In this document: positions 1-64,000 of the stretch, in pieces
Numbering within the stretch: position 1 is the first letter of the stretch
Layout of the letters: the number at the start of each line of letters is the position of its first letter
NCBI RefSeq assembly: GCF_000217795.1
Contig: NC_015681.1
Coordinates: forward strand, 1,541,244 to 1,605,243
Reading direction: 5' to 3'
Source: Thermodesulfatator indicus DSM 15286
GTDB lineage: Bacteria > Desulfobacterota > Thermodesulfobacteria > Thermodesulfobacteriales > Thermodesulfatatoraceae
DNA length: 64,000 nucleotides
The notes under the pieces: generated by a model
Database searches by the model: none
What the model saw: the letters and a program-made list of their open reading frames with translations, nothing else
Told to the model about the DNA's origin: nothing
Program-made: the position numbers and the translations under genes

Positions 1-1
1 C

Positions 2-241
2 ATGATGCTTAAAGAAAAGAACAATCAGGTGACTTTTTGGGTAGCACCTGACGCTAACAAAATAGAAATCAAAAAGGCGGTAGAAACTCTTTTTGATGTG
101 AAGGTTGAAAAGGTGCAGACCATCAGAGTTAAAGGAAAGCCCAAGAGAATGGGGCGTTTTGAAGGGCGTCGTCCTTTACGTAAAAAGGCTATTGTACGTC
201 TTGCCCCCGGGCACAATATAGAAATTTTTGAAGCAGTGTAA
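2..241 (+). CDS. rplW: 50S ribosomal protein L23, C-terminal part (5' end cut by window)
   Basis: L23 sits at the polypeptide exit tunnel of the 50S subunit and docks trigger factor and SRP. The visible 79 codons match the C-terminal four fifths of L23: the [10 protein letters not shown] helix, the VKVEKVQT strand and the basic [10 protein letters not shown] loop. Usual length is about 95-100 residues, so the true start lies upstream of the window; the ATG at 2 is probably internal. rplB follows after 11 bases in the order expected for an S10 operon. Confidence 0.93.
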
Positions 242-252
242 GGGGTAGGGTT

Positions 253-1080
253 ATGCCGATTAAAAAGTGTAAGCCAACATCACCTGGCCGGCGTTTTATG
301 AGTTTTGTAATAGACCCGGATTTGACGCCGGGTAAAGAGCCGGAGAAGTCTCTTCTTGAGCCTTTGAAGAAGACCGGCGGGCGTAATGTATATGGTCGGG
401 TAACGGTTAGGTTTAGAGGTGGTGGACATAAACGTCTTTATCGTCGTATAGATTTTAAACGTAATAAAGATGGTATTCCGGCTAAAGTAGCGGCTATTGA
501 ATATGACCCTAATCGTTCAGCTAATATTGCCCTTTTGCACTACGCGGACGGAGAAAAGCGTTATATTCTTGCACCACTTGGCCTTAAAGTGGGCGATATT
601 TTAATGTCTGGGGAAAACGTAGAGGTAAAAGTGGGTAATTGTATGCCCCTTAAGAATATCCCGCTTGGTACTATTATTCACAATATTGAGTTAAGGCCAG
701 GTAAAGGTGGACAGATGGCCAGAGCGGCGGGAACTTTTGCTCAGCTTATGGCCAAAGAAGGTGATTATGCCCACTTGAGATTACCTTCAGGTGAAATTAG
801 AATGGTTCACCTTAACTGCCGGGCTACAATTGGTCAGGTAGGCAATATTGACCACGAGAACGTAACTTTAGGGAAGGCCGGGCGTTCCCGTTGGTTGGGT
901 AGAAGGCCGCATGTGCGCGGTGTGGCTATGAACCCGGTGGATCACCCCATGGGTGGTGGTGAAGGTCGCACTCACGGTGGGCGTCATCCGTGCTCACCTT
1001 GGGGGCAGTTAGCCAAAGGGCTTAAAACTAGAGGTAAAAAACCCTCTGACAAATTTATTGTTAGAAGACGTAAGGGCTAG
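253..1080 (+). CDS. rplB: 50S ribosomal protein L2
   Basis: L2 binds domain IV of 23S rRNA and is needed for subunit association and peptidyl transfer. The 275-residue product has the full family length. The C-terminal signature is present: [20 protein letters not shown], then the [10 protein letters not shown] loop, with the conserved His of HPMGGG. ATG start with a GGGGTAGGG purine stretch upstream. It lies between rplW and rpsS, as in nearly all bacteria. Confidence 0.98.
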
Positions 1081-1092
1081 GAGAGGTGAGAT

Positions 1093-1380
1093 ATGCCTAG
1101 GTCAAAGAAGAAAGGGCCATTTGTTGATGAACATCTCTGGAAAAAGGTGCGTAAGGCCCTTGAGACTGGAGATAAAAAAGTTATCAAGACTTGGAGCCGA
1201 CGCTCAACTATTTTGCCTGAGTTTGTGGGCTTGACCTTCGCCGTGCACAATGGCCATAAATTTATTCCGGTTTATGTTACTGAGAACATGGTTGGCCACA
1301 AACTCGGTGAGTTTGCCCCTACGAGGACGTATAGGGGGCATGCTGCTGATAAAGGTAAAGTAAAAGGTAAGAAGAAATAG
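1093..1380 (+). CDS. rpsS: 30S ribosomal protein S19
   Basis: S19 is a 30S head protein that works with S13 near the A-site finger of 23S rRNA. The 95-residue product is full length and shows [13 protein letters not shown] at the N terminus and the [15 protein letters not shown] signature near the C terminus, followed by a Lys-rich tail. ATG start with SD GGAGAGGTGA. Twelve bases separate it from rplB and nine from rplV. Confidence 0.98.
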
Positions 1381-1389
1381 GAGTGAGTT

Positions 1390-1731
1390 ATGGAAGCGCG
1401 GGCGCAAGCTAAATATGTACGTATATCACCGTATAAAGCGCGTTTAGTGGTAGATCTCATTCGCGGCAAATCTGTAGATGAGGCCTTGAAAATTTTGCAG
1501 TTTACCCCTAAAAAGGGAGCGCGTTTGGTGCGCAAAGTATTGGAATCGGCAGTGGCTAATGCAGAACATAATTATCAGATGGATCCAGACCAGCTTTATG
1601 TAAAAAGGGCGTATGTAGATGAAGGTCCGCGTCTTAAAAGATTTTGGCCGCGGGCTTTTGGTAGGGCTAGCCGGATTTTAAAGCGCACCAGCCACATTAC
1701 CGTGGTGGTAGAAGAAAAACCTGAGAAATAG
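1390..1731 (+). CDS. rplV: 50S ribosomal protein L22
   Basis: L22 lines the exit tunnel; its beta-hairpin loop forms part of the constriction. The 113-residue product carries the [20 protein letters not shown] start, the AVANAEHN motif, and the C-terminal hairpin region with [13 protein letters not shown]. The loop contacts macrolides in other bacteria; no unusual insertion is seen. ATG start and SD AGGAG at the end of rpsS. Confidence 0.98.
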
Positions 1732-1746
1732 CAAGGAGGGCGAGCT

Positions 1747-2406
1747 TTGGGTCAGAAAGTAAATCCCATAGGATTGAGAATAGGGATAACCAGGACTTGG
1801 GATTCCCGCTGGTTTGCTAAAGGCGATTTTCCTAAGTTTGTACATGAAGATTACCGTATACGCCGTTTTATAAAAGACCGGCTTAAACATGCGGGGATTT
1901 CTAAAATAGAAATTGAGCGGGCGGCCAATAAAGTACGCATTATTATACACACAGCTCGCCCGGGTATTGTCATCGGTAAAAAAGGTGTTGAAATAGAAGC
2001 CCTTAAAAAAGAGCTTGAGAAGCTTACTGGTGGCAAAGAAATTCATGTAGATATTGTTGAAGTTCGTCGCCCAGAGCTAGATGCCCAGTTGGTGGCGGAA
2101 AATATAGCTACTCAGCTTGAGCGCCGTGTTTCTTTTAGGCGGGCTATGAAAAGGGCCGTAGCCTTAGCTATGCGGTTTGGAGCCCAAGGCATAAGAGTCC
2201 AGTGTAAAGGGCGTCTTGGTGGTGCAGAGATTGCTCGTAAAGAGTGGTATCGCGAAGGTCGAGTGCCTCTTCATACTTTGCGGGCAGATATTGATTACGG
2301 TTTCGCTGAAGCTAACACCAAATACGGTGTTATTGGAGTAAAGGTCTGGTTATTTAAAGGTGAAGTTTTACCTGAAAAAGGGGAAATGGCGCCTCTTAAT
2401 ATCTAG
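1747..2406 (+). CDS. rpsC: 30S ribosomal protein S3
   Basis: S3 forms part of the mRNA entry channel of the 30S subunit. The 219-residue product starts [15 protein letters not shown], the invariant S3 N terminus, so the TTG at 1747 behind AAGGAGGGCG is the right start. A KH domain with the GKKG loop lies near residues 75-81 ([12 protein letters not shown]), and the C-terminal S3 domain contains [13 protein letters not shown]. Normal length. Confidence 0.98.
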
Positions 2407-2419
2407 GAGGTAATAAAAG

Positions 2420-2839
2420 ATGCATTTACAACCGCGTAAAGTTAAATATCGTAAACAACAAAAAGGACGTAACCGCGGAAAGGCCTGGCGCGGAAACGCA
2501 GTATCTTTTGGAGAATTTGGTCTCCGTGCCCTTGAGCACTGCTGGCTTACTTCCCAGCAGATTGAAGCAGGTCGTGTGGCCATAGTGCGTTGCGCCAAAA
2601 AGGGGGCCAAGATCTGGATCAGGGTCTTTCCCGACAAGCCTATAACTAAAAAGCCTGCTGAAACCCGTATGGGGAAAGGTAAAGGTAGTGTAGAAGGCTG
2701 GGTAGCGGTTATTAAGCCTGGCCGTATTATTTATGAGGTTGAAGGTGTGCCTGAAGAGGTAGCGCGGGAGGCATTGCGGCTTGCGGCAGATAAGCTCCCT
2801 ATCAAGTGTAAGATTGTTTCTCGGGAGGACAGGGTATGA
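2420..2839 (+). CDS. rplP: 50S ribosomal protein L16
   Basis: L16 contacts the A-site tRNA elbow and organises the peptidyl transferase side of 23S rRNA. The product is 139 residues with [20 protein letters not shown] at the N terminus and the [19 protein letters not shown] signature, which contains the conserved Arg region. ATG start with SD AGGAGGTAAT. Its last bases overlap the rpmC start as ATGA, suggesting translational coupling. Confidence 0.98.
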
Positions 2840-3039
2840 AACCTAAGGAGCTTCGTCGTTTGTCAGTGGTGGAACTTCAAGACAAGCTGCGTGAATTAAG
2901 AGAGGAGCTTTTTAATTTGCGCTTTCAGAAGTCTATACACCAGCTTGAGAATCCTATGAGGATTAGACAGGTAAAAAGAGATATTGCCAGAATTCTTACT
3001 ATTATGCGTGAAAAAGAATTACAGGGAAAAACTTCATAG
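2836..3039 (+). CDS. rpmC: 50S ribosomal protein L29
   Basis: L29 is a small helical protein next to L23 at the tunnel exit. The 67-residue product shows [20 protein letters not shown] and the [18 protein letters not shown] signature. It overlaps the end of rplP by four bases (ATGA). Full length for the family. Confidence 0.97.
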
Positions 3040-3049
3040 ATAAAGGGTC

Positions 3050-3361
3050 GTGAAAATGGCAGAGAAAGCTAAAAAAGGAATAAAGCGTTTTGTAGGAATA
3101 GTGGTGAGCGACAAGATGGACAAAACCGTGGTAGTAGCGGTTGAACGTCTTAAGATGCATCCAATTTATAAAAAATACATTAAAAGACGTAAAAAGTTCA
3201 TGGCCCATGATGAAGAAAATGCCTGTCGGGTGGGCGATAAGGTTTTAATTGAAGAAACAAGACCTCTTTCCCGTCACAAAAGATGGCGCGTAAAAAGTAT
3301 TATTGAACGGGCCAAAGTATTAGACAAAGGCACAGAAGAAAAGGCCCAAGAGGAAGCTTAG
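3050..3361 (+). CDS. rpsQ: 30S ribosomal protein S17
   Basis: S17 binds the 5' domain of 16S rRNA as an OB-fold protein. The core [19 protein letters not shown] and the [17 protein letters not shown] signature are present. It is 103 residues long, somewhat over the usual 80-90 because of a short Lys-rich N terminus and an acidic C-terminal tail. GTG at 3050 and ATG at 3056 are both possible starts; the difference is two residues. Confidence 0.96.
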
Positions 3362-3379
3362 AGAGGGTGGTGATAGGTT

Positions 3380-3748
3380 ATGATTCAGCAACAGTCATAT
3401 TTAAACGTCGCGGATAACTCTGGAGCTAAAAAAATAATGTGCATTCGGGTGCTAGGAGGAGCTGGCCGGCGTTATGCTCGCATCGGAGACGTGATTATTG
3501 CTTCAGTAAAAGAAGCTCTTCCGAACTCCAAAGTTAAAGCTGGAGATGTTGTACGGGCGGTTGTGGTTCGCACCAAAAAAGAACAACCACGCCCTGATGG
3601 CACCTTAATAAGGTTTGATGAAAATGCGGCAGTGTTAATCAACCAGTGGGGTGAACCTATTGGAACCCGTATCTTTGGACCAGTAGGTCGTGAGTTGCGT
3701 TCTAAAAGATTTATGAAGATTATTTCGCTTGCGCCAGAAGTTCTTTAA
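3380..3748 (+). CDS. rplN: 50S ribosomal protein L14
   Basis: L14 lies at the subunit interface and forms bridge B5/B8 with 16S rRNA. The 122-residue protein has the invariant [21 protein letters not shown] terminus and the [13 protein letters not shown] signature near the C terminus. ATG start with SD GAGAGGGTGGTGA. Normal length and operon position after rpsQ. Confidence 0.98.
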
Positions 3749-3759
3749 GGGGTTAGGAT

Positions 3760-4131
3760 ATGCGATTTTTTAGAAGTAAGCAGAGAAGAGATATTAAACC
3801 GCATCAGGTTAAGGTTCATATTAGAAAGAATGATCAGGTAGTAGTTATTACGGGAAAAGACAAAGGTAAGATTGGAAAGGTTTTACAGGTCTTTCCCAGA
3901 AGGCAGCGGGCTATAGTAGAAGGGGTGAATATTGTTAAGAGACATATGAAGCCTACCCCTTATACTGAAGGCGGAATTGTAGAAAAGCCTGCTCCGGTTC
4001 ATATTTCCAATCTTATGGTGTTTTGCCCTAAGTGTAATAAAGGGGTAAAAGTTGGACGTAAGTTTTTGGAAGATGGCACTAAGGTTCGTGTGTGTAAAAA
4101 ATGTGGAGAGATTATAGAGGCGAAGGAGTAG
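3760..4131 (+). CDS. rplX: 50S ribosomal protein L24 with zinc-ribbon tail
   Basis: L24 starts 50S assembly and sits near the tunnel exit. The KOW motif [18 protein letters not shown] follows a basic N-terminal extension of about 17 residues, longer than E. coli L24. The C terminus carries two CxxC pairs, CPKCNKG and CKKCGE, so it probably binds zinc, as in many thermophile L24 proteins. rplE begins two bases after the stop. Confidence 0.97.
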
Positions 4132-4132
4132 G

Positions 4133-4684
4133 GTGGCTATGTCCTGGCTCAAGCAATACTACGAAGAAGAGGTTGTTCCAAAGCTTATGGAAAAATTTGG
4201 TTATAAAAACAAACTTGAAGTACCCCGTCTGAAAAAAATTGTCCTTAATATGGGTTTAGGGGAGGCGGTTCAAAATCCCAAAATTATAGACCAGGCAGTA
4301 GAAGAACTCGCTATTATTGCTGGTCAACGGCCAAGCATTAGAAGGGCGAGGAAATCTATTGCTGCGTTTAAGTTGCGTGAAGGTATGCCTATTGGAGTAA
4401 TGGTTACCTTGCGCAAAAACCGCATGTATGATTTTTTTACTCGCTTGGTCAACGTGGCTTTGCCTCGGGTGAGAGATTTTCGCGGTGTTCCTGCTCGGGG
4501 TTTTGACGGGCGAGGTAACTTTACCATGGGAATCGATGATCATACTATTTTCCCTGAAGTTGACCCAAATAAAGTAGAAAAAATTAAAGGTATGAACATA
4601 ACTTTTGTAACTACTGCGGAGACAGACGAAGAGGCTTTTGAGCTTCTTAAAAATTTAGGTATGCCTTTTAAACGCAAGAGATAG
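4133..4684 (+). CDS. rplE: 50S ribosomal protein L5
   Basis: L5 binds 5S rRNA and contacts the P-site tRNA. Family motifs present are [16 protein letters not shown], the basic [19 protein letters not shown] stretch and [15 protein letters not shown] at 4133 gives 183 residues; ATG at 4139 lies ten bases after the AAGGAG site and may be the real start (181 residues). Position between rplX and rpsN is as expected for a spc operon. Confidence 0.97.
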
Positions 4685-4692
4685 GAGGAATC

Positions 4693-4878
4693 ATGCCGCG
4701 TAAAGCGCAGATTGTAAAAGCTTTGAGAGAGCCCAAGTTTAGAGTGCGCAAGCGCAATAGGTGTTCTATTTGTGGCCGGGCCCGGGCTTACATACGCCGT
4801 TTTGGTCTTTGTCGTATTTGTTTTAGGAATCTTGCTTCTCAAGGCAAAATTCCTGGTGTAAGAAAAGCCAGTTGGTAA
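4693..4878 (+). CDS. rpsN: 30S ribosomal protein S14, zinc-binding (type Z)
   Basis: S14 completes the 30S head near S3 and S10. This is the short 61-residue zinc form: CSICGR at residues 22-27 and CRICFR at about 38-43 supply four Cys ligands. The short form is typical of thermophiles and Gram-positives. ATG start with SD AGGAGG. Confidence 0.98.
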
Positions 4879-4891
4879 GGAGTAAAAGGCC

Positions 4892-5287
4892 ATGATGACA
4901 GATCCAATTGCTGATATGCTGGCTCGCATTCGGAATGCTTGTCAGGTGCACCATAAAACGGTAGAGGTGCCGGCGTCTAAAATGAAGCTGGCCATTGCTA
5001 AGATTTTGAAAGAAGAAGGCTATATTGAAGATTTCCGTTTTATTCCTGAAGGACCTCAGGGCAAGATCGAGATAACATTAAAATATGACGAGCAGAAACG
5101 TCCTGTTATTGCCGGCATGAAAAAGGTTTCAAAACCTGGGCGCCGAATTTACGTCAAAAAAGAAGATTTACCCCAAGTTTTAGGCGGTTTTGGCATAGCC
5201 ATAATTTCTACCTCTCAGGGTATTATGACAGACAAAGAGGCCCGTAAACGGGGTATTGGTGGCGAAGTTATTTGTGAAGTTTGGTAG
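4892..5287 (+). CDS. rpsH: 30S ribosomal protein S8
   Basis: S8 binds the central domain of 16S rRNA and, in E. coli, represses the spc operon through its own mRNA. The 131-residue protein shows [15 protein letters not shown] at the start and the [10 protein letters not shown]-terminal signature. Two adjacent ATG codons (4892 and 4895) are possible; family alignments favour starting at one of these. Confidence 0.98.
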
Positions 5288-5304
5288 GAGAGAGGTGAGT
5301 TAAT

Positions 5305-5874
5305 ATGCTTTCACGTATTGGGAGAAAACCTATTCCTCTGCCTGATGGAGTAAAGGTGGAGATAAAAGAAGATAAGATTATTGTACAAGGTCCTAAGGGG
5401 AGACTTGAGAAGCCACGTCCACCCCTAGTAGAAATAAAAGTTGAGGACAAGGAAGTAAAGGTACTTCCTGCTGAAGTCCAAAAACGTCTGGCCACCAAGG
5501 TAAAGGCATTTCATGGCCTGGCCAGAGCTTTGCTGAATAATTGGGTAGTGGGAGTTTATAAGGGTTTTACCAAGTCTCTGGATATAGTCGGTCTCGGTTA
5601 TAAAGCGGACCTGAAAGGTGATACTCTAATTTTAAGTGTAGGTTATTCTCATCCGGTAGAATTTAAATTACCTAAAGGCGTTTCCGCAAAGGTCCAGCGT
5701 GGGGCTGGAGATGTTCAGTTTCAGATAATTCTTGAAGGTATAGATAAAGAACTTGTAGGGCAAACAGCAGCAAATATTCGCAAAATTAGGCCTCCTGAGC
5801 CTTATAAGGGCAAGGGGATTCGTTACACTGGTGAAAAAATACTACGTAAAGCCGGAAAAGGCGGAAAGAAATAG
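5305..5874 (+). CDS. rplF: 50S ribosomal protein L6
   Basis: L6 sits by the sarcin-ricin loop, where translation factors bind. The product is 189 residues, slightly above the usual 177-180. SRIGRKPIPLPDGVKVEI marks the N terminus and the C-terminal signature PEPYKGKGIRY is intact. ATG start with SD GGAGAGAGGTGA. Confidence 0.98.
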   Translation: MLSRIGRKPIPLPDGVKVEIKEDKIIVQGPKGRLEKPRPPLVEIKVEDKEVKVLPAEVQKRLATKVKAFHGLARALLNNWVVGVYKGFTKSLDIVGLGYKADLKGDTLILSVGYSHPVEFKLPKGVSAKVQRGAGDVQFQIILEGIDKELVGQTAANIRKIRPPEPYKGKGIRYTGEKILRKAGKGGKK

Positions 5875-5892
5875 GAGTAAGGTGAAGAGGCT

Positions 5893-6273
5893 ATGGGAAG
5901 AACGAGCAAAAAGGTATTGGCACGGCTTAGGAGAAAACGTCGCGTAAGAAAAAAGATTTTCGGTACACCCGAAAGACCGCGGTTATCGGTTTTTCGTTCT
6001 TGTAAACATATTTATGCCCAAATAATTGACGATGTTCATGGAAAGACTTTGGTAGCAGCGTCTTCTCTCACCCCTCAGATTAGGGAAAAGGTCCTTGAGG
6101 CCAAGAAAGAAGGCGGTAAGACTGCTGCTGCCAAAGTAGTAGGAGAATTTTTAGGGCAACGAGCCCTAGAGGCAGGGATAAAGAAGGTGGTTTTTGACAG
6201 AAGCGGCTATAAATATCATGGTCGCGTAAAGGCCCTGGCTGATGGGGCCCGAGCCGCTGGTTTAGAGTTTTAA
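5893..6273 (+). CDS. rplR: 50S ribosomal protein L18
   Basis: L18 binds 5S rRNA together with L5 in the central protuberance. The 126-residue product has the basic N terminus with [20 protein letters not shown], the [18 protein letters not shown] motif and the [20 protein letters not shown] end. ATG start behind AGGAGTAAGGTGAAGAGG. Normal family length. Confidence 0.98.
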
Positions 6274-6292
6274 TTTTAAGGAGGAGTGAGCC

Positions 6293-6814
6293 TTGGTGGC
6301 ATCACCTAAAGAAAACGAACAGTTAATAGAGAAGATAATTTTTATAAATCGTGTGGCTAAGGTCCACAAAGGTGGGCGGCGCTTTCGGTTTTCTGCTCTG
6401 GTAGTAGTGGGAGATGGTGCCGGACGTATCGGATATGGCTTAGGTAAGGCCCCAGAGGTGCCAGATGCCATTCGTAAGGCCTTAGAAAAGGCCCGCAAAA
6501 ATATGATAAAAGTACCCGTAATAAATGGCACCATTCCGCATCCTATTTTAGGTATTTACGGTGCTGCTCAGGTACTTCTTAAGCCGGGACCTCCAGGTAC
6601 TGGAGTTATTGCCGGGGGTACGGTTCGAGCCATCATGGACGCAGTGGGCATTAAAGACGTGGTAACCAAGTGTATTAGAAGTACCAATCCACATAATGTG
6701 GTTAAGGCTACTTTTAAGGCCCTTGAAAGTTTACAGGATCCTGAATATGTAGCCAAAAAGCGTAATCTTCCTAAAGAAGAAGTGGTAGGTGAAGGCCATG
6801 GCGAAGCAGCTTAA
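6293..6814 (+). CDS. rpsE: 30S ribosomal protein S5
   Basis: S5 helps form the mRNA entry site and influences accuracy. It shows the N-terminal dsRBD-like domain with [20 protein letters not shown] and [17 protein letters not shown], and the C-terminal domain with GTGVIAGG and DVVTKC. TTG at 6293 or GTG at 6296 are possible starts after AAGGAGGAG; they differ by one residue. The stop overlaps the rpmD start region. Confidence 0.97.
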
Positions 6815-6986
6815 GATTACTTTAGTGCGTAGCAAATATGGGTGGTCTAAAAAGCAGAGAGGAACTATTGCGGCTTTAGGTTTGAGGCGAATTCGCCACA
6901 CAGTAGTAAAGCCGGATAATCCTTGCATTCGTGGAATGATTGAAAAAGTAAAACATTTAGTAAAAGTGGAGGAGATCGATGGCTGA
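6798..6986 (+). CDS. rpmD: 50S ribosomal protein L30
   Basis: L30 is a small 50S protein absent from some bacteria. The ATG at 6798 gives [14 protein letters not shown], the usual L30 start, for a 62-residue product; a GTG at 6789 would add three residues. It overlaps rpsE by 17 bases in another frame. [20 protein letters not shown] is the family signature. The 3' end overlaps the rplO start. Confidence 0.95.
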
Positions 6987-7440
6987 AAGAATCAGCCTTT
7001 CCAATTTATCCCCTTTTCCGGGGTCTAAGAAAAAAGAAAAAAGAGTGGGACGTGGTCCAGGCTCTGGCCATGGTAAGACGGCTTCTAAAGGCCACAAAGG
7101 GCAAAAAGCACGTACTGGTGGTGGAGTGCCACCGTGGTTTGAAGGCGGCCAGATGCCAATACTCAGGCGTTTACCAAAAAGAGGTTTTAAGAATCCTTTT
7201 AGAGTGGAATATGCCGTTATCAATGTTGGGGATTTGGCCAAAAGATTTGCCGCTGGTGATGAGGTAACTCCTGAAATTTTACGCCAGGCTAAAATTCTTA
7301 AGGGTTCTCCTAAGCCTCTTAAAATCCTGGGAGATGGGGAAATATCTATAGCTATTAAGGTTAAGTGCCACGCTATTTCCAAGTCAGCTAAAGAAAAGAT
7401 TGAAGCTGCAGGTGGCTCTGTAGAGATCATCTCCCTTTAG
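6979..7440 (+). CDS. rplO: 50S ribosomal protein L15
   Basis: L15 is a late-assembly 50S protein contacting many 23S helices. The 153-residue product has an extended Gly/Lys-rich N terminus with [20 protein letters not shown] and the RRLPKRGF motif, then a globular C-terminal half ending GGSVEIISL. It overlaps rpmD by eight bases. SD GGAGG is well placed. Confidence 0.98.
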
Positions 7441-7450
7441 GAGATTTTTC

Positions 7451-8767
7451 ATGTTGCAATCTAGAGGTGTAGAAACTCTTGCCAATATTCCAGAGTTGCG
7501 CCGCAGGATACTTTTTCTCCTGGCGGCGCTTGCTATTTATAGAGTGGCTGTCCAAATTCCTACCCCTGGTATAAATACCTTGGCATTAGCTGCTCTATTT
7601 GATCGGGCTGGAGGAACAATATTCGGTTTTTTGGATATGTTTTCAGGAGGTGCTCTAAGGCGGCTTTCCATTTGTGCCCTTGGCATAATGCCCTACATTA
7701 GCGCCTCGATTATTTTACAACTACTTACCGTTGTTTTCCCGTCTATAAAAGAGATGCAAAAAGAGGGGCCTGAAGGACGCCGGAAAATAGCCTATTATAC
7801 TCGATATCTCACGGTAGCTATTTGTTTGATTCAGGGCTTTGGAATTGCCGTCGGTCTTGAACGAATGACTGCTCCTAATGGAGATCCTATTGTCCTTTTT
7901 CCTGGCTGGGGATTTAAAATACTTACTATGATAACGTTGACTGCTGGTACTATTTTTCTTATGTGGCTTGGTGAACAAATAACTGAACACGGGATTGGAA
8001 ATGGTATCTCCATGTTGATTTTTGCCGGTATTGTGGCGGGTATCCCAGGCGCTTTGATCAGGACTTTTCGTTTAGTTAAAACCGGCGAACTTTCTCCTGT
8101 GGTCTTGATTCTTATTTTGGCTTTAATAATAGCTGTAGTTGCTTTTACTGTTTTCATGGAACGGGCCCAGAGGCGCATTCCTATCCATTACGCGCGAAGG
8201 CAGGTGGGTCGTCAAATAGTAGGTGGCCAGACAACTTATTTGCCGCTTAAAGTTAACATGGCTGGAGTTATCCCTCCTATTTTTGCTTCGTCTGTGCTTA
8301 TGTTCCCAGCTACTATAGCTAATTTTGTTCCTCTTGAATTTTTTCAAAAAATGACTCACTGGTTTCAGCCAGGAAGCCTTCTTTATGAAATATTGTTTGT
8401 GGTTTTAATTATTTTCTTCTGTTATTTCTATACGGCTATTATCTTTAATCCCCAAGAAGTAGCAGAGAATCTTCAGAAACAAGGTGGTTTTATTCCTGGT
8501 ATAAGGCCGGGTAGAGCTACGGCAGAATTTTTAGATAAAGTACTTACTAGGCTTACGTTGATAGGAGCACTATATATTTCAGCTATTTGTGTTTTACCCA
8601 CTATTTTGATAAAAGAGTTTAACGTACCTTTTTATTTTGGAGGAACCGCCCTTCTCATTGTAGTTGGTGTGGCTATGGATACCATGGCCCAAATTGAGGC
8701 CCATCTTTTGACCAGACATTATGATGGGCTTATGAAGCAAGGGCGTTTACGTGGTCGAGGGCGGTAA
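7451..8767 (+). CDS. secY: Protein translocase subunit SecY
   Basis: SecY is the channel of the Sec translocon in the inner membrane, working with SecE, SecG and SecA. The 438-residue product has ten predicted membrane spans with the FDMFSGGALRRLSICALGIMP-like plug region near residues 58-80, and cytosolic loops rich in Arg such as RRIPIHYARR. Length is normal. It follows rplO directly, as in most spc operons. ATG start with SD AGGAG. Confidence 0.98.
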   Translation: MLQSRGVETLANIPELRRRILFLLAALAIYRVAVQIPTPGINTLALAALFDRAGGTIFGFLDMFSGGALRRLSICALGIMPYISASIILQLLTVVFPSIKEMQKEGPEGRRKIAYYTRYLTVAICLIQGFGIAVGLERMTAPNGDPIVLFPGWGFKILTMITLTAGTIFLMWLGEQITEHGIGNGISMLIFAGIVAGIPGALIRTFRLVKTGELSPVVLILILALIIAVVAFTVFMERAQRRIPIHYARRQVGRQIVGGQTTYLPLKVNMAGVIPPIFASSVLMFPATIANFVPLEFFQKMTHWFQPGSLLYEILFVVLIIFFCYFYTAIIFNPQEVAENLQKQGGFIPGIRPGRATAEFLDKVLTRLTLIGALYISAICVLPTILIKEFNVPFYFGGTALLIVVGVAMDTMAQIEAHLLTRHYDGLMKQGRLRGRGR

Positions 8768-8786
8768 TAGCTAAAAGGAGGGGGTT

Positions 8787-9431
8787 ATGAATATAGTCTT
8801 TTTAGGACCACCAGGGGCAGGCAAAGGTACACAGGCTAAAATGATTGCTGAAAAGTTTGGTATCCCGCAGATTTCTACGGGAGACATGTTTCGTGAACAC
8901 CTTTCTAAGGGTACAGAACTTGGTAAAAAAGCCAAGGAATACATGGATAAAGGTGCTCTTGTTCCTGACGAAATTGTTTTGGGGATGGTGGAAGAGCGTC
9001 TTAAACAGCCTGATTGTGAAAAAGGTTTTATTTTAGATGGTTTCCCCCGCACAGTACCTCAGGCCGAAGCTTTAGATAAGCTTCTTGAAAAACTTGGTAA
9101 AAAGATAGATTATGCCATTTTAATTGATGTTCCTGACGAAGAGTTGGTAAAACGTCTTACAGGGCGCCGCACTTGCAAGAAATGTGGCATGATGTATCAT
9201 GTAATGTTTAAACCGCCCAAGGAAGAAGGCAAGTGTGACGTGTGCGGCGGAGAGCTTTATCAACGAGCGGACGATAATGAAGAGACTGTTCGTAACCGTT
9301 TAAAGGTTTATCACGAACAAACTGAGCCTATAATTGAGTATTACGAAAAGAAAGGAGTCCTTCACCGCATTGACGGTATGGGCTCTATTGACGAAATATT
9401 TAATCGTATTGTTAAATTACTTGGCGGGTAA
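8787..9431 (+). CDS. adk: Adenylate kinase with zinc-binding lid
   Basis: Adenylate kinase interconverts ATP, AMP and ADP in the cytosol. The P-loop GPPGAGKGTQ is at residues 7-16, and DGFPRTVPQAEAL marks the AMP/NMP region. The lid is the long form with four Cys (C130, C133, C150, C153), so it should bind structural zinc as in Gram-positive and thermophile enzymes. ATG start with SD AAAGGAGGGGG. It sits between secY and map, a common order. Confidence 0.98.
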   Translation: MNIVFLGPPGAGKGTQAKMIAEKFGIPQISTGDMFREHLSKGTELGKKAKEYMDKGALVPDEIVLGMVEERLKQPDCEKGFILDGFPRTVPQAEALDKLLEKLGKKIDYAILIDVPDEELVKRLTGRRTCKKCGMMYHVMFKPPKEEGKCDVCGGELYQRADDNEETVRNRLKVYHEQTEPIIEYYEKKGVLHRIDGMGSIDEIFNRIVKLLGG

Positions 9432-9433
9432 AA

Positions 9434-10225
9434 TTGCGTAAGACAAAGATTATGAAAGTAACCAGGGGGCCAGCGAAGATTAAGCTTCGAGCTCCCTGGG
9501 AAATAGATTTATTGCGCAAAGCAAACGCTATTGTTGCGGAAGTTTTATTGACTTTAAAAGAAAAGATAGTCCCAGGAATTACGGCCTGGGATTTAAATCG
9601 TATAGCTGAAGAGATTGCTTTAAAAAGGGGAGCCCGCCCGGCTTTTAAGGGGTATAGGGGCTACCCCTTTAGTTTGTGTGTTTCAGTGAATGAAGAAATT
9701 GTACATGGATTACCTTTAAAAGAAAAGGTTTTAAAAGAAGGTGATATAGTTAGTTTTGATTTTGGCACTATTTATGAAGGTTATTACGGGGACGCGGCGT
9801 TAACCGTAGCGGTAGGTGAGGTCAGCGAAGAGGCCCAAAGGCTTATGGAAGTTACAGAAAAGGCCTTATATAAAGCGATTGAAAAGGCGAGAGTAGGAAA
9901 TCGAGTGGGAGATATTTCGGCAGCGGTACAAAATTATGTGGAAAAGAAGGGGTTTAATGTCATTCGTGATTTTGTAGGGCACGGTATAGGAGAGTCTCTT
10001 CATGAGCCACCAGAAGTGCCCAATTTTGGCCGTAGAGGTAAAGGGCCTCGTTTGATGGCGGGTATGGTAATAGCTATTGAGCCCATGGTAGTTACCGGGA
10101 GTTATGAAGTAGAAATTTTGCCAGATGGCTGGACAGCGATTACTAAAGACCGTGGGCTTGCGGCTCATTACGAACATTCTGTGGTAATAACGCCTAAAGG
10201 TCCGGAAATTTTATCAAAAATTTAA
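9434..10225 (+). CDS. map: Methionine aminopeptidase type I
   Basis: Removes initiator Met from nascent proteins. The dimetal site is recognisable: FDFGTIYEGYYGDAA (two Asp), GHGIGESLHEPP (His), IAIEPMV (Glu) and YEHSVVIT (Glu). TTG at 9434 gives 263 residues; the ATG at 9452 is an alternative that removes six basic residues. It begins two bases after adk, so both are probably co-translated, and infA follows within ten bases. Confidence 0.97.
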   Translation: MRKTKIMKVTRGPAKIKLRAPWEIDLLRKANAIVAEVLLTLKEKIVPGITAWDLNRIAEEIALKRGARPAFKGYRGYPFSLCVSVNEEIVHGLPLKEKVLKEGDIVSFDFGTIYEGYYGDAALTVAVGEVSEEAQRLMEVTEKALYKAIEKARVGNRVGDISAAVQNYVEKKGFNVIRDFVGHGIGESLHEPPEVPNFGRRGKGPRLMAGMVIAIEPMVVTGSYEVEILPDGWTAITKDRGLAAHYEHSVVITPKGPEILSKI

Positions 10226-10234
10226 GGAGAAGTT

Positions 10235-10474
10235 ATGCCGAAAGAAGAGGCCATTCAGGTAGAAGGGACAGTTGTAGAGGCCTTACCAAACGCTATGTTT
10301 CGAGTTGAACTTGAGAATGGCCATAAGGTTTTGGCTCATATTTCCGGGAAGATGAGGGTTCATTATATTCGTATCCTTCCCGGAGACAAAGTAATAGTTG
10401 AGCTTTCGCCCTACGATTTGACGAGAGGGCGAATTGTTTATCGTGGAACCAAAAAAGACCGCAAGAAAGGTTAG
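10235..10474 (+). CDS. infA: Translation initiation factor IF-1
   Basis: IF-1 occupies the 30S A site during initiation. It is an S1/OB-fold protein: [20 protein letters not shown] followed by [19 protein letters not shown] and a C-terminal RGRIVYR. At 79 residues it is a little longer than the usual 71-72, with an extra basic end (KDRKKG). ATG start behind AAGGAGAAG. Confidence 0.98.
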
Positions 10475-10483
10475 GTGATAGCC

Positions 10484-10597
10484 ATGAAGGTGCAAGCATC
10501 AGTTAAAAAAAGATGTCGTAAGTGCAAGATTATTAAAAGGCGAGGAGTTGTGCGTATTATTTGTGAAAATCCTCGTCATAAACAGAGACAAGGTTAA
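10484..10597 (+). CDS. rpmJ: 50S ribosomal protein L36
   Basis: A 37-residue ORF that is easily missed. It reads [20 protein letters not shown] and ends with [14 protein letters not shown]. The CxxC pair (C11, C14), C27 and H32 form the classic L36 zinc ribbon. It lies between infA and rpsM, the expected position, with GGTGA upstream of the ATG. L36 helps shape the 23S rRNA near L6 and L16. Confidence 0.96.
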
Positions 10598-10614
10598 GTA
10601 AAGGAGGTTTTGGT

Positions 10615-10989
10615 GTGCCTAGGATAGCCGGAGTTGATATTCCAGATAACAAGTCTATCGAGATAGCCCTTACCTATATTTATGGTATAGGGCGGACGCT
10701 GGCCCAGAAAGTTTTAACTAAGGCAGGAGTGGATTGGAATAAAAAAACTAAAGATCTTACCGAAGAAGAGCTTACTAAAATTCGTCATATCGTAGAACGT
10801 GAGTATAAAGTTGAAGGTGATTTGAGACGCGAAGTTTCGGCCAATATTAAGCGTCTTATGGATATGGGGTGTTACCGTGGTCTGAGACACCGTATGGGGC
10901 TTCCGGTGCGTGGCCAGAGTACCAGGTCTAATGCTCGTACAAGAAAAGGGCCGCGTCCATCTTCATTACGCGGCAGACGTAAAAAGTAA
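10615..10989 (+). CDS. rpsM: 30S ribosomal protein S13
   Basis: S13 sits in the 30S head, contacts P-site tRNA through its tail and bridges to L5. The product has [20 protein letters not shown], the helix-turn region YGIGRTLA, and the signature [20 protein letters not shown] with a basic tail ending RGRRKK. GTG start at 10615 preceded by AAGGAGGT. Confidence 0.98.
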
Positions 10990-11002
10990 GGGGTGAGAAA
11001 AG

Positions 11003-11395
11003 ATGGCAAGACGTCGTAGAGCAAAAGGTAAAAAGCGCGAAAAGAAGAACATTCCTGAGGGAATTGCCCACATTCATGCTACTTTTAATAACACTATTGT
11101 TACCATTACAGATAAACAAGGTAACACGGTAGCCTGGGCTAGCGGTGGTACCGAAGGTTTTAAGGGTTCTCGTAAAGGTACACCTTATGCGGCTCAGCTT
11201 GCTGCCCAAGCAGCAGCACGCCGGGCTATGGAGCAGGGAATGAGAAAAGTAGCCGTTTTTGTAAAAGGTCCTGGAGCGGGACGAGAGGCGGCCTTGCGGG
11301 CTCTTCAAGCGGCTGGTTTTCAGATTACGATGATTAAAGACGTTACCCCTATTCCTCATGATGGGTGTCGTCCGCCAAAGAAGAGAAGAATTTAA
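11003..11395 (+). CDS. rpsK: 30S ribosomal protein S11
   Basis: S11 belongs to the 30S platform near the E site. After a basic N terminus the protein shows [38 protein letters not shown] and the end [17 protein letters not shown], all standard. The NG/DG site of DGCRPP is the usual isoaspartate position. 130 residues, ATG start. Confidence 0.98.
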
Positions 11396-11423
11396 TATTC
11401 AGTAGGTTAAGGAGGAGAAAGCC

Positions 11424-12056
11424 TTGGCAAAATATACAGGTCCACGTTGTAGATTATGTCGTAGAGAAGGAATGAAACTCTTTCTCAAAGGGGACCGCTG
11501 TTATACAGATAAATGTGCTTTTGAAAGGCGGAGTTATCCCCCGGGTCAGCATGGTCAGGCTCAAATTAGAGCCAAGCGCTCTGACTATGGTATTCGGTTG
11601 AGAGAAAAACAAAAAGTGAAAAGAATTTACGGTGTTTCCGAGAAGCAGTTTGCTAAATATTTTGACCGAGCAGACCGTATGAAAGGTCAAACGGGTCATA
11701 ATCTTTTACAACTTTTGGAACGTCGTTTAGATAACGTCGTTTATCGTTTGGGTTTTGCTTCTTCGCGCATGCAGGCACGGCAAATGGTAGCCCACGGGCT
11801 TTTTAAGGTAAATGGGCGTAATGTTGATATTCCTTCTTATTTAGTAAAACCGGGAGAAGTCATCGAACTCAAAGAGAAATACCGCCAAAATGCTAGGATT
11901 CAGGAAAATTTGGAAGCGGCTGTTAGACGTGGAATTCCGCAGTGGTTAGAACTTGATGCTGATAATTTTAAAGGTACGGTTAAAGCCTTACCAACCCGTG
12001 AAGATATTACTATGCCGATTCAGGAACAACTAATCGTCGAGTTCTACTCCCGTTAA
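11424..12056 (+). CDS. rpsD: 30S ribosomal protein S4, zinc-type
   Basis: S4 nucleates 30S assembly at the 16S five-way junction. The 210-residue product has an N-terminal Cys cluster (CRLCRRE, then [13 protein letters not shown]), the form predicted to bind zinc, and an S4 RNA-binding domain with [23 protein letters not shown] start at 11424 behind AAGGAGGAGAAAGCC. Position between rpsK and rpoA is canonical. Confidence 0.98.
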
Positions 12057-12084
12057 ACATACTAAAACAAATAAGGGTGGTGTT

Positions 12085-13098
12085 ATGGCAGAGACCAAAA
12101 ATCTTATAAGCAGGAATTGGCTGGAGCTCATTAGGCCAAAAGGTATTCAAGTGCACAATGATTCCAGGCCTCCTTCTTACGGTAAGTTTATCATAGAACC
12201 CCTGGAGCGAGGGTTTGGAGTAACTTTGGGTAATGCTTTGAGAAGGGTTCTTTTATCTTCGCTTCAGGGAGCAGCCATTACCTGGGTAAAAATAGACGGA
12301 ACTACGCATGAATTTTCCAGTCTTCCTGGTGTAATGGAAGATGTTATCGATATAATTTTAAACTTAAAGGGTGTCCGTTTTAGGCTTCATGATGAGGAGC
12401 CTAAAACTTTTTTCCTTGAAAAAGAAGGTCCTGGAGAAGTTAAAGCAGGTGATATCCAAACAGACGGGCAGGCAGAAGTTGTAAATCCTGATCATCATAT
12501 TGCCACCCTCTCTAAAGACGGCCATCTAAAGATGGAACTTCACGTAGAATGGGGAAAGGGTTATCGCCCTGCGGATTCTTCAAGTGTAGAAGAGATAGGT
12601 ATCATCCCTGTTGATGCTATTTTCTCTCCAATTCAAAGGGTTAACTTTAACGTGACCCAGGCTCGAGTGGGGCGTAGTAGTGATTTTGATCGCTTAGTTA
12701 TGGAAATTTGGACTGACGGAACGGTCGATGCTCAAGATGCTATGGCCTATGCAGCCAAGATTTTAAAAGATCAGCTAACAGTTTTTATTAATTTTGCTGA
12801 GGAAGACACTTCAGAAGAAAAATCAGCTGAAGAATCGAAACCAGAGTACTATAAGTACTTAGACAAAAGAATTGATGAACTTGAGCTTTCGGTAAGGTCA
12901 GCTAACTGTTTGAGAAACGCTAATATACGGTATATTGGTGAACTCGTTCAGAAAACTGAGCCAGAAATGCTTAAGACCAAGAACTTTGGACGTAAGAGCC
13001 TTAACGAACTAAAAAATATATTGAGTTCTATGGGGCTTTCTTTTGGAATGCAAATTCCTGATTGGAAGCCCCCAGAAGAAGCTAAAGAAGAAGCATAG
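12085..13098 (+). CDS. rpoA: RNA polymerase subunit alpha
   Basis: Alpha dimerises to nucleate RNA polymerase, and its C-terminal domain contacts UP elements and activators. The N-terminal domain shows [20 protein letters not shown]; the C-terminal domain shows [20 protein letters not shown] and [12 protein letters not shown]. 337 residues. The interdomain linker (about 238-256) contains an acidic string with [11 protein letters not shown] that is nearly repeated in the tail of L17 downstream. Confidence 0.98.
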
Positions 13099-13115
13099 TT
13101 GAGGGAGAGGAAATC

Positions 13116-13784
13116 ATGAGGCACAGAAAGAAGAGCAGACGTTTGGTTGGTAAATGGGAGCATAGGAAAGCCCTTTTGCGGAATTTGCTCATAGCTCTTT
13201 TTATACACGAAAGGATTCAAACTACAGAGGCCAAAGCGAAAGAATTGCGCCGTTTAGCAGATAAAATGATAGGTTTAGCTAAACGTGGAGATTTGGCGGC
13301 TCGCCGTCAGGCTTTATCTATTCTTCCCGATAAAGCAGTGATAAGAAAGCTTTTTTCTGAGATAAAAGACCGCTATGCTTATCGCCAGAGCGGGTTTACC
13401 AGAATTGTCCGTATTGGTCCGCGCCGAGGCGATGCGGCTATGATGGTTATTATAGAACTTGTTACTGACAAGCTGGAACATAAGCCTGCGGCTAAAAAGG
13501 AGGTACCAGCTGCACCAGTATCTGCTCCTGAGACCAAGGCTGAGCCCGAAGTCAAAGCTGAAGAAAACCTAGAGGCAGAGTCTCAGGTAGAGTCTGAAGC
13601 GGAAGAGCCTACCCCCGAAGCCAAAGGAACTGAAGAGACCCCAATTGAAGAAGCTGAGGCTAAAGGGGAGGCAGCGGAAGAAGAAATTAAAGCTTCTGCC
13701 GAATCTAAAGACTCTTTAGCTGATACAGAAGAAAAATCCTCCGCTGAAGAATCAAAACCCCAGGAGTCTGAGAAAAAAGAATAA
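13116..13784 (+). CDS. rplQ: 50S ribosomal protein L17 with long acidic tail
   Basis: The first ~120 residues are ordinary L17: [40 protein letters not shown] and a conserved end [17 protein letters not shown]. After that comes a tail of about 100 residues made almost only of Glu, Ala, Lys, Ser and Pro. Such tails on L17 exist in other lineages but this one is long and probably disordered. Last gene before the terminator of the ribosomal block. Confidence 0.95.
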
Positions 13785-13818
13785 TTGCTTTAGACAAAAA
13801 GATAAATTTTATATAAAA

Positions 13819-13835
13819 GGCCCCGTTAAGGGGCC
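13819..13835. terminator. Hairpin terminator between rplQ and the convergent phosphoesterase gene
   Basis: GGCCCC (13819-13824), loop GTTAA and GGGGCC (13830-13835) form a perfect 6-bp GC stem. On the minus strand it is followed by TTTTATAT, a good intrinsic terminator for the phosphoesterase gene; on the plus strand the following ATTTATATTT is weaker but still T-rich. It probably serves both convergent units. Confidence 0.8.
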
Positions 13836-13851
13836 ATTTATATTTGGCCTT

Positions 13852-14913
13852 TTAAGGCGTAGCCTTAGGAAGGACTTTATTCATGGGAATATAACCATCT
13901 TTTAAATTATCAGCCTTCATAATTTTTATAAATTTTTTATTTCCTTCTGGGGTATTAGGTGTTTCGCTTGTACGTGGCCATTGTGTTGTATTGGTGTCAA
14001 AGGCAAATTTTCTAGCAGTTTCCCATACTTTTTTGCTGGTAGGAACATCATATGTTTGATAACTGATTCCTTTATTATCTACACTAAATATCACATAGCG
14101 CATGGGCCAGGTAACTGTTGAAGGGCAAGTAAAGTAGGCAATGTTATTTTCTAATATATACCTTGTACTTAAGTGTCTGTGGCCTGAAAGGGTCATAATA
14201 ACCTGAGGGTTTTTATTCAAAATATCTTTAACTTCGCTAGCATTTAACAAAACAAATTTATTAAAGTTGTTTTCACCTGTAATCTCTGCTTTTGTATAAG
14301 GTTGAAGTTGATGATGAAGGATTACGATGGTTATCTTATCTGGATTGGCGGCAAGATCCTTTTTAAGGAATTCTAAACCCTCTTTGGTCAATCTTCCGGC
14401 CCAATCTCCAGTCATTGTTGAATCAAGCCCAATTAAGTGAACGCCTGGAATTGGATCAAGACTCCAGTTTGCTTTTGGGCCTTTAAATCCGTGTCCTTGG
14501 AAAGCCCATATCATTGTACTTCGGCTTACGCCGGGGTCGCGGTTGGTTGCTTTTATGTCAACAGGAGAGATGTCATGATTCCCCAGTACTACGTAATAAG
14601 GGACCTTAAGTTCACTCATAACTTCTTTAAATTTATCAAGATTCCAGGGTTCTGCGTCTTTAGTTAGATCCCCTAATACCAGAACAAAATTAATATCTTT
14701 TCTTTTATTGATTTCATTTATAGTTGCTTTGAGCAAGGCTACACTTTCTTTGAACATTTTGACTCCATTTTTAGGTGAATGAGGGCCTGGTACAGATAAA
14801 TGAGGGTCAGCTATTACGGCAAACTTAAAAGGTGGGAAACCAAAACTATTCTGAGTAAATATCAATAAGACAAGTAACAACAATAAAAATTGGAAAATTT
14901 TTTTAGAAGCCAT
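13852..14913 (-). CDS. Exported calcineurin-like metallophosphoesterase
   Basis: A 353-residue metallophosphoesterase. Residues 1-25 form a signal peptide (a run of Leu/Val/Ile ending NSFG), so it acts in the periplasm. The dimetal motifs are in order: DPH (36-38), GDLTKD (81-86), GNHD (111-114), LHHQ near 200 and SGHRHL near 245. This pattern fits the Icc/CpdA-like family of cyclic-nucleotide or general phosphodiesterases; the substrate cannot be told. Monocistronic, SD GGAGG before the ATG. Confidence 0.9.
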   Translation of the reverse strand: MASKKIFQFLLLLLVLLIFTQNSFGFPPFKFAVIADPHLSVPGPHSPKNGVKMFKESVALLKATINEINKRKDINFVLVLGDLTKDAEPWNLDKFKEVMSELKVPYYVVLGNHDISPVDIKATNRDPGVSRSTMIWAFQGHGFKGPKANWSLDPIPGVHLIGLDSTMTGDWAGRLTKEGLEFLKKDLAANPDKITIVILHHQLQPYTKAEITGENNFNKFVLLNASEVKDILNKNPQVIMTLSGHRHLSTRYILENNIAYFTCPSTVTWPMRYVIFSVDNKGISYQTYDVPTSKKVWETARKFAFDTNTTQWPRTSETPNTPEGNKKFIKIMKADNLKDGYIPMNKVLPKATP

Positions 14914-15067
14914 GTTTTCCTCCTAAAGAATTTTTTTGGCTAGATTTTTACAAGTCTTTTAGTCATTAAGGTGAAGAATTAGTGGCTTTTTATAGACAAC
15001 TTAACAAGTATGGCGACTTTTTATTTTCTCGTTTAATCTTCAAAATAAACTTTAGTATGGCGGTTAG

Positions 15068-16363
15068 ATGAAAAGTCTTTTTGAACCTCAAAGGCCTTTA
15101 GCTGAACGCTTAAGACCTCAAAAAATTAGCGATTTTGTAGGTCAGAAACATATTTTAGGTCCTAATAAATTTTTAACCCTTTGCCTGGCCAAAAAGAAGG
15201 TACCCTCTTTGATCCTCTGGGGACCGCCAGGTTGTGGTAAAACTACTTTGGCGAGGCTTATAGCCAAAGAAACTAAAACTGAGTTTGTTCCTATATCTGC
15301 GGTTGATGCTGGAATTAAAGAATTACGTAAAGCTATAGATTTAGCCGATAAGGGATGCTCTTTAGGGCGTCAAACCCTTTTATTTATCGATGAGATACAT
15401 AGGTTTAATAAAGCTCAACAAGATTTTTTACTTCCCTATGTAGAAGAAGGAAAGATTATCCTCATTGGTGCCACTACGGAGAACCCCTCTTTTAGAGTGA
15501 TTGCTCCTTTGCTTTCACGAGTAAGAGTCTTTGTTTTAAAAGCACTTTCAAAAAAAGAGCTTCTTTTAATTTTGAAAAGGGCCTTAAAAGATCCACGTGG
15601 TCTAGGAAACAAAAATATATTGGTGGAAGAAGAAGTGCTTGAATATTTGGCGGAGTTTGCCCAAGGAGATGCTCGCCTGGCGCTTAATTTCCTTGAAGAC
15701 CTGGTAATGAATCTTGATGAAGGCCAGCCAAAACTTACACTAGATATCGTAAAGGAGCTAGAACTTAAAAAGCCCCTTCTTTACGACCAAAGTGGAGAAG
15801 AACATTACAATCTTCTTTCAGCTTTTCATAAGAGCTTGCGTGGAAGTGATCCCGATGCCGCTATTTACTGGATGGTACGAATGATTGAAGCCGGCGAGGA
15901 TCCTTTAGTTATCGTAAGACGTTTGGTAGCAGCAGCGGCCGAAGATGTAGGTCTTGCCGACCCTAAGGCCCTCCAAATGGCTTTGGCGGCTAAAGATGTT
16001 GTCGAGTTTCTTGGATTGCCAGAAGGTGAACTTGCCTTGGCTCAAGCAGTAATTTATGTGGCCCTTGCTCCTAAAAGCAACTCTGCTTACCAGGCTCTTA
16101 ACCGTGCTCGAGAAGATGTTCAAAAATACGGGGCTCTTCCTGTTCCTCTTCACCTAAGAAATCCTGAAACTAAATTTATGCGGAACATTGGTTATGGAAA
16201 GGACTATAAGTATCCTCATAACTTTCAAGAAGGATTTGTCCCTCAAGATTATCTCCCAGAAGAACTAAAAGACCGGCGCTATTATTTTCCTACAGAAAGA
16301 GGTCAAGAAAAAGAATTAAAAGAACGCCTTGGCATGTTAAAGACGAAAAAGGGAAAAAACTAG
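15068..16363 (+). CDS. rarA: Replication-associated recombination protein RarA (MgsA) AAA ATPase
   Basis: RarA acts at stalled replication forks with SSB. The protein has an N-terminal PLAERLRPQKISDFVGQ box, Walker A GPPGCGKTT (52-60), Walker B LLFIDEIHRFNK (about 105-114), sensor GATTENPSF and the C-terminal MgsA domain ending GYGKDYKYPHNFQEGFVPQ. 431 residues matches the usual 430-450. Divergent from the phosphoesterase; no SD is obvious at the ATG. Confidence 0.95.
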   Translation: MKSLFEPQRPLAERLRPQKISDFVGQKHILGPNKFLTLCLAKKKVPSLILWGPPGCGKTTLARLIAKETKTEFVPISAVDAGIKELRKAIDLADKGCSLGRQTLLFIDEIHRFNKAQQDFLLPYVEEGKIILIGATTENPSFRVIAPLLSRVRVFVLKALSKKELLLILKRALKDPRGLGNKNILVEEEVLEYLAEFAQGDARLALNFLEDLVMNLDEGQPKLTLDIVKELELKKPLLYDQSGEEHYNLLSAFHKSLRGSDPDAAIYWMVRMIEAGEDPLVIVRRLVAAAAEDVGLADPKALQMALAAKDVVEFLGLPEGELALAQAVIYVALAPKSNSAYQALNRAREDVQKYGALPVPLHLRNPETKFMRNIGYGKDYKYPHNFQEGFVPQDYLPEELKDRRYYFPTERGQEKELKERLGMLKTKKGKN

Positions 16364-16430
16364 CCAGAAGTGATTTTAACTTTTGTTTATTTTTCTTGCC
16401 TAAATAGATATTTTTTTCTATCACAAAAAC

Positions 16431-17633
16431 ATGCCTATAGAGATCATTAATCAACAAAAAAGAAACGTTCCTATTAAGTGGCTCCGAGAAAAGCTGGAAG
16501 AAGCCCTTGGTATCATTAATTTAGAGGATAAAGAGGCTAATTTTATTTTGGTAGATGATGAACTTATAACTTTTTATAACACTGAGTATTTGGACCGACC
16601 TTATCCTACTAACGTTATTTCCTTTTCTCAATATGAAGGTCCTTTTATAGAAATTCAGCCTAGTCTTTTAGGAGATGTAATAATTTCAGTGGATACAGCT
16701 TATCGTGAAGCCGAGGAATATGGGCTTCCTCAAAAACATTATCTTTTGATGTTAGCTATTCATGGTTTGTTGCATCTCTTGGGTCATGAACATGAAGGTG
16801 GGCCCTATGGAGCCTGTTTAATGCTCAAAAAAGAGATTGACTTGATACAAAAACTCTTAGGCAGAAAGGCACAGAAAATAACGAGTTTTTTAAGGAGGAG
16901 AGAATATATGCCAGCAAAACTAGCAGTTAATGTAGATCACGTAGCTACGGTAAGAGAGGCTCGCAAGGTTAATTATCCCGACCCTGTTCACGCGGCGGTT
17001 TTGGCTGAGCTCGGAGGAGCACATGGAATAGTAGTTCATTTACGAGAGGACCGTCGGCATATTCAGGATAGAGATGTACGGCTTCTTAGGGAAATAGTCA
17101 AAACTAAACTTATTTTGGAGATGGCGGCTACTGAAGAGATGATTAGCTTTGCTAGAGAAGTGAAACCTGACCAGGTAACTTTGGTTCCCGAAAGACGCCA
17201 GGAGATTACTACAGAAGGAGGGCTTAAGGTTAAAGGGCGCATAGCCAAGGTAAGAAAGGCTGTGGAGGATTTGAAAGAAGTAGGGCTTAAAGTAAGCATT
17301 TTTATTGATCCAGAAGTAGAACAGATAAAAGCCGCCGCTAAAACTGGGGCTGACATTGTTGAGCTACATACCGGTCATTATGCAGAGGCTAATGGTTTGG
17401 AAGAGATGGATTTAGAACTTTCTCGTCTGGAAGAAGCCGCCAGAGTGGCAAGAGAGCTAGGTTTTGAAGTACATGCCGGCCACGGGCTACATTATCAAAA
17501 TATTTCGCCCGTAGCCGCCATCCCCTATATTGAAGAGTTTAGCATCGGCCACGCTATTGTAGCACGAGCTATTATGGTTGGTATGAAAGAAGCCGTTGAA
17601 GAAATGCTTTTCTTAATAGAAAAAGCCCGTTAG
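16431..17633 (+). CDS. ybeY-pdxJ: YbeY endoribonuclease fused in frame to PdxJ pyridoxine 5'-phosphate synthase
   Basis: Residues 1-155 are YbeY, the metal-dependent RNase for rRNA maturation and ribosome quality control: TNVISFS near 60 and the zinc motif HGLLHLLGHEH (H111, H115, H121). Residues 160-400 are PdxJ, which joins 1-deoxyxylulose 5-phosphate and 3-amino-2-oxopropyl phosphate to form vitamin B6: LAVNVDHVATVREAR, HLREDRRHIQDRDV, ELHTGHYAEA and HAGHGLHYQN. No stop lies between them. However, a strong SD (AAGGAGGAG, 16892-16900) precedes the in-frame ATG at 16908, so free PdxJ could also be made. One T fewer in the T6 run at 16886-16891 would create a TAA and split the genes. dxs, the source of one substrate, lies at 58 kb. 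Confidence 0.9.
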   Translation: MPIEIINQQKRNVPIKWLREKLEEALGIINLEDKEANFILVDDELITFYNTEYLDRPYPTNVISFSQYEGPFIEIQPSLLGDVIISVDTAYREAEEYGLPQKHYLLMLAIHGLLHLLGHEHEGGPYGACLMLKKEIDLIQKLLGRKAQKITSFLRRREYMPAKLAVNVDHVATVREARKVNYPDPVHAAVLAELGGAHGIVVHLREDRRHIQDRDVRLLREIVKTKLILEMAATEEMISFAREVKPDQVTLVPERRQEITTEGGLKVKGRIAKVRKAVEDLKEVGLKVSIFIDPEVEQIKAAAKTGADIVELHTGHYAEANGLEEMDLELSRLEEAARVARELGFEVHAGHGLHYQNISPVAAIPYIEEFSIGHAIVARAIMVGMKEAVEEMLFLIEKAR

Positions 17634-17848
17634 GCGTTTTCTAGCTTGGCGGCTTCAAGGCGCTTTAAGGCTTCATCGAGGCTCATAATCCCTTTGGCCA
17701 CAGCGTAAGCCACATAGGGGTATACCCTTGGGTCATAACCTTCTGGCCTGGGGAAAAGCCCTTTGGCCCGTAACTTAGCCAAGCGAGCCCGACGACGGCG
17801 CCGTCTTTCAATTTCTCTCATGCGTTCGATTTTCTTGTGTCTAGCCAT
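17630..17848 (-). CDS. Small Arg-rich protein of unknown function
   Basis: A 72-residue ORF starting at the ATG complementing 17846-17848, behind a strong AGGAGGTTTTTAT ribosome site; an upstream ATG at 17926 has none. The N-terminal 35 residues are very basic (ERRRRRRARLAKLRAKG), then comes PEGYDPRVYPYVAYAVAKGI and a Leu/Ala helix. It may bind nucleic acid or the ribosome, but I do not recognise the family. Its stop overlaps the pdxJ stop on the other strand. Confidence 0.7.
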   Translation of the reverse strand: MARHKKIERMREIERRRRRRARLAKLRAKGLFPRPEGYDPRVYPYVAYAVAKGIMSLDEALKRLEAAKLENA

Positions 17849-18140
17849 ATAAAAACCTCCTACCTTTCTAAAGGATTTTCTTAAAGGATGCGCTATTCCT
17901 ATAAAAGAAAACTCAGGCTTCGTCAACGGGATATATTAATAGGCCATAAAATAGGTGACAACTTCACTCTGCCACTACGAGCTGCGAGATAACTGAGTAA
18001 CCCTTTATTTTAACAAAAATGTAAAAAATAGTAGTTATTTAGGGCAAAATTATACAAAAAGGTCAAAATATATTTTTTAAGTAAGGAATTATTTTATAAA
18101 ATGTTTGTCTAGTCCTTATTTTACTAACTATTTTTAAAAA
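17849..18140. other. AT-rich intergenic region upstream of amtB
   Basis: No ORF is supported here. It holds the divergent promoters for the small Arg-rich gene and for amtB. An imperfect dyad, TAAGGA (18082-18087) and TCCTTA (18113-18118), flanks an AT-rich centre about 25-60 bases upstream of the sigma-54 site and could be an activator site; this is inference from symmetry alone. Confidence 0.4.
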
Positions 18141-18156
18141 TGGCATTTTCTTTGCT
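18141..18156 (+). promoter_or_regulatory. Sigma-54 (RpoN) -24/-12 promoter of amtB
   Basis: TGGCATTTTCTTTGCT places GG (18142-18143) and GC (18154-18155) exactly ten bases apart, the defining spacing of a -24/-12 promoter, and both blocks fit the TGGCA...TTGC consensus. Transcription should begin near 18167, 25 bases before the amtB start. Ammonium transporter genes are classic nitrogen-regulated sigma-54 targets. Confidence 0.85.
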
Positions 18157-18191
18157 TTAGGGATTTTAAAATTAAGTTTTAGGAGGGTGTT

Positions 18192-19406
18192 ATGAATCAG
18201 GCTGATATTGCTTTTATGCTGATTTCCTCGGCTCTGGTCATGTTTATGACCCCAGGATTGGCGTTGTTCTACGGAGGACTTGTTCGTCGTAAGAATGTTC
18301 TCTCCATTATGATGCAGTGTTTTATCTGTTTAGGTTTGGTGAGTTTGATTTGGTTTGTTTACGGTTACAGTCTCGCTTTTGGGAATGATATTGGCAAAAT
18401 AATCGGAGACTTTTCTTATCTATTTTTCAAAAATGTAGGATTAGATCCCGGGCCCCCAGCTGATAATATTCCTCATTTACTATTTGCTACCTTTCAGCTA
18501 ATGTTTGCTATTATTACCCCGGCTCTTATCACAGGCGCTTTTGCTGAAAGAATGCGTTTTAGCAGCTTTCTTATATTTATTTCTCTTTGGGTGACTTTTG
18601 TTTATCTTCCGTTGTGCCATTGGGTTTGGGGTGGTGGCTGGATTGGATCCATGGGAGCTCTCGACTTTGCCGGGGGCACAGTAATTCACATAGCCTCTGG
18701 TGCTAGCGCTTTAGCGGCAGCTTTAGTGGTAGGAGCCAGAAAAGGTTTTAGGCAGACGGCTTTTCATCCCCATAACTTGCCCCTTTCCATTCTCGGGGCG
18801 GCCATTCTTTGGTTTGGTTGGTTTGGTTTTAATGCCGGAAGTGCTTTAGCTGCTGACCAGATAGCTGTTTTAGCCTTTGCTAACACTCAACTGGCCGCAG
18901 GGCTTGCGGCTTTTGCCTGGATGATGGCTGAATGGTTTCATAGAGGAAAGCCCACTACTTTGGGAGCTATTTCTGGTGCTGTTGCTGGTTTAGTAGCTAT
19001 TACTCCTGCTGCCGGTTTTGTCCCTCCCTGGGCTGCTATTGTTATTGGTATTTTAGCGGGGGTTATCTGTTATATGGCTGTGCTTTTAAAGGTTTATTTG
19101 GGTTATGATGATTCCCTTGACGTGGTGGGTATTCATGGTGTTGGCGGTTTTTTGGGAGCAATACTCACTGGCGTCTTTTGTTATACTTCGGCTAATCCCG
19201 GTGGAGCTGATGGTCTTTTAGCCGGAAATATTCACCAATTTCTTGTTCAGGTGATAGGAGCAAGTGCTTCGGTAGTATATTGTTTTGTGCTTAGCTATAT
19301 TCTTCTGAAATTAGTCGATGTCTTCTTTGGTCTGAGGGTAAGTCAGGAAGAAGAAGTTCAAGGGCTTGATCTTTCAGATCACGGGGAAAGGGCTTACGAT
19401 CTCTAA
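18192..19406 (+). CDS. amtB: Ammonium transporter AmtB
   Basis: Inner-membrane ammonium channel. The 404-residue protein has eleven predicted membrane spans. Family motifs are ALFYGGLVRRKNVLS, the signature WFGWFGFNAGSALAA near residues 212-228, and DVVGIHGVGGFLGAILTGVF, which carries one of the twin pore His. No separate signal peptide is apparent. No glnK/glnB gene follows; the next sequence is the edge of an integrated element. If a glnK gene was once downstream, the element may have displaced it. SD AGGAGG, ATG start. Confidence 0.96.
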   Translation: MNQADIAFMLISSALVMFMTPGLALFYGGLVRRKNVLSIMMQCFICLGLVSLIWFVYGYSLAFGNDIGKIIGDFSYLFFKNVGLDPGPPADNIPHLLFATFQLMFAIITPALITGAFAERMRFSSFLIFISLWVTFVYLPLCHWVWGGGWIGSMGALDFAGGTVIHIASGASALAAALVVGARKGFRQTAFHPHNLPLSILGAAILWFGWFGFNAGSALAADQIAVLAFANTQLAAGLAAFAWMMAEWFHRGKPTTLGAISGAVAGLVAITPAAGFVPPWAAIVIGILAGVICYMAVLLKVYLGYDDSLDVVGIHGVGGFLGAILTGVFCYTSANPGGADGLLAGNIHQFLVQVIGASASVVYCFVLSYILLKLVDVFFGLRVSQEEEVQGLDLSDHGERAYDL

Positions 19407-19414
19407 AAATGGAA

Positions 19415-19463
19415 TGGTGCCCCCGGGAGGACTCGAACCCCCAACCAACGGCTTAGAAGGCCG
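19415..19463. repeat. Left attachment site: 49-bp tRNA-Arg fragment
   Basis: Identical to 31304-31352. It covers, on the minus strand, the anticodon loop through the CCA end of tRNA-Arg(TCT). After 19463 the sequence departs from the tRNA (TTAAACGGG instead of CTGCTCTAT), so the D arm and 5' acceptor strand are missing and no functional tRNA can form here. Confidence 0.92.
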
Positions 19464-19561
19464 TTAAACGGGTCCTCCCTAAAAATCCCACCTGTTCCCA
19501 AACCCTTGACAAATCAAGCTTTTTGAGATTAGCATGTTCCTGTAAAATCCCCAAAATTCCT

Positions 19562-19591
19562 CTCTCAGGTGGGGAATAGGTGGGGAAAAAT
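19562..19591. repeat. 30-bp direct repeat, left copy; candidate integrase arm-type sites
   Basis: Contains two AGGTGGGGAA units 11 bases apart (19567-19576 and 19578-19587). The whole 30 bp recur at 31232-31261 close to the other end of the element. A third AGGTGGGGAA lies at 19723-19732, preceded 11 bases earlier by a degenerate unit. Paired 10-11-bp direct repeats just inside the att cores are the usual look of tyrosine-integrase arm sites. Confidence 0.75.
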
Positions 19592-19770
19592 TTTGGCCTA
19601 GAAAAATGCGGAAATCAGGGAGCAAAGAGAGCTTGAGGCAGGTGCTCAGGTTGAAAAATTTCGCAATTACGATCTCTCAAAATGCTTAGCTCTGTTAACA
19701 AAGCTGGCAATAAGTGAGGAGTAGGTGGGGAAGAAAAAATTAAGAAAGTTAGCGGATTTTTTGGGGCATT

Positions 19771-20961
19771 ATGAAGAGAAAGTATGAGACGTTTAAGAAG
19801 TATCCGGGCGTAAGGGCTTATATTAGTGACAGGCGTAAGCTGCCTGACGGCAAGCCTGATAAGTGTTTCTACATTCGTTATAAGACACATACTGGCAGAC
19901 TCATTGAGGAAAAGATAGGCTGGGCCTCTGAAGGTATCTCGGCTGCCTATGCGGCTCAAATCAGGGCTGAGAGGTTAAGGTCTATTCGTCTTGACGAAGA
20001 GGTTATCCCTATCCAGCAGAGGCGTAAACTGCAATGGACTTTTAGTGAGTTCATAGAGCGGCGTTATTTACCCTGGGCCGAGCAAGAGAAGGCTCTTAAG
20101 ACTTACAAAAGAGAAAGAGAGATTTACAAGATTTGGCTCAAGCCAATCCTGGGAGACAAGCTTCTCAAGGAGATTTGCCCTCTTGATCTTGAGCGCCTCA
20201 AGAAAAAGATGAAAGAGGCCGGAAGGGCTGAAAGAACCATAGAGATTGCCCTAGCTACGGTAAGGAGGGCTTTTAACAAAGCCAAGGATTGGGAACTTTT
20301 TGAAGGAGAAAACCCTGTCTCAAAGGTAAAAATCCCCAGGAGGGATAATCGGCGTCTTCGCTTCCTCTCTCCCGAAGAGGCTGAAGCCCTCCTTGCCGAG
20401 GTGCGCAAGCGCAGTCAGCAAACTTACGAGATGTGCCTCCTTGCCCTTCATTGCGGTTTGCGTTTCGGTGAGATAACGAGTCTTACCTGGGGGGATATAG
20501 ACCTTACCCAGGGCATTATTTTCATCCGAGACCCGAAGAATAAAACCAGCCGGGTAGCTTATATGACTAATGAGGTGCAAAAGATGTTTGCTGGTAAAAT
20601 ACCTGGTGCTCCAGAGGAATATGTCTTTAAGGACCGAAGACATGGGGGCAAGATTAAATGGCTTTCTAAGGCCTTTGGAGAATCTGTAAAGACTCTCAAG
20701 CTAAACGAAGGGGTTCAGGACCCCAGGATGAAGGTTTGTTTTCATACTTTGAGGCATACTTTTGGTTCCTGGCTGGTAATGGCTGGAGTGCCTATTTACA
20801 CGGTCAAGGAGCTAATGGGCCACAAAACCCTTGCCATGACCGAGCGCTACGCCCACCTTGCCGCCGAGGCTCAGAGACAGGCCATCAAAGAGATTGAAAA
20901 GGTGGCCCGCCAGGCCACAAGCAGTAAAGTGGTGTCTTTAACCGGAAGGCAGGGAGGTTAA
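19771..20961 (+). CDS. Tyrosine recombinase / phage-type integrase
   Basis: Catalyses integration and excision of the element at the tRNA-Arg site. The 396-residue protein has a short N-terminal arm-binding region, a SAM-like core-binding domain (about 88-178), and a C-terminal catalytic domain. Catalytic residues visible are R231 (LHCGLRFGE), H325 and R328 (HTLRH), H351 (LMGHKT) and the nucleophile Y360 (TERYAHL). It sits beside the left att fragment, transcribed away from it. No mutation is seen, so it is probably active. Confidence 0.95.
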   Translation: MKRKYETFKKYPGVRAYISDRRKLPDGKPDKCFYIRYKTHTGRLIEEKIGWASEGISAAYAAQIRAERLRSIRLDEEVIPIQQRRKLQWTFSEFIERRYLPWAEQEKALKTYKREREIYKIWLKPILGDKLLKEICPLDLERLKKKMKEAGRAERTIEIALATVRRAFNKAKDWELFEGENPVSKVKIPRRDNRRLRFLSPEEAEALLAEVRKRSQQTYEMCLLALHCGLRFGEITSLTWGDIDLTQGIIFIRDPKNKTSRVAYMTNEVQKMFAGKIPGAPEEYVFKDRRHGGKIKWLSKAFGESVKTLKLNEGVQDPRMKVCFHTLRHTFGSWLVMAGVPIYTVKELMGHKTLAMTERYAHLAAEAQRQAIKEIEKVARQATSSKVVSLTGRQGG

Positions 20962-21007
20962 GATTGCCATCAAGGACTTTGAAGTAGAGCACAAGCGGAG
21001 GTTTAAA

Positions 21008-21262
21008 ATGCCTGTGAAAGTAGAGTTAACCTTCAAAGAAGACGATTTAGCCAGCTTAAGGCTATCACCTGAGGAGTTCGTTCAGGAGATGCGATTAGCG
21101 GCAGCGGTGAAGTGGTATGAGATGGGCCTAATCTCTCAAGCAAAGGCCGCTGAGATCGCCGGAGTAAGCAGGGAGGAGTTTCTAAAAGCCCTCCAGCGCT
21201 TTGGAGCTTCCCCTTTCCAGGTGACCCCCGAAGAGCTGGAAGCCGAGGTAATGAATGCCTGA
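21008..21262 (+). CDS. UPF0175 family antitoxin
   Basis: An 84-residue protein with the UPF0175 layout: an N-terminal strand region, LSPEEFVQEMRLAAAVKWYE, then a helix-turn-helix-like GLISQAKAAEIAGVSREEFLKAL. Such proteins pair with DUF3368 PIN toxins as type II antitoxins that neutralise and autorepress. SD GGAGGTTTAAA before the ATG. The last eight bases overlap the toxin gene, so the two are coupled. Confidence 0.88.
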   Translation: MPVKVELTFKEDDLASLRLSPEEFVQEMRLAAAVKWYEMGLISQAKAAEIAGVSREEFLKALQRFGASPFQVTPEELEAEVMNA

Positions 21263-21740
21263 AAAGTTCGTGGTAAACGCCTCCCCGCTTATTATCCTGG
21301 GAAAAATCAACCAGCTTCACCTTTTGCCTTCTTTGGCTGATGAACTGGTTGTTCCCTATGGAGTTTTTAAGGAAATCCTTGCTGGAAGTCCTGGAGATCC
21401 TGCCCGTGAGTGGCTCAATGGCCCAGGCAAGGCTTTCGTGAAAGAAATCGGTCCTCTGGAGCCTGAAGTGCTAAAATGGGATCTGGGGTTAGGTGAGACT
21501 GAAGTTCTGACTTTCGCTTATCGGAATCGAGACTTTATTGCTCTCCTTGATGATCGAGCTGCCCGAAAGTGTGCCAAAACTTTAGATATAAAGACCAAAG
21601 GGACTCTGGCGATTTTGGTTCTAGCACGGAAAAGGAAACTCCTGCCGGATATAACAACGGTGTTAGATAGGATTGAACAGGCAGGTTTTTATGTGTCCCC
21701 CTCCCTTTTGAAAGCGGTTAAACGCCTCGCTAGTGAGTAG
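21255..21740 (+). CDS. DUF3368 PIN-domain toxin (VapC-like)
   Basis: A 161-residue PIN-fold RNase candidate. The N terminus VVNASPLIILGKINQLHLL is the DUF3368 hallmark; the acidic cluster continues with LGLGETEVLTFA and ALLDDRAARKCAKTL, then GTLAILVLARKRKLL. It likely cleaves RNA when not bound by the upstream antitoxin. The pair would stabilise the element. The 3' end overlaps a minus-strand zinc-finger ORF by 11 bases. Confidence 0.88.
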   Translation: MPEKFVVNASPLIILGKINQLHLLPSLADELVVPYGVFKEILAGSPGDPAREWLNGPGKAFVKEIGPLEPEVLKWDLGLGETEVLTFAYRNRDFIALLDDRAARKCAKTLDIKTKGTLAILVLARKRKLLPDITTVLDRIEQAGFYVSPSLLKAVKRLASE

Positions 21741-21957
21741 TTGCTTTTTTCCTGCGCCGGTAAGCCTTTTGAGAGCAAGCCTTTGAACAGTATCTGTCAG
21801 TATTTTTCACTTTATAAATTACTCGGTCACAAACTTCACAAAAAGCAAACCGATGAGGGAAAAGTCCTGGCAAAATAAAGTAAAGAAAGCGCCAAAGATA
21901 GAATGCAGATTCAGGAGACGAAATTTTGATGACTTTCTGCTTATTATTGACTTTAAC
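21730..21957 (-). pseudogene. Zinc-ribbon ORF without a clear start; likely remnant
   Basis: On the minus strand an open frame of 75 codons encodes AFCEVCDRVIYKVKNTDRYC then SKACSQKAYRRRKK. The CxxC...YCSxxC pattern parallels the end of the 332-residue protein just upstream on the same strand (CSICGKK...KYCSDNCRQRANR). No ATG exists in frame; a TTG would give 47 residues but has no ribosome site. It looks like a decayed paralogue or a broken end of a similar gene. Confidence 0.5.
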
Positions 21958-22055
21958 TCAAGCAAAGCCACCCTTTTTAAGTTAGAAAGAGTGAAGACAA
22001 AAGGGTTAAAATGTGTCTCAGAGTTATGTCCTTCAACCGAGATGGCATCCCATGT

Positions 22056-22122
22056 GAGCTTGAAAGAAAGCGTCCCTTTTCAGGTTGCGCCTGAGAAGCT
22101 GGAGGCAGAGGTCAATCTCTAA
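22056..22122 (+). pseudogene. Remnant of a UPF0175 antitoxin C terminus
   Basis: The frame reads LKESVPFQVAPEKLEAEVNL, clearly related to the last residues of the intact antitoxin at 21008 (FGASPFQVTPEELEAEV). Only this end is recognisable; the preceding codons from 21853 show no family resemblance. It overlaps the 3' end of the opposite-strand 332-residue gene. Probably left over from a lost or rearranged toxin-antitoxin copy. Confidence 0.5.
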
Positions 22123-23110
22123 AGGCTTCTTCAATTATGGTCGGCAAATCATAAGGGATAATTATGTCCTTTTTAGAAAACTTCCTTCTGCTTTCCAAAA
22201 ACTTCTTGGCCTCTTCGGAAGAAGGTTTTTGAGAGAAGCAGTTTTGCAGTTTCCGGATGATTCTGTTAGCTCGTTGCCTACAATTATCAGAACAATATTT
22301 CTGATTACGGCGCAAAAGGATTTTCTTGCCGCAAATTGAACAAACTTTACCACTACTAAAAAGCTTATTTAGTTCTTCAAATAAGCGGTCAAACGAAATT
22401 GTTCCTGCTGATTGATAAGGCGAAAAGTCTTCTTTAATGAGTAACTTTTGACAGGCCTTATTTCTCAAATCCCAAAAAAGATGGAAATCTGACAGGTAAG
22501 ACAAATCAAAAAAGCCAGTTTCAAAGAAGTTCTCAAAGGCATAGAGACATGCTTTGTAAGCCTCAGAATACCAGAGGTTTGGTGTAATATTATTATCTTG
22601 CTGAGCTTTTGTTTGATAGAGGCGTAGAGCAGTAAGGGCGAAGCTACGAGCAATAAACTCGTTCATATTTACCTTAGGCACTATTTCTATCAGAATTTGG
22701 CTAACTCTTTTTGGGCTTGTTTTTTCGTCAATTATGGGAGTAATGCCTTCCTCTCCACTGCCTGCTGATAGAAAAGCCCTAGTGCCTTGAGGAGCTAACA
22801 GGGGAGCAAGCCACTTCTCCACTAGCGGAAGCATAGTAGTAGAAAGATAATCCGCTTTAGCCACTGAGATCAGAGAAGAAGTGTCAGAGAAAGAGAGGGT
22901 TCTTTTGATGGCAAGAAATAGAGCTTTTTCAGAAATGAGCAAGGTATAAAGCTTAAACCCCTGGCCTTTTAATAGCTCAATTGCATTAAGCTGAGGAATT
23001 TGTGTGGCTATTTTTTCAAGTTTTTCCCAGGGGACAGGATTCACTTCAGAATGAAGAAAAGGCCAAAGCTCCCAGCTACTTGTTAGTCCTTCCACTTCTA
23101 CGACAAACAT
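22112..23110 (-). CDS. Unrecognised 332-residue protein with C-terminal zinc ribbon
   Basis: I do not recognise the family. The first 240 residues look like a mixed globular domain with aromatic-rich helices (YSEAYKACLYAFENFFETGF). A zinc ribbon follows: C257, C260, C273 and C277 (CSICGKK then KYCSDNCRQRANRIIR), resembling the CxxC...CxxxC ends of CGNR-like nucleic-acid-binding proteins. The gene is AT-rich, unlike the neighbouring primase, and lies alone on the minus strand in the accessory part of the element between toxin-antitoxin and excisionase genes. This position often holds cargo such as defence genes, but no function can be claimed. Weak SD. Confidence 0.75.
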   Translation of the reverse strand: MFVVEVEGLTSSWELWPFLHSEVNPVPWEKLEKIATQIPQLNAIELLKGQGFKLYTLLISEKALFLAIKRTLSFSDTSSLISVAKADYLSTTMLPLVEKWLAPLLAPQGTRAFLSAGSGEEGITPIIDEKTSPKRVSQILIEIVPKVNMNEFIARSFALTALRLYQTKAQQDNNITPNLWYSEAYKACLYAFENFFETGFFDLSYLSDFHLFWDLRNKACQKLLIKEDFSPYQSAGTISFDRLFEELNKLFSSGKVCSICGKKILLRRNQKYCSDNCRQRANRIIRKLQNCFSQKPSSEEAKKFLESRRKFSKKDIIIPYDLPTIIEEAFRD

Positions 23111-23213
23111 TTTCTTGCCAAAGGTTGTAACGGATTTTGCAAGCGTTTCATCTTTTTGTGACTTTAAGGGAAGTTTAGTTTTTTGTCAAACACTTAGATT
23201 AAGGAGGTTTAAG

Positions 23214-23444
23214 ATGAGAGACAAGGAAGGATTGGAAAATGAGTTCCGAACCAAAGTAAAATACCTAAGTCCGAGAATGGTTGAGAGGGTCTACGGCCTT
23301 AATCGTAAGACCCTTGCCAATTTTCGGTCCCAACGCAAAGGCCCATCATTTCTCAAGGTTGGGAAAAAAGTCCTTTACCCGGTTGATGAGCTGGAGAAAT
23401 GGATCAAAAAACATGGAATTCTCATAAAAACCTCGGACAGCTAA
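23214..23444 (+). CDS. Excisionase-like winged-helix DNA-binding protein
   Basis: A 76-residue protein starting at the ATG at 23214 behind AAGGAGGTTTAAG; an in-frame ATG at 23115 lacks a ribosome site. It has the AlpA/Xis-type layout: LSPRMVERVYGLNRKTLANF (helix-turn-helix), SQRKGPSFLKVGKKVLYPVD (wing) and ELEKWIKKH. It may act as excisionase or as activator of the replication genes that start four bases after its stop. Divergent from the 332-residue gene. Confidence 0.82.
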   Translation: MRDKEGLENEFRTKVKYLSPRMVERVYGLNRKTLANFRSQRKGPSFLKVGKKVLYPVDELEKWIKKHGILIKTSDS

Positions 23445-23447
23445 ATT

Positions 23448-26400
23448 ATGGACTACCTTGAGCATTATCTCCGTTTGGGTTGGGCTATCCTTCCCCTCCG
23501 GCCGCGGAGCAAGGCTCCCGCCCTTCCCTGGGGTGGTTTCCAGAAAAAGCCTCCCGGGGTAAAGGAGTGGGTCACATGGAGAGTGATCTTTCCCATTCCA
23601 CCGCATGGGGTAGCGGTAATGTGTGGGGCTGTCTCGAACCTCATCGTAATTGACTGCGATGACAAAGAGGTTGTTTCCCGATTATTGCCGGAAATTCCTT
23701 TTGATGCACCCACATCGCAAACCAAAAGGGGATTTCACTTCTTCTTCAGGTATCAACCCGGCATCCCCAGCACGACCATTGAGGTTACGGGGATCGGCAG
23801 GCTTGAGATTAAGTCTGATAGATCTTTGGTAACTTTACCGCCGAGCACCCACCCTGAAGGCCACCGGTATGAGTGGGTTTTAGCCCCTTGGGACGTTGAT
23901 GCTTTACCGGAGTTACCGAATTGGCTCGTTGAGCTTCTGCAGAAGCAAGAGCGCCGGAAGGAGCTCGCCCGCCAAGTAGGTTATGTGAGCTTTCCCCGCC
24001 CGGGCCGCAAGCTCACGCCTGAGGCCCTGCGAGAGATCCTTACCCAAGTGGGGACGGAGATCGTCAAGGAAGTTCCAATCGGTGATCGAGAGGCTTTGCG
24101 GCTCAAGTCCTGCCCGATCTGTGGAAAATCAGAAGGCAACCCGTGGATTTGGGCTGATAGCGGGCGCCTGCTGGACTTTCGGGCCACCTGTCCGGCCTCC
24201 AGGGACCGTGGTGGTCTTTCCCTGCGGGCCTGGCTTAGAGAGATTGGACAAGAAGGCCTCCTCGCAAATTTAGAAGTCGGGGAGGCTGAAGAAGTCTCTC
24301 CCCCGGAGGTTCCGGCGGCCTCAGTTGACGAGGCCCGAGTTTTGGTGCTTAAGGCCCTCCGAGCCGGGGGAGACAGCATTATCACGGTGCCGCCAGGGGT
24401 CGGGAAGAGCCGGACGACCCTTGAGTGGCTCGCCAAGGAAGGCCCCCGGCCTGCGGTTTATTCGGTGCCGACACTTGGTTTGGCCCAGGAGCTGGCCGAG
24501 GCCGCCCGGGCCTTAACGGCCGATCCAGTCTTGGTCTTTGCCGGGCGAAATAAAGAGACCTGCTTTCGGTGGGAGGAGGCTCGGACTGCTCATGATTTGG
24601 GTTACGATCCGGGGCAAGTCCTTTGCCCCACCTGCCCGCATAACCCGAAAACGGTCGTCTTCAGTCAAAAATGCGAGTTTATGCGGCAATTCGAAGGGGT
24701 TAACAGGGAAAAAGGCCTCTTTTTCGCCTCTCATAAACTTGCCTGCCACTTAATCAAGGATTTCCTGAAAAAGGCAAAAGTTTGGATTCTCGACGAGGAG
24801 TTACACAGCCTTGTCGAGGTGGTCAAGTGTCCACTTGATGCCTTGCGCACCCTGCGGGCCGTCTTCCCGGAGGACTCCGTCACGATGCGATTGGCCGATG
24901 TGGTGCTCGAAGTGGAGGACGATCTTCACAAAGCTGCCAATGGTAAAAGCCGAGCAGAGGGGCGCATATACGCTCGGAAAGTCGGTTTTGGTCCCTGGCA
25001 GGGAAAGAAGCCTCTGGCTCAATGGCTTGGCCTTGATTTGATTCAGTTATCTCCGACTATCCGTGACGAAATTGCCCGTGTGCTCAAAGCTTACCGTAAA
25101 CCCACGCTTTTCCGCAAAGGTGTGAACCTTAAGGCCCTTCAGTGGATCCAAGAAGTAACCAGAACCGGCTTGGCTTATCTGGTAGCCCGTAAAGATCCCT
25201 GTCGGCCAATTGAGCTCCGGCGAGTCGTCAATCCCGTCCCGGAGAAGTGGCGGGGTCGTTTGATCGTGCTCGACGCGACAGCGTATCCCCCGGTGGTGGA
25301 ACGAGCCCTAAAAAGGCCAGGGGTTCAGGTGCTCGATATTAGAGTGCCCGTTGAAATGCGGACAGCATGGATAAAGCGGAGCGTGAGCAAGACGGCGATT
25401 GCAAGAGAGAAAGGACGCAAAACGGCCATTAAGGCCCTCAAGCAAGCTCTCAAAGAGATCAAGGCGGAAAAGATCCTCATCTTTTGCCATCAGGCGATCA
25501 AGGCCAAGGTCGAGGAGGTTGTGGCTCAAGATCCCCGGAAAATCGTTGTCACCCATCATTTTGGGGCCGAAACGAGAGGCACAAACCAGTTTGCGGATTT
25601 TGAAACGGTGATCCTCCTCGGTTTGCCGGTTGTCAATCCTGCGGCTTACTATGATACGGCTCTGGCCCTCGGTTTGAGCGAACAGGAATGGGAAGACTGG
25701 CTTCATCTCCTGGCTCAGGCCGGGGCATGGCAGGAAATTCATCGGACTCGCCCTGTCCTCCAGCCAGGCAAACAAGTGCTGGTGATTGCCCCCCGATGGC
25801 CCTTCAAGGAGTGGCTCGGTAGGCCGCGAAGAGTGATCGAACCGGAAGAGGTTAAAGGTGCTCTGGATCTTGCGACCAAGGTTCTCCTTTTGTGGGTTGA
25901 GGATTTTGGGTTCGTTTATGTCGAAATCGCTCTCCTTCTGAGCATCGGTCGCCCTGAGCAGATCCCGCCAGTAGAGGTCCGAGCCGAGGTCTGGCAACGG
26001 ATCAGGGGTGCTTTCCCGAAAGAGTTTGTGCGATTTTTCACAAAGTTGGAATCCCTTTATAGGGCAAGTGGGAACCCCTTGAGCCGGTCGAAACATCCTA
26101 GGCCTTCCCAAGAGATCCCTGTTAAGGGAGGGGCAAGGGGTTCCCAGAAGCCCTTTATATATATTCTTAAAGGGCACCGGGAACCCCTTGAATTGGGAAT
26201 TTCTGGGAACTCCAAGGGGTTCCCACCCCCCTTTAAGGGAAATCTCATCACTAATGCCGATAACAAGATTGAGTTTTTCGATAAAAAGTGGTGGCCGAAA
26301 CTTTTTGCCCGTCTCCGGAAGGCCCGTCCGGATCTTCCTGTCTTTGAGGTGCAGATCAGGACCAAAGGCGGCCTGCAAAAGACCCGCGGCATTGGTGATA

Positions 26401-26480
26401 TAAAAACTGCTCAAGACTTTTATCGGGCGCTTGGCCGAGAAATTGATTTCAACTCTTGGCGCGAGGTGGTTAATGTTTGA
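23448..26480 (+). CDS. Primase-polymerase fused to an Fe-S SF2 helicase-like domain
   Basis: Candidate replication initiator of the element, 1010 residues. Residues 1-165 are a bifunctional primase/polymerase domain: GWAILPLRPRSKAPALPW, IDCDD (68-72, catalytic Asp pair), KRGFHFFF (H97) and DRSLVTLPPSTHP. A small zinc-ribbon-like stretch follows (C222, C225, C248). From 310 comes a helicase: Walker A VPPGVGKS (314-321), four Cys (C372, C393, C396, C409) spaced like the XPD/DinG iron-sulphur domain, FFASHKLACHL, Walker B ILDEELHS (447-454), LIVLDATAYPP, and an Arg-containing EIHRTRP. Residues about 868-931 are low-complexity and are encoded by an origin-like repeat array. The last 42 residues resemble the next protein. 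High GC compared with the host. Confidence 0.88.
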   Translation: MDYLEHYLRLGWAILPLRPRSKAPALPWGGFQKKPPGVKEWVTWRVIFPIPPHGVAVMCGAVSNLIVIDCDDKEVVSRLLPEIPFDAPTSQTKRGFHFFFRYQPGIPSTTIEVTGIGRLEIKSDRSLVTLPPSTHPEGHRYEWVLAPWDVDALPELPNWLVELLQKQERRKELARQVGYVSFPRPGRKLTPEALREILTQVGTEIVKEVPIGDREALRLKSCPICGKSEGNPWIWADSGRLLDFRATCPASRDRGGLSLRAWLREIGQEGLLANLEVGEAEEVSPPEVPAASVDEARVLVLKALRAGGDSIITVPPGVGKSRTTLEWLAKEGPRPAVYSVPTLGLAQELAEAARALTADPVLVFAGRNKETCFRWEEARTAHDLGYDPGQVLCPTCPHNPKTVVFSQKCEFMRQFEGVNREKGLFFASHKLACHLIKDFLKKAKVWILDEELHSLVEVVKCPLDALRTLRAVFPEDSVTMRLADVVLEVEDDLHKAANGKSRAEGRIYARKVGFGPWQGKKPLAQWLGLDLIQLSPTIRDEIARVLKAYRKPTLFRKGVNLKALQWIQEVTRTGLAYLVARKDPCRPIELRRVVNPVPEKWRGRLIVLDATAYPPVVERALKRPGVQVLDIRVPVEMRTAWIKRSVSKTAIAREKGRKTAIKALKQALKEIKAEKILIFCHQAIKAKVEEVVAQDPRKIVVTHHFGAETRGTNQFADFETVILLGLPVVNPAAYYDTALALGLSEQEWEDWLHLLAQAGAWQEIHRTRPVLQPGKQVLVIAPRWPFKEWLGRPRRVIEPEEVKGALDLATKVLLLWVEDFGFVYVEIALLLSIGRPEQIPPVEVRAEVWQRIRGAFPKEFVRFFTKLESLYRASGNPLSRSKHPRPSQEIPVKGGARGSQKPFIYILKGHREPLELGISGNSKGFPPPFKGNLITNADNKIEFFDKKWWPKLFARLRKARPDLPVFEVQIRTKGGLQKTRGIGDIKTAQDFYRALGREIDFNSWREVVNV
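26053..26240. repeat. Origin-like repeat array within the primase-helicase gene
   Basis: Four copies of a 12-mer occur in alternating orientation: GGGAACCCCTTG at 26070 and 26179, and its reverse complement CAAGGGGTTCCC at 26134 and 26213. Between copies two and three lies an AT-rich palindrome, GCCCTTTA (26150-26157), ten AT-rich bases, TAAAGGGC (26168-26175). Further CCCTTT/AAGGG palindromes lie at 26053-26064 and 26230-26240. The layout, two iteron pairs flanking an AT-rich hairpin at the 3' end of a primase gene, resembles origins of satellite elements such as SaPIs. Confidence 0.7.
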
Positions 26481-26718
26481 TGCAAAAACCCTACTTTCTC
26501 TGTTGGGCATAGAGCTTTCCGATGAGGAACTGGAGCAAACCCTCATCCAGGTAGCCCGACAAAGCGGCCAGCCTCTGATCGAACAAAAGATGCCGGACGG
26601 CTCCTGGCGCATCGTGGGCGTTGGCTCGATCAAGGCCATGCGGCGGTTTTATCGGCGGATAGGCATGCGGCCCAGGGTTTCTTTTAAAGACTTGCGGGAA
26701 AGGTGGATCACGCAATGA
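26473..26718 (+). CDS. Small protein sharing a C-terminal module with the primase-helicase
   Basis: An 81-residue protein beginning at the ATG at 26473, which overlaps the primase-helicase stop by eight bases and is preceded by GAGGTGG. The first half is acidic and Leu-rich (LLGIELSDEELEQTLIQVAR). Residues 45-70 (GVGSIKAMRRFYRRIG) match the last residues of the primase-helicase (GIGDIKTAQDFYRALG). Function unknown; translational coupling suggests a partner of the replication protein. Confidence 0.75.
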   Translation: MFDAKTLLSLLGIELSDEELEQTLIQVARQSGQPLIEQKMPDGSWRIVGVGSIKAMRRFYRRIGMRPRVSFKDLRERWITQ

Positions 26719-26739
26719 AAAAGCCGTGGTCCAAAGACC

Positions 26740-28437
26740 ATGGCCTGGGGGATGAAGATGAGTATGAGACTTGAAGCCGGACTTGAAACTAACCTACTGC
26801 AAAGCTCGGTTCACAGTCAAGGCCTTACCTGGTCCCTGGTGAGGCCTCGGAGTGACCTGCTGTTACGCCCCTACCAGGGGAGGGTCCTTGAGCGCATAAT
26901 GGACGCCTACCTTGATGGGCGGCAGTCGGTGGCGATCTCGCTTCCGACCGGATGCGGAAAGACCATCGTCTTCCTAGCCCTGGCCCGGGGTGTGGTTGAG
27001 GCCGGGGGCCGTGTCCTCATCATTGCTCACCGGGATGAACTTATTCGACAGCCAGCCGAGAAGCTCTCCCTGGTGTGGCCCGGAGCACCTGAGCCGGGCA
27101 TTATCAAGGCCGAGCGGTTTGAGCCGGACTGCCCCATAGTCCTGGCTTCGATCCAAACCCTATGGCGCAGGCTTGACCGCTTGCCCCATGGTTTTGACCT
27201 CCTCGTGATAGATGAGGCCCACCATGCGGCGGCGTCAACCTACCGGGAGACCCTTGACCGGCTACTTGAGCTCAACCCGGCCATGAAGATCCTGGGCGTC
27301 TCGGCGACCCTCTTCCGCAGAGACGGGGAGAGCCTCCGGGAAATCTTTGAAGAGGTAGTCTTTGAATACAGCGTCCTTGAGGCCATAGCGGATGGCTATC
27401 TTTGCGGGATTGACTATCGGGCGGTCAAGACCGGGTGTGATCTCTCCGGAGTGAGGTTTGACTATCGGGCCGGGGATTTTGCGGTCAACCAGCTGGCTCA
27501 GACCGTTAACACCCCGGAGCGGAATGAGTTTGCCGTTGAGACCTGGCTTGAACTGGCAAAAGGGCGCAAGACCATAACCTTTTGTGTGGATGTAAAGCAC
27601 GCCCGGGACCTGGCTGAGACCTTCCGGGCCTACGGTGTGGAAGCTCAGACCGTAACCGGCCAGACCCCTCTTGAAGAACGCCGGGCCATGCTCAAGGCCT
27701 TCGCCCGGGGTGAGATCCCGATCATCACGAACTGCCAGGTGTTAACCGAAGGTTTTGACGACCCGGCGGTGGACTGCCTTCTCCTCGCCCGGCCCACAGC
27801 AAGCAAGGCCCTTTATGTGCAGATGGTGGGCCGGGGGTTAAGGCTTTACCCTGGAAAGAAGGACTGTTTAGTGCTTGATTTGCTTGACAACTCAAGCCGT
27901 CACAGCCTGGTTTCCATCGCAGACCTTGATCCGAAGCTAAAGCGCCGGATTGAGCTTGAAGAGGCCGTGGGGAGGGGAAGTAGGGAGAGCGTCCAGCTAG
28001 ACCTTGCCCTCGCTTCCCAGATCCTGGGGGTGGAGGAGCGCCAGATCTTCGATCCTTCGGCTTTCTACTGGGCCCAGGGAGAACACGGTTGGGCCGCAAG
28101 CCTGGGAGACGGCCGGACGCTTTACATCCGGCGAGTCAAGAAGACCAAAAGGGAAGAGCTTTTTGTGCCTTACCTTATCGAGCAAGAAGGCATCCGGGCT
28201 CTCACTTCTCGGCCCGTGGACATCGAATTGGCTTTTGGTGTGGCTAACGGAGTGCTTCGGGATCAGGGGGCGGCAGCCCTTTACAGGCCGGACGCCTCCT
28301 GGCGGAACTACCCGCCCACGGAGAAGCAGATTGAGTTTTGTGAGCGGTGGGGCCTGCCCAGGCCCAGGACCAAGGGCGAGGGGGCAGATCTCATAACCCT
28401 GGCGATAGCCGAGTGGAATTTCAAAAAATTCAGCTGA
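26740..28437 (+). CDS. SF2 DEAH-box helicase (SSL2/RAD25-like)
   Basis: A 565-residue helicase. Visible motifs: LRPYQ (43-47), Walker A SLPTGCGKT (67-75), IIAHRDELIRQ, DEAHH (158-162), GVSATLFR near 190, TFCVDVKHARDLAETFR and the arginine-finger motif QMVGRGLR near 380. The C-terminal 150 residues are element-specific, with KQIEFCERWGLPRP near the end. Probably unwinds DNA for replication or processing of the element. ATG codons at 26740, 26752, 26758 and 26764 are all possible; no clear SD decides. Confidence 0.9.
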   Translation: MAWGMKMSMRLEAGLETNLLQSSVHSQGLTWSLVRPRSDLLLRPYQGRVLERIMDAYLDGRQSVAISLPTGCGKTIVFLALARGVVEAGGRVLIIAHRDELIRQPAEKLSLVWPGAPEPGIIKAERFEPDCPIVLASIQTLWRRLDRLPHGFDLLVIDEAHHAAASTYRETLDRLLELNPAMKILGVSATLFRRDGESLREIFEEVVFEYSVLEAIADGYLCGIDYRAVKTGCDLSGVRFDYRAGDFAVNQLAQTVNTPERNEFAVETWLELAKGRKTITFCVDVKHARDLAETFRAYGVEAQTVTGQTPLEERRAMLKAFARGEIPIITNCQVLTEGFDDPAVDCLLLARPTASKALYVQMVGRGLRLYPGKKDCLVLDLLDNSSRHSLVSIADLDPKLKRRIELEEAVGRGSRESVQLDLALASQILGVEERQIFDPSAFYWAQGEHGWAASLGDGRTLYIRRVKKTKREELFVPYLIEQEGIRALTSRPVDIELAFGVANGVLRDQGAAALYRPDASWRNYPPTEKQIEFCERWGLPRPRTKGEGADLITLAIAEWNFKKFS

Positions 28438-28514
28438 ATTCAACTGATTAGGTGGCTTTTTTGATTTCGGCCAGGCCGGAGATGTCTTTGAGCTTTTGGC
28501 TGGCGTTCAGGTTT
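28438..28514. other. Gap between the helicase and minus-strand small genes
   Basis: No convincing gene. The wider stretch 28438-28941 lacks any long ORF; it holds the two small minus-strand ORFs listed next and a divergent promoter region. A further 37-codon GTG-started basic frame on the minus strand (ending near 28451) is possible but unsupported. Confidence 0.4.
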
Positions 28515-28634
28515 CTATTCCAACTGGCCTTCTTCCGAGTGGCTACCTTGTTTTGGCGCACTTTCTTCTTTCTGTTCCCAATCAGGGCTAATCAACTCGA
28601 AACTGAATTCGCCTGGAGTGAAGTTAAGCTTCAT
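28515..28634 (-). CDS. Tiny ORF downstream of the ribbon-helix-helix gene
   Basis: A 39-residue frame starting MKLNFTPGEFSFELISPDWE and ending in a charged stretch. Its ATG (28634) overlaps the end of the ribbon-helix-helix gene by 11 bases, and GGCGGAGGAG upstream is a good ribosome site, which supports translation. No family is recognised. It could be the partner of the upstream regulator or a chance frame. Confidence 0.4.
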   Translation of the reverse strand: MKLNFTPGEFSFELISPDWEQKEESAPKQGSHSEEGQLE

Positions 28635-28797
28635 TTTTCTCCTCCGCCACTTCCCGGCCATACTTGCGGAGAAGATCCCTCATAGCCTCCTCGAGGAGGT
28701 CGTTTAGAGGCCTTTCTAACTCTACCGATAAATGTCTTATTTCTTTCAATAATTTCCGATCAAGCTTGGTGGAAAAAGGCCTACGATCTTTCCCCAT
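28624..28797 (-). CDS. Ribbon-helix-helix DNA-binding protein
   Basis: A 57-residue protein, MGKDRRPFSTKLDRKLLKEI at the start, then RHLSVELERPLNDLLEEAMRD and a basic end. This is the CopG/Arc-type pattern: a short beta-strand (RRPFSTKL), helix, turn and second helix (RPLNDLLEEAMRDLL). SD GGAGGAAAGA. It lies divergently from the small phage-like gene at 28942, with two palindromes between them, so it likely represses both promoters. It could also be an antitoxin without a recognised toxin. Confidence 0.75.
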   Translation of the reverse strand: MGKDRRPFSTKLDRKLLKEIRHLSVELERPLNDLLEEAMRDLLRKYGREVAEEKNEA

Positions 28798-28840
28798 TCT
28801 TTCCTCCTGATGAATTTATAGCCACTTTTTATCTTTTTAG

Positions 28841-28902
28841 CAAGATAGACCTACATCTTGACTAATTGTTACTATAGGCTTACTATCATCATAGCATGAT
28901 AG
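28841..28902 (+). promoter_or_regulatory. Promoter with two palindromic operators upstream of the late small genes
   Basis: TTGACT (28858-28863) and TACTAT (28881-28886) are spaced by 17 bases, a good vegetative promoter toward 28942. Two inverted repeats overlap it: CAAGAT (28841-28846) with ATCTTG (28855-28860) at the -35 side, and CTATCAT (28883-28889) with ATGATAG (28896-28902) over the -10. A dimeric repressor binding there would block transcription; the adjacent ribbon-helix-helix protein is the obvious candidate. Confidence 0.65.
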
Positions 28903-28941
28903 AAAGACTATAAGCCCCCGACAACGGAAGAGGAGGTAAAA

Positions 28942-29166
28942 ATGGCGGTAATCCACACCTGGCGAACCAAGGATGGAACCAAGACCGGCAGGTTGACTCC
29001 TCTAAAAGCTATTCAAGCCAAATGCCTGGACTGCTCTTGCTGGAGTCAAAGGGAGGTTCGTCTCTGTCCGGTAAAGCTCTGCCCCCTCTGGCCGTTCAGA
29101 ACAGAAAAAATCTACGCCCAATTCTTAGAACAAGAGGGAAGGGTTTCGGATGAGCCTTCAAAATAG
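28942..29166 (+). CDS. Small Cys-rich phage-type protein
   Basis: A 74-residue protein with the pattern AIQAKCLDCSCWSQREVRLC then PVKLCPLWPFR (Cys at 28, 31, 33, 42 and 47). Very similar small zinc-finger-like proteins are frequent in phages and prophages, where their role is unknown. Strong SD GAGGAGG, ATG start, and a regulated promoter directly upstream. First gene of the right-hand gene block of the element. Confidence 0.75.
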   Translation: MAVIHTWRTKDGTKTGRLTPLKAIQAKCLDCSCWSQREVRLCPVKLCPLWPFRTEKIYAQFLEQEGRVSDEPSK

Positions 29167-29365
29167 GCCTTCTGTGAAAATTGAAATCCTGAAACCCTTG
29201 AATACCAAGGCCTTTTTTGAAGAATTTTTGACGATCTCTTCAAACAGGTATCTACCTACCTGTTGGCGGAGATCGCCTCTCAAGTGGGCTTCTACGCTGC
29301 GGTTTTCAGGCAAAGAAGCCCATTTCTGTGAAAGGACTAAACCAAACCACCGAGGAGGAGGAACC

Positions 29366-29977
29366 ATGAAGGAGAAAGCTTTCCCCAGGTATTACAACCA
29401 GGCCCAGGCAAACCTGGCAGAGGCCCTAATCCCTTCCTTTGGGGCGGGAGAGGCCGTCGGCAGGCTTATGGTGGCTGCTGCTCGTGGCCAGCGAGCAGCC
29501 CGTGAGATCATGGCCCTGCGGGAGAAATGGGCTGAAGAGCAAGGCGAGGCCCCAGATCACCAGACCGTTAATGTCCTGGATTATCAGGGCATTTCAGGCC
29601 TTGCCCAAAACCCCATCCTCACAGACCGGGACCTTGAGGCCCTGGGGATGCTCCTCGTGCGCATCTCCGAACTCCAGGCGGGAAATGGCCTTGCCTGGGA
29701 ATTCAACCGCATTCAAACCGGAGAGTGGCTGGAACGGTTAGCCTTCAAACTAAATCTCGTCTCCGCCGCGGAGGCTGAGCCGGAGAAGATCAAGGCGCTC
29801 ATCGAGGACCTGGCTGCCGAGATCGAGCGGATCGGAAAGATCCTCTCCCAGGCCACACCCTGGGAAGAGCCGGCGAGAGAAGCCGCCTGGGAGGTGCGGA
29901 AAAGGGCTGAAGAAAGAGTAAACGACCTTATGGAAGAGATCCTTGAAAACGAAGAGGTCTCGAGGAGAAAATTATGA
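29366..29977 (+). CDS. Hypothetical 203-residue helical protein
   Basis: The ATG at 29366 behind GAGGAGGAGGAACC is the likely start; the frame is open further upstream but without family-like composition. The protein is strongly helical and charged, with an Ala/Glu-rich C-terminal half (IKALIEDLAAEIERIGKIL) that could form a coiled coil. No known domain is seen. The stop overlaps the next gene as ATGA, so both are coupled. Confidence 0.65.
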   Translation: MKEKAFPRYYNQAQANLAEALIPSFGAGEAVGRLMVAAARGQRAAREIMALREKWAEEQGEAPDHQTVNVLDYQGISGLAQNPILTDRDLEALGMLLVRISELQAGNGLAWEFNRIQTGEWLERLAFKLNLVSAAEAEPEKIKALIEDLAAEIERIGKILSQATPWEEPAREAAWEVRKRAEERVNDLMEEILENEEVSRRKL

Positions 29978-30222
29978 ACAAAAAAGAATTTCTCACCCGC
30001 CTTGCCGAGCTTGTGGAAGAGGCCGTAGATACCTACCAGGACCTTAACCGCAAGACTTCAGACCAGAAAGAAGGCCTCATCGAAGAGGCCATCTCCTGGG
30101 GAATTTGCGCTATTTATCTCATCAGGGCCGTCGAGGCCCTCATTGGAAGGAAAATTTCCATTACTCCGCTATCTCCAATTGAAGAACTGGAAAAAGTGCT
30201 TGATGAAGAGTTAAAATCTTAA
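29974..30222 (+). CDS. Hypothetical 82-residue acidic helical protein
   Basis: Starts MNKKEFLTRLAELVEEAVDT and is helical and acidic, with one hydrophobic stretch (WGICAIYLIRAVEALIG). Four-base overlap with the preceding gene. No domain recognised. Its place in the small-gene block suggests an element-specific function in late steps or regulation. Confidence 0.6.
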   Translation: MNKKEFLTRLAELVEEAVDTYQDLNRKTSDQKEGLIEEAISWGICAIYLIRAVEALIGRKISITPLSPIEELEKVLDEELKS

Positions 30223-30249
30223 GAAACAATGTGAGACGCTTGAAAAAAA

Positions 30250-30642
30250 ATGAAACCTTTGTCTCCTAAAAAGGCCAAATTCGTCGAGCTACTTTCCGGC
30301 GGGCTTTCCAACGAGCAGGCTGGAAAGAAGCTCGGCATAAGCCGGGCCACGGCCTGGCGATGGGCAAATGAGCCTGAGATCAAGGCCCGGCTTTCCGAGC
30401 TACACCAGGAGCGCCTGAAACGGGCACACGGAAGGCTCCTCTCGGCCACCGAGACTGCTATTGAGACCCTGGAGCGCCTTTGCCATCACAAATCAGGCTA
30501 CGTGGCCGTCCAGGCGGCTAGGTCTATCCTTGACTTGGTCCTTAAGCTTCACGAACATCTGGAGCTTAAAGAACGCCTGGAAGCCATAGAAAAAAGACTC
30601 AAAGAGCTTGAAGGAGAGGGCCATGTTAAGAAGAAAGCTTGA
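30250..30642 (+). CDS. Helix-turn-helix protein, terminase-small-subunit-like
   Basis: A 130-residue protein with N-terminal HTH: LSPKKAKFVELLSGGLSNEQ then AGKKLGISRATAWRWANEPE. A long helix and coiled coil follow (LELKERLEAIEKRLKELEG). This layout is that of phage phBC6A51-type HTH proteins and some small terminase subunits, which recognise packaging sites. No large terminase is present in the element, as in satellites that borrow a helper's. The assignment is tentative. Confidence 0.65.
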   Translation: MKPLSPKKAKFVELLSGGLSNEQAGKKLGISRATAWRWANEPEIKARLSELHQERLKRAHGRLLSATETAIETLERLCHHKSGYVAVQAARSILDLVLKLHEHLELKERLEAIEKRLKELEGEGHVKKKA

Positions 30643-30874
30643 TACCCTGGAGAAGAAAGTGGAGAGCCTCTCCATCGCTGAGGAGAACTACCCTTCAAAG
30701 ATTGTGGTTAACCTTCTCAGCTGTAATCATCCGAACAAGAAAGAGAGGCTTCTCTCTCATGCTGAAAGTGCAGCAGAAATCGTCATAAGGGCCGGTTGCG
30801 GAGGGGACGAGAAGGACTGCAAAAACTGCCCTTACTACGCATTCCAGGGTGTCAATCGTCTTCGATTTGGCTGA
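30623..30874 (+). CDS. Hypothetical small protein with C-terminal Cys motif
   Basis: An 83-residue protein from the ATG at 30623, behind AAGGAGAGG; it overlaps the HTH gene by 20 bases. It starts with a coiled-coil-like stretch (LRRKLDTLEKKVESLS) and ends with AGCGGDEKDCKNCPYYAF, whose Cys spacing could bind a metal. No family recognised. Confidence 0.6.
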   Translation: MLRRKLDTLEKKVESLSIAEENYPSKIVVNLLSCNHPNKKERLLSHAESAAEIVIRAGCGGDEKDCKNCPYYAFQGVNRLRFG

Positions 30875-31163
30875 CTAGCCGGGAGCTTAGCCAGCAGTAA
30901 AGAGATTTAACCGGTATGACGTAAGACCTCTGCCCAAGCTTGACATATTCCAGGTCTCCTGCCTTTAATGCCCGATAGACCAGGTCAGGATGGCGGTCTA
31001 AAACTTCTGCTATATTTACTGGCTTCCAGAACCGCTTATGGCCAAAGTTTCTCTGGAACCAGGTATCAAACCAATCAGGGATGATGATGTCTTCAGAGAA
31101 GCCCTTTTTTTGGTAGGTCTTTTTCTGAGGAGCCTTGATTTTGAGCTTGAGCCTCTTCGGCAT
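30852..31163 (-). CDS. Second excisionase-like / wing-helix protein
   Basis: ATG at 31163 gives 103 residues; TTG at 31199 is a less likely start. After a basic N terminus comes IIIPDWFDTWFQRNFG and then KPVNIAEVLDRHPDLVYRAL with KAGDLEYVKLGQRSYVIPVK, the helix-turn-helix and wing of Xis/AlpA-type proteins. It is the gene nearest the intact att site and lies opposite to the other genes, a common place for xis. Its DIIIP stretch is echoed in the 332-residue protein. Confidence 0.65.
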   Translation of the reverse strand: MPKRLKLKIKAPQKKTYQKKGFSEDIIIPDWFDTWFQRNFGHKRFWKPVNIAEVLDRHPDLVYRALKAGDLEYVKLGQRSYVIPVKSLYCWLSSRLVSQIEDD

Positions 31164-31231
31164 GAATGAATACTTATCTGCTACCTTGCCTAGGCACAAG
31201 GTAAATCATCCGGGTAAGGGGCCAATTTTCG

Positions 31232-31261
31232 CTCTCAGGTGGGGAATAGGTGGGGAAAAAT
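31232..31261. repeat. 30-bp direct repeat, right copy; candidate integrase arm-type sites
   Basis: Identical to 19562-19591 and in the same orientation, with two AGGTGGGGAA units at 31237-31246 and 31248-31257. It ends 42 bases before the right att core. The presence of the same paired sites at both ends supports a role as integrase arm sites. Confidence 0.75.
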
Positions 31262-31303
31262 GCTAGGTGAGGGAAACCCGCTTTCTGAAACCCTTGAAAT
31301 TAT

Positions 31304-31380
31304 TGGTGCCCCCGGGAGGACTCGAACCCCCAACCAACGGCTTAGAAGGCCGCTGCTCTATCCGGTTGAGCTACGGGGGC
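31304..31380 (-). tRNA. tRNA-Arg(TCT)
   Basis: On the minus strand the acceptor GCCCCCG (from 31380) pairs with CGGGGGC, followed by discriminator A and an encoded CCA. D arm GCTC/GAGC, anticodon stem GCGGC/GCCGT with loop CTTCTAA (anticodon TCT, arginine AGA), and T arm GGGGG/CCTCC with loop TTCGAGT all fold. The 3' 49 bases are the attachment site of the integrated element and remain intact after integration. Confidence 0.97.
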
Positions 31381-31430
31381 ACCTTGTATTCTTTAATTTA
31401 GCCTTTTTTTTAGGAAGGGCAAGAGTGAGT

Positions 31431-31640
31431 TTATTCTTCGATTTTGATTACCGGCTGCGGAGCCCTTATGATCTCGCGAATCTTTTCTATTTCTTCGGGA
31501 AGATCCGGATCAGCTTGGCAAACAGGGCATTGCTTGACGTGTCTTTCTATTAGCTCCATCATACGGGCCGGCGCCAGAGCGTCCTCTTTTACCATTTGAT
31601 ACCAGTCTCTGGCTAGTCTTTTAAGCCTCTGGCACTGCAT
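31431..31640 (-). CDS. Small Cys-containing protein of unknown function
   Basis: A 69-residue protein with SD GGAGAAGGT and ATG start. A helical N terminus (RLKRLARDWYQMVKEDAL) is followed by ERHVKQCPVCQADPDLPEEI. The HxxxCxxC pattern resembles the anti-sigma-type zinc finger, which suggests metal binding, but no membrane span follows. It lies just 5' of the tRNA on the same strand and belongs to the host side of the element boundary. Function unknown. Confidence 0.6.
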   Translation of the reverse strand: MQCQRLKRLARDWYQMVKEDALAPARMMELIERHVKQCPVCQADPDLPEEIEKIREIIRAPQPVIKIEE

Positions 31641-31989
31641 TTACCTTCTCCTATTCAAAGTTTACATCGTTGTGGATAATAGATTTCTTTCTTTCTGACA
31701 ACACATATCGAGCTGATTTTTGAAAAAGTAAAATCTCAAAGAAATGATTATCAAATCTTTCTAGATTTTTCTTTAAGAATTTTGGTCAGGTTTTGAAAAG
31801 TTAAAAGTGTTCAAAAGAAATGTTAAGGGGCTTTAGGAACAATTCCTATATATAATCTTATAGAGATTTTACTAAAAAATATTAAAATATTTGCTTTTTT
31901 ATATAAAGTTTTGTATTATTTCTTTTAGAAATACACCCTAATACCTCCTCTATTTTAATAACGGGCGCGCTAGTCGCGCCCCTTCTCCA
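31641..31989. other. AT-rich intergenic region with a GC hairpin
   Basis: No ORF is supported. The region is very AT-rich except for GGGCGCG (31963-31969), CTAGT and CGCGCCC (31975-31981), a stable hairpin. It is not followed by a T-run on either strand, so it is a weak terminator at best. It lies directly upstream of the promoter for the UGA-containing gene. Confidence 0.5.
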
Positions 31990-32018
31990 TTGGCAAAAAT
32001 GTCTTTTTTCTTTATATT
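31990..32018 (+). promoter_or_regulatory. Vegetative promoter of the UGA-containing small gene
   Basis: TTGGCA (31990-31995) and TATATT (32013-32018) are separated by exactly 17 bases. Transcription should start near 32025, giving a short leader with GGGAGGT ribosome site before the ATG at 32042. The same transcript probably continues into asd, which starts 16 bases after the small gene. Confidence 0.7.
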
Positions 32019-32041
32019 GCGTCTAAAATAAGGGAGGTTTT

Positions 32042-32239
32042 ATGATCAGGCTTGGGCAAAAAGTAGGTCTTAAATGTCGTAATTGTGCTGGTGAACTTTA
32101 TTTAGTTAGGACCTGACGCCGTATTGCTCTCCGTTGTGAGAGCTGTGGGAATTCTTTCAGCGTGAGGGAATATTATGACGAATTAACCCCTGAACTTGAA
32201 GAATTATTTTATAATATTCGCTGTGACCGTTTTTTATAA
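32042..32239 (+). CDS. Small dual-CxxC selenoprotein candidate with in-frame UGA (Sec25)
   Basis: A 65-codon frame runs from ATG to TAA with a single in-frame TGA at 32114-32116. Reading it as selenocysteine gives MIRLGQKVGLKCRNC, then LVRT-U-RRIALRCESCGNSF and a conserved-looking acidic end ELTPELEELFYNIRCDRFL. Cys pairs are C12/C15 and C32/C35. Nine bases after the UGA lies a hairpin with G in the second loop position, as bacterial SECIS elements require. The frame has a strong SD (GGGAGGT) and its own promoter. From memory it matches a family annotated as dual CXXC motif small (seleno)protein. A nonsense mutation is the alternative, but coding quality continues after the UGA. Function is unknown, presumably redox or metal binding. 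Confidence 0.8.
32126..32143 (+). promoter_or_regulatory. Bacterial SECIS-like hairpin after the UGA
   Basis: GCTCTC (32126-32131), loop CGTTGT (32132-32137) and GAGAGC (32138-32143) form a perfect 6-bp stem. It begins nine bases after the UGA; the conserved G of the loop is at position 17 after the codon, within the range known for bacterial SECIS elements. It would recruit SelB with Sec-tRNA. Confidence 0.75.
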
Positions 32240-32255
32240 ACTTTAGGAGGCGAAC

Positions 32256-33278
32256 ATGAAAGAGTTTAACGTAGCCGTAGTGGGGGCCACTGGAGCGGTG
32301 GGAAGAATGATGCTTCAGGTGCTTGAGGAAAGGAACTTTCCCGTTAAAAACCTACGCCTTTTTGCTTCAGAAAGATCTCGTGGTTTAAAAATCCCTTTCA
32401 AAGGCGAAGAAATAGAAGTTGAAGTTTTGGGCGAACAAAAAAGTTTTTCCGGTATAGACATAGCCCTTTTCTCAGCCGGGGCTTCGCGTAGCCTGGAATA
32501 CGCCCCTAAATTTGCCGCTGACGGCGCCGTAGTGGTTGACAACTCCAGTGCTTGGCGTATGGACCCTCAAGTTCCCCTCGTAGTGCCAGAGGTTAATCCT
32601 CACGCGGTAGCGGATTACAAAAATAAGGGCATAATTGCCAATCCCAATTGTTCAACCATTCAGATGGTTGTGGCCTTAAAACCCCTTTACGATTTTAGCC
32701 GTATTAAGCGGGTGGTGGTTTCTACATATCAGGCGGTATCCGGGGCCGGGCAGAAGGCTATAAACGAACTTATGGATCAGACCAAGGCCTGGTGTAAAGG
32801 AGAGACACTTCCTGAGCCTCAGGTTTTCCCTCACCAGATTGCCTTTAATTGTCTGCCGCACATAGATGTTTTTTTAGATAATGGCTACACCAAAGAAGAG
32901 ATGAAAATGGTAAATGAGACCAAAAAAATTATGGAAGACGAAAAAATCGGCGTTACCGCTACCACGGTGAGAGTGCCGGTGTTTTACGGGCACGCCGAGG
33001 CGGTAAATATTGAAACCGAAAAGAAGATCTCCGCTGAGAAAGCAAGGGAACTTCTTAGCAATTTTCCTGGCATCGTGGTTATAGACGAGCCTGGCGAGAA
33101 GAAATATCCTCTACAGATTGAAATTGCCGGCCGGGACGAAGTTTTCGTTGGCCGCATTCGCGAAGATGAATCCATTGAAAACGGTTTGAACCTATGGGTA
33201 GTGGCGGATAATCTCCGCAAAGGAGCAGCTACCAACGCGGTTCAAATCGCCGAGCTTTTGGCCGAGAAATACCTTTAA
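32256..33278 (+). CDS. asd: Aspartate-semialdehyde dehydrogenase
   Basis: Reduces aspartyl phosphate to aspartate semialdehyde with NADPH, for lysine, methionine, threonine and diaminopimelate. The 340-residue protein has the dinucleotide motif GATGAVG (10-16), the active-site Cys C132 in NPNCSTIQM, and the substrate motif VSTYQAVSGAG. Length is normal. SD AGGAGG before the ATG. It directly precedes recN, with stop and start adjacent. Confidence 0.96.
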   Translation: MKEFNVAVVGATGAVGRMMLQVLEERNFPVKNLRLFASERSRGLKIPFKGEEIEVEVLGEQKSFSGIDIALFSAGASRSLEYAPKFAADGAVVVDNSSAWRMDPQVPLVVPEVNPHAVADYKNKGIIANPNCSTIQMVVALKPLYDFSRIKRVVVSTYQAVSGAGQKAINELMDQTKAWCKGETLPEPQVFPHQIAFNCLPHIDVFLDNGYTKEEMKMVNETKKIMEDEKIGVTATTVRVPVFYGHAEAVNIETEKKISAEKARELLSNFPGIVVIDEPGEKKYPLQIEIAGRDEVFVGRIREDESIENGLNLWVVADNLRKGAATNAVQIAELLAEKYL

Positions 33279-34898
33279 ATGCTTCTGGAATTAAGGCTTA
33301 AGAACTTCGTTTTAATAGAAGAGGCCCGACTCAGTTTTGAGCCGGGCTTTGTTGTTTTTACCGGTGAGACGGGGACAGGCAAATCCCTTTTAATAAAAAG
33401 TCTAAAACTCGCCCTTGGGGCGCGCAGCAGCCCGGGCCTTATTAGGCCAGGAGCTAAAGAGGCCATCCTTGAAGCCGTAGTCTCAGCTGACGAGAGAACG
33501 AAAAGACACCTTGAAAAATTTGGCCTTGAGCCTACTCATGAATTAATTATAAGGCGAGTCATTACTCCTGACCGCTCCCGGGCCTATCTTAACGGTTCTC
33601 CAGTTACCCTTCAGATGCTTTCAGAAATTTTAAGTGATCTCGTAGTCATTGCTGGCCAGCACGAGTATCAGACACTTAACAAGCCTGAAGAACGCCTTCT
33701 TACCATTGATACCTTTGGCGAACTATTTTCTTTAAGAAAAGCTTACGAAGAGGCCTATCTTGACTTTCGTCAAAAACTAGAAAAGCTCCAATCCCTTCAA
33801 GAAAAGGTAAAAAACGCCTTAAAAGAAGAAGACTTCCTTAAGTTTCAACTGCAGGAAATAGAGGCTGTCTCCCCTGAGCCGGGAGAAGATATAGAGATAG
33901 AAGAAAAGCTAAAGCGCCTCAAAAACCTGGCCCGCTTGAAAGATCTTGCCAGTAACGCTAACGCAGGAGTGGAAAAAAGTTTTTCTTTAGTTTCTGCGGC
34001 CAAAAAGTCTCTGGGCCAGGCGTTAGAATTTGATAAAAAACTTGCACCCCTAGCCGAAAGGCTTGAAACACTCAGCTACGAGCTTGAGGATGTAAGTCTT
34101 GAGCTTTCTGATTATTTGAGAAGCCTTGAAATTGCCCCAGATGAGTTAGAAGCCCTGGAGGAGAGGCTTTTTGCCATAAAGCGTTTGAAGCGCAAATACG
34201 GGCCCACACTTGAAGACGTGCTTTCTCATTATGAAAAAATAAAAAAAGACCTGGAAGATATTTCTACAGGTGAAGAACACTTACAGGAACTTGAAGAAGA
34301 AGCCAAGCTTGCCGAAAAGAAGGCCTTGGAGCTGGCCGAAGAACTTTCTAACAGGCGCAAACAGACCGCTGAGCTTTTAAGCCAAAATGTAAACAGGCTC
34401 CTTAAAGAACTTGCCCTTGAAGGAGCAAGGTTTCGTATTTCCTTTACGAGGAAAGATCTTTCTCCTACAGGTTTTGACCAGGTTGAGTTTTTAGTCACCA
34501 CCCATCCTAAAGCCCCTTGGCGGCCCATGGCTGAGGTGGCCTCAGGGGGTGAGCTTTCGCGTTTCTTTCTGGCCATAAAGGCCGCGCTTTCAAAAAGAGC
34601 CTCGGCCCAGGCCCTTATTTTTGACGAAATAGACGCAGGTGTTGGCGGTATGGTGGCCCATCGTTTAGGGAAGCTTCTGGCAGAACTTGCTACCAATTAC
34701 CAGGTAATCTGCGTTACCCACCTGCCGCAAATAGCTGCCCTGGCCAGCCAGCACTTTGTGGTGGAAAAAGAAATTACAAGCGATGAGGCCCTTACTTCCA
34801 TAAGGCCTCTTTCAAACGAAGAAAGAGTAGAAGAAATTGCCCGCATGCTAGGCGACCCTACGGCCAGAGACGTAGCTAAGAAACTTCTTGGCCTATGA
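33279..34898 (+). CDS. recN: DNA repair protein RecN
   Basis: RecN is an SMC-like ATPase for double-strand break repair. Walker A GETGTGKS (29-36) follows FVVFT; a long coiled-coil middle (about 150-350) is Glu/Lys/Leu-rich; the ABC signature EVASGGELSRF and Walker B LIFDEIDAGVGG lie near 420-455, and TYQVICVTHLPQIAA closes the head. 539 residues. Starts on the base after the asd stop; overlaps the next gene by four bases. Confidence 0.96.
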   Translation: MLLELRLKNFVLIEEARLSFEPGFVVFTGETGTGKSLLIKSLKLALGARSSPGLIRPGAKEAILEAVVSADERTKRHLEKFGLEPTHELIIRRVITPDRSRAYLNGSPVTLQMLSEILSDLVVIAGQHEYQTLNKPEERLLTIDTFGELFSLRKAYEEAYLDFRQKLEKLQSLQEKVKNALKEEDFLKFQLQEIEAVSPEPGEDIEIEEKLKRLKNLARLKDLASNANAGVEKSFSLVSAAKKSLGQALEFDKKLAPLAERLETLSYELEDVSLELSDYLRSLEIAPDELEALEERLFAIKRLKRKYGPTLEDVLSHYEKIKKDLEDISTGEEHLQELEEEAKLAEKKALELAEELSNRRKQTAELLSQNVNRLLKELALEGARFRISFTRKDLSPTGFDQVEFLVTTHPKAPWRPMAEVASGGELSRFFLAIKAALSKRASAQALIFDEIDAGVGGMVAHRLGKLLAELATNYQVICVTHLPQIAALASQHFVVEKEITSDEALTSIRPLSNEERVEEIARMLGDPTARDVAKKLLGL

Positions 34899-35860
34899 AG
34901 AAAAAAGCTCTACTTCTATTTTCTGAAGGTCTGGATAGCATTTTAGCGGGGAAGCTTATTGCCTCGCAGGAAATAGACGTAGTAGCCGTGCGTTTTATTA
35001 CGCCTTTTTTCGGCTGGCAATGGAAAGGGCGCGAAAAAGAGTTTGACCAGTACATCAGGGAAGAATTCGGTTTTACTGCTGGCCTAATAAAAGACATCAC
35101 TGAAAAATACTTGGAAATATTAAAAGCCCCGCTGCATGGATACGGAAGCCAGTTTAACCCCTGCCTTGACTGCAAGATCCTCATGTTGAAGGAGGCCAAG
35201 AGTCTTTTAGACGAACTTGGGGCTGGTTTTATAATCACTGGTGAGGTGGTAGGCCAGCGTCCTATGTCCCAACTTAAACACTCTTTGAGGCACATTGAAA
35301 AGGCCACCGGGCTTGAGGGGCTTCTATTACGCCCGTTATCGGCCCTAAAACTTAAAGAGACCCTCCCGGAAAAACAAGGAATTGTTAAGAGAGAGAAACT
35401 TCTTGATATTTCCGGGCGTGGACGAAAAAGGCAATTGGCCCTGGCTAAAGAGCTTGGTCTTAGGAAGATTCCCTCTCCGGCCGGGGGGTGCCTGCTCACG
35501 GATCCGGCTATTGCCCCGCGAATTAAGCGTTACTTTGAGCTAAAAGACGGAAAAGTAGCCCCGTGGGAGGCCGAGGTTTTGACTTTTGGTAGGCATTTTG
35601 AGTTATCCAAAGGGAGCTGGCTTATACTTGGGCGTAACGCCGAAGAAAACGAAAAAATTTTTCGCCTGTCCCCGAAAGATAGCGTCCTTTTAAAACTTTC
35701 GGATATACCCGGGCCTTTAGGCCTTTTTTTAATATTTCGCGAGGAAGATTTAGAAGAAGCGGCCAAGCTGGTTAAAAAATACGCCCCAAAAGCCCGAAAT
35801 CTTGAAAAAGTAGCGGTAAAAATCATTTTTGATGAAAAAGAACGAGAGATTTACGTATGA
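34895..35860 (+). CDS. PP-loop ATPase, tRNA thiolation-like
   Basis: The N terminus has the PP-loop in the form LFSEGLDSILA (8-18; SGGxDS with Glu for the first Gly). NPCLDCKILMLKEA near residue 90 contributes a Cys pair typical of MnmA/ThiI-like sulphur transferases. GEVVGQRPMSQ and the SPAGGCLLTDP motif follow. A C-terminal region of about 100 residues resembles DUF814 proteins. It probably activates a tRNA uridine for thiolation, but the exact position is unknown. Four-base overlap with recN. Confidence 0.75.
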   Translation: MKKKALLLFSEGLDSILAGKLIASQEIDVVAVRFITPFFGWQWKGREKEFDQYIREEFGFTAGLIKDITEKYLEILKAPLHGYGSQFNPCLDCKILMLKEAKSLLDELGAGFIITGEVVGQRPMSQLKHSLRHIEKATGLEGLLLRPLSALKLKETLPEKQGIVKREKLLDISGRGRKRQLALAKELGLRKIPSPAGGCLLTDPAIAPRIKRYFELKDGKVAPWEAEVLTFGRHFELSKGSWLILGRNAEENEKIFRLSPKDSVLLKLSDIPGPLGLFLIFREEDLEEAAKLVKKYAPKARNLEKVAVKIIFDEKEREIYV

Positions 35861-35921
35861 AAATATTTACGACTAAATCTAGAAAATGTATGATGGCTAA
35901 AACCAAATTTAGGAGAGCACT

Positions 35922-36974
35922 TTGAGAAAGAAGCTAAGCGAATTAGCGGCGTTTGTTGGCGCTGAACTAAAAGGAGAAGACCTGGAAATAACCGGCCTAA
36001 ATGCCCTTGAGCTGGCCGGAGAAACGGAATTATCTTTCCTAGAGTCAGGGAAATTTGTTGAAGCGGCCAAGAACTCCCGGGCTAAGGCCATTTTGGTATC
36101 CCCTGCGCTAGCAGGCAAGATAGGAGGAAAAAGCCTGCTTATAACTCCCAATGTGCGCGCTGCGGTGGCCAAAATTGGCTTTCTTTTCTACGAGCAAAAG
36201 GAACACCCAAAAGGAGTAAGCCGTCTGGCCTTTGTGGCTGAGGGAGCAGATATCCACGAAGAGGCAAGTGTTTACCCTTTTGTTTACGTTGCTGAAAATG
36301 CAAAAATCGGCCCCCGAGCCGTGCTTTATCCTGGAGTTTACGTGGGAGAGGAGGTAGAGATAGCCGAAGAGGTTGTTATCTACCCTAACGCAGTGATTTA
36401 TCCGCGTACTAAAGTCGGGCCGAAAACAATTATTCACGCCGGCGCAGTGGTTGGCTCAGATGGCTTTGGCTACGCCCAGGAAAACGGACGGCACTTAAAA
36501 ATTCCCCATTTTGGCCGGGTAGAAATGGCCGAGGAAGTAGAAATCGGCGCTAACACCACCATTGACCGCGGCACCTTTGGCGCAACTAAAATCGGCCCGG
36601 GCACCAAAATAGACAATCTCGTCCAGATTGCCCACAACGTTCAGATTGGAAGAGGCTGCGCTTTTGCTGGCCAGGCCGGCTTTACCGGAAGCGTGCGGGT
36701 GGGTAATTTCGTTCTGGTTGGCGGTCAGGCCGGTATATCGGCTAACCTCGGAGACCAGGTGATGGTGGCGGCCAAAGCCGGTGTAGCCAAGGAAGTACCG
36801 TCAGGAAAGGCCGTTGCCGGAGCCCCAGCCCAGGAAATAGCGAAGTGGCGGCGTTGTGTGGCCGCCTATGAAAGGCTCCCTGACATGCTCAAAGAACTTA
36901 GAGAACTTAAGGCCAAAATTGCCGAGTTAGAGGAGAGGTTAAATGAACGAGATAAGTCAAAAGGAAATCCTTGA
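35922..36974 (+). CDS. lpxD: UDP-3-O-acylglucosamine N-acyltransferase LpxD
   Basis: Adds the second acyl chain in lipid A synthesis. The 350-residue product has an N-terminal uridine-binding domain, then a left-handed beta-helix of hexapeptide repeats (IGPRAVLYPGVYVGE and many others), the active-site region IAHNVQIGRGCAF and a C-terminal helix. TTG start at 35922 behind AGGAGAGCAC. It opens an lpxD-fabZ-lpxA-lpxI operon and overlaps fabZ by 32 bases. Confidence 0.95.
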   Translation: MRKKLSELAAFVGAELKGEDLEITGLNALELAGETELSFLESGKFVEAAKNSRAKAILVSPALAGKIGGKSLLITPNVRAAVAKIGFLFYEQKEHPKGVSRLAFVAEGADIHEEASVYPFVYVAENAKIGPRAVLYPGVYVGEEVEIAEEVVIYPNAVIYPRTKVGPKTIIHAGAVVGSDGFGYAQENGRHLKIPHFGRVEMAEEVEIGANTTIDRGTFGATKIGPGTKIDNLVQIAHNVQIGRGCAFAGQAGFTGSVRVGNFVLVGGQAGISANLGDQVMVAAKAGVAKEVPSGKAVAGAPAQEIAKWRRCVAAYERLPDMLKELRELKAKIAELEERLNERDKSKGNP

Positions 36975-37377
36975 GCTTCTGCCTCATCGCTATCCTTTTC
37001 TTTTTGTAGATAAAGTCGTAAAGCTTGATCCAGAAGTCCCCATGATTGAGGCTATTAAGTGTTTTACCTGGAATGAAGAGTTCTTTCAGGGACATTTCCC
37101 CGGTGAGCCAGTAGTTCCGGGAGTGATTCTGGTAGAGGCTATTGCGCAGACGGGAATTATCTTTTTCAAGAAACTTAATCCCGAGTTTCGCGAGCGGCTC
37201 TTTGTTTTTGCCAGTATTGAAAAGGCCAAATTCAGGGCTCCTGTTTATCCTGGGGATGTGGCCAGGTTTGTTTTAGAAGGCTATAAAGCGCGCCGCAATA
37301 TTTTGAAGACTTCGGGCAAGGTCTATGTAGGCGATAAACTGGTGGCTGAAGCCGATGTTACCGCGGCGGTAAGATAG
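36943..37377 (+). CDS. fabZ: (3R)-hydroxyacyl-ACP dehydratase FabZ
   Basis: Dehydrates 3-hydroxyacyl-ACP in fatty acid elongation and competes with LpxA for substrate. The 144-residue hotdog-fold protein shows LPHRYPFLFVDKVV (His catalytic) and FFQGHFPGEPVVPGVILVEA (catalytic Glu region). Overlaps lpxD; one base before lpxA. Standard lipid A operon member. Confidence 0.97.
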   Translation: MNEISQKEILELLPHRYPFLFVDKVVKLDPEVPMIEAIKCFTWNEEFFQGHFPGEPVVPGVILVEAIAQTGIIFFKKLNPEFRERLFVFASIEKAKFRAPVYPGDVARFVLEGYKARRNILKTSGKVYVGDKLVAEADVTAAVR

Positions 37378-37378
37378 C

Positions 37379-38155
37379 ATGAAAGCAAGTATCCATCCTT
37401 CGGCTAAAATTGCTGATAATGTGAGCTTAGGCCCTGGTGTTATCATCGGTGAAGAAGTAGAAATTGGCGAAGGCACCGAAATTGGCCCGTATAGCGTTAT
37501 TTCCGCTCGCACCAAAATAGGCCGCAATAACAAGATAGGCCCTTTTGTGAGCATAGGTTTTCCTCCCCAGCATCTGGCCTGTAAGGGGGAGAACACTTAC
37601 GTAGAAATTGGTGAAGAAAATGTTATTCGGGAATATGTTTCCATTCACCGCGGCACCACTTTAGATGACGGTCTAACCCGTATAGGCAACCGCTGTTTTA
37701 TCATGGCTTACGCTCACATTGGCCATGATTGTAAGCTGGCTGACGAGATAATCCTCACCAACAACGTAAACCTTGGCGGGCATGTAAAAATAGACCGGGG
37801 GGCCGTGCTGGGTGGTGGCGCTATGGTGCATCAGTTCTGCCGTATTGGGGAGCTTGCCTTTGTTTCTGGTTTAAGTGGAGTGGATAAAGACGTGCCGCCG
37901 TTTGTGCGCGTCTTTGGTATTCCGGCCAAGATTGCCGGGTTAAATTTAGTAGGTTTGAGGCGAGCGGGTTTTGCTTCCGCAAGCATTAAAGCCCTCAACC
38001 GGGCTTTAAAGATTTTCCTAAGAGAAGGAACCATAAAAGAAGCCCTTCAAAAGATAAAACTAGAATATCCTCACGAGGAAGTGATTGAAAAATTCGTAAC
38101 CTTTGTGGGAGGGGAGAGTAAACGGGGTGTTATCAGAAAGTTCCTCAGTGAATGA
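37379..38155 (+). CDS. lpxA: UDP-N-acetylglucosamine acyltransferase LpxA
   Basis: First lipid A step: transfers 3-hydroxyacyl from ACP to UDP-GlcNAc (or its 3-amino analogue). The beta-helix has regular hexapeptides (IHPSAKIADNVSLGPGVIIG), the catalytic HIGHDC motif near residue 120, GAMVHQFCRIGE and a C-terminal helical cap. 258 residues. The end overlaps the lpxI start. The following Gfo/Idh/MocA gene raises the possibility of a GlcN3N substrate. Confidence 0.96.
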   Translation: MKASIHPSAKIADNVSLGPGVIIGEEVEIGEGTEIGPYSVISARTKIGRNNKIGPFVSIGFPPQHLACKGENTYVEIGEENVIREYVSIHRGTTLDDGLTRIGNRCFIMAYAHIGHDCKLADEIILTNNVNLGGHVKIDRGAVLGGGAMVHQFCRIGELAFVSGLSGVDKDVPPFVRVFGIPAKIAGLNLVGLRRAGFASASIKALNRALKIFLREGTIKEALQKIKLEYPHEEVIEKFVTFVGGESKRGVIRKFLSE

Positions 38156-38966
38156 ACCGCTGAGAAAAGTAGCCCTTATTGCTGGTGGTGGGCAATACCC
38201 TCTTCTCTTTGCCAAGGCCGTTAAAAAGGCCGGTAAACCCCTTTTGGTAATTACCTTTAAAGGTCAAGGAAACACCGATTTGGTAAAACTTGCTGATGAA
38301 TACTACGAAATCCCTATCACCCAGTTTGGCAAACTCCTAGAAATTCTCAAAAAGAGTAACACCGAAGAAGTAGCCCTGGCTGGCCATATTCGTAAAAACA
38401 AGGCCATTTTAACGGCCCGGCCTGACCGGAAGACATTTTCCCTCTGGCGAAAGCTTAAGACCAGAAACGACGACGAGATTTTGCGGGCGGTGGCGAGGGA
38501 AATAGAAGAGATTGGGGTTAAGGTTATTTCGCCTACCAAGTATTTGCCCGAACTTTTAACGCCGGAGGGCGTTTTGACCAGAAAGAAACCGACCTCAGCC
38601 CAGATAGAAGACGTGATTTACGGCTTTGCCATGGCCAAGGCCATTGGTGAACTTGATATTGGCCAGTGTGTGGTGGTGAAAGACCGCATGGTAGTAGCGG
38701 TGGAGGCCCTTGAAGGCACTGACGCCACTATCAAAAGAGCCGGCACTTTGATGAAAGACACGGTGGTGGTCAAGGTTTTTAAGCCTTCGCAGGACCCTCG
38801 TTTTGACCTACCTTCTGTAGGGCTTAAGACCATAGAAAGCATGATTGAGGCCAAGGCCCGGGTATTGGCCCTGGAAGCCGGACGCTCTCTTTTTTTTGAC
38901 CGCGAAAAAGTTTTGTCTTTAGCCGATAAGGTGGGTATAGTGGTGGTGGGAGTGCGTTATGAGTAA
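38127..38966 (+). CDS. lpxI: UDP-2,3-diacylglucosamine pyrophosphatase LpxI
   Basis: Hydrolyses UDP-2,3-diacylglucosamine to lipid X and UMP, the role of LpxH in E. coli. Family motifs: LIAGGGQYPLLFAKA, RKKPTSAQIEDVIYGF and AVEALEGTDATIKRAG. GTG at 38127, about 11 bases after GGGAGGGGA, is taken as the start (279 residues); TTG 38103 and GTG 38148 are alternatives. It overlaps lpxA by 29 bases and the next gene by eight, so all are co-translated. Confidence 0.92.
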   Translation: MLSESSSVNEPLRKVALIAGGGQYPLLFAKAVKKAGKPLLVITFKGQGNTDLVKLADEYYEIPITQFGKLLEILKKSNTEEVALAGHIRKNKAILTARPDRKTFSLWRKLKTRNDDEILRAVAREIEEIGVKVISPTKYLPELLTPEGVLTRKKPTSAQIEDVIYGFAMAKAIGELDIGQCVVVKDRMVVAVEALEGTDATIKRAGTLMKDTVVVKVFKPSQDPRFDLPSVGLKTIESMIEAKARVLALEAGRSLFFDREKVLSLADKVGIVVVGVRYE

Positions 38967-39945
38967 ACTAAAAGTAGCGGTAATTGGCGTTGGGCATCTC
39001 GGGAGATTTCACGCCCAGAAATTGGCTCAGCTTGATGAGGTCGAACTGGTAGGGGTAGTTGATGTCCTTCCAGAACGGGCAGATGAAGTAGCTCGTGAAT
39101 GCGCTACGCGGGCTTTTTATGATTTTCATGAAGTTCTTCCCCTGGTAAAAGCGGTTTCTATTGTAGTGCCAACAGTGCATCACTTTGAGGTTACTAAGAA
39201 GGCCCTTGAGGCTGGTTGCCACGTGTTTGTGGAAAAGCCTTTGGCCAGCACCCCCGATGAAGCCCGGGAGCTGGTAAAACTGGCGGACAAGCTCGGTTTA
39301 ATCCTTCAGGTAGGGCACATAGAGCGCTTTAATCCGGCCATTAAAAAACTTCTGGCCGAGGTGAAAGAGCCAATTTTTATTGAAGCCCAGCGGGTATCTA
39401 AGTTTTCAGCTCGCTGTCTGGATGTAGATGTTATCCTTGACCTCATGATTCATGACCTTGACCTGGTATTAACCATCGTAAACTCAGAAATCAAAGAAGT
39501 GCAGGCCACCGGGGCGCCGGTAATCACTGATAAAATAGACCTGGCCAGTGTAAGGCTCATCTTTAAAAACGGAGTGGTAGCTAACCTTACGGCTAGCCGC
39601 ATAGCGCTTAAGCCTTCGCGTTCTTTCAGGGTTTATCAGCAAGGGGCGTACTTGGCCGCTGATACTCTTGAAAGCACTTTTACCCGGGTGGAGCTCCCTC
39701 AGAGAAACGGTGCCTTGCCTGAACCTGAGAAGTTTTCTCAGGTTGATCCACTATTTGAAGAGCTTTGCGCCTTTATTTCTGCCATAAACCAGGGGGAAAA
39801 GCCACCGGTGAGCGGTGAAGAAGGTTTTGAGGCCTTAGATTTGGCCTTTAAGATCAAAAAAGAGATAGAGAAACAAAAAGCCCATTTTCTTGCGAGAGAA
39901 GGGTCTTGTCTTCCGGATCTCATAAGGCATTGCGTGTCTTCCTAG
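38959..39945 (+). CDS. Gfo/Idh/MocA family oxidoreductase in the lipid A operon
   Basis: A 328-residue NAD(P)-dependent sugar oxidoreductase. Rossmann motif VIGVGHLGRFHAQK at the N terminus, then VPTVHHFEV and HVFVEKPLA (catalytic Lys). It is embedded between lpxI and lpxB with overlaps on both sides. In Acidithiobacillus GnnA of this family oxidises UDP-GlcNAc at C3 for GlcN3N lipid A; that role is possible here, but the partner aminotransferase GnnB is not in the window. Other Gfo/Idh/MocA roles remain open. Confidence 0.8.
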   Translation: MSKLKVAVIGVGHLGRFHAQKLAQLDEVELVGVVDVLPERADEVARECATRAFYDFHEVLPLVKAVSIVVPTVHHFEVTKKALEAGCHVFVEKPLASTPDEARELVKLADKLGLILQVGHIERFNPAIKKLLAEVKEPIFIEAQRVSKFSARCLDVDVILDLMIHDLDLVLTIVNSEIKEVQATGAPVITDKIDLASVRLIFKNGVVANLTASRIALKPSRSFRVYQQGAYLAADTLESTFTRVELPQRNGALPEPEKFSQVDPLFEELCAFISAINQGEKPPVSGEEGFEALDLAFKIKKEIEKQKAHFLAREGSCLPDLIRHCVSS

Positions 39946-41048
39946 TAGCTGGCGAAAGCTCTGGTGACCTTCACGGGGCCTCTTTTGTAAGGGCCTTACG
40001 AGAGATTTTGCCAGGAGTTCATATTCAAGGCATTGGGGGCCCAAAGTTAAGAGCCACTGGCTTCGAATGCCTTTATCCTGCTGAAAACTTAAGCATAGTA
40101 GGCCTTCCAAGTGTGCAGGAAGCGCGTGAAGTCTTGCGAGTTTTTAAAAGAGTAAAAAAAATATTGCGGGAAAATCCGCCTAATCTTTTGGTTCTCATTG
40201 ATTTTCCGGAATTTAACTTGAGGCTTGCCAAATACGCCAAACGTTGTCAGGTACCGGTTTTTTACTTCATAAGCCCGCAGGTGTGGGCCTGGCGTACTTA
40301 TCGGGTAAGGCTTATAAAACGCGTGGTGGATAAGATGGCCGTAGTTTTTCCTTTTGAAGTGGATTTCTATGCCCGTCACGGCTATAAAGTCCATTTTGTG
40401 GGGCATCCTCTCGTGGACGTAGTCAAGCCCGCTCTTAATCGTCAAACTTTCTGTCGTCTCGTGGGGCTTACTCCTGAAAAACCTATAGTCGGTATTTTCC
40501 CTGGCAGCCGCCGCCGCGAGGTAAGAGACCTTTTGCCTCTTTTTGTCGAGGCCTTTAATCTGGTTAAGCTGGAAAAGCCAGAGGTTCAGGGGGTAATTGT
40601 TCGGGCCGAGGGCCTTCCTGATGATTTCTTTTTAAATACTCACGGGATAAAGGTTGTCAAAGGTTATCAATATGATGTTATGGCCCAGTCAGAGGCCGTA
40701 CTTCTCGCCTCTGGCACAGTAACCCTTGAAGCCACCATTGTTGGTGTGCCCATGGTGGTGGCGTATAAGCTCAATAGGCTGAGTTACTGGCTGGCCAAAA
40801 GATTGGTAAAAGTGCCTTACGCCAGCCTCACCAATTTGCTGGCAGGCAAAGCCCTGGTGCCTGAGCTTTTGCAAGAGAAGGCTACTCCGGAAAACCTGGC
40901 CAAAGCCCTTTTAAAATACCTGAATGACCGGGAATACAACCAGAAGGTGCGCCGAGAGCTTGCTAAGATAAAAGCTTCTTTAGGGCCGGGTGGAGCGGCC
41001 TGGCGGGCGGCTGAGCTTGCGGCTTCTCTCGTTAAAGAAAGACGCTAG
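39930..41048 (+). CDS. lpxB: Lipid-A-disaccharide synthase LpxB
   Basis: Joins UDP-diacylglucosamine and lipid X to the lipid A disaccharide at the inner membrane. TTG at 39930 yields RVFLVAGESSGDLHGA, the canonical LpxB start; TTG at 39906 would add eight residues. Other motifs are LIDFPEFNLRLAKYAK, YFISPQVWAWR, FPGSRRREV and ASGTVTLEATIVGVPMVVAY. Overlaps the oxidoreductase gene by 16 bases. Last gene of the operon; convergent with the debranching enzyme gene three bases away. Confidence 0.94.
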   Translation: MRVFLVAGESSGDLHGASFVRALREILPGVHIQGIGGPKLRATGFECLYPAENLSIVGLPSVQEAREVLRVFKRVKKILRENPPNLLVLIDFPEFNLRLAKYAKRCQVPVFYFISPQVWAWRTYRVRLIKRVVDKMAVVFPFEVDFYARHGYKVHFVGHPLVDVVKPALNRQTFCRLVGLTPEKPIVGIFPGSRRREVRDLLPLFVEAFNLVKLEKPEVQGVIVRAEGLPDDFFLNTHGIKVVKGYQYDVMAQSEAVLLASGTVTLEATIVGVPMVVAYKLNRLSYWLAKRLVKVPYASLTNLLAGKALVPELLQEKATPENLAKALLKYLNDREYNQKVRRELAKIKASLGPGGAAWRAAELAASLVKERR

Positions 41049-41051
41049 CCA

Positions 41052-43211
41052 TTATTTGCGCACCAGGATTTCTATCCTTTTAGGCTTGCGCAGCACGTTT
41101 ATAGTAACGTCAGCATCGTGGTTTACAATGTCAAGGTCAATAGACGTTCCGTTTACGCGCAGGTTTCTCAGTTTGAGACGCCTTAAAAAGGGTGGAAGCA
41201 CCGGATAACAAAAACAAAGCCCAGAAGGGATAAATTCAAGGCCTAAAGCTGCTTCTATAAGCATAAAAACGGCACCAGCGGCCCAAGCCTGGGGGTTACA
41301 GGCCACAGGATAGGGAATGGGCCCCTGGTCAGGGCGGCGCTTGAACCCGCAAAAGAGTTCAGGCATACGGTGAAGAGGGAAGTGTTCACTAGCATGGGCT
41401 AAACCCGTAAGAATTTTGGCTACAAAATGTTTCAGACGATAACGGGCAAGCCCCCGGGCAATAATGGCGTTATCATGCGGCCACACAGAACCGTTGTGAT
41501 AAGAAACAGGGTTAAAGAGGATTTCCTTTGCAGAAAGCGTGCGAACCCCCCAGCCAGAGAACATATTCTCGCTAAAGAGCCTTTTGGCCACAGAAATGGC
41601 CTGCTTTTCTTCCGCCAGGCCTCCCCAGAGGACATGGCCGGCATTTGAGGTGTAAACCCGGCAGGGGCGTTTGTCTCCATCAAGGGCGAGGACGAAAAAG
41701 CCCATGTCTTCATCCCAGAAAGCCTTTAAGAACTTTTCCCTGAGTATTTGGGCTTCTTGTTTTAATTGTTCGGCTAAAGAAGTTTGGCCAAGGGCCTTTG
41801 CCAGCCTGGCCATTTTAAGATAGGCCAAATAAGCATAAGCCTGGACTTCTACCAGGGCAATGGGGGGGCTCGCCATGGTGCCGTCAGCGTGGAAAACGCT
41901 GTCATGGGAATCCTTCCAGCCCTTATTAACTAGACCTTCTTCTGAAGCCTGGTATTCAATAAAACCGTCGCCGTCAAGGTCGCCGTATTCCTTCATCCAT
42001 AAAAGGGCGGCTTCAAAATGGGGCCAGAGGTCTTTTATCAGATTGATATCCTGGGTTCTTTCGTAATAAGCTCCGGCTAGAACTAAAAAAAGAGGAGTGG
42101 CGTCAACAGTGCCGTAATAGCGGGCAAAGGGGATTTCTCCCGTAGCGGCTAGCTCGCCAAAGCGCATTTCGTGAAGAATTTTGCCTGGCTCGGCGTCACG
42201 GGCAGGGTCAAATTCAGTGGCCTGGGTGGCGGCAAGAAATCGCAATACTCCTTTGGCTATTTCAGGGTTTAGCCAGAGACTTTCAAGGGCAGTGATTATG
42301 GCGTCTCGGCCAAAGTAGGTGTTAAACCAGGGGATTCCGGCATAAGGATAGAGCCCGTAAGGGGTCTCTGTAAGCATCATGAAGAGGTCACTTTCCGAGC
42401 GTTTAAGCCAGGCGTCAAAAAACTCTTGAGGTGAGCTTACCTGGCAACTTGTGCGGCGCAGGCGTTTTAGCTCTTGCCGATTGGAAAGATAGGCCCTTAC
42501 AAAAGGGACAGGCTCATCTTCCTGATCAAGGAAACAGGCTATAACCACAAAAATATTGGTCTTTTCCTTGGGGTTGAGTTCAAGGTGAAAGACTGCTTCA
42601 TTGGTGTTTAACTCTGCCGGAGGTGGGTCAAAGATTATTTTGGTAATACGAAGCTTCCCGTCAAGCCCGAGGTACTTAAAGGTTACCGAGGCCGTGTCAA
42701 CTTGAACGGGGAAAAACTTGCCTTTCTTTTTTCGTTTGAATCCTCTTACTTCAAAGATGTCCACAAAGTCGGCGTCGTAAGCAATACTTAAGGGTAGATG
42801 AATTTTACAGGGAGAGAAATTTTCTATCTTGACGGCCTCGTAACAGGTGCCTTTGTAAAGAAATTTTTGTCTTAGAATATGAACACTTCCGCGGGGTAAA
42901 AACTCTTCCTCTTCAAGTAGCATGTCAGGGTTAGTTAGATCACTTACCACCATCAGATTGTCTTGCGTGGTGGCGGAATTGAGCCAGAAGGGGCGGGCCT
43001 GGCAAAAATGTAGTTCAAGTTTAGATAGAAAACGGGTACCGCAATGATATAATCCCTGCTCTCCAAGGCCTTCCTGTCTGATATCGCCATGGGGGTCAAA
43101 CAGGGCAAACGAATCCCCGTGTTTTAAAATAAGGGCCTCTTTAGCCAGGCCCGGAGAAGTGGCCAGTATGTAAAACTGCTGCAATTTTGGCTCGGTTATA
43201 CACTTTTTCAT
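41052..43211 (-). CDS. Glycogen debranching enzyme / amylo-alpha-1,6-glucosidase family
   Basis: A 719-residue protein with an N-terminal beta-rich GDE domain (about 1-290: FLSKLELHFC, LPRGSVHILRQKFLYKG) and a C-terminal (alpha/alpha)6 glycosidase domain with PWFNTYFGRDAIITALESLW, DGDGFIEYQ and NPVSYHNGSVWPHDNAIIA, which carries likely catalytic acids. It should hydrolyse alpha-1,6 branches of glycogen-like polymers. Four-base ATGA overlap with the upstream glycosyltransferase gene. Confidence 0.92.
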   Translation of the reverse strand: MKKCITEPKLQQFYILATSPGLAKEALILKHGDSFALFDPHGDIRQEGLGEQGLYHCGTRFLSKLELHFCQARPFWLNSATTQDNLMVVSDLTNPDMLLEEEEFLPRGSVHILRQKFLYKGTCYEAVKIENFSPCKIHLPLSIAYDADFVDIFEVRGFKRKKKGKFFPVQVDTASVTFKYLGLDGKLRITKIIFDPPPAELNTNEAVFHLELNPKEKTNIFVVIACFLDQEDEPVPFVRAYLSNRQELKRLRRTSCQVSSPQEFFDAWLKRSESDLFMMLTETPYGLYPYAGIPWFNTYFGRDAIITALESLWLNPEIAKGVLRFLAATQATEFDPARDAEPGKILHEMRFGELAATGEIPFARYYGTVDATPLFLVLAGAYYERTQDINLIKDLWPHFEAALLWMKEYGDLDGDGFIEYQASEEGLVNKGWKDSHDSVFHADGTMASPPIALVEVQAYAYLAYLKMARLAKALGQTSLAEQLKQEAQILREKFLKAFWDEDMGFFVLALDGDKRPCRVYTSNAGHVLWGGLAEEKQAISVAKRLFSENMFSGWGVRTLSAKEILFNPVSYHNGSVWPHDNAIIARGLARYRLKHFVAKILTGLAHASEHFPLHRMPELFCGFKRRPDQGPIPYPVACNPQAWAAGAVFMLIEAALGLEFIPSGLCFCYPVLPPFLRRLKLRNLRVNGTSIDLDIVNHDADVTINVLRKPKRIEILVRK

Positions 43212-44257
43212 GCCGCCTTAAGCAGAGGTTTTTTCTGTTCCAGTATGCTTTCGTAAACAGCAAGATAATTTTTGGCCATAACCTTTGAGGTGAAACGCTT
43301 TTCAAAAACTTCGCGGCATTTTTGGCGACTGAGCTGCGAGACCTTTTCCACGGCTTTAACGGCTTCGTCAAGGCTTTCTACTATGAGACCGTTTACTCCG
43401 TGTTCAATGATCTCTGGCACTGAACCACAACGCCAGGCTATAACCGGAGTGCCACAGGCGTTGGCTTCTATCATCACCAGGCCAAAAGGCTCAGGCCAGT
43501 CTATAGGGAAGAGCAGGGCGTAAGCGTTGCCCAAGAATTCGTCTTTTTCGCGATCGTTTATCTCACCTATGAACTCTACCCAGGGGCTTTTAAGCAAAGG
43601 CTTGATAACGGCTTCAAAGTAGGCTCTGTCTGCCTGATCAACTTTGGCGGCTATGAGAAGCTTCATGCCCGCGCGCTCGGCTATTTTAATAGCCCGGTCT
43701 GGCCGCTTTTCAGGAGATATGCGCCCTAAAAAAGCCAGATATTTGCCAGGCTTTTCGCGGAAACGATAAAGGTCTTCAGGTAAACCGTGGTAAACCGTGG
43801 CCACCCAACGGGCCATGGGTAAGGGTCCACGCTGGGCGTTGGAGATGGAAACCACCGGGGCTTCATTAAATTCCTGGTAAAGAGGCTTTAAGTCGGGGAT
43901 ATCTAAACGCCCGTGAAGGGTGGTAACATGGGAAATATTTAAGCGTCTCATCAGAGGAAAATGTATGTAATCAATGTGAAAATGGATAATGTCAAACTGA
44001 TGAGCATACCGGGCTACTTTTTCAAGCATTATTATGTGGTGCGCCAGCGGATCTTTTACGGTCGGGTCAAGCCTTAAAGACCTTTCGGTGCAGGGGATAA
44101 GCCTGGCTGAAGTCTGAGAGTCTTTAGAGGCGAATAGGGTGACTTCGTGCCCCATTTTGACCAACTCTTCGGTTAAATAGTGAACCACGCGTTCAGTTCC
44201 ACCGTATAGTTTAGGAGGCACACTTTCATGAAGTGGCGCCACTTGCGCAATCCTCAT
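43208..44257 (-). CDS. GT4 family glycosyltransferase
   Basis: A 349-residue GT-B enzyme. The N-terminal domain has ESVPPKLYGGTERVVHYLTE; the C-terminal domain has AFLGRISPEKRPDRAIKIAE and the nucleotide-sugar motif PEPFGLVMIEANACGTPVIA with EX7E spacing, then HGVNGLIV. Its pairing with the debranching enzyme suggests a role in glycogen or storage-glycan handling, but the acceptor is unknown. ATG start with SD GGGAGGGAAAAG. Confidence 0.9.
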   Translation of the reverse strand: MRIAQVAPLHESVPPKLYGGTERVVHYLTEELVKMGHEVTLFASKDSQTSARLIPCTERSLRLDPTVKDPLAHHIIMLEKVARYAHQFDIIHFHIDYIHFPLMRRLNISHVTTLHGRLDIPDLKPLYQEFNEAPVVSISNAQRGPLPMARWVATVYHGLPEDLYRFREKPGKYLAFLGRISPEKRPDRAIKIAERAGMKLLIAAKVDQADRAYFEAVIKPLLKSPWVEFIGEINDREKDEFLGNAYALLFPIDWPEPFGLVMIEANACGTPVIAWRCGSVPEIIEHGVNGLIVESLDEAVKAVEKVSQLSRQKCREVFEKRFTSKVMAKNYLAVYESILEQKKPLLKAA

Positions 44258-44397
44258 CTTTTCCCTCCCAATTTTCCGTTCTTTGGGGAATTTAAAGTAG
44301 GACTACTAAAAATTTAAGTCCCGGAAATTGCGAGTCAATTTGTGTTTAATACTTGAAAAATTTTCGCCTGTCCCTAAAATTTGGTTATCTTTAAAAT

Positions 44398-45117
44398 ATG
44401 GGTCTCAATCAAATTTCCAAGATTGTCATCCTTACCGGGGCAGGTATCTCTGCAGAATCTGGAATTCAGACTTTTCGTGACAAAGGCGGACTGTGGGAAA
44501 AATATAGTCTCGAAGAGGTGGCTACTCCTCAAGGATTTCGCAAAAATCCACGGTTTGTACACGAATTTTATAATCAGAGACGTCGTGATCTCTTCAAGGT
44601 TAAACCCAATCCAGCTCATTACGCTTTAGCTCGTCTTGAGCAAGAGTTCCCAGGAGAGGTTCTTCTAGTAACTCAAAATGTTGATGATCTACACGAAAGA
44701 GCTGGAAGTCGTAACTTGCTTCACATGCATGGAGAGTTGTTAAAAGTGCGCTGTGAGGCTTGTAACGTTATTCTTAAAGAAGAAGGAGAAATTTTTCCGG
44801 AAACTAAATGTCCTAAATGTGGCCGCCAAGGGACTTTGCGTCCTCATGTAGTTTGGTTTGGGGAAATGCCCTTTTATTTAGATGAAATTTACAAGGCCCT
44901 AAAAGAGTGCGATCTTTTTGTGGCTATTGGTACCTCAGGAACTGTTTACCCAGCCGCAGGCTTTGTAATGATAGCTAGAGAATGTGGGGCCTGGTGTGTG
45001 GAGCTAAACCTTGAGCCTTCAACAGTAGCCGATTATTTCCACGAACATCATTATGGACCGGCTTCTGAAGTTGTTCCTGTCTGGGTAGATAAAATTTTGA
45101 AGAGAGAAACAAACTAA
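44398..45117 (+). CDS. cobB: NAD-dependent protein deacylase, sirtuin CobB class III
   Basis: Removes acyl groups from lysine using NAD. Motifs: TGAGISAESGIQTFR (NAD binding), TQNVDDLHERAG, HMHGELLKVRC (catalytic His) and a zinc site CEAC...CPKCG. FYNQRRRDL contains the Tyr-x-x-Arg pair found in E. coli CobB (FYNARR) and SIRT5, which predicts activity on succinyl/malonyl lysine as well. 239 residues; no clear SD, possibly leaderless. Confidence 0.94.
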   Translation: MGLNQISKIVILTGAGISAESGIQTFRDKGGLWEKYSLEEVATPQGFRKNPRFVHEFYNQRRRDLFKVKPNPAHYALARLEQEFPGEVLLVTQNVDDLHERAGSRNLLHMHGELLKVRCEACNVILKEEGEIFPETKCPKCGRQGTLRPHVVWFGEMPFYLDEIYKALKECDLFVAIGTSGTVYPAAGFVMIARECGAWCVELNLEPSTVADYFHEHHYGPASEVVPVWVDKILKRETN

Positions 45118-45172
45118 TTACAAAGCGCAGCTCTGCTAATCAAAATTTGCCTATCCCTGTTGTTCAAGTTTC

Positions 45173-45202
45173 TTGACACTTTCATTCAATTTGCGCTAGC
45201 CT
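45173..45202 (+). promoter_or_regulatory. Possible promoter of the EF-G-like gene
   Basis: TTGACA (45173-45178) is a perfect -35 hexamer; the best -10, TAGCCT (45197-45202), lies 18 bases on and is only a partial match. It would place transcription start near 45209, between the sirtuin stop and the ATG at 45241. This also argues against a start further upstream. Confidence 0.45.
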
Positions 45203-45240
45203 CAATTACAAAAGATCTTCAACTAATTCAAGGAGGGCCT

Positions 45241-47304
45241 ATGGAGATTGCCAAAATTAGAAACTTGGTTCTACTTTCTCAAAGTGGTGCAGGAAAGACC
45301 TCCCTGGCTGAGGCTATGCTATTTATCGCTGGCAAGACCGGAAAGCTAGGGAGAGTAGATGAAGGAAGCTCAATCCTTGATTTCGAGCCTGAGGAACAAA
45401 AACGCAAGATCACTATTTCCACAGCTTGCCATCATTTCTCCTGGAAAAAACATGAAATTTTCTTTTTAGATCCTCCAGGAGACGATAATTTTAATGCTGA
45501 AACCAAATTAGCTACCTGGGCGGCGGATAACGCCCTTTTAGTGATAGACGCTACGGCGCCTGTCAAAGTACAAACAGAAAAAGTTTTTGCCTTTGTGAAA
45601 GAGTTCGGCCTACCTTGTGCGGCTTTTATTAATAAGCTTGACCGCGAACATACCGATTTTGACCAGGCTTGCGCCGTTTTAGAAGAACGCCTGGAGATAA
45701 GGGCCGTGCCTGTGGCCTATCCCATAGGACGCGAAGAGAACCTGAGTGGCATAGTAGATCTTCTTACCATGAAGGCCTATGAATTTTCAGACGGTAAATT
45801 GAAAATTGTGGATATGCCTTCTGAATTAGAAGAAAAAATAGAAGAACTGCGGGCCAATCTTATCGAATATGCCGCTGAAAGTGATGACGACTTGCTGGAA
45901 AAATTTTTAGAAGAAGGCGAACTAACTGCTGAAGAAATAGTCAAAGGCCTTAAACGAGGTATTCTTGAAGGCCGTTTTGTGCCTGTCTCCTGTGGTTCCG
46001 TAGATAAACTAATAGGTATTCAGCCTCTTTTGGATTTGATTGTTGAATTTTTGCCATCTCCAGTAGAAAGAGGCCCTCGTGAAGGGAAAACCCCTGAAGG
46101 TGAGCCGGATCGTCGTGAACCGCATCCAGAAGCCCCGATTTCTCTTATTATTTTCAAAACTTTTATGGACCCTTACGCTGGAAGACTTTCCTTTGCTAGG
46201 ATTGTTTCAGGCACTCTTAAAAAAGAAGGAACTTTGCTTAATCCGATACGGGATGTAAAAGAAAAATACGCTAACCTGGCTATTCCTGAAGGCAAAGAAA
46301 TGTCCCCTTGTGAGCAGGCAGTGCCTGGAATGTTTTGTGTAATTCCTAAACTTTCTGAAACCAAAACAGGAGATACCCTTTGCGACCCTGAAGCTCCTAT
46401 CATCTATCCCATGCCCACTCTTCCCCACGCGGTATTAACTTATGCTTTACATCCTGAGAGTCGAAGTGATGAGGAAAAAATCGGGGCAGCACTGGTAAAA
46501 CTTCAGGAGGAAGACCCGAGCCTTGTTATTAGCCGAGATGAAGAAAGCCGAGAGATACTTCTTTCAGGGCTTGGCCAGATTCATATTGAAGCCACTATTG
46601 AAAAACTTTCCCGCAAATATGGTGTAAACGTTAAGCTTTCTCTTCCCAAAATTCCTTATCGCGAGACCATCAAAAAGCCTAAAGAGGGTGTTATTTATCG
46701 ACACAAAAAACAAACTGGTGGTAGAGGGCAGTTTGCTGAGGTACATTTTAACATTTATCCTCTGCCGCGAGGGCAAGGGTTTGAGTTTGTGGAAACCCTT
46801 GTAGGGATGAATGTACCCCGAAATTTCGTACCTGCGGTGGAAAAGGGAGTGCGCCAAGCTTTGGAAAAAGGACCTCTTGCTGGTTATCCTGTAGTGGATG
46901 TAAAAGTCCAGTTCTACGATGGTAAGAGCCACGAAGTAGATTCTTCAGATATGGCTTTTATGATAGCTGCTTCTCAGTGTTTCAAAAAAGGGATCCAGGA
47001 GTGCCAGCCTATTTTGCTTGAACCCATCATGGAGCTTGAAATCGAAGTTCCAGATGATGTTATGGGAGATGTGATTGGCGATATTAATGCCCGAAGAGGT
47101 CGAGTTTTAGGGATGGAGCCCAAAGCCGGTAAGCAGGTAATCATGGCCCAGGTGCCACTGGCAGAAGTCCAGCGCTATGCCCTTGATTTAAACGCTATTA
47201 CTGGAGGACGAGGGACTTTTCGTATGAAATTTTCTCACTACGAAGAAGTTCCCCCTCAAATTGCTGAAAAGATAATGGCTGAAGCCAAAGAGGAGGAGAA
47301 ATAA
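45241..47304 (+). CDS. Elongation factor G paralogue with altered G3 motif
   Basis: An EF-G-like translational GTPase of 687 residues. The ATG at 45241 behind AAGGAGGGCCT is the start. G1 is SQSGAGKTS (13-21), G4 NKLD (131-134), but G3 reads DPPGDDNF (77-84) instead of DTPGHxDF: the catalytic His is Asp. Domains II-V are complete (KKQTGGRGQFAEV, DVMGDVIGDINARRGRVLGM). It belongs to the EF-G-2 type seen beside canonical EF-G; GTP hydrolysis may be slow and the role could be regulatory. The main fusA is expected elsewhere. One base before the mogA-like gene. Confidence 0.9.
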   Translation: MEIAKIRNLVLLSQSGAGKTSLAEAMLFIAGKTGKLGRVDEGSSILDFEPEEQKRKITISTACHHFSWKKHEIFFLDPPGDDNFNAETKLATWAADNALLVIDATAPVKVQTEKVFAFVKEFGLPCAAFINKLDREHTDFDQACAVLEERLEIRAVPVAYPIGREENLSGIVDLLTMKAYEFSDGKLKIVDMPSELEEKIEELRANLIEYAAESDDDLLEKFLEEGELTAEEIVKGLKRGILEGRFVPVSCGSVDKLIGIQPLLDLIVEFLPSPVERGPREGKTPEGEPDRREPHPEAPISLIIFKTFMDPYAGRLSFARIVSGTLKKEGTLLNPIRDVKEKYANLAIPEGKEMSPCEQAVPGMFCVIPKLSETKTGDTLCDPEAPIIYPMPTLPHAVLTYALHPESRSDEEKIGAALVKLQEEDPSLVISRDEESREILLSGLGQIHIEATIEKLSRKYGVNVKLSLPKIPYRETIKKPKEGVIYRHKKQTGGRGQFAEVHFNIYPLPRGQGFEFVETLVGMNVPRNFVPAVEKGVRQALEKGPLAGYPVVDVKVQFYDGKSHEVDSSDMAFMIAASQCFKKGIQECQPILLEPIMELEIEVPDDVMGDVIGDINARRGRVLGMEPKAGKQVIMAQVPLAEVQRYALDLNAITGGRGTFRMKFSHYEEVPPQIAEKIMAEAKEEEK

Positions 47305-47799
47305 ATGGCCTATACGGCGGGTGTGTTAACCCTTTCAGATAAAGGTGCCCTTGGGGAAAGAGAAGACACCGCTGGCCCTTTGATTAAAGAAGCATTGCAG
47401 AAAGAGGGTTTTGATGTAGTGGCTTATCGCATTTTACCTGATGATTATGAGGAAATTCTTGTAGTTTTAGTGGACTGGGTGGACAGAAAAGGAATCGATC
47501 TTATCGTTACTACAGGGGGCACAGGGCTTGCCCCACGTGATGTTACTCCTGAGGCGACTAAAGCTGCCATTGAAAGAGAAGTTCCTGGAATAGCCGAGGC
47601 TATAAGGATGGAAGGTATGAGACATACGCCTTACGCCATGTTAACCAGAGGAATAGCTGGTGTTAGAAAACAAAGTCTTATTATTAATCTTCCGGGAAGT
47701 CCCAAGGCCGTAGAAGAATCCCTTGAAGTGATTCTTCCTGTATTGAATCATGCTTTGGAAAAGCTTAAAGGAAGTCCTAAAGAGTGTGCTAGAAATTAG
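47305..47799 (+). CDS. mog: Molybdopterin adenylyltransferase MogA
   Basis: Adenylates molybdopterin before molybdate insertion. The 164-residue protein has the MPT-binding motifs LTLSDKGALGEREDTAGP, TTGGTGLAPRDVTPEA and NLPGSPKAVEESLEVILPVL. MogA and MoaB are hard to separate from sequence; the fold is certain. The ATG follows the EF-G stop directly behind GGAGGAGAAATAA. Confidence 0.9.
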   Translation: MAYTAGVLTLSDKGALGEREDTAGPLIKEALQKEGFDVVAYRILPDDYEEILVVLVDWVDRKGIDLIVTTGGTGLAPRDVTPEATKAAIEREVPGIAEAIRMEGMRHTPYAMLTRGIAGVRKQSLIINLPGSPKAVEESLEVILPVLNHALEKLKGSPKECARN

Positions 47800-47812
47800 T
47801 TAGGAGGAAATC

Positions 47813-48244
47813 ATGAGCGTAGAAATTAAAAAAATAGTAGTAGGGCTTGATGGTTCAGAAAAGAGTTTCAATGCTTTAAAAGAGGCCCTTAACTGGGCCA
47901 AAAGACTGGAAGCAGAAATTATTGCTGTTCATGTCTTGCCTATCCCTTCAGAATTTGTCGATTTGGGCGGAATGATAATAGAAATAGAAGCAGAGCTACG
48001 CAAAGAAGGAGAAGCTATTTTAGAACGAGGGGCTGAAGAAGCTAAAAAGGAAGGAGTGCCGTACACCGGTGTGCTCCTTGAAGGGAATGCACCTGAAAGC
48101 ATAGCCAATTACGCCGAAGAATACGACGTAGATTTATTGATAGTTGGTTATCAAGGAAAATCAATGCTTTCAGAATTGATTATGGGAAGTGTTACCTCTA
48201 AACTTTTGAATATTTCTAAAGTGCCTGTTCTCGTGGTTAAATAA
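47813..48244 (+). CDS. Universal stress protein (UspA family)
   Basis: A 143-residue UspA-fold protein. Its N terminus KKIVVGLDGSEKSFNALKEA and the ATP-binding motif GYQGKSMLSELIMGSVTSKL (Gx2Gx9GS type) are intact, so it probably binds ATP. ATG start with SD TAGGAGG. It closes the sirtuin/EF-G/MogA run and is followed by a terminator. Confidence 0.93.
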   Translation: MSVEIKKIVVGLDGSEKSFNALKEALNWAKRLEAEIIAVHVLPIPSEFVDLGGMIIEIEAELRKEGEAILERGAEEAKKEGVPYTGVLLEGNAPESIANYAEEYDVDLLIVGYQGKSMLSELIMGSVTSKLLNISKVPVLVVK

Positions 48245-48261
48245 AGATTATATTCTGGTAT

Positions 48262-48304
48262 CCGCCTCCTGCTAAAAACAATTAAAATGCGAGGAGGCGG
48301 TTTT
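48262..48304 (+). terminator. Intrinsic terminator after the universal stress protein gene
   Basis: CCGCCTCCT (48262-48270) pairs with AGGAGGCGG (48292-48300), nine perfect base pairs around a 21-base loop, then TTTT (48301-48304). The long loop is unusual, but the GC stem and T-run fit a rho-independent terminator. Confidence 0.8.
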
Positions 48305-48338
48305 GCTTGGTTAGAAAATATTTTTAAAAGGGGTTTAT

Positions 48339-48614
48339 ATGGACGAGAAAGAGAAACGTGAAGAATTGCCCCCGGTCAACTTTAGTATGTTTGTTCTTTC
48401 GCTAAATACTTCGGCATTAGTGCATTTGGGAGAGCTACCTGACCCCCAAACCCAGGAAAAGAGAAAAGACTTAGCCCTTGCCAGGCAAACGATTGATATT
48501 CTTGATATGTTGAGGGAAAAGACCCGCGGTAACCTCACCAGAGAAGAAGAAAAGCTTCTAGATACTATTCTTTACGAACTTCGTATGATTTTTCTTAAGG
48601 TAAGTGGCCAATAG
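48339..48614 (+). CDS. DUF1844 domain protein
   Basis: A 91-residue protein of the DUF1844 family: PPVNFSMFVLSLNTSALVHL then GELPDPQTQEKRKDLALARQ and TIDILDMLREKTRGNL with a helical end. Function is unknown; it is common in delta-proteobacteria and relatives, often beside ispE as here. The stop overlaps the ispE start by 11 bases. Confidence 0.9.
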   Translation: MDEKEKREELPPVNFSMFVLSLNTSALVHLGELPDPQTQEKRKDLALARQTIDILDMLREKTRGNLTREEEKLLDTILYELRMIFLKVSGQ

Positions 48615-49458
48615 GGTTTCCGTTTTTGCTCCGGCAAAGATAAATCTTGTCTTGAAAATCATTGACCGTCGAGAAGACGGGTATCACGAGCTTTACACTA
48701 TCTTTCAAAAGATTACTTTTGGGGACAGGTTAATTATTTCTTTTAGAGAAAAGGGCCTCTCTCTCGAGGTAAAAGGAGAAAATGTGCCCTTAGGTCTAGA
48801 AAATCTTTGTATAAAAGCTGCTCATCTTTTTGTCCAAAAAACAGATCTTAATTTTGGTCTTCATATTGAGTTGCAAAAGAATGTGCCCCCTGGTAGCGGT
48901 CTTGGAGGAGGAAGCAGTGATGCGGCTGCGGTTTTACGAGTGCTTAACGAAAAATTTAAGTCCTTCAGCGAGTCAGAACTTATCGCCTTAGCCAAGGAAT
49001 TGGGAGCAGATGTACCTTTTTTTGTTTCGTCCTTTAGTACTGCTCTCGCCCGTGGTATTGGAGAAAAGCTTTCTTTTTGGCCAACTTTTCCGGCGTGGTA
49101 TGTAATTCTTGTTCCCAAAGTCGAAATTTCTACCAAGTGGGCCTATGAAAATTTAAGGTTGACAATTCCGCAACTTCCTCCTAATTATGACGCAAACCAG
49201 CCCTTGTGGGAGCAGGGGCTGGTTAATGATTTTCAGGAACTTATTTTTGAACATTATCCCCAATTGAAGGGGTTAAAAGATAAATTATTATCTTTGGGCG
49301 CCAAAGCCGCTCTCTTAAGTGGGAGTGGTGGGGCCCTTTTTGGTGTTTTTAGGGAAGAGGCCCAAGCCGTGAAAGCGGCTAACGCTTTTTTAAAAGATAA
49401 CTTAAAAAAAGTAGAGGTAGCTACGAATTATTACGAAAAGACCTCTAAGGAGGGATAA
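48604..49458 (+). CDS. ispE: 4-diphosphocytidyl-2-C-methyl-D-erythritol kinase
   Basis: GHMP kinase of the MEP isoprenoid pathway. GTG start at 48604, in the DUF1844 coding end. Motifs: [20 protein letters not shown] (Lys/His active-site region), [19 protein letters not shown] (ATP loop) and [13 protein letters not shown]. 284 residues, normal. With dxs and ispA-type synthase also in the window, several isoprenoid steps are clustered in this chromosome part. Confidence 0.95.
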
Positions 49459-49462
49459 AGAT

Positions 49463-50410
49463 ATGTTTCTCAATCACTTAAAAATTTTTACTGGTAATGC
49501 CAATCCAGATCTTGCTCGCAAAATATCTGCCTACCTTAGTATTCCGTTAGGGCAGGCAGTGGTTAAGACTTTTAGTGACGGAGAGATTTACGTTGAAATT
49601 AAAGAAAACGTGCGTGGTTCAGATGCTTTTGTTATTCAGCCTACCTGCCCTCCGGTGAACGATAATCTTATGGAACTTCTTATTATGGTCGATGCTTTAA
49701 GACGGGCTTCGGCCAGAAGAATTACAGCGGTAATTCCATATTACGGCTATGCCCGCCAAGACCGAAAGGTTATCCCTCGTACTCCTATTACCGCTAAGCT
49801 GGTAGCCAATCTTATAACCGTGGCTGGTGCTCGCCGAGTCTTGACTATTGACCTTCACGCCGGGCAAATCCAGGGGTTTTTTGATATTCCGGTGGACCAT
49901 CTTTACGCCGCTCCTGTGCTTATCCGCTATATAAAAGAAGAATTCAGGGGTAAAGATCTTGTTATTGTTTCTCCTGATGCTGGTGGAGTGGAAAGGGCCC
50001 GGGCTTATGCTAAAAGACTAGAAGCTGGCTTGGCTATTATTGACAAGCGTCGTCTCCGTCCAAATGAAAGTGAGGTTATGAACGTGGTTGGTGACGTAAA
50101 AGGGAAAGTAGCCATCATCTTAGATGACATGATTGATACCGCTGGCACCATGTGTAAAGCAGCTGAAGCCCTTTCTGAAAGAGGAGCCAAAGAAGTTCAC
50201 GGTATGGCTACGCACCCTGTTCTTTCCGGGCCAGCCCTTGAAAGAATTAAAAAATCACCTATGAAATCCATAGTTGTTACGGATACCATTCCTCTCAGGG
50301 AAGAGGCGAAAAAACTTAAGAAAATAAAAGTTCTTTCGGTGGCAGAGCTTTTAGGTGAAGCTATCAGGAGAATCCACCATGATGATTCCGTAAGCTCACT
50401 TTTCGTATAA
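49463..50410 (+). CDS. prs: Ribose-phosphate pyrophosphokinase
   Basis: Makes PRPP from ribose 5-phosphate and ATP for nucleotides, His and Trp. The 315-residue protein has [12 protein letters not shown], the regulatory flexible loop region [27 protein letters not shown] and the PRPP-binding motif [15 protein letters not shown] start with SD AAGGAGG. Order ispE-prs-L25-pth is a very common bacterial arrangement. Confidence 0.97.
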
Positions 50411-50441
50411 AATTTTTGAAAAAGTTTAGGAGGAAAGCAAC

Positions 50442-51068
50442 ATGAAAACTATCGAACTAACCGCCACGATAAGACCTAAGACTGGTAAAGAAATAGCCCG
50501 CAAGTTGCGAGCTCAGGGGTTAGTGCCTGGAGTTATTTACGGCCCGGAGACAGAGCCTGTACCTTTGGCGGTAAAGCTTAATGAACTAAAGAAATATCTT
50601 TATCGTTATCGTGATGAACAGCTTATTTTTAACCTTACCCTTGAAAACAACGGTTCTACCTTAAAAAAGATAGCCCTGGTCAAAGATCTTCAGTATCACC
50701 CAGTTACTGATGAAATTCTTCACGTAGATTTTTATGAAATTTCTATGGAGCGTGAAGTAGAAGTGGAAGTGCCCATTGAATTGGTTGGTAAGGCCAAGGG
50801 AGTTGAAACCGGTGGGCACTTGCAGCAGCTCCTTCAAACTATGACCGTGGCTTGTTTACCAGGCCTTATTCCTGACAAAATTGAAGTAGATGTTTCTGAA
50901 CTTGATCAGGGTGATGTTATCCACGTGAAAGATCTTACTCCGCCAGAGGGTGTGCGCTATTTAGATAACCCTGATGAGCCGGTGGTAACAGTACTTGCAC
51001 CTGAGGAAGAAAAAGAAGAGGCTGAAGTTGAAGAAACCGCTGAAACCGAGACTGAAACCAGCGAATAA
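50442..51068 (+). CDS. rplY: 50S ribosomal protein L25/CTC, long form
   Basis: L25 binds 5S rRNA. This is the long CTC/TL5-type: an N-terminal L25 domain (about 1-92, ARKLRAQGLVPGVIYG) and a beta-rich C-terminal domain (about 93-185), then an acidic tail rich in Glu and Thr. 208 residues. ATG start behind AGGAGGAAAGC. Located between prs and pth as usual. Confidence 0.95.
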   Translation: MKTIELTATIRPKTGKEIARKLRAQGLVPGVIYGPETEPVPLAVKLNELKKYLYRYRDEQLIFNLTLENNGSTLKKIALVKDLQYHPVTDEILHVDFYEISMEREVEVEVPIELVGKAKGVETGGHLQQLLQTMTVACLPGLIPDKIEVDVSELDQGDVIHVKDLTPPEGVRYLDNPDEPVVTVLAPEEEKEEAEVEETAETETETSE

Positions 51069-51070
51069 CC

Positions 51071-51640
51071 GTGGGCAAGTATTCCTGGCTTTGGGTGGGC
51101 CTCGGTAATCCGGGGCCCCGATATCGGTTTACCAGACATAACTTTGGTTTCCTGGTTTTAGATGAACTTGCAAGTCTTAAGGGCCTTAAGTTTTCTCAGG
51201 GTGCCTATCAGTCATTAGTCTCTGCTTACAAAGATGCCTTTCTCGTGAAGCCTCAGACCTTTATGAATCTTTCTGGAGAGGCGGTGGCTCCCTGGAGCCG
51301 TAAATTAAAAATTTCCTCTGAACGGATTTTGGTAATACATGACGATTTGGATCTGCCGTTAGGTCGTCTTAAATTTGTACCAAAAGGTGGGGCTGGCGGA
51401 CATCGAGGAGTAAAGTCCGTTATTGACGCCTTAGGTACCAAAGAATTCCCTCGACTAAAATTAGGGATAGGGCGCCCCCCTCAGGGAGTTACCGTAAGGG
51501 AATACGTGCTTTCTCCTTTTTCAGAATCAGAAATACCTTTAGTAAAAAAAGTATTAGAAAGGGCAGTTGAAGCCCTTGATTATCTTCTCGAACACGATCT
51601 TCCCAAAACTATGAGCACCTTCAACCGCCCTGTAGATTAA
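51071..51640 (+). CDS. pth: Peptidyl-tRNA hydrolase
   Basis: Releases tRNA from prematurely dropped peptidyl-tRNA. Active-site motifs are GLGNPGPRYRFTRHNFGF (catalytic His), KPQTFMNLSG (Asn) and IHDDLDLPLGRLK (Asp), followed by GAGGHRGVKS. 189 residues, normal. GTG start at 51071, two bases after the L25 stop. Confidence 0.96.
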   Translation: MGKYSWLWVGLGNPGPRYRFTRHNFGFLVLDELASLKGLKFSQGAYQSLVSAYKDAFLVKPQTFMNLSGEAVAPWSRKLKISSERILVIHDDLDLPLGRLKFVPKGGAGGHRGVKSVIDALGTKEFPRLKLGIGRPPQGVTVREYVLSPFSESEIPLVKKVLERAVEALDYLLEHDLPKTMSTFNRPVD

Positions 51641-51666
51641 TCCTAAATTCTGGTTTGAAGGTAATC

Positions 51667-52209
51667 TTACTTGGGTGTTCCCATCAGCTCTTTCAAAGCC
51701 TTTTCATAAGTTTGATAAGCGTCTTCGCCAAAGAGAACCAGGCGCACCAGCGCTGGCTTCTGGTGTTCTTTAAGAAAGGAAATGATAGTAGAAAGCGCTA
51801 CTCTAGCAGCCTCCTTTAAGGGATAACCATAAGCTCCCGTAGAAAGAGAAGGAAAAGCTACGGAATTTATATCTTTTTCTAGACAGAGTTTTAAAGCCGA
51901 ACGGTAAGCGCTGGCGAGCAGTTCAGGTTCTCCGTGGTTGCCGCCACGCCAGATGGGGCCCACGGCATGGATTACGTATTTGGCTTTGAGGTTTCCGGCT
52001 CCGGTGATTACCGCGCTTCCGGTTGGGCAACGTCCGTAGCGGCGGGCCTCTTCGGCAATGCTTGGCCCACCTGCTCGGTGAATGGCCCCATCTACACCGC
52101 CGCCTGGAATTAGCTCCTCGTTGGCGGCGTTAACAATGGCTTCGGTGTCCTGCTGGGTTATGTCTCCTTTTACCAGCTCTAATACGCAATTTCCTATTTT
52201 TACCTGCAT
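51667..52209 (-). CDS. Macrodomain ADP-ribose/O-acetyl-ADP-ribose hydrolase
   Basis: A 180-residue macrodomain protein. It shows GDITQQDTEAIVNAANEELI, GGGVDGAIHRAGG and AFPSLSTGAYGYPL, the three ligand-binding loops of the MacroD/YmdB group, which removes ADP-ribose from acidic residues or deacetylates OAADPr. The sirtuin at 44 kb produces OAADPr, so the two could be functionally linked. Located just downstream of dnaJ on the same strand. Confidence 0.92.
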   Translation of the reverse strand: MQVKIGNCVLELVKGDITQQDTEAIVNAANEELIPGGGVDGAIHRAGGPSIAEEARRYGRCPTGSAVITGAGNLKAKYVIHAVGPIWRGGNHGEPELLASAYRSALKLCLEKDINSVAFPSLSTGAYGYPLKEAARVALSTIISFLKEHQKPALVRLVLFGEDAYQTYEKALKELMGTPK

Positions 52210-52232
52210 AGCTAACTCCCCCTTCAGCCTAT

Positions 52233-53312
52233 TTAAGTGGCTTCGGGAATCATAGCCTTTAATTCTTCAAACTTTTTCCTGGCTTCAGGAGTCAAATTCT
52301 TGGGTACGGTTATCATGGCCTCTACATATAGATCTCCTCGCCCTCCATCAGGTCGGGGGATCCCCTTGCCACGCAGGCGAAACTTCTGGCCACACTGGGT
52401 ACCAGGGGGCACCTTCATTCGCACCTTGCCGTCTAAAGTGGGCACTTCCACCTGGCCACCGAGTACCGCCGTAAATAGGCCTATGGGCTGTTTGAGGTAA
52501 AGGTCATAGCCTTTGCGTTCAAAACGCGGGTCAGGTTTGACTACCAGTTCCAGATAAAGGTCTCCTGGTGGGCCACCTTTACGTCCCGGCATCCCTTTTC
52601 CTGGTATTCTGAGCCTTGTGCCAGTTTCGGCTCCGGCTGGAATTTTTACTTTCAAGCGCTCTGTTTCTCTGATTGTTCCTGCTCCCTGGCAGGTGGGGCA
52701 GAGTTTGGTAGCCTTTCGGCCCACGCCCTTACAATGGGGGCAGATTTCAATCATTCGCACGGCGCCGCGTTTGTATTCTTTTTTGCCTTTGCCGTTACAA
52801 TAGGGACAGGTCTCGGCACTTGAGAGGTCAATACCCTGGCCATGGCAGGCAGGACACGGTTTTTCAAGAGGTACTTCTATTTCTATTTCACCGCCTAAGG
52901 CCGCCTGCCTGAAGGGGACCTCTACGCGGTAGAGCACATCTGCTCCTGGTTCTGGACCAGGTTCCCAGCCCCTTTCAAAACCGAAGAGGTCGGCAAAAAT
53001 ATCAGCAAATCCTCCAAAGGGACTTTCTTCGTCCATGAAGAAACTAAAGTCATAAGCCCTTTCTCCGCCCGGAGTGGTAAAACTAAAGGCACTGGCTGCC
53101 TGGCGGAGCTTGTCGTACTCAGCCCGCTTTTGTGGATCAGAAAGGATCTCGTAGGCCTCTTGAATTTCTTTGAATTTTTCTTCGGCTTCTTTGTCTCCTG
53201 GATGAAGATCCGGGTGATATTTCCGCGCCAGCCGCCGATAGGCCTTTTTGATTTCCTCCTGGCTGGCGTCTGGGCTAACCCCTAATATCTCGTAAAGGTC
53301 TTTTTTGACCAT
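52233..53312 (-). CDS. dnaJ: Chaperone DnaJ
   Basis: Co-chaperone of DnaK. J domain with HPD at residues 33-35 ([11 protein letters not shown]), a short G/F-like linker ([16 protein letters not shown]), four zinc-binding repeats ([32 protein letters not shown]) and the C-terminal substrate domain. 359 residues. ATG start with SD AAGGAGG. An inverted repeat immediately upstream may regulate it. dnaK and grpE are not adjacent. Confidence 0.95.
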
Positions 53313-53325
53313 TTTAACCTCCTTA

Positions 53326-53346
53326 TTAGAAAGAATATGTTTCTAA
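53326..53346 (-). promoter_or_regulatory. Inverted repeat upstream of dnaJ
   Basis: TTAGAAA (53326-53332), seven bases, TTTCTAA (53340-53346) form a perfect 7-bp inverted repeat just upstream of the dnaJ ribosome site. It is not the CIRCE sequence. Its position in the 5' leader would suit an operator or an RNA hairpin that hides the start at low temperature. Confidence 0.45.
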
Positions 53347-53396
53347 CTATTGTCTATTGTTATTAAGCTTAAGTCCAATTAAACTTGTTAGTCTCT

Positions 53397-54620
53397 ATGG
53401 AGGCTTTGGCAAGGGGTGATATAAAAAATAATCGTCGGGTCCTCTCGGTAAGCGAACTCACCGCTGAGTTAAAAGATCTCCTTGAACAGAAATTTCCTTT
53501 TGTCTGGGTAGAAGGCGAAGTTTCAAATACCAAGAGTTCTGCCAATGGCCATCTTTACTTTTCTTTGAAAGATGATGGGGCCGTGCTTAAGGCAGTTATG
53601 TTTCGGAGCTATCGCCCCAACCTTGCCTTTAAACTTGAAGACGGCCTGCACGTTCTCTGCTTTGGCAGGCTTAGCCTTTATGAGCCTCGTGGTGAATATC
53701 AACTAATCGTCCAACAGGTAGAACCCGTGGGCTACGGTGCTTTTCGCCTGGCCCTTGAACAACTTAAGAAAAAGCTTGCCGTCGAAGGCCTGCTTGATGA
53801 AGCCCGCAAAAGGCCTCTTCCCTTCTGGCCAAAAGCAGTAGGTCTTATTACCTCTCTTCATGGGGCTGCTATTCACGACTTTTTGCGCGTGGGCTTTTTC
53901 CGCAATCCTAAAGCCCGTGTAATTATTTATCCGGTAAAGGTTCAAGGTGATGAGGCTCCTCAGGAAATTGTTGAAGCCCTTTACTCCCTGGGAAGGTTTT
54001 CCGAAGTAGAAGTGATTGTTATCGCGCGGGGTGGGGGTTCTTTTGAAGACCTTTTGCCCTTCAACCACGAAGGTCTGGCCAGAGCCATTGCTGCTTCACC
54101 AGTGCCGGTAGTTTCAGCCGTTGGCCACGAAATAGACGTAACTATCTGCGATCTGGTGGCTGACGCTCGGGCGCCAACGCCTACCGCGGCGGCTGAACTT
54201 GTATTTCCCAATTTAAATGAGCTCGCTTATGACCTTGGCCTCAAATTCAGAGCCCTACACAAGGCTTTAAAAGAAAAACTCTTGCGAGAAGAACAAAAAC
54301 TCAATCATTTGAAAAAGCAGCTTAAAGACCCTCGCCAGAAAATTTATGAAAGCAGAGAAAGGCTTGGCCTGCTTAAAAGAAGGCTTGATCTTTCTTTTGC
54401 GCGCCACCTGGAGACCAAAAGAAATAAGCTCGTCTCTCTTGTGAGACAACTTGAAAGCTTATCTCCCCTAGCCGTGCTAGCAAGGGGATATAGCATCACC
54501 CGCAAACCTTCTGGTAAAGTAATCAAAGAAGCCCGAGAAGTTTTACCAGGTGATGAATTAGATATTCTTTTGCATCAAGGTAAACTCCGAGTGGAGGTAA
54601 AAGAGATTTTTCATGTTTAA
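53397..54620 (+). CDS. xseA: Exodeoxyribonuclease VII large subunit
   Basis: Degrades single-stranded DNA as XseA-XseB complex. The OB-fold N terminus has VLSVSELTAELKDLLEQKFP and VWVEGEVSNTKSSANGHLYF; the catalytic domain has PKAVGLITSLHGAAIHD, IARGGGSFEDLLPFN and SAVGHEIDVTICDLVADARA; a long helical tail follows. ATG at 53397 is preferred over TTG at 53385 (four residues longer). Its partner xseB lies 1.1 kb downstream. Confidence 0.95.
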   Translation: MEALARGDIKNNRRVLSVSELTAELKDLLEQKFPFVWVEGEVSNTKSSANGHLYFSLKDDGAVLKAVMFRSYRPNLAFKLEDGLHVLCFGRLSLYEPRGEYQLIVQQVEPVGYGAFRLALEQLKKKLAVEGLLDEARKRPLPFWPKAVGLITSLHGAAIHDFLRVGFFRNPKARVIIYPVKVQGDEAPQEIVEALYSLGRFSEVEVIVIARGGGSFEDLLPFNHEGLARAIAASPVPVVSAVGHEIDVTICDLVADARAPTPTAAAELVFPNLNELAYDLGLKFRALHKALKEKLLREEQKLNHLKKQLKDPRQKIYESRERLGLLKRRLDLSFARHLETKRNKLVSLVRQLESLSPLAVLARGYSITRKPSGKVIKEAREVLPGDELDILLHQGKLRVEVKEIFHV

Positions 54621-54623
54621 AAG

Positions 54624-54650
54624 ACTGCTTCGCCCATACGGGCTCGCAGT
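54624..54650. repeat. REP-like hairpin directly after xseA
   Basis: ACTGC (54624-54628) and GCAGT (54646-54650) enclose an inner GCCC-ATAC-GGGC stem (54632-54643), with TTC and TC bulges. The pattern ACTGCTTCG...CTCGCAGTGAC is a variant of the widespread ATTGCTTCG...CTCGCAATGAC palindromes found between genes in many bacteria. It could stabilise or attenuate the transcript. Confidence 0.6.
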
Positions 54651-54896
54651 GACTAAATGGTAGATGGCTGGTGGCAGATGGCTGACGGTAGATGGCTATT
54701 GGCGCAGGGATTGCATTTCCTGTCCCGAGCGCTAGCGAAGGGATCCCTGTCGCAAGGTTTAAGCAACCAAATCAATCCCTTCCCGAGGCGCCAGGTGCCG
54801 TGGCGATCTACATTATGTTTTCTGAATTTTGTAAAGATCTCAGAGAAGTCGCCTCTGGGGTGGGTTTAGAAGTTAAACTTTAGTTGGGAGCAAGGG
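54651..54896. other. Intergenic stretch with 14-bp tandem repeats
   Basis: From 54659 a unit close to GGTAGATGGCTGGT occurs three times with a 14-base period (GGTAGATGGCT, GGCAGATGGCT, GGTAGATGGCT). After it, frames of about 60-70 codons exist in two phases but show no protein-like conservation or good start, so I take the region as non-coding. It separates xseA from the peptidase gene. Confidence 0.5.
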
Positions 54897-55712
54897 GTGA
54901 AAAATAAATTAGTCCTCTTTTTTTTCGCTTTTTTTACGATATTACCCATTAAAGCTTTGGCCTTAAGTTATCTTCCGGAAAAGCCTTATCCAGGGGCACC
55001 GTTGCTTCTAGAGCTACCTAAAAAAGTAAAGAAAGTTGAATTCCTCGGTAAAAATTATAGGCCTTTTGCCTATCGCCAAAGGTTCTATGCCCTTTTAGCC
55101 GTGCCTTTAAATACCAAACCAGGATCTTATCCCTTAAAAATTTACGCCGAAAAAATTTATTCCTATCAAGTCAAAATTTATCCCAAAAAGTATCCTGAAG
55201 AGCATCTGGAAGTGCCTCCTAAGATGATTCATTACCCGCCAGAGGTGATTGACCGCATAAAAAGAGAAGTAAAAGCCATTAAGCAGGCGCTAAGAGGCTT
55301 TACTCCCGAGCCTTTGCTTGAAGGCCCTTTTGTGTGGCCGGTGGCCGGGCGTCTTTCAAGCCCTTTTGGCTTTAGAAGGGTTTACAATGGCGTGCCAAGG
55401 AGCCATCATTCTGGCATTGATATCGCTGTTCCTAAAGGTACACCTGTAAAAGCGGCCAATAGCGGACGGGTGGTCTTGACCGGAGATTTTTATTTGCCGG
55501 GGAAAATCGTAATCATTGACCACGGCCTGGGCATCTACACTGTTTATTGTCACCTTGATAAAATTTTGGTTAAAACCGGGCAAGCGGTGGACAAAGGCGA
55601 AAAAATTGCCCTCTCTGGCGCCAGCGGGAGAGTTACTGGCCCGCATCTCCACTTTGGCTGTTACATTGAAGGTGTTAAAGTAGACCCTAAAATGCTCCTT
55701 GAGGTGTTTTGA
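54897..55712 (+). CDS. M23 family peptidoglycan peptidase
   Basis: A 271-residue exported protein. Residues 1-22 are a signal peptide (LVLFFFAFFTILPIKALA). A beta-rich N-terminal domain precedes the LytM/M23 domain (about 142-265) with HHSGIDIAVPKGTPV (zinc ligands His and Asp), HLDKILV and GPHLHFGCY. It should cut peptide cross-links of murein in the periplasm or act as a cell-division cofactor. GTG start at 54897 behind GGGAGCAAGG. Stop overlaps xseB start. Confidence 0.92.
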   Translation: MKNKLVLFFFAFFTILPIKALALSYLPEKPYPGAPLLLELPKKVKKVEFLGKNYRPFAYRQRFYALLAVPLNTKPGSYPLKIYAEKIYSYQVKIYPKKYPEEHLEVPPKMIHYPPEVIDRIKREVKAIKQALRGFTPEPLLEGPFVWPVAGRLSSPFGFRRVYNGVPRSHHSGIDIAVPKGTPVKAANSGRVVLTGDFYLPGKIVIIDHGLGIYTVYCHLDKILVKTGQAVDKGEKIALSGASGRVTGPHLHFGCYIEGVKVDPKMLLEVF

Positions 55713-55933
55713 TGCGCTACGAAGAGGCCTTAAAAAGGCTTGAAGTCATTGTTCACGAGCTTGAAGAAAATGAGCTCCCCCTTGAAGAGGCGTTAAAGCG
55801 TTATGAAGAAGGCGTAAGGCTTGTGCGCTACTGCGAAAGTCTCCTTCAGGAAGCCCAGAAAAAAATAGAAGTCTTGTTAAAAGACTCTGAAGGCCATTTA
55901 GTGCGCCAGGAATTTTCTTTATTCGAGGAATAG
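55712..55933 (+). CDS. xseB: Exodeoxyribonuclease VII small subunit
   Basis: Small helical partner of XseA: RYEEALKRLEVIVHELEENE then LPLEEALKRYEEGVRLVRYC and the end EVLLKDSEG. ATG at 55712 shares a base with the peptidase stop (TGATG), so it is coupled; a TTG at 55709 would add one residue. 73 residues. xseB-ispA-dxs is a widely conserved gene order. Confidence 0.95.
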   Translation: MRYEEALKRLEVIVHELEENELPLEEALKRYEEGVRLVRYCESLLQEAQKKIEVLLKDSEGHLVRQEFSLFEE

Positions 55934-56836
55934 ATGGGGCTTTCAGCAGATTTTTTTGATTGGCTTAAGAGCAAACAGGAGCTCGTTAATAGGGCCTTAG
56001 AATTTTATGTTCCTTATCTTGACGGTCAGGCCAGGCGTCTTTTTGAAGCCATGCACTATAGCCTTATGTCAGGCGGAAAGAGGCTAAGGCCCATCCTCGT
56101 TATGGCTGGCGCTGAGGCTGCCGGAGGTAAGCCAGAAGACGTTTTGCCAGCAGCCTGTGCCATTGAGTGTATCCACACTTATTCTCTTATTCACGACGAC
56201 CTGCCTGCTATGGACGATGACGACTTACGCCGCGGCAAGCCCACCTGCCACAAGGCCTTTGATGAGGCCACGGCTATCCTTGCTGGCGACGGGCTTTTGA
56301 CCCATGCCTTTCGCCTTCTGGCGCACGAAGAGCTGGCCGATAAATTCCCGCAAGAAAATTTACTTGAAGGCATTCGCCTGGTGGCCGAAGCCGCTGGTCT
56401 TTACGGTATGGTGGCCGGGCAAATGGCTGACCTTCTGGCTGAAGGTCGAAACGTAACGGCCGAAGAACTAGCTTTTATCCACCGCCACAAGACCGCCGCT
56501 TTGATTAGGGCCTCAGTGCTTCTGGGAGCCACGCTCGTAGGGACAGGCAAAAAAGAAAAAGAGGCCTTATCAAGCTACGGCTGGAATATCGGCCATGCCT
56601 TTCAGATTATTGACGATATCCTTGACCTTACCGCTGATGAAAAGACCCTTGGGAAGCCCATAGGCTCTGACCTCAAAAAGAAAAAGGCTACTTATCCGGC
56701 CTTATTTGGGCTTGAAGCTTCACGTGCTAAAGCCCGAAGCCTCCTTGAAGAGGCTCTCTCTTCTATAGCCATATTGGGTGATAAAGCTAAAACCCTGGCG
56801 GACATTGCCTATTACGTGCTTGAAAGAAAGCTTTAA
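55934..56836 (+). CDS. ispA: Polyprenyl synthetase, farnesyl diphosphate synthase type
   Basis: Condenses IPP with allylic diphosphates to C15 or C20. The first Asp-rich motif DDLPAMDDDDLRRGK is near residues 92-106 and the second, DDILDLTADEKTLGKPIGSD, near 226. The two residues before the first motif and other length determinants fit the bacterial FPP/GGPP group; product length is not certain. ATG starts directly after the xseB stop. Convergent with the antiporter gene by four bases. Confidence 0.93.
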   Translation: MGLSADFFDWLKSKQELVNRALEFYVPYLDGQARRLFEAMHYSLMSGGKRLRPILVMAGAEAAGGKPEDVLPAACAIECIHTYSLIHDDLPAMDDDDLRRGKPTCHKAFDEATAILAGDGLLTHAFRLLAHEELADKFPQENLLEGIRLVAEAAGLYGMVAGQMADLLAEGRNVTAEELAFIHRHKTAALIRASVLLGATLVGTGKKEKEALSSYGWNIGHAFQIIDDILDLTADEKTLGKPIGSDLKKKKATYPALFGLEASRAKARSLLEEALSSIAILGDKAKTLADIAYYVLERKL

Positions 56837-58065
56837 AATTTGAGCCTTTGGGCCAAGGTTTTTAAAGTTAACCCCTGCCCTATCACGGAAAATACTACGT
56901 TGAAATAAGTAAGAGATAACAAAGTAGATTTTAAGGGATGTTCAGGCAGAGAAAAGGCAAGGGCAACGGCAATACCACCTTTTAGACCGCACCAGGTAAA
57001 AAATAAAATTTTCTGAAAAGAAAGGGATTTTAGCGGTTTGGCTATAGCCATACTTACCGAAACGCTTAAAAAGCGCCCACAAAGAACTAGAAATATACTG
57101 GCTAAAGCCAGAAACAGATTAAATTGATTGATAACCAAAATTTCAAGGCCGATTAGCAAAAACAAAACAGCGTTTAACAGGCTATCAACAAGACGCCAGA
57201 AAGTATCTATATGTTCTATGGTCTTGGGGCTCATGGCCAAACGCCGACCGTGGTTCCCGATAAGGAGCCCAGCGGCTACTACCGCTAAGGGACCAGATAG
57301 ATGAAATTTTTCTGCCAGAGAAAAACAGAGCATAACTAAGGCTACGGTAATTAGGACTTCCAGTTCATAATCATCAACATCTTTTAGCAATAAAAAAGCC
57401 AAAAATCCTAGTAAAGCACCTAGGACCAGACCTCCGAAACATTCCTGGACAAGAAAGACCAGAATGTGGAAAACATCAATTCCTGCTTGGGTTTTAAGCA
57501 TTTCCAGTAAGGCCAAAAAGATAACTACAGCCACACCGTCATTTAATAAAGATTCGCCCACAATTACTATCTCGGTTTCTTTAGATACGCCGGCTTTTCT
57601 TAAAGTAGCAAGTACGGCTACGGGATCAGTCGGAGAAATCAAAGCCCCGAATAATAAGGCCCAAAGGATTGGCAGGTGTAAACCAAAAATCTTGGCTAAA
57701 AAATAAAGAGAAAAACCAATTATGGTGGTTGACAAAAACACACCAAGGGTAGCCAAACTAAGAATACTTCGTAAACGTTTAAGCAGGGTATCTAATTCTA
57801 CGTGAAGAGCTCCGGCAAAAAGAAGAAAACCTAGCATCCAGTGTAAAACCGCTTCTTCAAATTCAATATCCTGAACAACTTTTTTAAGGTGAATGGTTAA
57901 GGGACATTCAGGCCAAAGACTTTCCGCGGCAAGAGCCAAAAAGCCAATAAAAATAGCTACTAAAGTGGCCCCTATACCGCTTGGCAACTTAAGTAGACGA
58001 TAATTAAGGTAGCCAGAAAGTACGGCGAGACAGAGTAACAAGGTTACCAAAGTATAAAGGGACAT
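56833..58065 (-). CDS. CPA1 family Na+/H+ antiporter
   Basis: A 410-residue inner-membrane protein with about twelve predicted spans. The ion-binding region reads LFGALISPTDPVAVLATLRK with GESLLNDGVAVVIFLAL, the ND-containing motif of NhaP/CPA1 antiporters, and FFTWCGLKGGIAVALAFSLP near the end. Likely exchanges Na+ (or K+) for H+. It lies antisense between ispA and dxs, which are usually adjacent, so it was probably inserted into that operon. Confidence 0.93.
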   Translation of the reverse strand: MSLYTLVTLLLCLAVLSGYLNYRLLKLPSGIGATLVAIFIGFLALAAESLWPECPLTIHLKKVVQDIEFEEAVLHWMLGFLLFAGALHVELDTLLKRLRSILSLATLGVFLSTTIIGFSLYFLAKIFGLHLPILWALLFGALISPTDPVAVLATLRKAGVSKETEIVIVGESLLNDGVAVVIFLALLEMLKTQAGIDVFHILVFLVQECFGGLVLGALLGFLAFLLLKDVDDYELEVLITVALVMLCFSLAEKFHLSGPLAVVAAGLLIGNHGRRLAMSPKTIEHIDTFWRLVDSLLNAVLFLLIGLEILVINQFNLFLALASIFLVLCGRFLSVSVSMAIAKPLKSLSFQKILFFTWCGLKGGIAVALAFSLPEHPLKSTLLSLTYFNVVFSVIGQGLTLKTLAQRLKF

Positions 58066-58132
58066 AGCTCTCGCCTCTTTTTCCGTTTTAAGTTAAAATT
58101 TTGTAAAAATTAAGTAAAACTTAGGGGAAACC

Positions 58133-60037
58133 ATGGCCAAACTTTTAGAAAAAGTCAACTCTCCTGCTGACCTCAAAAAATTTAGGCTAAGGCAGCTTGA
58201 AAAGCTAACTGAGGAATTGCGGGAAGTCATAGTTAAAACAGTAGCGGAAACCGGTGGCCATCTGGCACCTAACCTGGGCGTAATTGAACTTACGGTGGCT
58301 TTACACTACGTGTTTGATTCCCCTAAAGATAAAATCGTCTGGGACGTTGGCCACCAAGCCTACGCCCACAAACTTTTGACTGGCCGTCGCGATAAATTTC
58401 ACACCCTGCGTCAATATGGCGGCATAGCGGGTTTCCCCAAACGTTCCGAAAGCCCTCACGATATCGTTGACGTGGGCCACAGCAGCACGTCAATTTCTGC
58501 GGCCCTGGGCCTGGTGACCGCTCAGGACTTTCTCAAACAAGAAGGTAAAGTCGTAGTCGTTATTGGTGACGGCTCTATGACCGCCGGGCTCGCCTTTGAA
58601 GGGCTTAACAACGCCGGCCATCTCAAAAAAGACTTGATTGTTATTTTAAACGACAACGAAATGTCCATCTCACCGAACGTGGGCGCGCTTTCGTCTTTTC
58701 TTTCCCGAAAACTCACCGGCCCGGTGGCCAGGCGACTTAAGAGAGAACTAGAAAGCTTTGTCAGCCATCTCCCCGGGGGAGAACACCTGGTTACGGCTAT
58801 TAGAAAGAGTGAAGATGCCATTAAATGCCTCTTGACTCCGGGTATGCTTTTTGAGGCCCTTGGCTTTCGTTACGTCGGGCCTATTCCCGGCCATAATCTG
58901 GAAACACTTATTGATACCCTAAGAAACGTGAAAAATCTTGAAGGGCCCACTCTGGTGCATGTGCTGACCAAAAAGGGTAAAGGGTATCGTCCGGCTGAAG
59001 AGGAACCTGAAAAGTTTCACGGCTTGGGGCCTTTTGACATAAAGACCGGCAAACCCAAAACAAGTAAAAACAAGCCCCCTTCCTATACCAGTGTTTTTTC
59101 CAAAACCATGGTCCGCCTAGGGGAAATGGAACCAAGACTTGTGGCCATTACCGCGGCTATGCCTTCCGGCACCGGGCTTAAGGCCTTTTCTGAGCGTTTC
59201 CCCGAGCGCTTCTTTGACGTAGGTATCGCTGAGCAGCACGCCGTCACCTTTGCCGCTGGCCTGGCTTTGGGTGGTATGATTCCGGTTTGTGCTATTTATT
59301 CTACTTTTCTCCAGCGGGCTTTTGACCAGATTATACACGACGTGGCTTTGACCAACCTCCATGTAGTCTTTGCCATTGACAGGGCTGGTATTGTCGGTGA
59401 AGACGGCCCCACTCACCAGGGCCAGTTTGATCTGACTTACCTTCGCCTTATTCCTAACATGATCGTTATGGCCCCTAAAGACGAAAATGAACTCCAGCAC
59501 ATGCTTTATACAGCGGTAAAATGCCAGGGGCCTGTGGCTGTGCGCTATCCTCGCGGAGCAGGCGAAGGAGCAAGTCTTGACTGGGAACTCAAAGAAATCC
59601 CCATAGGTAAAGGCGAAATCTTTCGCGAAGGGGAAGACATTTTGTTAGTGGCTATAGGGAATATGGTTTATCCTGCCCTAAAAGCCGCAGACCTTTTGGC
59701 TAAGGAAGGTCTTTCAGCAACGGTGATAAACGCTCGTTTTGTAAAACCCCTTGACGAAGACCTAATCACCGAATGGGCCCTGCGCACCGGCCGCGTGGTC
59801 ACCATTGAGGAAAATACCCTTTTAGGTGGTTTTGGCTCAGCGGTGCTGGAACTCTTTCAACAAAAGGGACTTCGTTTCCCGGTAAAACGGATAGGGCTTC
59901 CTGACAAATTTATAGAACACGGGGCTCCGGCTCTTTTGCGGGAAAAATACGGCCTTACCCCGGAAAAGATTGCCGAAGAAGTGAAAGACTGGCTCTTGCA
60001 CCAGGAAAGGCCAGATATTCGGGTGCTTACGGCTTAG
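58133..60037 (+). CDS. dxs: 1-deoxy-D-xylulose-5-phosphate synthase
   Basis: ThDP enzyme making DXP from pyruvate and glyceraldehyde 3-phosphate, feeding isoprenoids and, through PdxJ, vitamin B6. 634 residues: [20 protein letters not shown], the ThDP motif [18 protein letters not shown] with [10 protein letters not shown], and the pyrimidine domain [19 protein letters not shown]-terminal transketolase domain complete. ATG start after AGGGGAAACC. Confidence 0.97.
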
Positions 60038-60042
60038 TTGGT

Positions 60043-62286
60043 TTAAAAAAACTTGCGAAGAAGATAAATAAGAGCCGGTAAAAGAAGGACATCTCCCAAA
60101 AGGGCAAGGCCAATGACCAAAGCACTTAACATACCGAACTGAACCGTAGGTATAAACTTGGATACGCCCAGCACCAAAAAGGCTGCCACTAAGGATAACG
60201 AAGTAGTGAAAACAGCGCTTCCCTTTTGCCTCAAAGTAGTTTTTACCGCGGATACAGGTTCCCTGTTTTTCCTGTTTCGTTTGTAACGAATGAGGAAATG
60301 AATGGTATCATCTACTGCTATTCCTATAGCTACAGCAGAAATAGTTGCCGTAGAAGTATTTAAAGGAATACCCATAATGCCCATAAAACCAAAGTTGACT
60401 ACCAACGGAAAAATATTTGGGGGAATAGATAAGAGCCCCAGTCTAAACGAACGTAACACGAGAAACATTATGCCAAAAATAAGAACGGCAGCGGTAGCCA
60501 GACTTTCAACCTGGCTTTTTACGATATCTTCAGCGGTACGGTTAACCAGATAAGTCTTTCCGGTAACGGTATATTTGACCCCTGTACCCTTGAAAACTTG
60601 AGCCAGTTTTTGGTTCAGTTCGGTGATGGCTTCGTTGATTTTTTCTGAGCTATGCTCAGGGGTGCGAGCCGATATACGGGCCCAGTTTTGGTCTTCATTT
60701 AAGAAGTGGGCTAACTCGTCTCCTCCGTAAAGTAACAAGTACTGAGATATCAACTCGCGGCTGTCAGGAACACGAAAATAGTTTTCATCTTCCTGGTGAA
60801 AGGCCCTATTCATGAGTTTGAAAAATTCTGCAGGCGATATGGCCTGGTAAAATAAGGGATGTTTTTCGAGCCATCGGGCTACTTCATCTATCTTTTTCAG
60901 CAAATGGGGGTCAAGAAAATCTCCCTTTGGGTTTTCAAGGGAAATTTCTATAGTCTGAGCCCCACCAAGGTGTTTATCAACGAAATCTATGTCTTTGTAA
61001 ACCGGAGTGGAATGATGGAAAAAGTCAATAACGTTAGTATCAACTTTTATCTTATCAATTTGCAAAATGCTCAAAACAAAAAGTAAAACAAAAAGAATTA
61101 GAACTTTATATGACCACCAGGGATAATTTTTGGCCAGTGGTTCTACCAAAGTTTTATTGAAACCAAGTTTGAATTTACCCTGCCTTATCCAGGGCAAAAG
61201 AAAAGCAAAGAGAGTAAAGGTAAGAAAATACTCTATAAACATGGCCAGGGCGGCAGCGCTACCAAATTCGCGAATGGAAGGCACTCGTGAAATCAAAAGA
61301 GAGCCAAAACCTATGGCTGTGGTAAGGCTCGTTAAAAAGCAAGGCGCCCAGGTGATAGCTACAGCTCGTGATACAGACCTTTCTCTAGGCGATAACTTGA
61401 AGTAAGTTACAGTTAGATGGATTACATCAGCTAGAGCCAGAGCCATAGTTAAAGGAGCCAATACCGAAGTCATAGGGCTTAAGGCTCCACCTACCAGTTT
61501 TAAGGAAGCCATAGCAGCTATTAAAGAAAGATTAATAATGACAGCAGCCCCTAAGACTGCCCGCCAAGAATGTAAAAAGATGTAGATGAGTATACATAAC
61601 AGAACAAAACATCCGGGGATAAAGACCATGAGGTCTTTGTTCATATAGGCGGCCATGTTCACGTTCACTACCGGCCATCCAGCAAGGTGTATTTCTACAG
61701 AAGGGGGAGGTGGATTTTTTTGCAAAATACTTTCTACTTTGTGCATGAGACGGTTTTCAAAGTTAAGATCTTCGCCACGGTAAGTTGTTCTTAAAAGGAG
61801 TAGGGTAGTTTTAAAGTCTTCTGAAACCAGATTGCGGAAAATCAGAGGATTTTTCCGGGCTCTTTCTTTCAAATGAGCAAGAGTTTTAGGGTCAGTAGGT
61901 ATTTCGTCACCTATTAAAGGTTCAACTTCAAAAGTTTCTTCTCCACCACGGATATCTTCAATAGTGGTAAGAGAAAGAACGCTTTCTATCTCGTCAACGT
62001 CTTCAAAGACCGACGTTAATTTTTGGATATAGGCAAGAGTTTTAGGATTAAAAATCCCTTTGGGGTTATGGAGTACTACCGCTATACCGTCATCTGCCCC
62101 GAACTGTTCTCTAAATTTTTCGTAGTAATGCCACAAGCTATCTCTGGGAATAATGGCGTCAGTAGAGGTTACAACGGGAAGGTGAGCTACCTGCCAGCCA
62201 CAAAAGATCATGAAGCCAAAGATTATGATTAGCCAGACTTTTTGGTATTGCCAGACAAATTTTTTATAGATTTCTTGCGCTTTCAA
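60043..62286 (-). CDS. RND family transporter (MMPL-type)
   Basis: A 747-residue inner-membrane protein with twelve predicted spans in two MMPL/SSD-like halves, each preceded by a large periplasmic loop. Conserved SSD-like parts are MALALADVIHLTVTYFKL and VAIGIAVDDTIHFLIRYKRN. It is of the MMPL/HpnN-type group that moves lipids or other hydrophobic compounds, not the HAE1 drug-pump type. With the following barrel and LolA-like genes on the same strand it probably forms an export route to the outer membrane. Confidence 0.9.
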   Translation of the reverse strand: MKAQEIYKKFVWQYQKVWLIIIFGFMIFCGWQVAHLPVVTSTDAIIPRDSLWHYYEKFREQFGADDGIAVVLHNPKGIFNPKTLAYIQKLTSVFEDVDEIESVLSLTTIEDIRGGEETFEVEPLIGDEIPTDPKTLAHLKERARKNPLIFRNLVSEDFKTTLLLLRTTYRGEDLNFENRLMHKVESILQKNPPPPSVEIHLAGWPVVNVNMAAYMNKDLMVFIPGCFVLLCILIYIFLHSWRAVLGAAVIINLSLIAAMASLKLVGGALSPMTSVLAPLTMALALADVIHLTVTYFKLSPRERSVSRAVAITWAPCFLTSLTTAIGFGSLLISRVPSIREFGSAAALAMFIEYFLTFTLFAFLLPWIRQGKFKLGFNKTLVEPLAKNYPWWSYKVLILFVLLFVLSILQIDKIKVDTNVIDFFHHSTPVYKDIDFVDKHLGGAQTIEISLENPKGDFLDPHLLKKIDEVARWLEKHPLFYQAISPAEFFKLMNRAFHQEDENYFRVPDSRELISQYLLLYGGDELAHFLNEDQNWARISARTPEHSSEKINEAITELNQKLAQVFKGTGVKYTVTGKTYLVNRTAEDIVKSQVESLATAAVLIFGIMFLVLRSFRLGLLSIPPNIFPLVVNFGFMGIMGIPLNTSTATISAVAIGIAVDDTIHFLIRYKRNRKNREPVSAVKTTLRQKGSAVFTTSLSLVAAFLVLGVSKFIPTVQFGMLSALVIGLALLGDVLLLPALIYLLRKFF

Positions 62287-62307
62287 AGGAGTCCCTTTTC
62301 AAGAACT

Positions 62308-63651
62308 TTAAAAGACAATTTCTAAGCCAAGATAGACCTGATCATTGGCGTCGTAAACATCAAAAAAGGTACCTTTTGGGCCGTCTATCAAGTGCAATCC
62401 TCCGAATATTTTTACATCATCGTTGATTTTGTAAGATATTTCCGGATTCAAGTAATAGCCTCTGGTTGTAATTCCGTAAGTGCCATCAAGACGAACCTCG
62501 AGATAGTCTTCAAGATAGCTTTTAGATATCCTCATAAAGATATAGGAGTCAAGTTTGGGATCAAAAAGAATGTCTTCTGACCAGCCAAGTATTCTTTGCT
62601 GTAAAAACTGTAAATTAATGTAAAGGCCGTTTTCAAAACTATAGTCCAGGCCTAATACATAGCGCCAGTAAGGTTTTCTTGTAGCCTCAAGGTTTTTCTT
62701 AAGAAAAACCCGGTCAGTATGATAGGCAAATTCACCCCTTATGCCCACATCATTATAAGTGGTTTCAAAGGCAAATCCTAAAATATTATCTCGCGGAAAG
62801 GATACATAGACCGTATCTCCAGTAATAGACAAATTTGATAGCTGGGCTTTTAAGTCTTCTATCGGGTTAGAGGGAGTGTTGAGGGTAAAACCTTTTATGG
62901 GGAAAGATTTGACGTAATAATAAAAAGAACGGTCATGGGCGTAAAGATAAGAGACTTCCCAGTCTATATTACCGGTAGAGCCGCTTAAACGCAGACCCCA
63001 TTCGGAATTTCGCAAAGAAGGAGAGGGCTTATTTTTATCTATTTTTAATGAAAGACTGCTCAAAGTAGGGTCAGCTGCCAATCTTTTGCGTAAGTGATCA
63101 AAAACAGCCCAATCTGAACCAAAATCGTCCCGTTTGGGGTAAAGAGGCCAAAGAGTAAAGACCCCTTCTAATGTGAAAGTGTCTCCAAAATATTGGACCC
63201 TTAACCACGGCCATGGATGTTGCCTTTCTTCAATGGGAAGGGTGAAAAGTTCTCTAAGGTCCTGCCAGGTGAGATTGTCAAGAATGGTGAGTTCATCAAC
63301 TTTACCCCACCGAATAAGCTGGTTACCTAAAGTTACCTCCCAGGTGCTTTCTACAAACCGCAAATACGTTTCCCATAAAAAGATGTTGGTTTGTTCGCGA
63401 CCATCGCCATCGCCATAGGCTAGACGATCAAGCTCTACCGAAGCTTTTAGGTCAAGGTAATCCGTAGGGCTGTCTTTGGCTTCAAGACGTAGTTTTTCGT
63501 GGTCAATTCTTTGGTCTTCAAAAGGGTTTTCGTTATGCAAATCAATGGCTCCCCGGCCCCAAAGACGGCCACTAAATTCGATATCACTTGCGTAAGCTAA
63601 TTCACTAAAACAAAAACAGAGCAAAGCAAACAAGAGGATCTTTTTTACCAT
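62308..63651 (-). CDS. DUF1302-like outer-membrane beta-barrel protein
   Basis: A 447-residue protein with signal peptide (VKKILLFALLCFCFSELAYA) and a sequence of alternating strands ending in aromatic/hydrophobic residues (DANDQVYLGLEIVF), typical of outer-membrane barrels. The arrangement LRLEAKDSPTDYLDLKASVE and the LGNQLIRWGKVDELTILDNL motif fit DUF1302/alginate-porin-like proteins that accompany RND and LolA-like genes. The start overlaps the LolA-like stop by seven bases. Confidence 0.82.
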   Translation of the reverse strand: MVKKILLFALLCFCFSELAYASDIEFSGRLWGRGAIDLHNENPFEDQRIDHEKLRLEAKDSPTDYLDLKASVELDRLAYGDGDGREQTNIFLWETYLRFVESTWEVTLGNQLIRWGKVDELTILDNLTWQDLRELFTLPIEERQHPWPWLRVQYFGDTFTLEGVFTLWPLYPKRDDFGSDWAVFDHLRKRLAADPTLSSLSLKIDKNKPSPSLRNSEWGLRLSGSTGNIDWEVSYLYAHDRSFYYYVKSFPIKGFTLNTPSNPIEDLKAQLSNLSITGDTVYVSFPRDNILGFAFETTYNDVGIRGEFAYHTDRVFLKKNLEATRKPYWRYVLGLDYSFENGLYINLQFLQQRILGWSEDILFDPKLDSYIFMRISKSYLEDYLEVRLDGTYGITTRGYYLNPEISYKINDDVKIFGGLHLIDGPKGTFFDVYDANDQVYLGLEIVF

Positions 63652-64000
63652 CTTTCCAGTCTCCTTTTGGTAAATATTTTAGGGTCAATACCTTGGTCAT
63701 AGATAATTTTATTGATTTTTATGATGGTTAGACGTTTTTTCTTTAGATTTTCCATTTGTGATTCAAGAATCGTCCAGTACCCTTGGATTTTTTCCCACTT
63801 TTGGGCGGAAAATCTTTTAAATAGCTTGCCTTTGCGGTCGTAGATATCTATACGGATAGGTAGATAGCCATCTTTAGTTATCCACTGCACCCAGTAACCG
63901 TAAGAAGAATACTTTTTCTTCTTGGGCGTAGTTTTAACTACATAACAAGGGGTTCCTTGTAATATTTCCTCTCTTAATAACTCGTGGCGATACTTAGGGG
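63645..64000 (-). CDS. Outer-membrane lipoprotein-sorting (LolA-like) protein, C-terminal part
   Basis: The frame is open to the window edge, so the N terminus is beyond 64000. Visible are TPCYVVKTTPKKKKYSSYGY, PIRIDIYDRKGKLFKRFSAQ, YWTILESQMENLKKKR and a C-terminal RRLERW, the pattern of the LolA-like family that associates with RND transporters. It would bind lipid or hydrophobic cargo in the periplasm. First gene of the RND cluster seen here. Confidence 0.85.
   Translation of the reverse strand, partial: PKYRHELLREEILQGTPCYVVKTTPKKKKYSSYGYWVQWITKDGYLPIRIDIYDRKGKLFKRFSAQKWEKIQGYWTILESQMENLKKKRLTIIKINKIIYDQGIDPKIFTKRRLERW

Follow-up and report, generated by a model that had tools for sequence, protein, structure and literature searches.

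A very probable UGA-decoding member of the small dual-CXXC selenoprotein family NF041197 in Thermodesulfatator indicus

Small proteins in which two CXXC pairs surround a selenocysteine (Sec) or cysteine are catalogued in NCBIfam as NF041197, ‘dual CXXC motif small (seleno)protein’. The family is the former hypothetical protein OS_HP3, to which a 2026 review assigns the motif RxU (PMC13188914) and which also appears, with no motif given, in a 2022 review (PMC9312934). A consensus model of the bacterial SECIS element is described in the more recent of the two (PMC13188914). Here we examine a gene at positions 32042–32239 of the window, the whole stretch of 64,000 nucleotides analysed from Thermodesulfatator indicus DSM 15286; this gene and the features assigned to it below all lie on the + strand.

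The gene is a further member of this already known family. Its product matches NF041197 at 67.3 bits (cut-off 40) over profile positions 1–53 of 53, bearing out the family membership proposed by the first-pass annotation, a reading of the sequence without database searches; a Pfam search with the 65-residue product gave no model above cut-off. The product has the family layout, with C12/C15 and C32/C35 around U25, the RxU motif as R23-T24-U25 and the small size, and it shares the C-terminal CDR(I/L/F) common to most form-1 relatives. Nothing essential sets it apart from NF041197/OS_HP3, although the present member comes from a thermophile and adjoins asd. The NF041197 model also covers a second form, with GxU and without the CDR tail, set apart by a well-supported branch; the gene at 32042–32239 belongs to form 1. 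Since the kind is known from the NF041197 and OS_HP3 listings, the gene is one more member of it. The annotation had expected standard gene callers to miss or split the gene, which should not hold for the NCBI pipeline: NF041197 is already catalogued and used there, so the pipeline should now call it.

Gene layout and the UGA column

The frame runs from an ATG at 32042 through 65 codons to a TAA at 32237–32239, with a single in-frame TGA as codon 25 (32114–32116). The motif CRNC (codons 12–15, 32075–32086) precedes this codon and CESC (codons 32–35, 32135–32146) follows it, and both CxxC pairs are invariant in alignment A1. Translated with TGA as Sec, the product is MIRLGQKVGLKCRNCAGELYLVRTURRIALRCESCGNSFSVREYYDELTPELEELFYNIRCDRFL. 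A Shine–Dalgarno sequence, AGGGAGG (32031–32037), ends 4 nt before the ATG, and a consensus scan finds a promoter-like TTGGCA-17-TATATT at 31990–32018 that agrees at 10 of 12 positions, a match that says nothing on function. The frame with its one TGA and two CxxC pairs is thus exactly as first described, and the ribosome-binding site and promoter claimed for it are present as sequence, promoter activity not being implied.

A single-copy non-coding block upstream of the gene (31934–32003) is near-identical in T. autotrophicus, and 8 of the 10 host-family genomes sampled have it. It contains ACCTCCTC, which is anti-Shine–Dalgarno-like, then a hairpin (GGGCGCG/CGCGCCC) and a T-rich tail, and it resembles the 3′ end of a small RNA, with no match in Rfam. 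A second apparent copy, at C1:462482, lies inside other sequence and lacks the hairpin, and we take it as chance. The window also holds an integrative element of ~11.9 kb (19415–31352), flanked by a 49-bp perfect direct repeat (19415–19463 and 31304–31352) that is the 3′ part of tRNA-Arg(tct) at 31304–31380. Its cargo comprises an integrase-like gene (19771–20961), a primase/helicase-like ORF, a phage-type helicase and a terminase small subunit-like gene.

Within a phylum sample of 395 genomes, 112 have family matches, of which a few score very low and are probably due to chance. The column homologous to Sec25 was counted in the 122 distinct homologous genes that could be aligned from the fetched loci: it is TGA in 95 and TGC or TGT in 27, with no other codon and neither TAA nor TAG at this site. 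The cysteine that the first-pass annotation suggested seeking among relatives is thus present; it characterises two large clades and turns up in a few isolated cases, with Sec-TGA elsewhere, and the tree needs 4 Sec/Cys changes, many of its forks being open because the alignment has few columns. The same TGA is found in all sampled members of the genus, and T. autotrophicus and T. atlanticus are among the named relatives carrying the gene. Relative to the T. autotrophicus orthologue, the codons before the UGA give dN 0.08, dS 0.95 and dN/dS ~0.08, and those after it dN 0.09, dS 0.92 and dN/dS ~0.10; these similar ratios indicate that the two halves are selected as one protein.

The selenocysteine genes that had been predicted are all found in the host genome (2,322,224 bases in one contig): selA (638 bits), selB (395 bits), selD (372 bits) and a tRNA-Sec with anticodon TCA beside two tRNA-Ser genes. 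Across the sample, selA is missing in only two family-positive genomes, both incomplete. The host selD (L052, C1:1520604–1521527) itself has one in-frame TGA; SelD is a selenoprotein in some other organisms.

The hairpin after the UGA

Nine bases past the TGA lies the hairpin GCTCTC(CGTTGT)GAGAGC (32126–32143), with a 6-bp stem and a loop CGUUGU (32132–32137) whose second base, at 32133, is G; stem, spacing and G are exactly as the first reading gave them. Against SECIS criteria of a stem of 4–16 bp, a loop of 3–9 nt, a G in the first two loop bases and a fold of ≤−7.5 kcal/mol, the hairpin has 6 bp, 6 nt, G second and −12 kcal/mol. It resembles the bacterial SECIS consensus in its small loop, its G in the first two bases followed by U, its 6-bp stem and its folding energy, but differs in that the apical loop starts 15 nt past the UGA as drawn, short of the 16–37 nt of the model, unless the loop C-G is counted as stem, which makes the gap 16. 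An Rfam search over 31700–32400 returned no match.

Taken alone, the hairpin is not beyond chance. Its folding energy has a z of −1.22, with 27 of 200 shuffles folding as well, and when a hairpin of this kind may lie anywhere, 31% of synonymous recodings contain one of equal quality (P 0.31); six Watson–Crick pairs in the exact register have P 0.0037 under synonymous recoding. Its conservation among relatives, by contrast, is clearly not random. Since the single-sequence hairpin is not significant, relatives were used to judge the element, namely 25 form-1 Sec genes with A/T/V-LRC after Sec and 25 Cys homologues. The stem columns of the Sec genes form 5.16 of 6 Watson–Crick pairs, compared with 3.01 (sd 0.20) under synonymous recoding and 3.78 after exchange of 3′ arms among genes; the Cys homologues form 1.28. 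The codon of Leu30 tracks that of residue 33, in the combinations CTC/GAG, CTG/CAG, TTG/CAA and CTT/AAG.

In a 19-sequence alignment, 94.7% of cells are paired and 4 of the 6 pairs show double changes. Double-change cells number 19 versus 5.2 in shuffles, and the covariation score is 0.493 versus 0.254 shuffled, with 0 of 500 shuffles as high, counts that are not probabilities because the sequences are related; every slid register is worse. Mean folding energy separates Sec from Cys homologues poorly (mean z −1.26 versus −0.91), and among the folding and hairpin tests the register-specific one alone is decisive. Because the stem is kept by compensatory changes and is absent in Cys homologues, the hairpin is very probably a SECIS element, a call first made from this one sequence that stands through covariation in relatives and would not stand on the isolated hairpin.

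In the mechanism that we propose, the hairpin at 32126–32143 would recruit SelB and tRNA-Sec(UCA), the ribosome would read the UGA at 32114 as selenocysteine, and a 65-residue CxxC–Sec–CxxC product would result. That this is a working NF041197 selenoprotein gene decoded in this way is, judging from the sequence comparisons, close to certain. Two other accounts of the UGA have to be weighed. The TGA could be a recent nonsense mutation that made a pseudogene of a Cys-type gene, as a single in-frame stop would suggest, but the same codon stands in 95 distinct homologues of many families, including the whole sampled genus, is never replaced by TAA or TAG, is followed by codons as purified as those before it, and occurs in a genome with Sec machinery. 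Neither observation that the first-pass annotation had said would favour such a mutation, a genome without selB or selC or homologues in which neither Cys nor Sec fills the column, occurred: selB and tRNA-Sec are present and 0 of 122 genes have another codon. We reject this account, which the conserved TGA and the purifying selection downstream leave barely credible. Alternatively, the UGA might be recoded without a SECIS element or not as Sec, by plain read-through or by Cys insertion in selenium-poor cells. The lack of significance of the lone hairpin and the Cys homologues, which indicate that Cys is tolerated at the site, would fit this, but the covariation of the stem in register, its absence from Cys homologues and the complete set of Sec genes make it very improbable. 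The family match, the TGA/Cys-only column, the Sec genes and the hairpin covariation all agree with the original proposal that the UGA encodes Sec, and we conclude that it is very probably read as selenocysteine.

Predicted fold and form-1 neighbours

An AlphaFold2 model built from six sequences (the window gene and L116–L120) has a mean pLDDT of 76, with strands at 7–11, 18–23, 28–32 and 38–40 and helices at 41–47 and 50–59. In this model the CxxC pairs lie between strands 1–2 and 3–4, the arrangement found in zinc ribbons, and Sec25 sits on the turn between strands 2 and 3 among basic neighbours (RTURR). A Foldseek search with the model gave no significant match (best E 0.29), Pfam zinc ribbons stayed below cut-off and profile matches to the PDB were weak. 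The closest neighbours by structure and profile, all of them weak, are the RNA polymerase small subunits, ZifS TTHA0897 and the regulatory chain of ATCase, zinc ribbons that share the two CxxC knuckles on antiparallel strands but have no Sec or Cys in the connecting turn. As no zinc-ribbon match is significant, we do not claim membership in a zinc-ribbon family; with the modest confidence of the model, we regard a zinc-ribbon-like fold as probable, with Sec placed at the turn that connects two CxxC knuckles.

On this model and the motif layout, the two CxxC pairs would most likely coordinate a single metal ion within a fold of the zinc-ribbon type, and Sec25, in its basic turn and away from the metal site, would serve as a reactive redox group. 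A cytoplasmic role in thiol/sulfur redox or persulfide handling in sulfate reducers is the function that we put forward, as a tentative proposal, possible rather than probable. Form-1 neighbours differ between lineages and so give this role no direct support.

An asd-like gene (32256–33278, + strand), identified as an ORF and in the neighbourhoods of L057, L059, L061 and the window, starts 16 nt past the selenoprotein stop with its own Shine–Dalgarno sequence. In the four sampled genomes of the genus, the order is selenoprotein gene, asd-like, recN-like, a ThiI/NFACT-R gene and, further on, lpxD-like, where we take asd, recN and lpxD to be so from their sequences and not from a family search. 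The gene after recN lies at 34895–35857 in the window and joins a ThiI-like domain to an NFACT-R_2 domain. Elsewhere, form 1 adjoins fabD-like, truA (PF01416), pyrE-like (Pribosyltran), alaS/recA-like or heptosyltransferase genes, and no constant neighbour was found across the sampled loci. In one Cys-type clade of form 1 (L098, L099, L100, L102 and L103), the gene comes immediately after a pyrE-like phosphoribosyltransferase gene or overlaps it, and the C terminus reads IIYD, not CDRI.

Two further alternatives concern what the protein does. Sec ligates metals in some selenoproteins, and with four cysteines flanking it Sec25 could be a fifth ligand or part of the metal site instead of a separate redox group. 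Such a ligand role has been suggested for other selenoproteins (PMC13188914). The model, of modest confidence, would however put Sec25 in the turn between strands 18–23 and 28–32, opposite the knuckles in a zinc ribbon, and we consider ligation unlikely. In the four sampled genomes of the genus the gene immediately precedes asd-like and recN-like genes, which might instead point to a service to amino-acid synthesis or DNA repair, outside redox or sulfur metabolism. As other lineages carry form 1 beside fabD-, truA-, pyrE- or alaS/recA-like genes, this linkage is lineage-specific and the role quite improbable.

A second form beside dsr genes

The host genome also encodes a diverged form-2 paralogue with an in-frame TGA (C1:1650205; L056 6173–6382, C1 about 1650172–1650381). 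Its complete frame reaches 46.1 bits against NF041197; it has GxU, lacks the CDR tail and carries a GTGAG(GTGT)CTCAC hairpin in the right place. The split between form 1 and form 2 on the tree has support of 100/100. Form 2 of the genus has a topA-like gene on one side and, in three of the four genomes, a phosphorylase-superfamily gene on the other. In other lineages its neighbours are genes of dissimilatory sulfite reduction: NCBIfam identifies dsrM, dsrK, dsrO, dsrP and dsrA around it at L065 and dsrA and dsrB beside it at L114, and clusters of the same dsr genes occur around it at L064, L067, L069, L071 and L104. By coordinates, dsrA is no more than about 6 kb away from it in G029, G205, G249, G270 and G290. 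All told, 12 sampled genomes of five families have form 2 adjacent to dsrAB or dsrMKJOP or at most about 6 kb from them. A literature search of incomplete coverage found no mention of this neighbourhood, and the two-form split, with both forms selenoproteins here, and the place of form 2 beside genes for sulfite reduction may be new results.

Strong dsrA matches are present in 107 of the 112 family-positive genomes, and dsrA is over cut-off in 188 of all 395. The association between family and dsrA has a Fisher odds ratio of about 52, a value from approximate counts that is uncorrected for kinship and confounded by phylogeny. The adjacency of form 2 to dsr genes is a possible functional link between the selenoprotein and dissimilatory sulfite reduction. 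The stronger reading, that the family is a selenoprotein module of that pathway, with form 2 a component or maintenance factor of Dsr and form 1 a paralogue acting on the same reduced-sulfur chemistry, seems doubtful.

The family gains a member that comparative evidence, SECIS covariation among it, supports well, and a reading from sequence alone was able to spot a selenoprotein gene split by its UGA. What the protein does and the place of form 2 near dsr genes are of more interest than the gene at 32042–32239 itself. Within the phylum, nearly all family-positive genomes also have dsrA, which together with the position of form 2 in several lineages provides a first testable functional lead.
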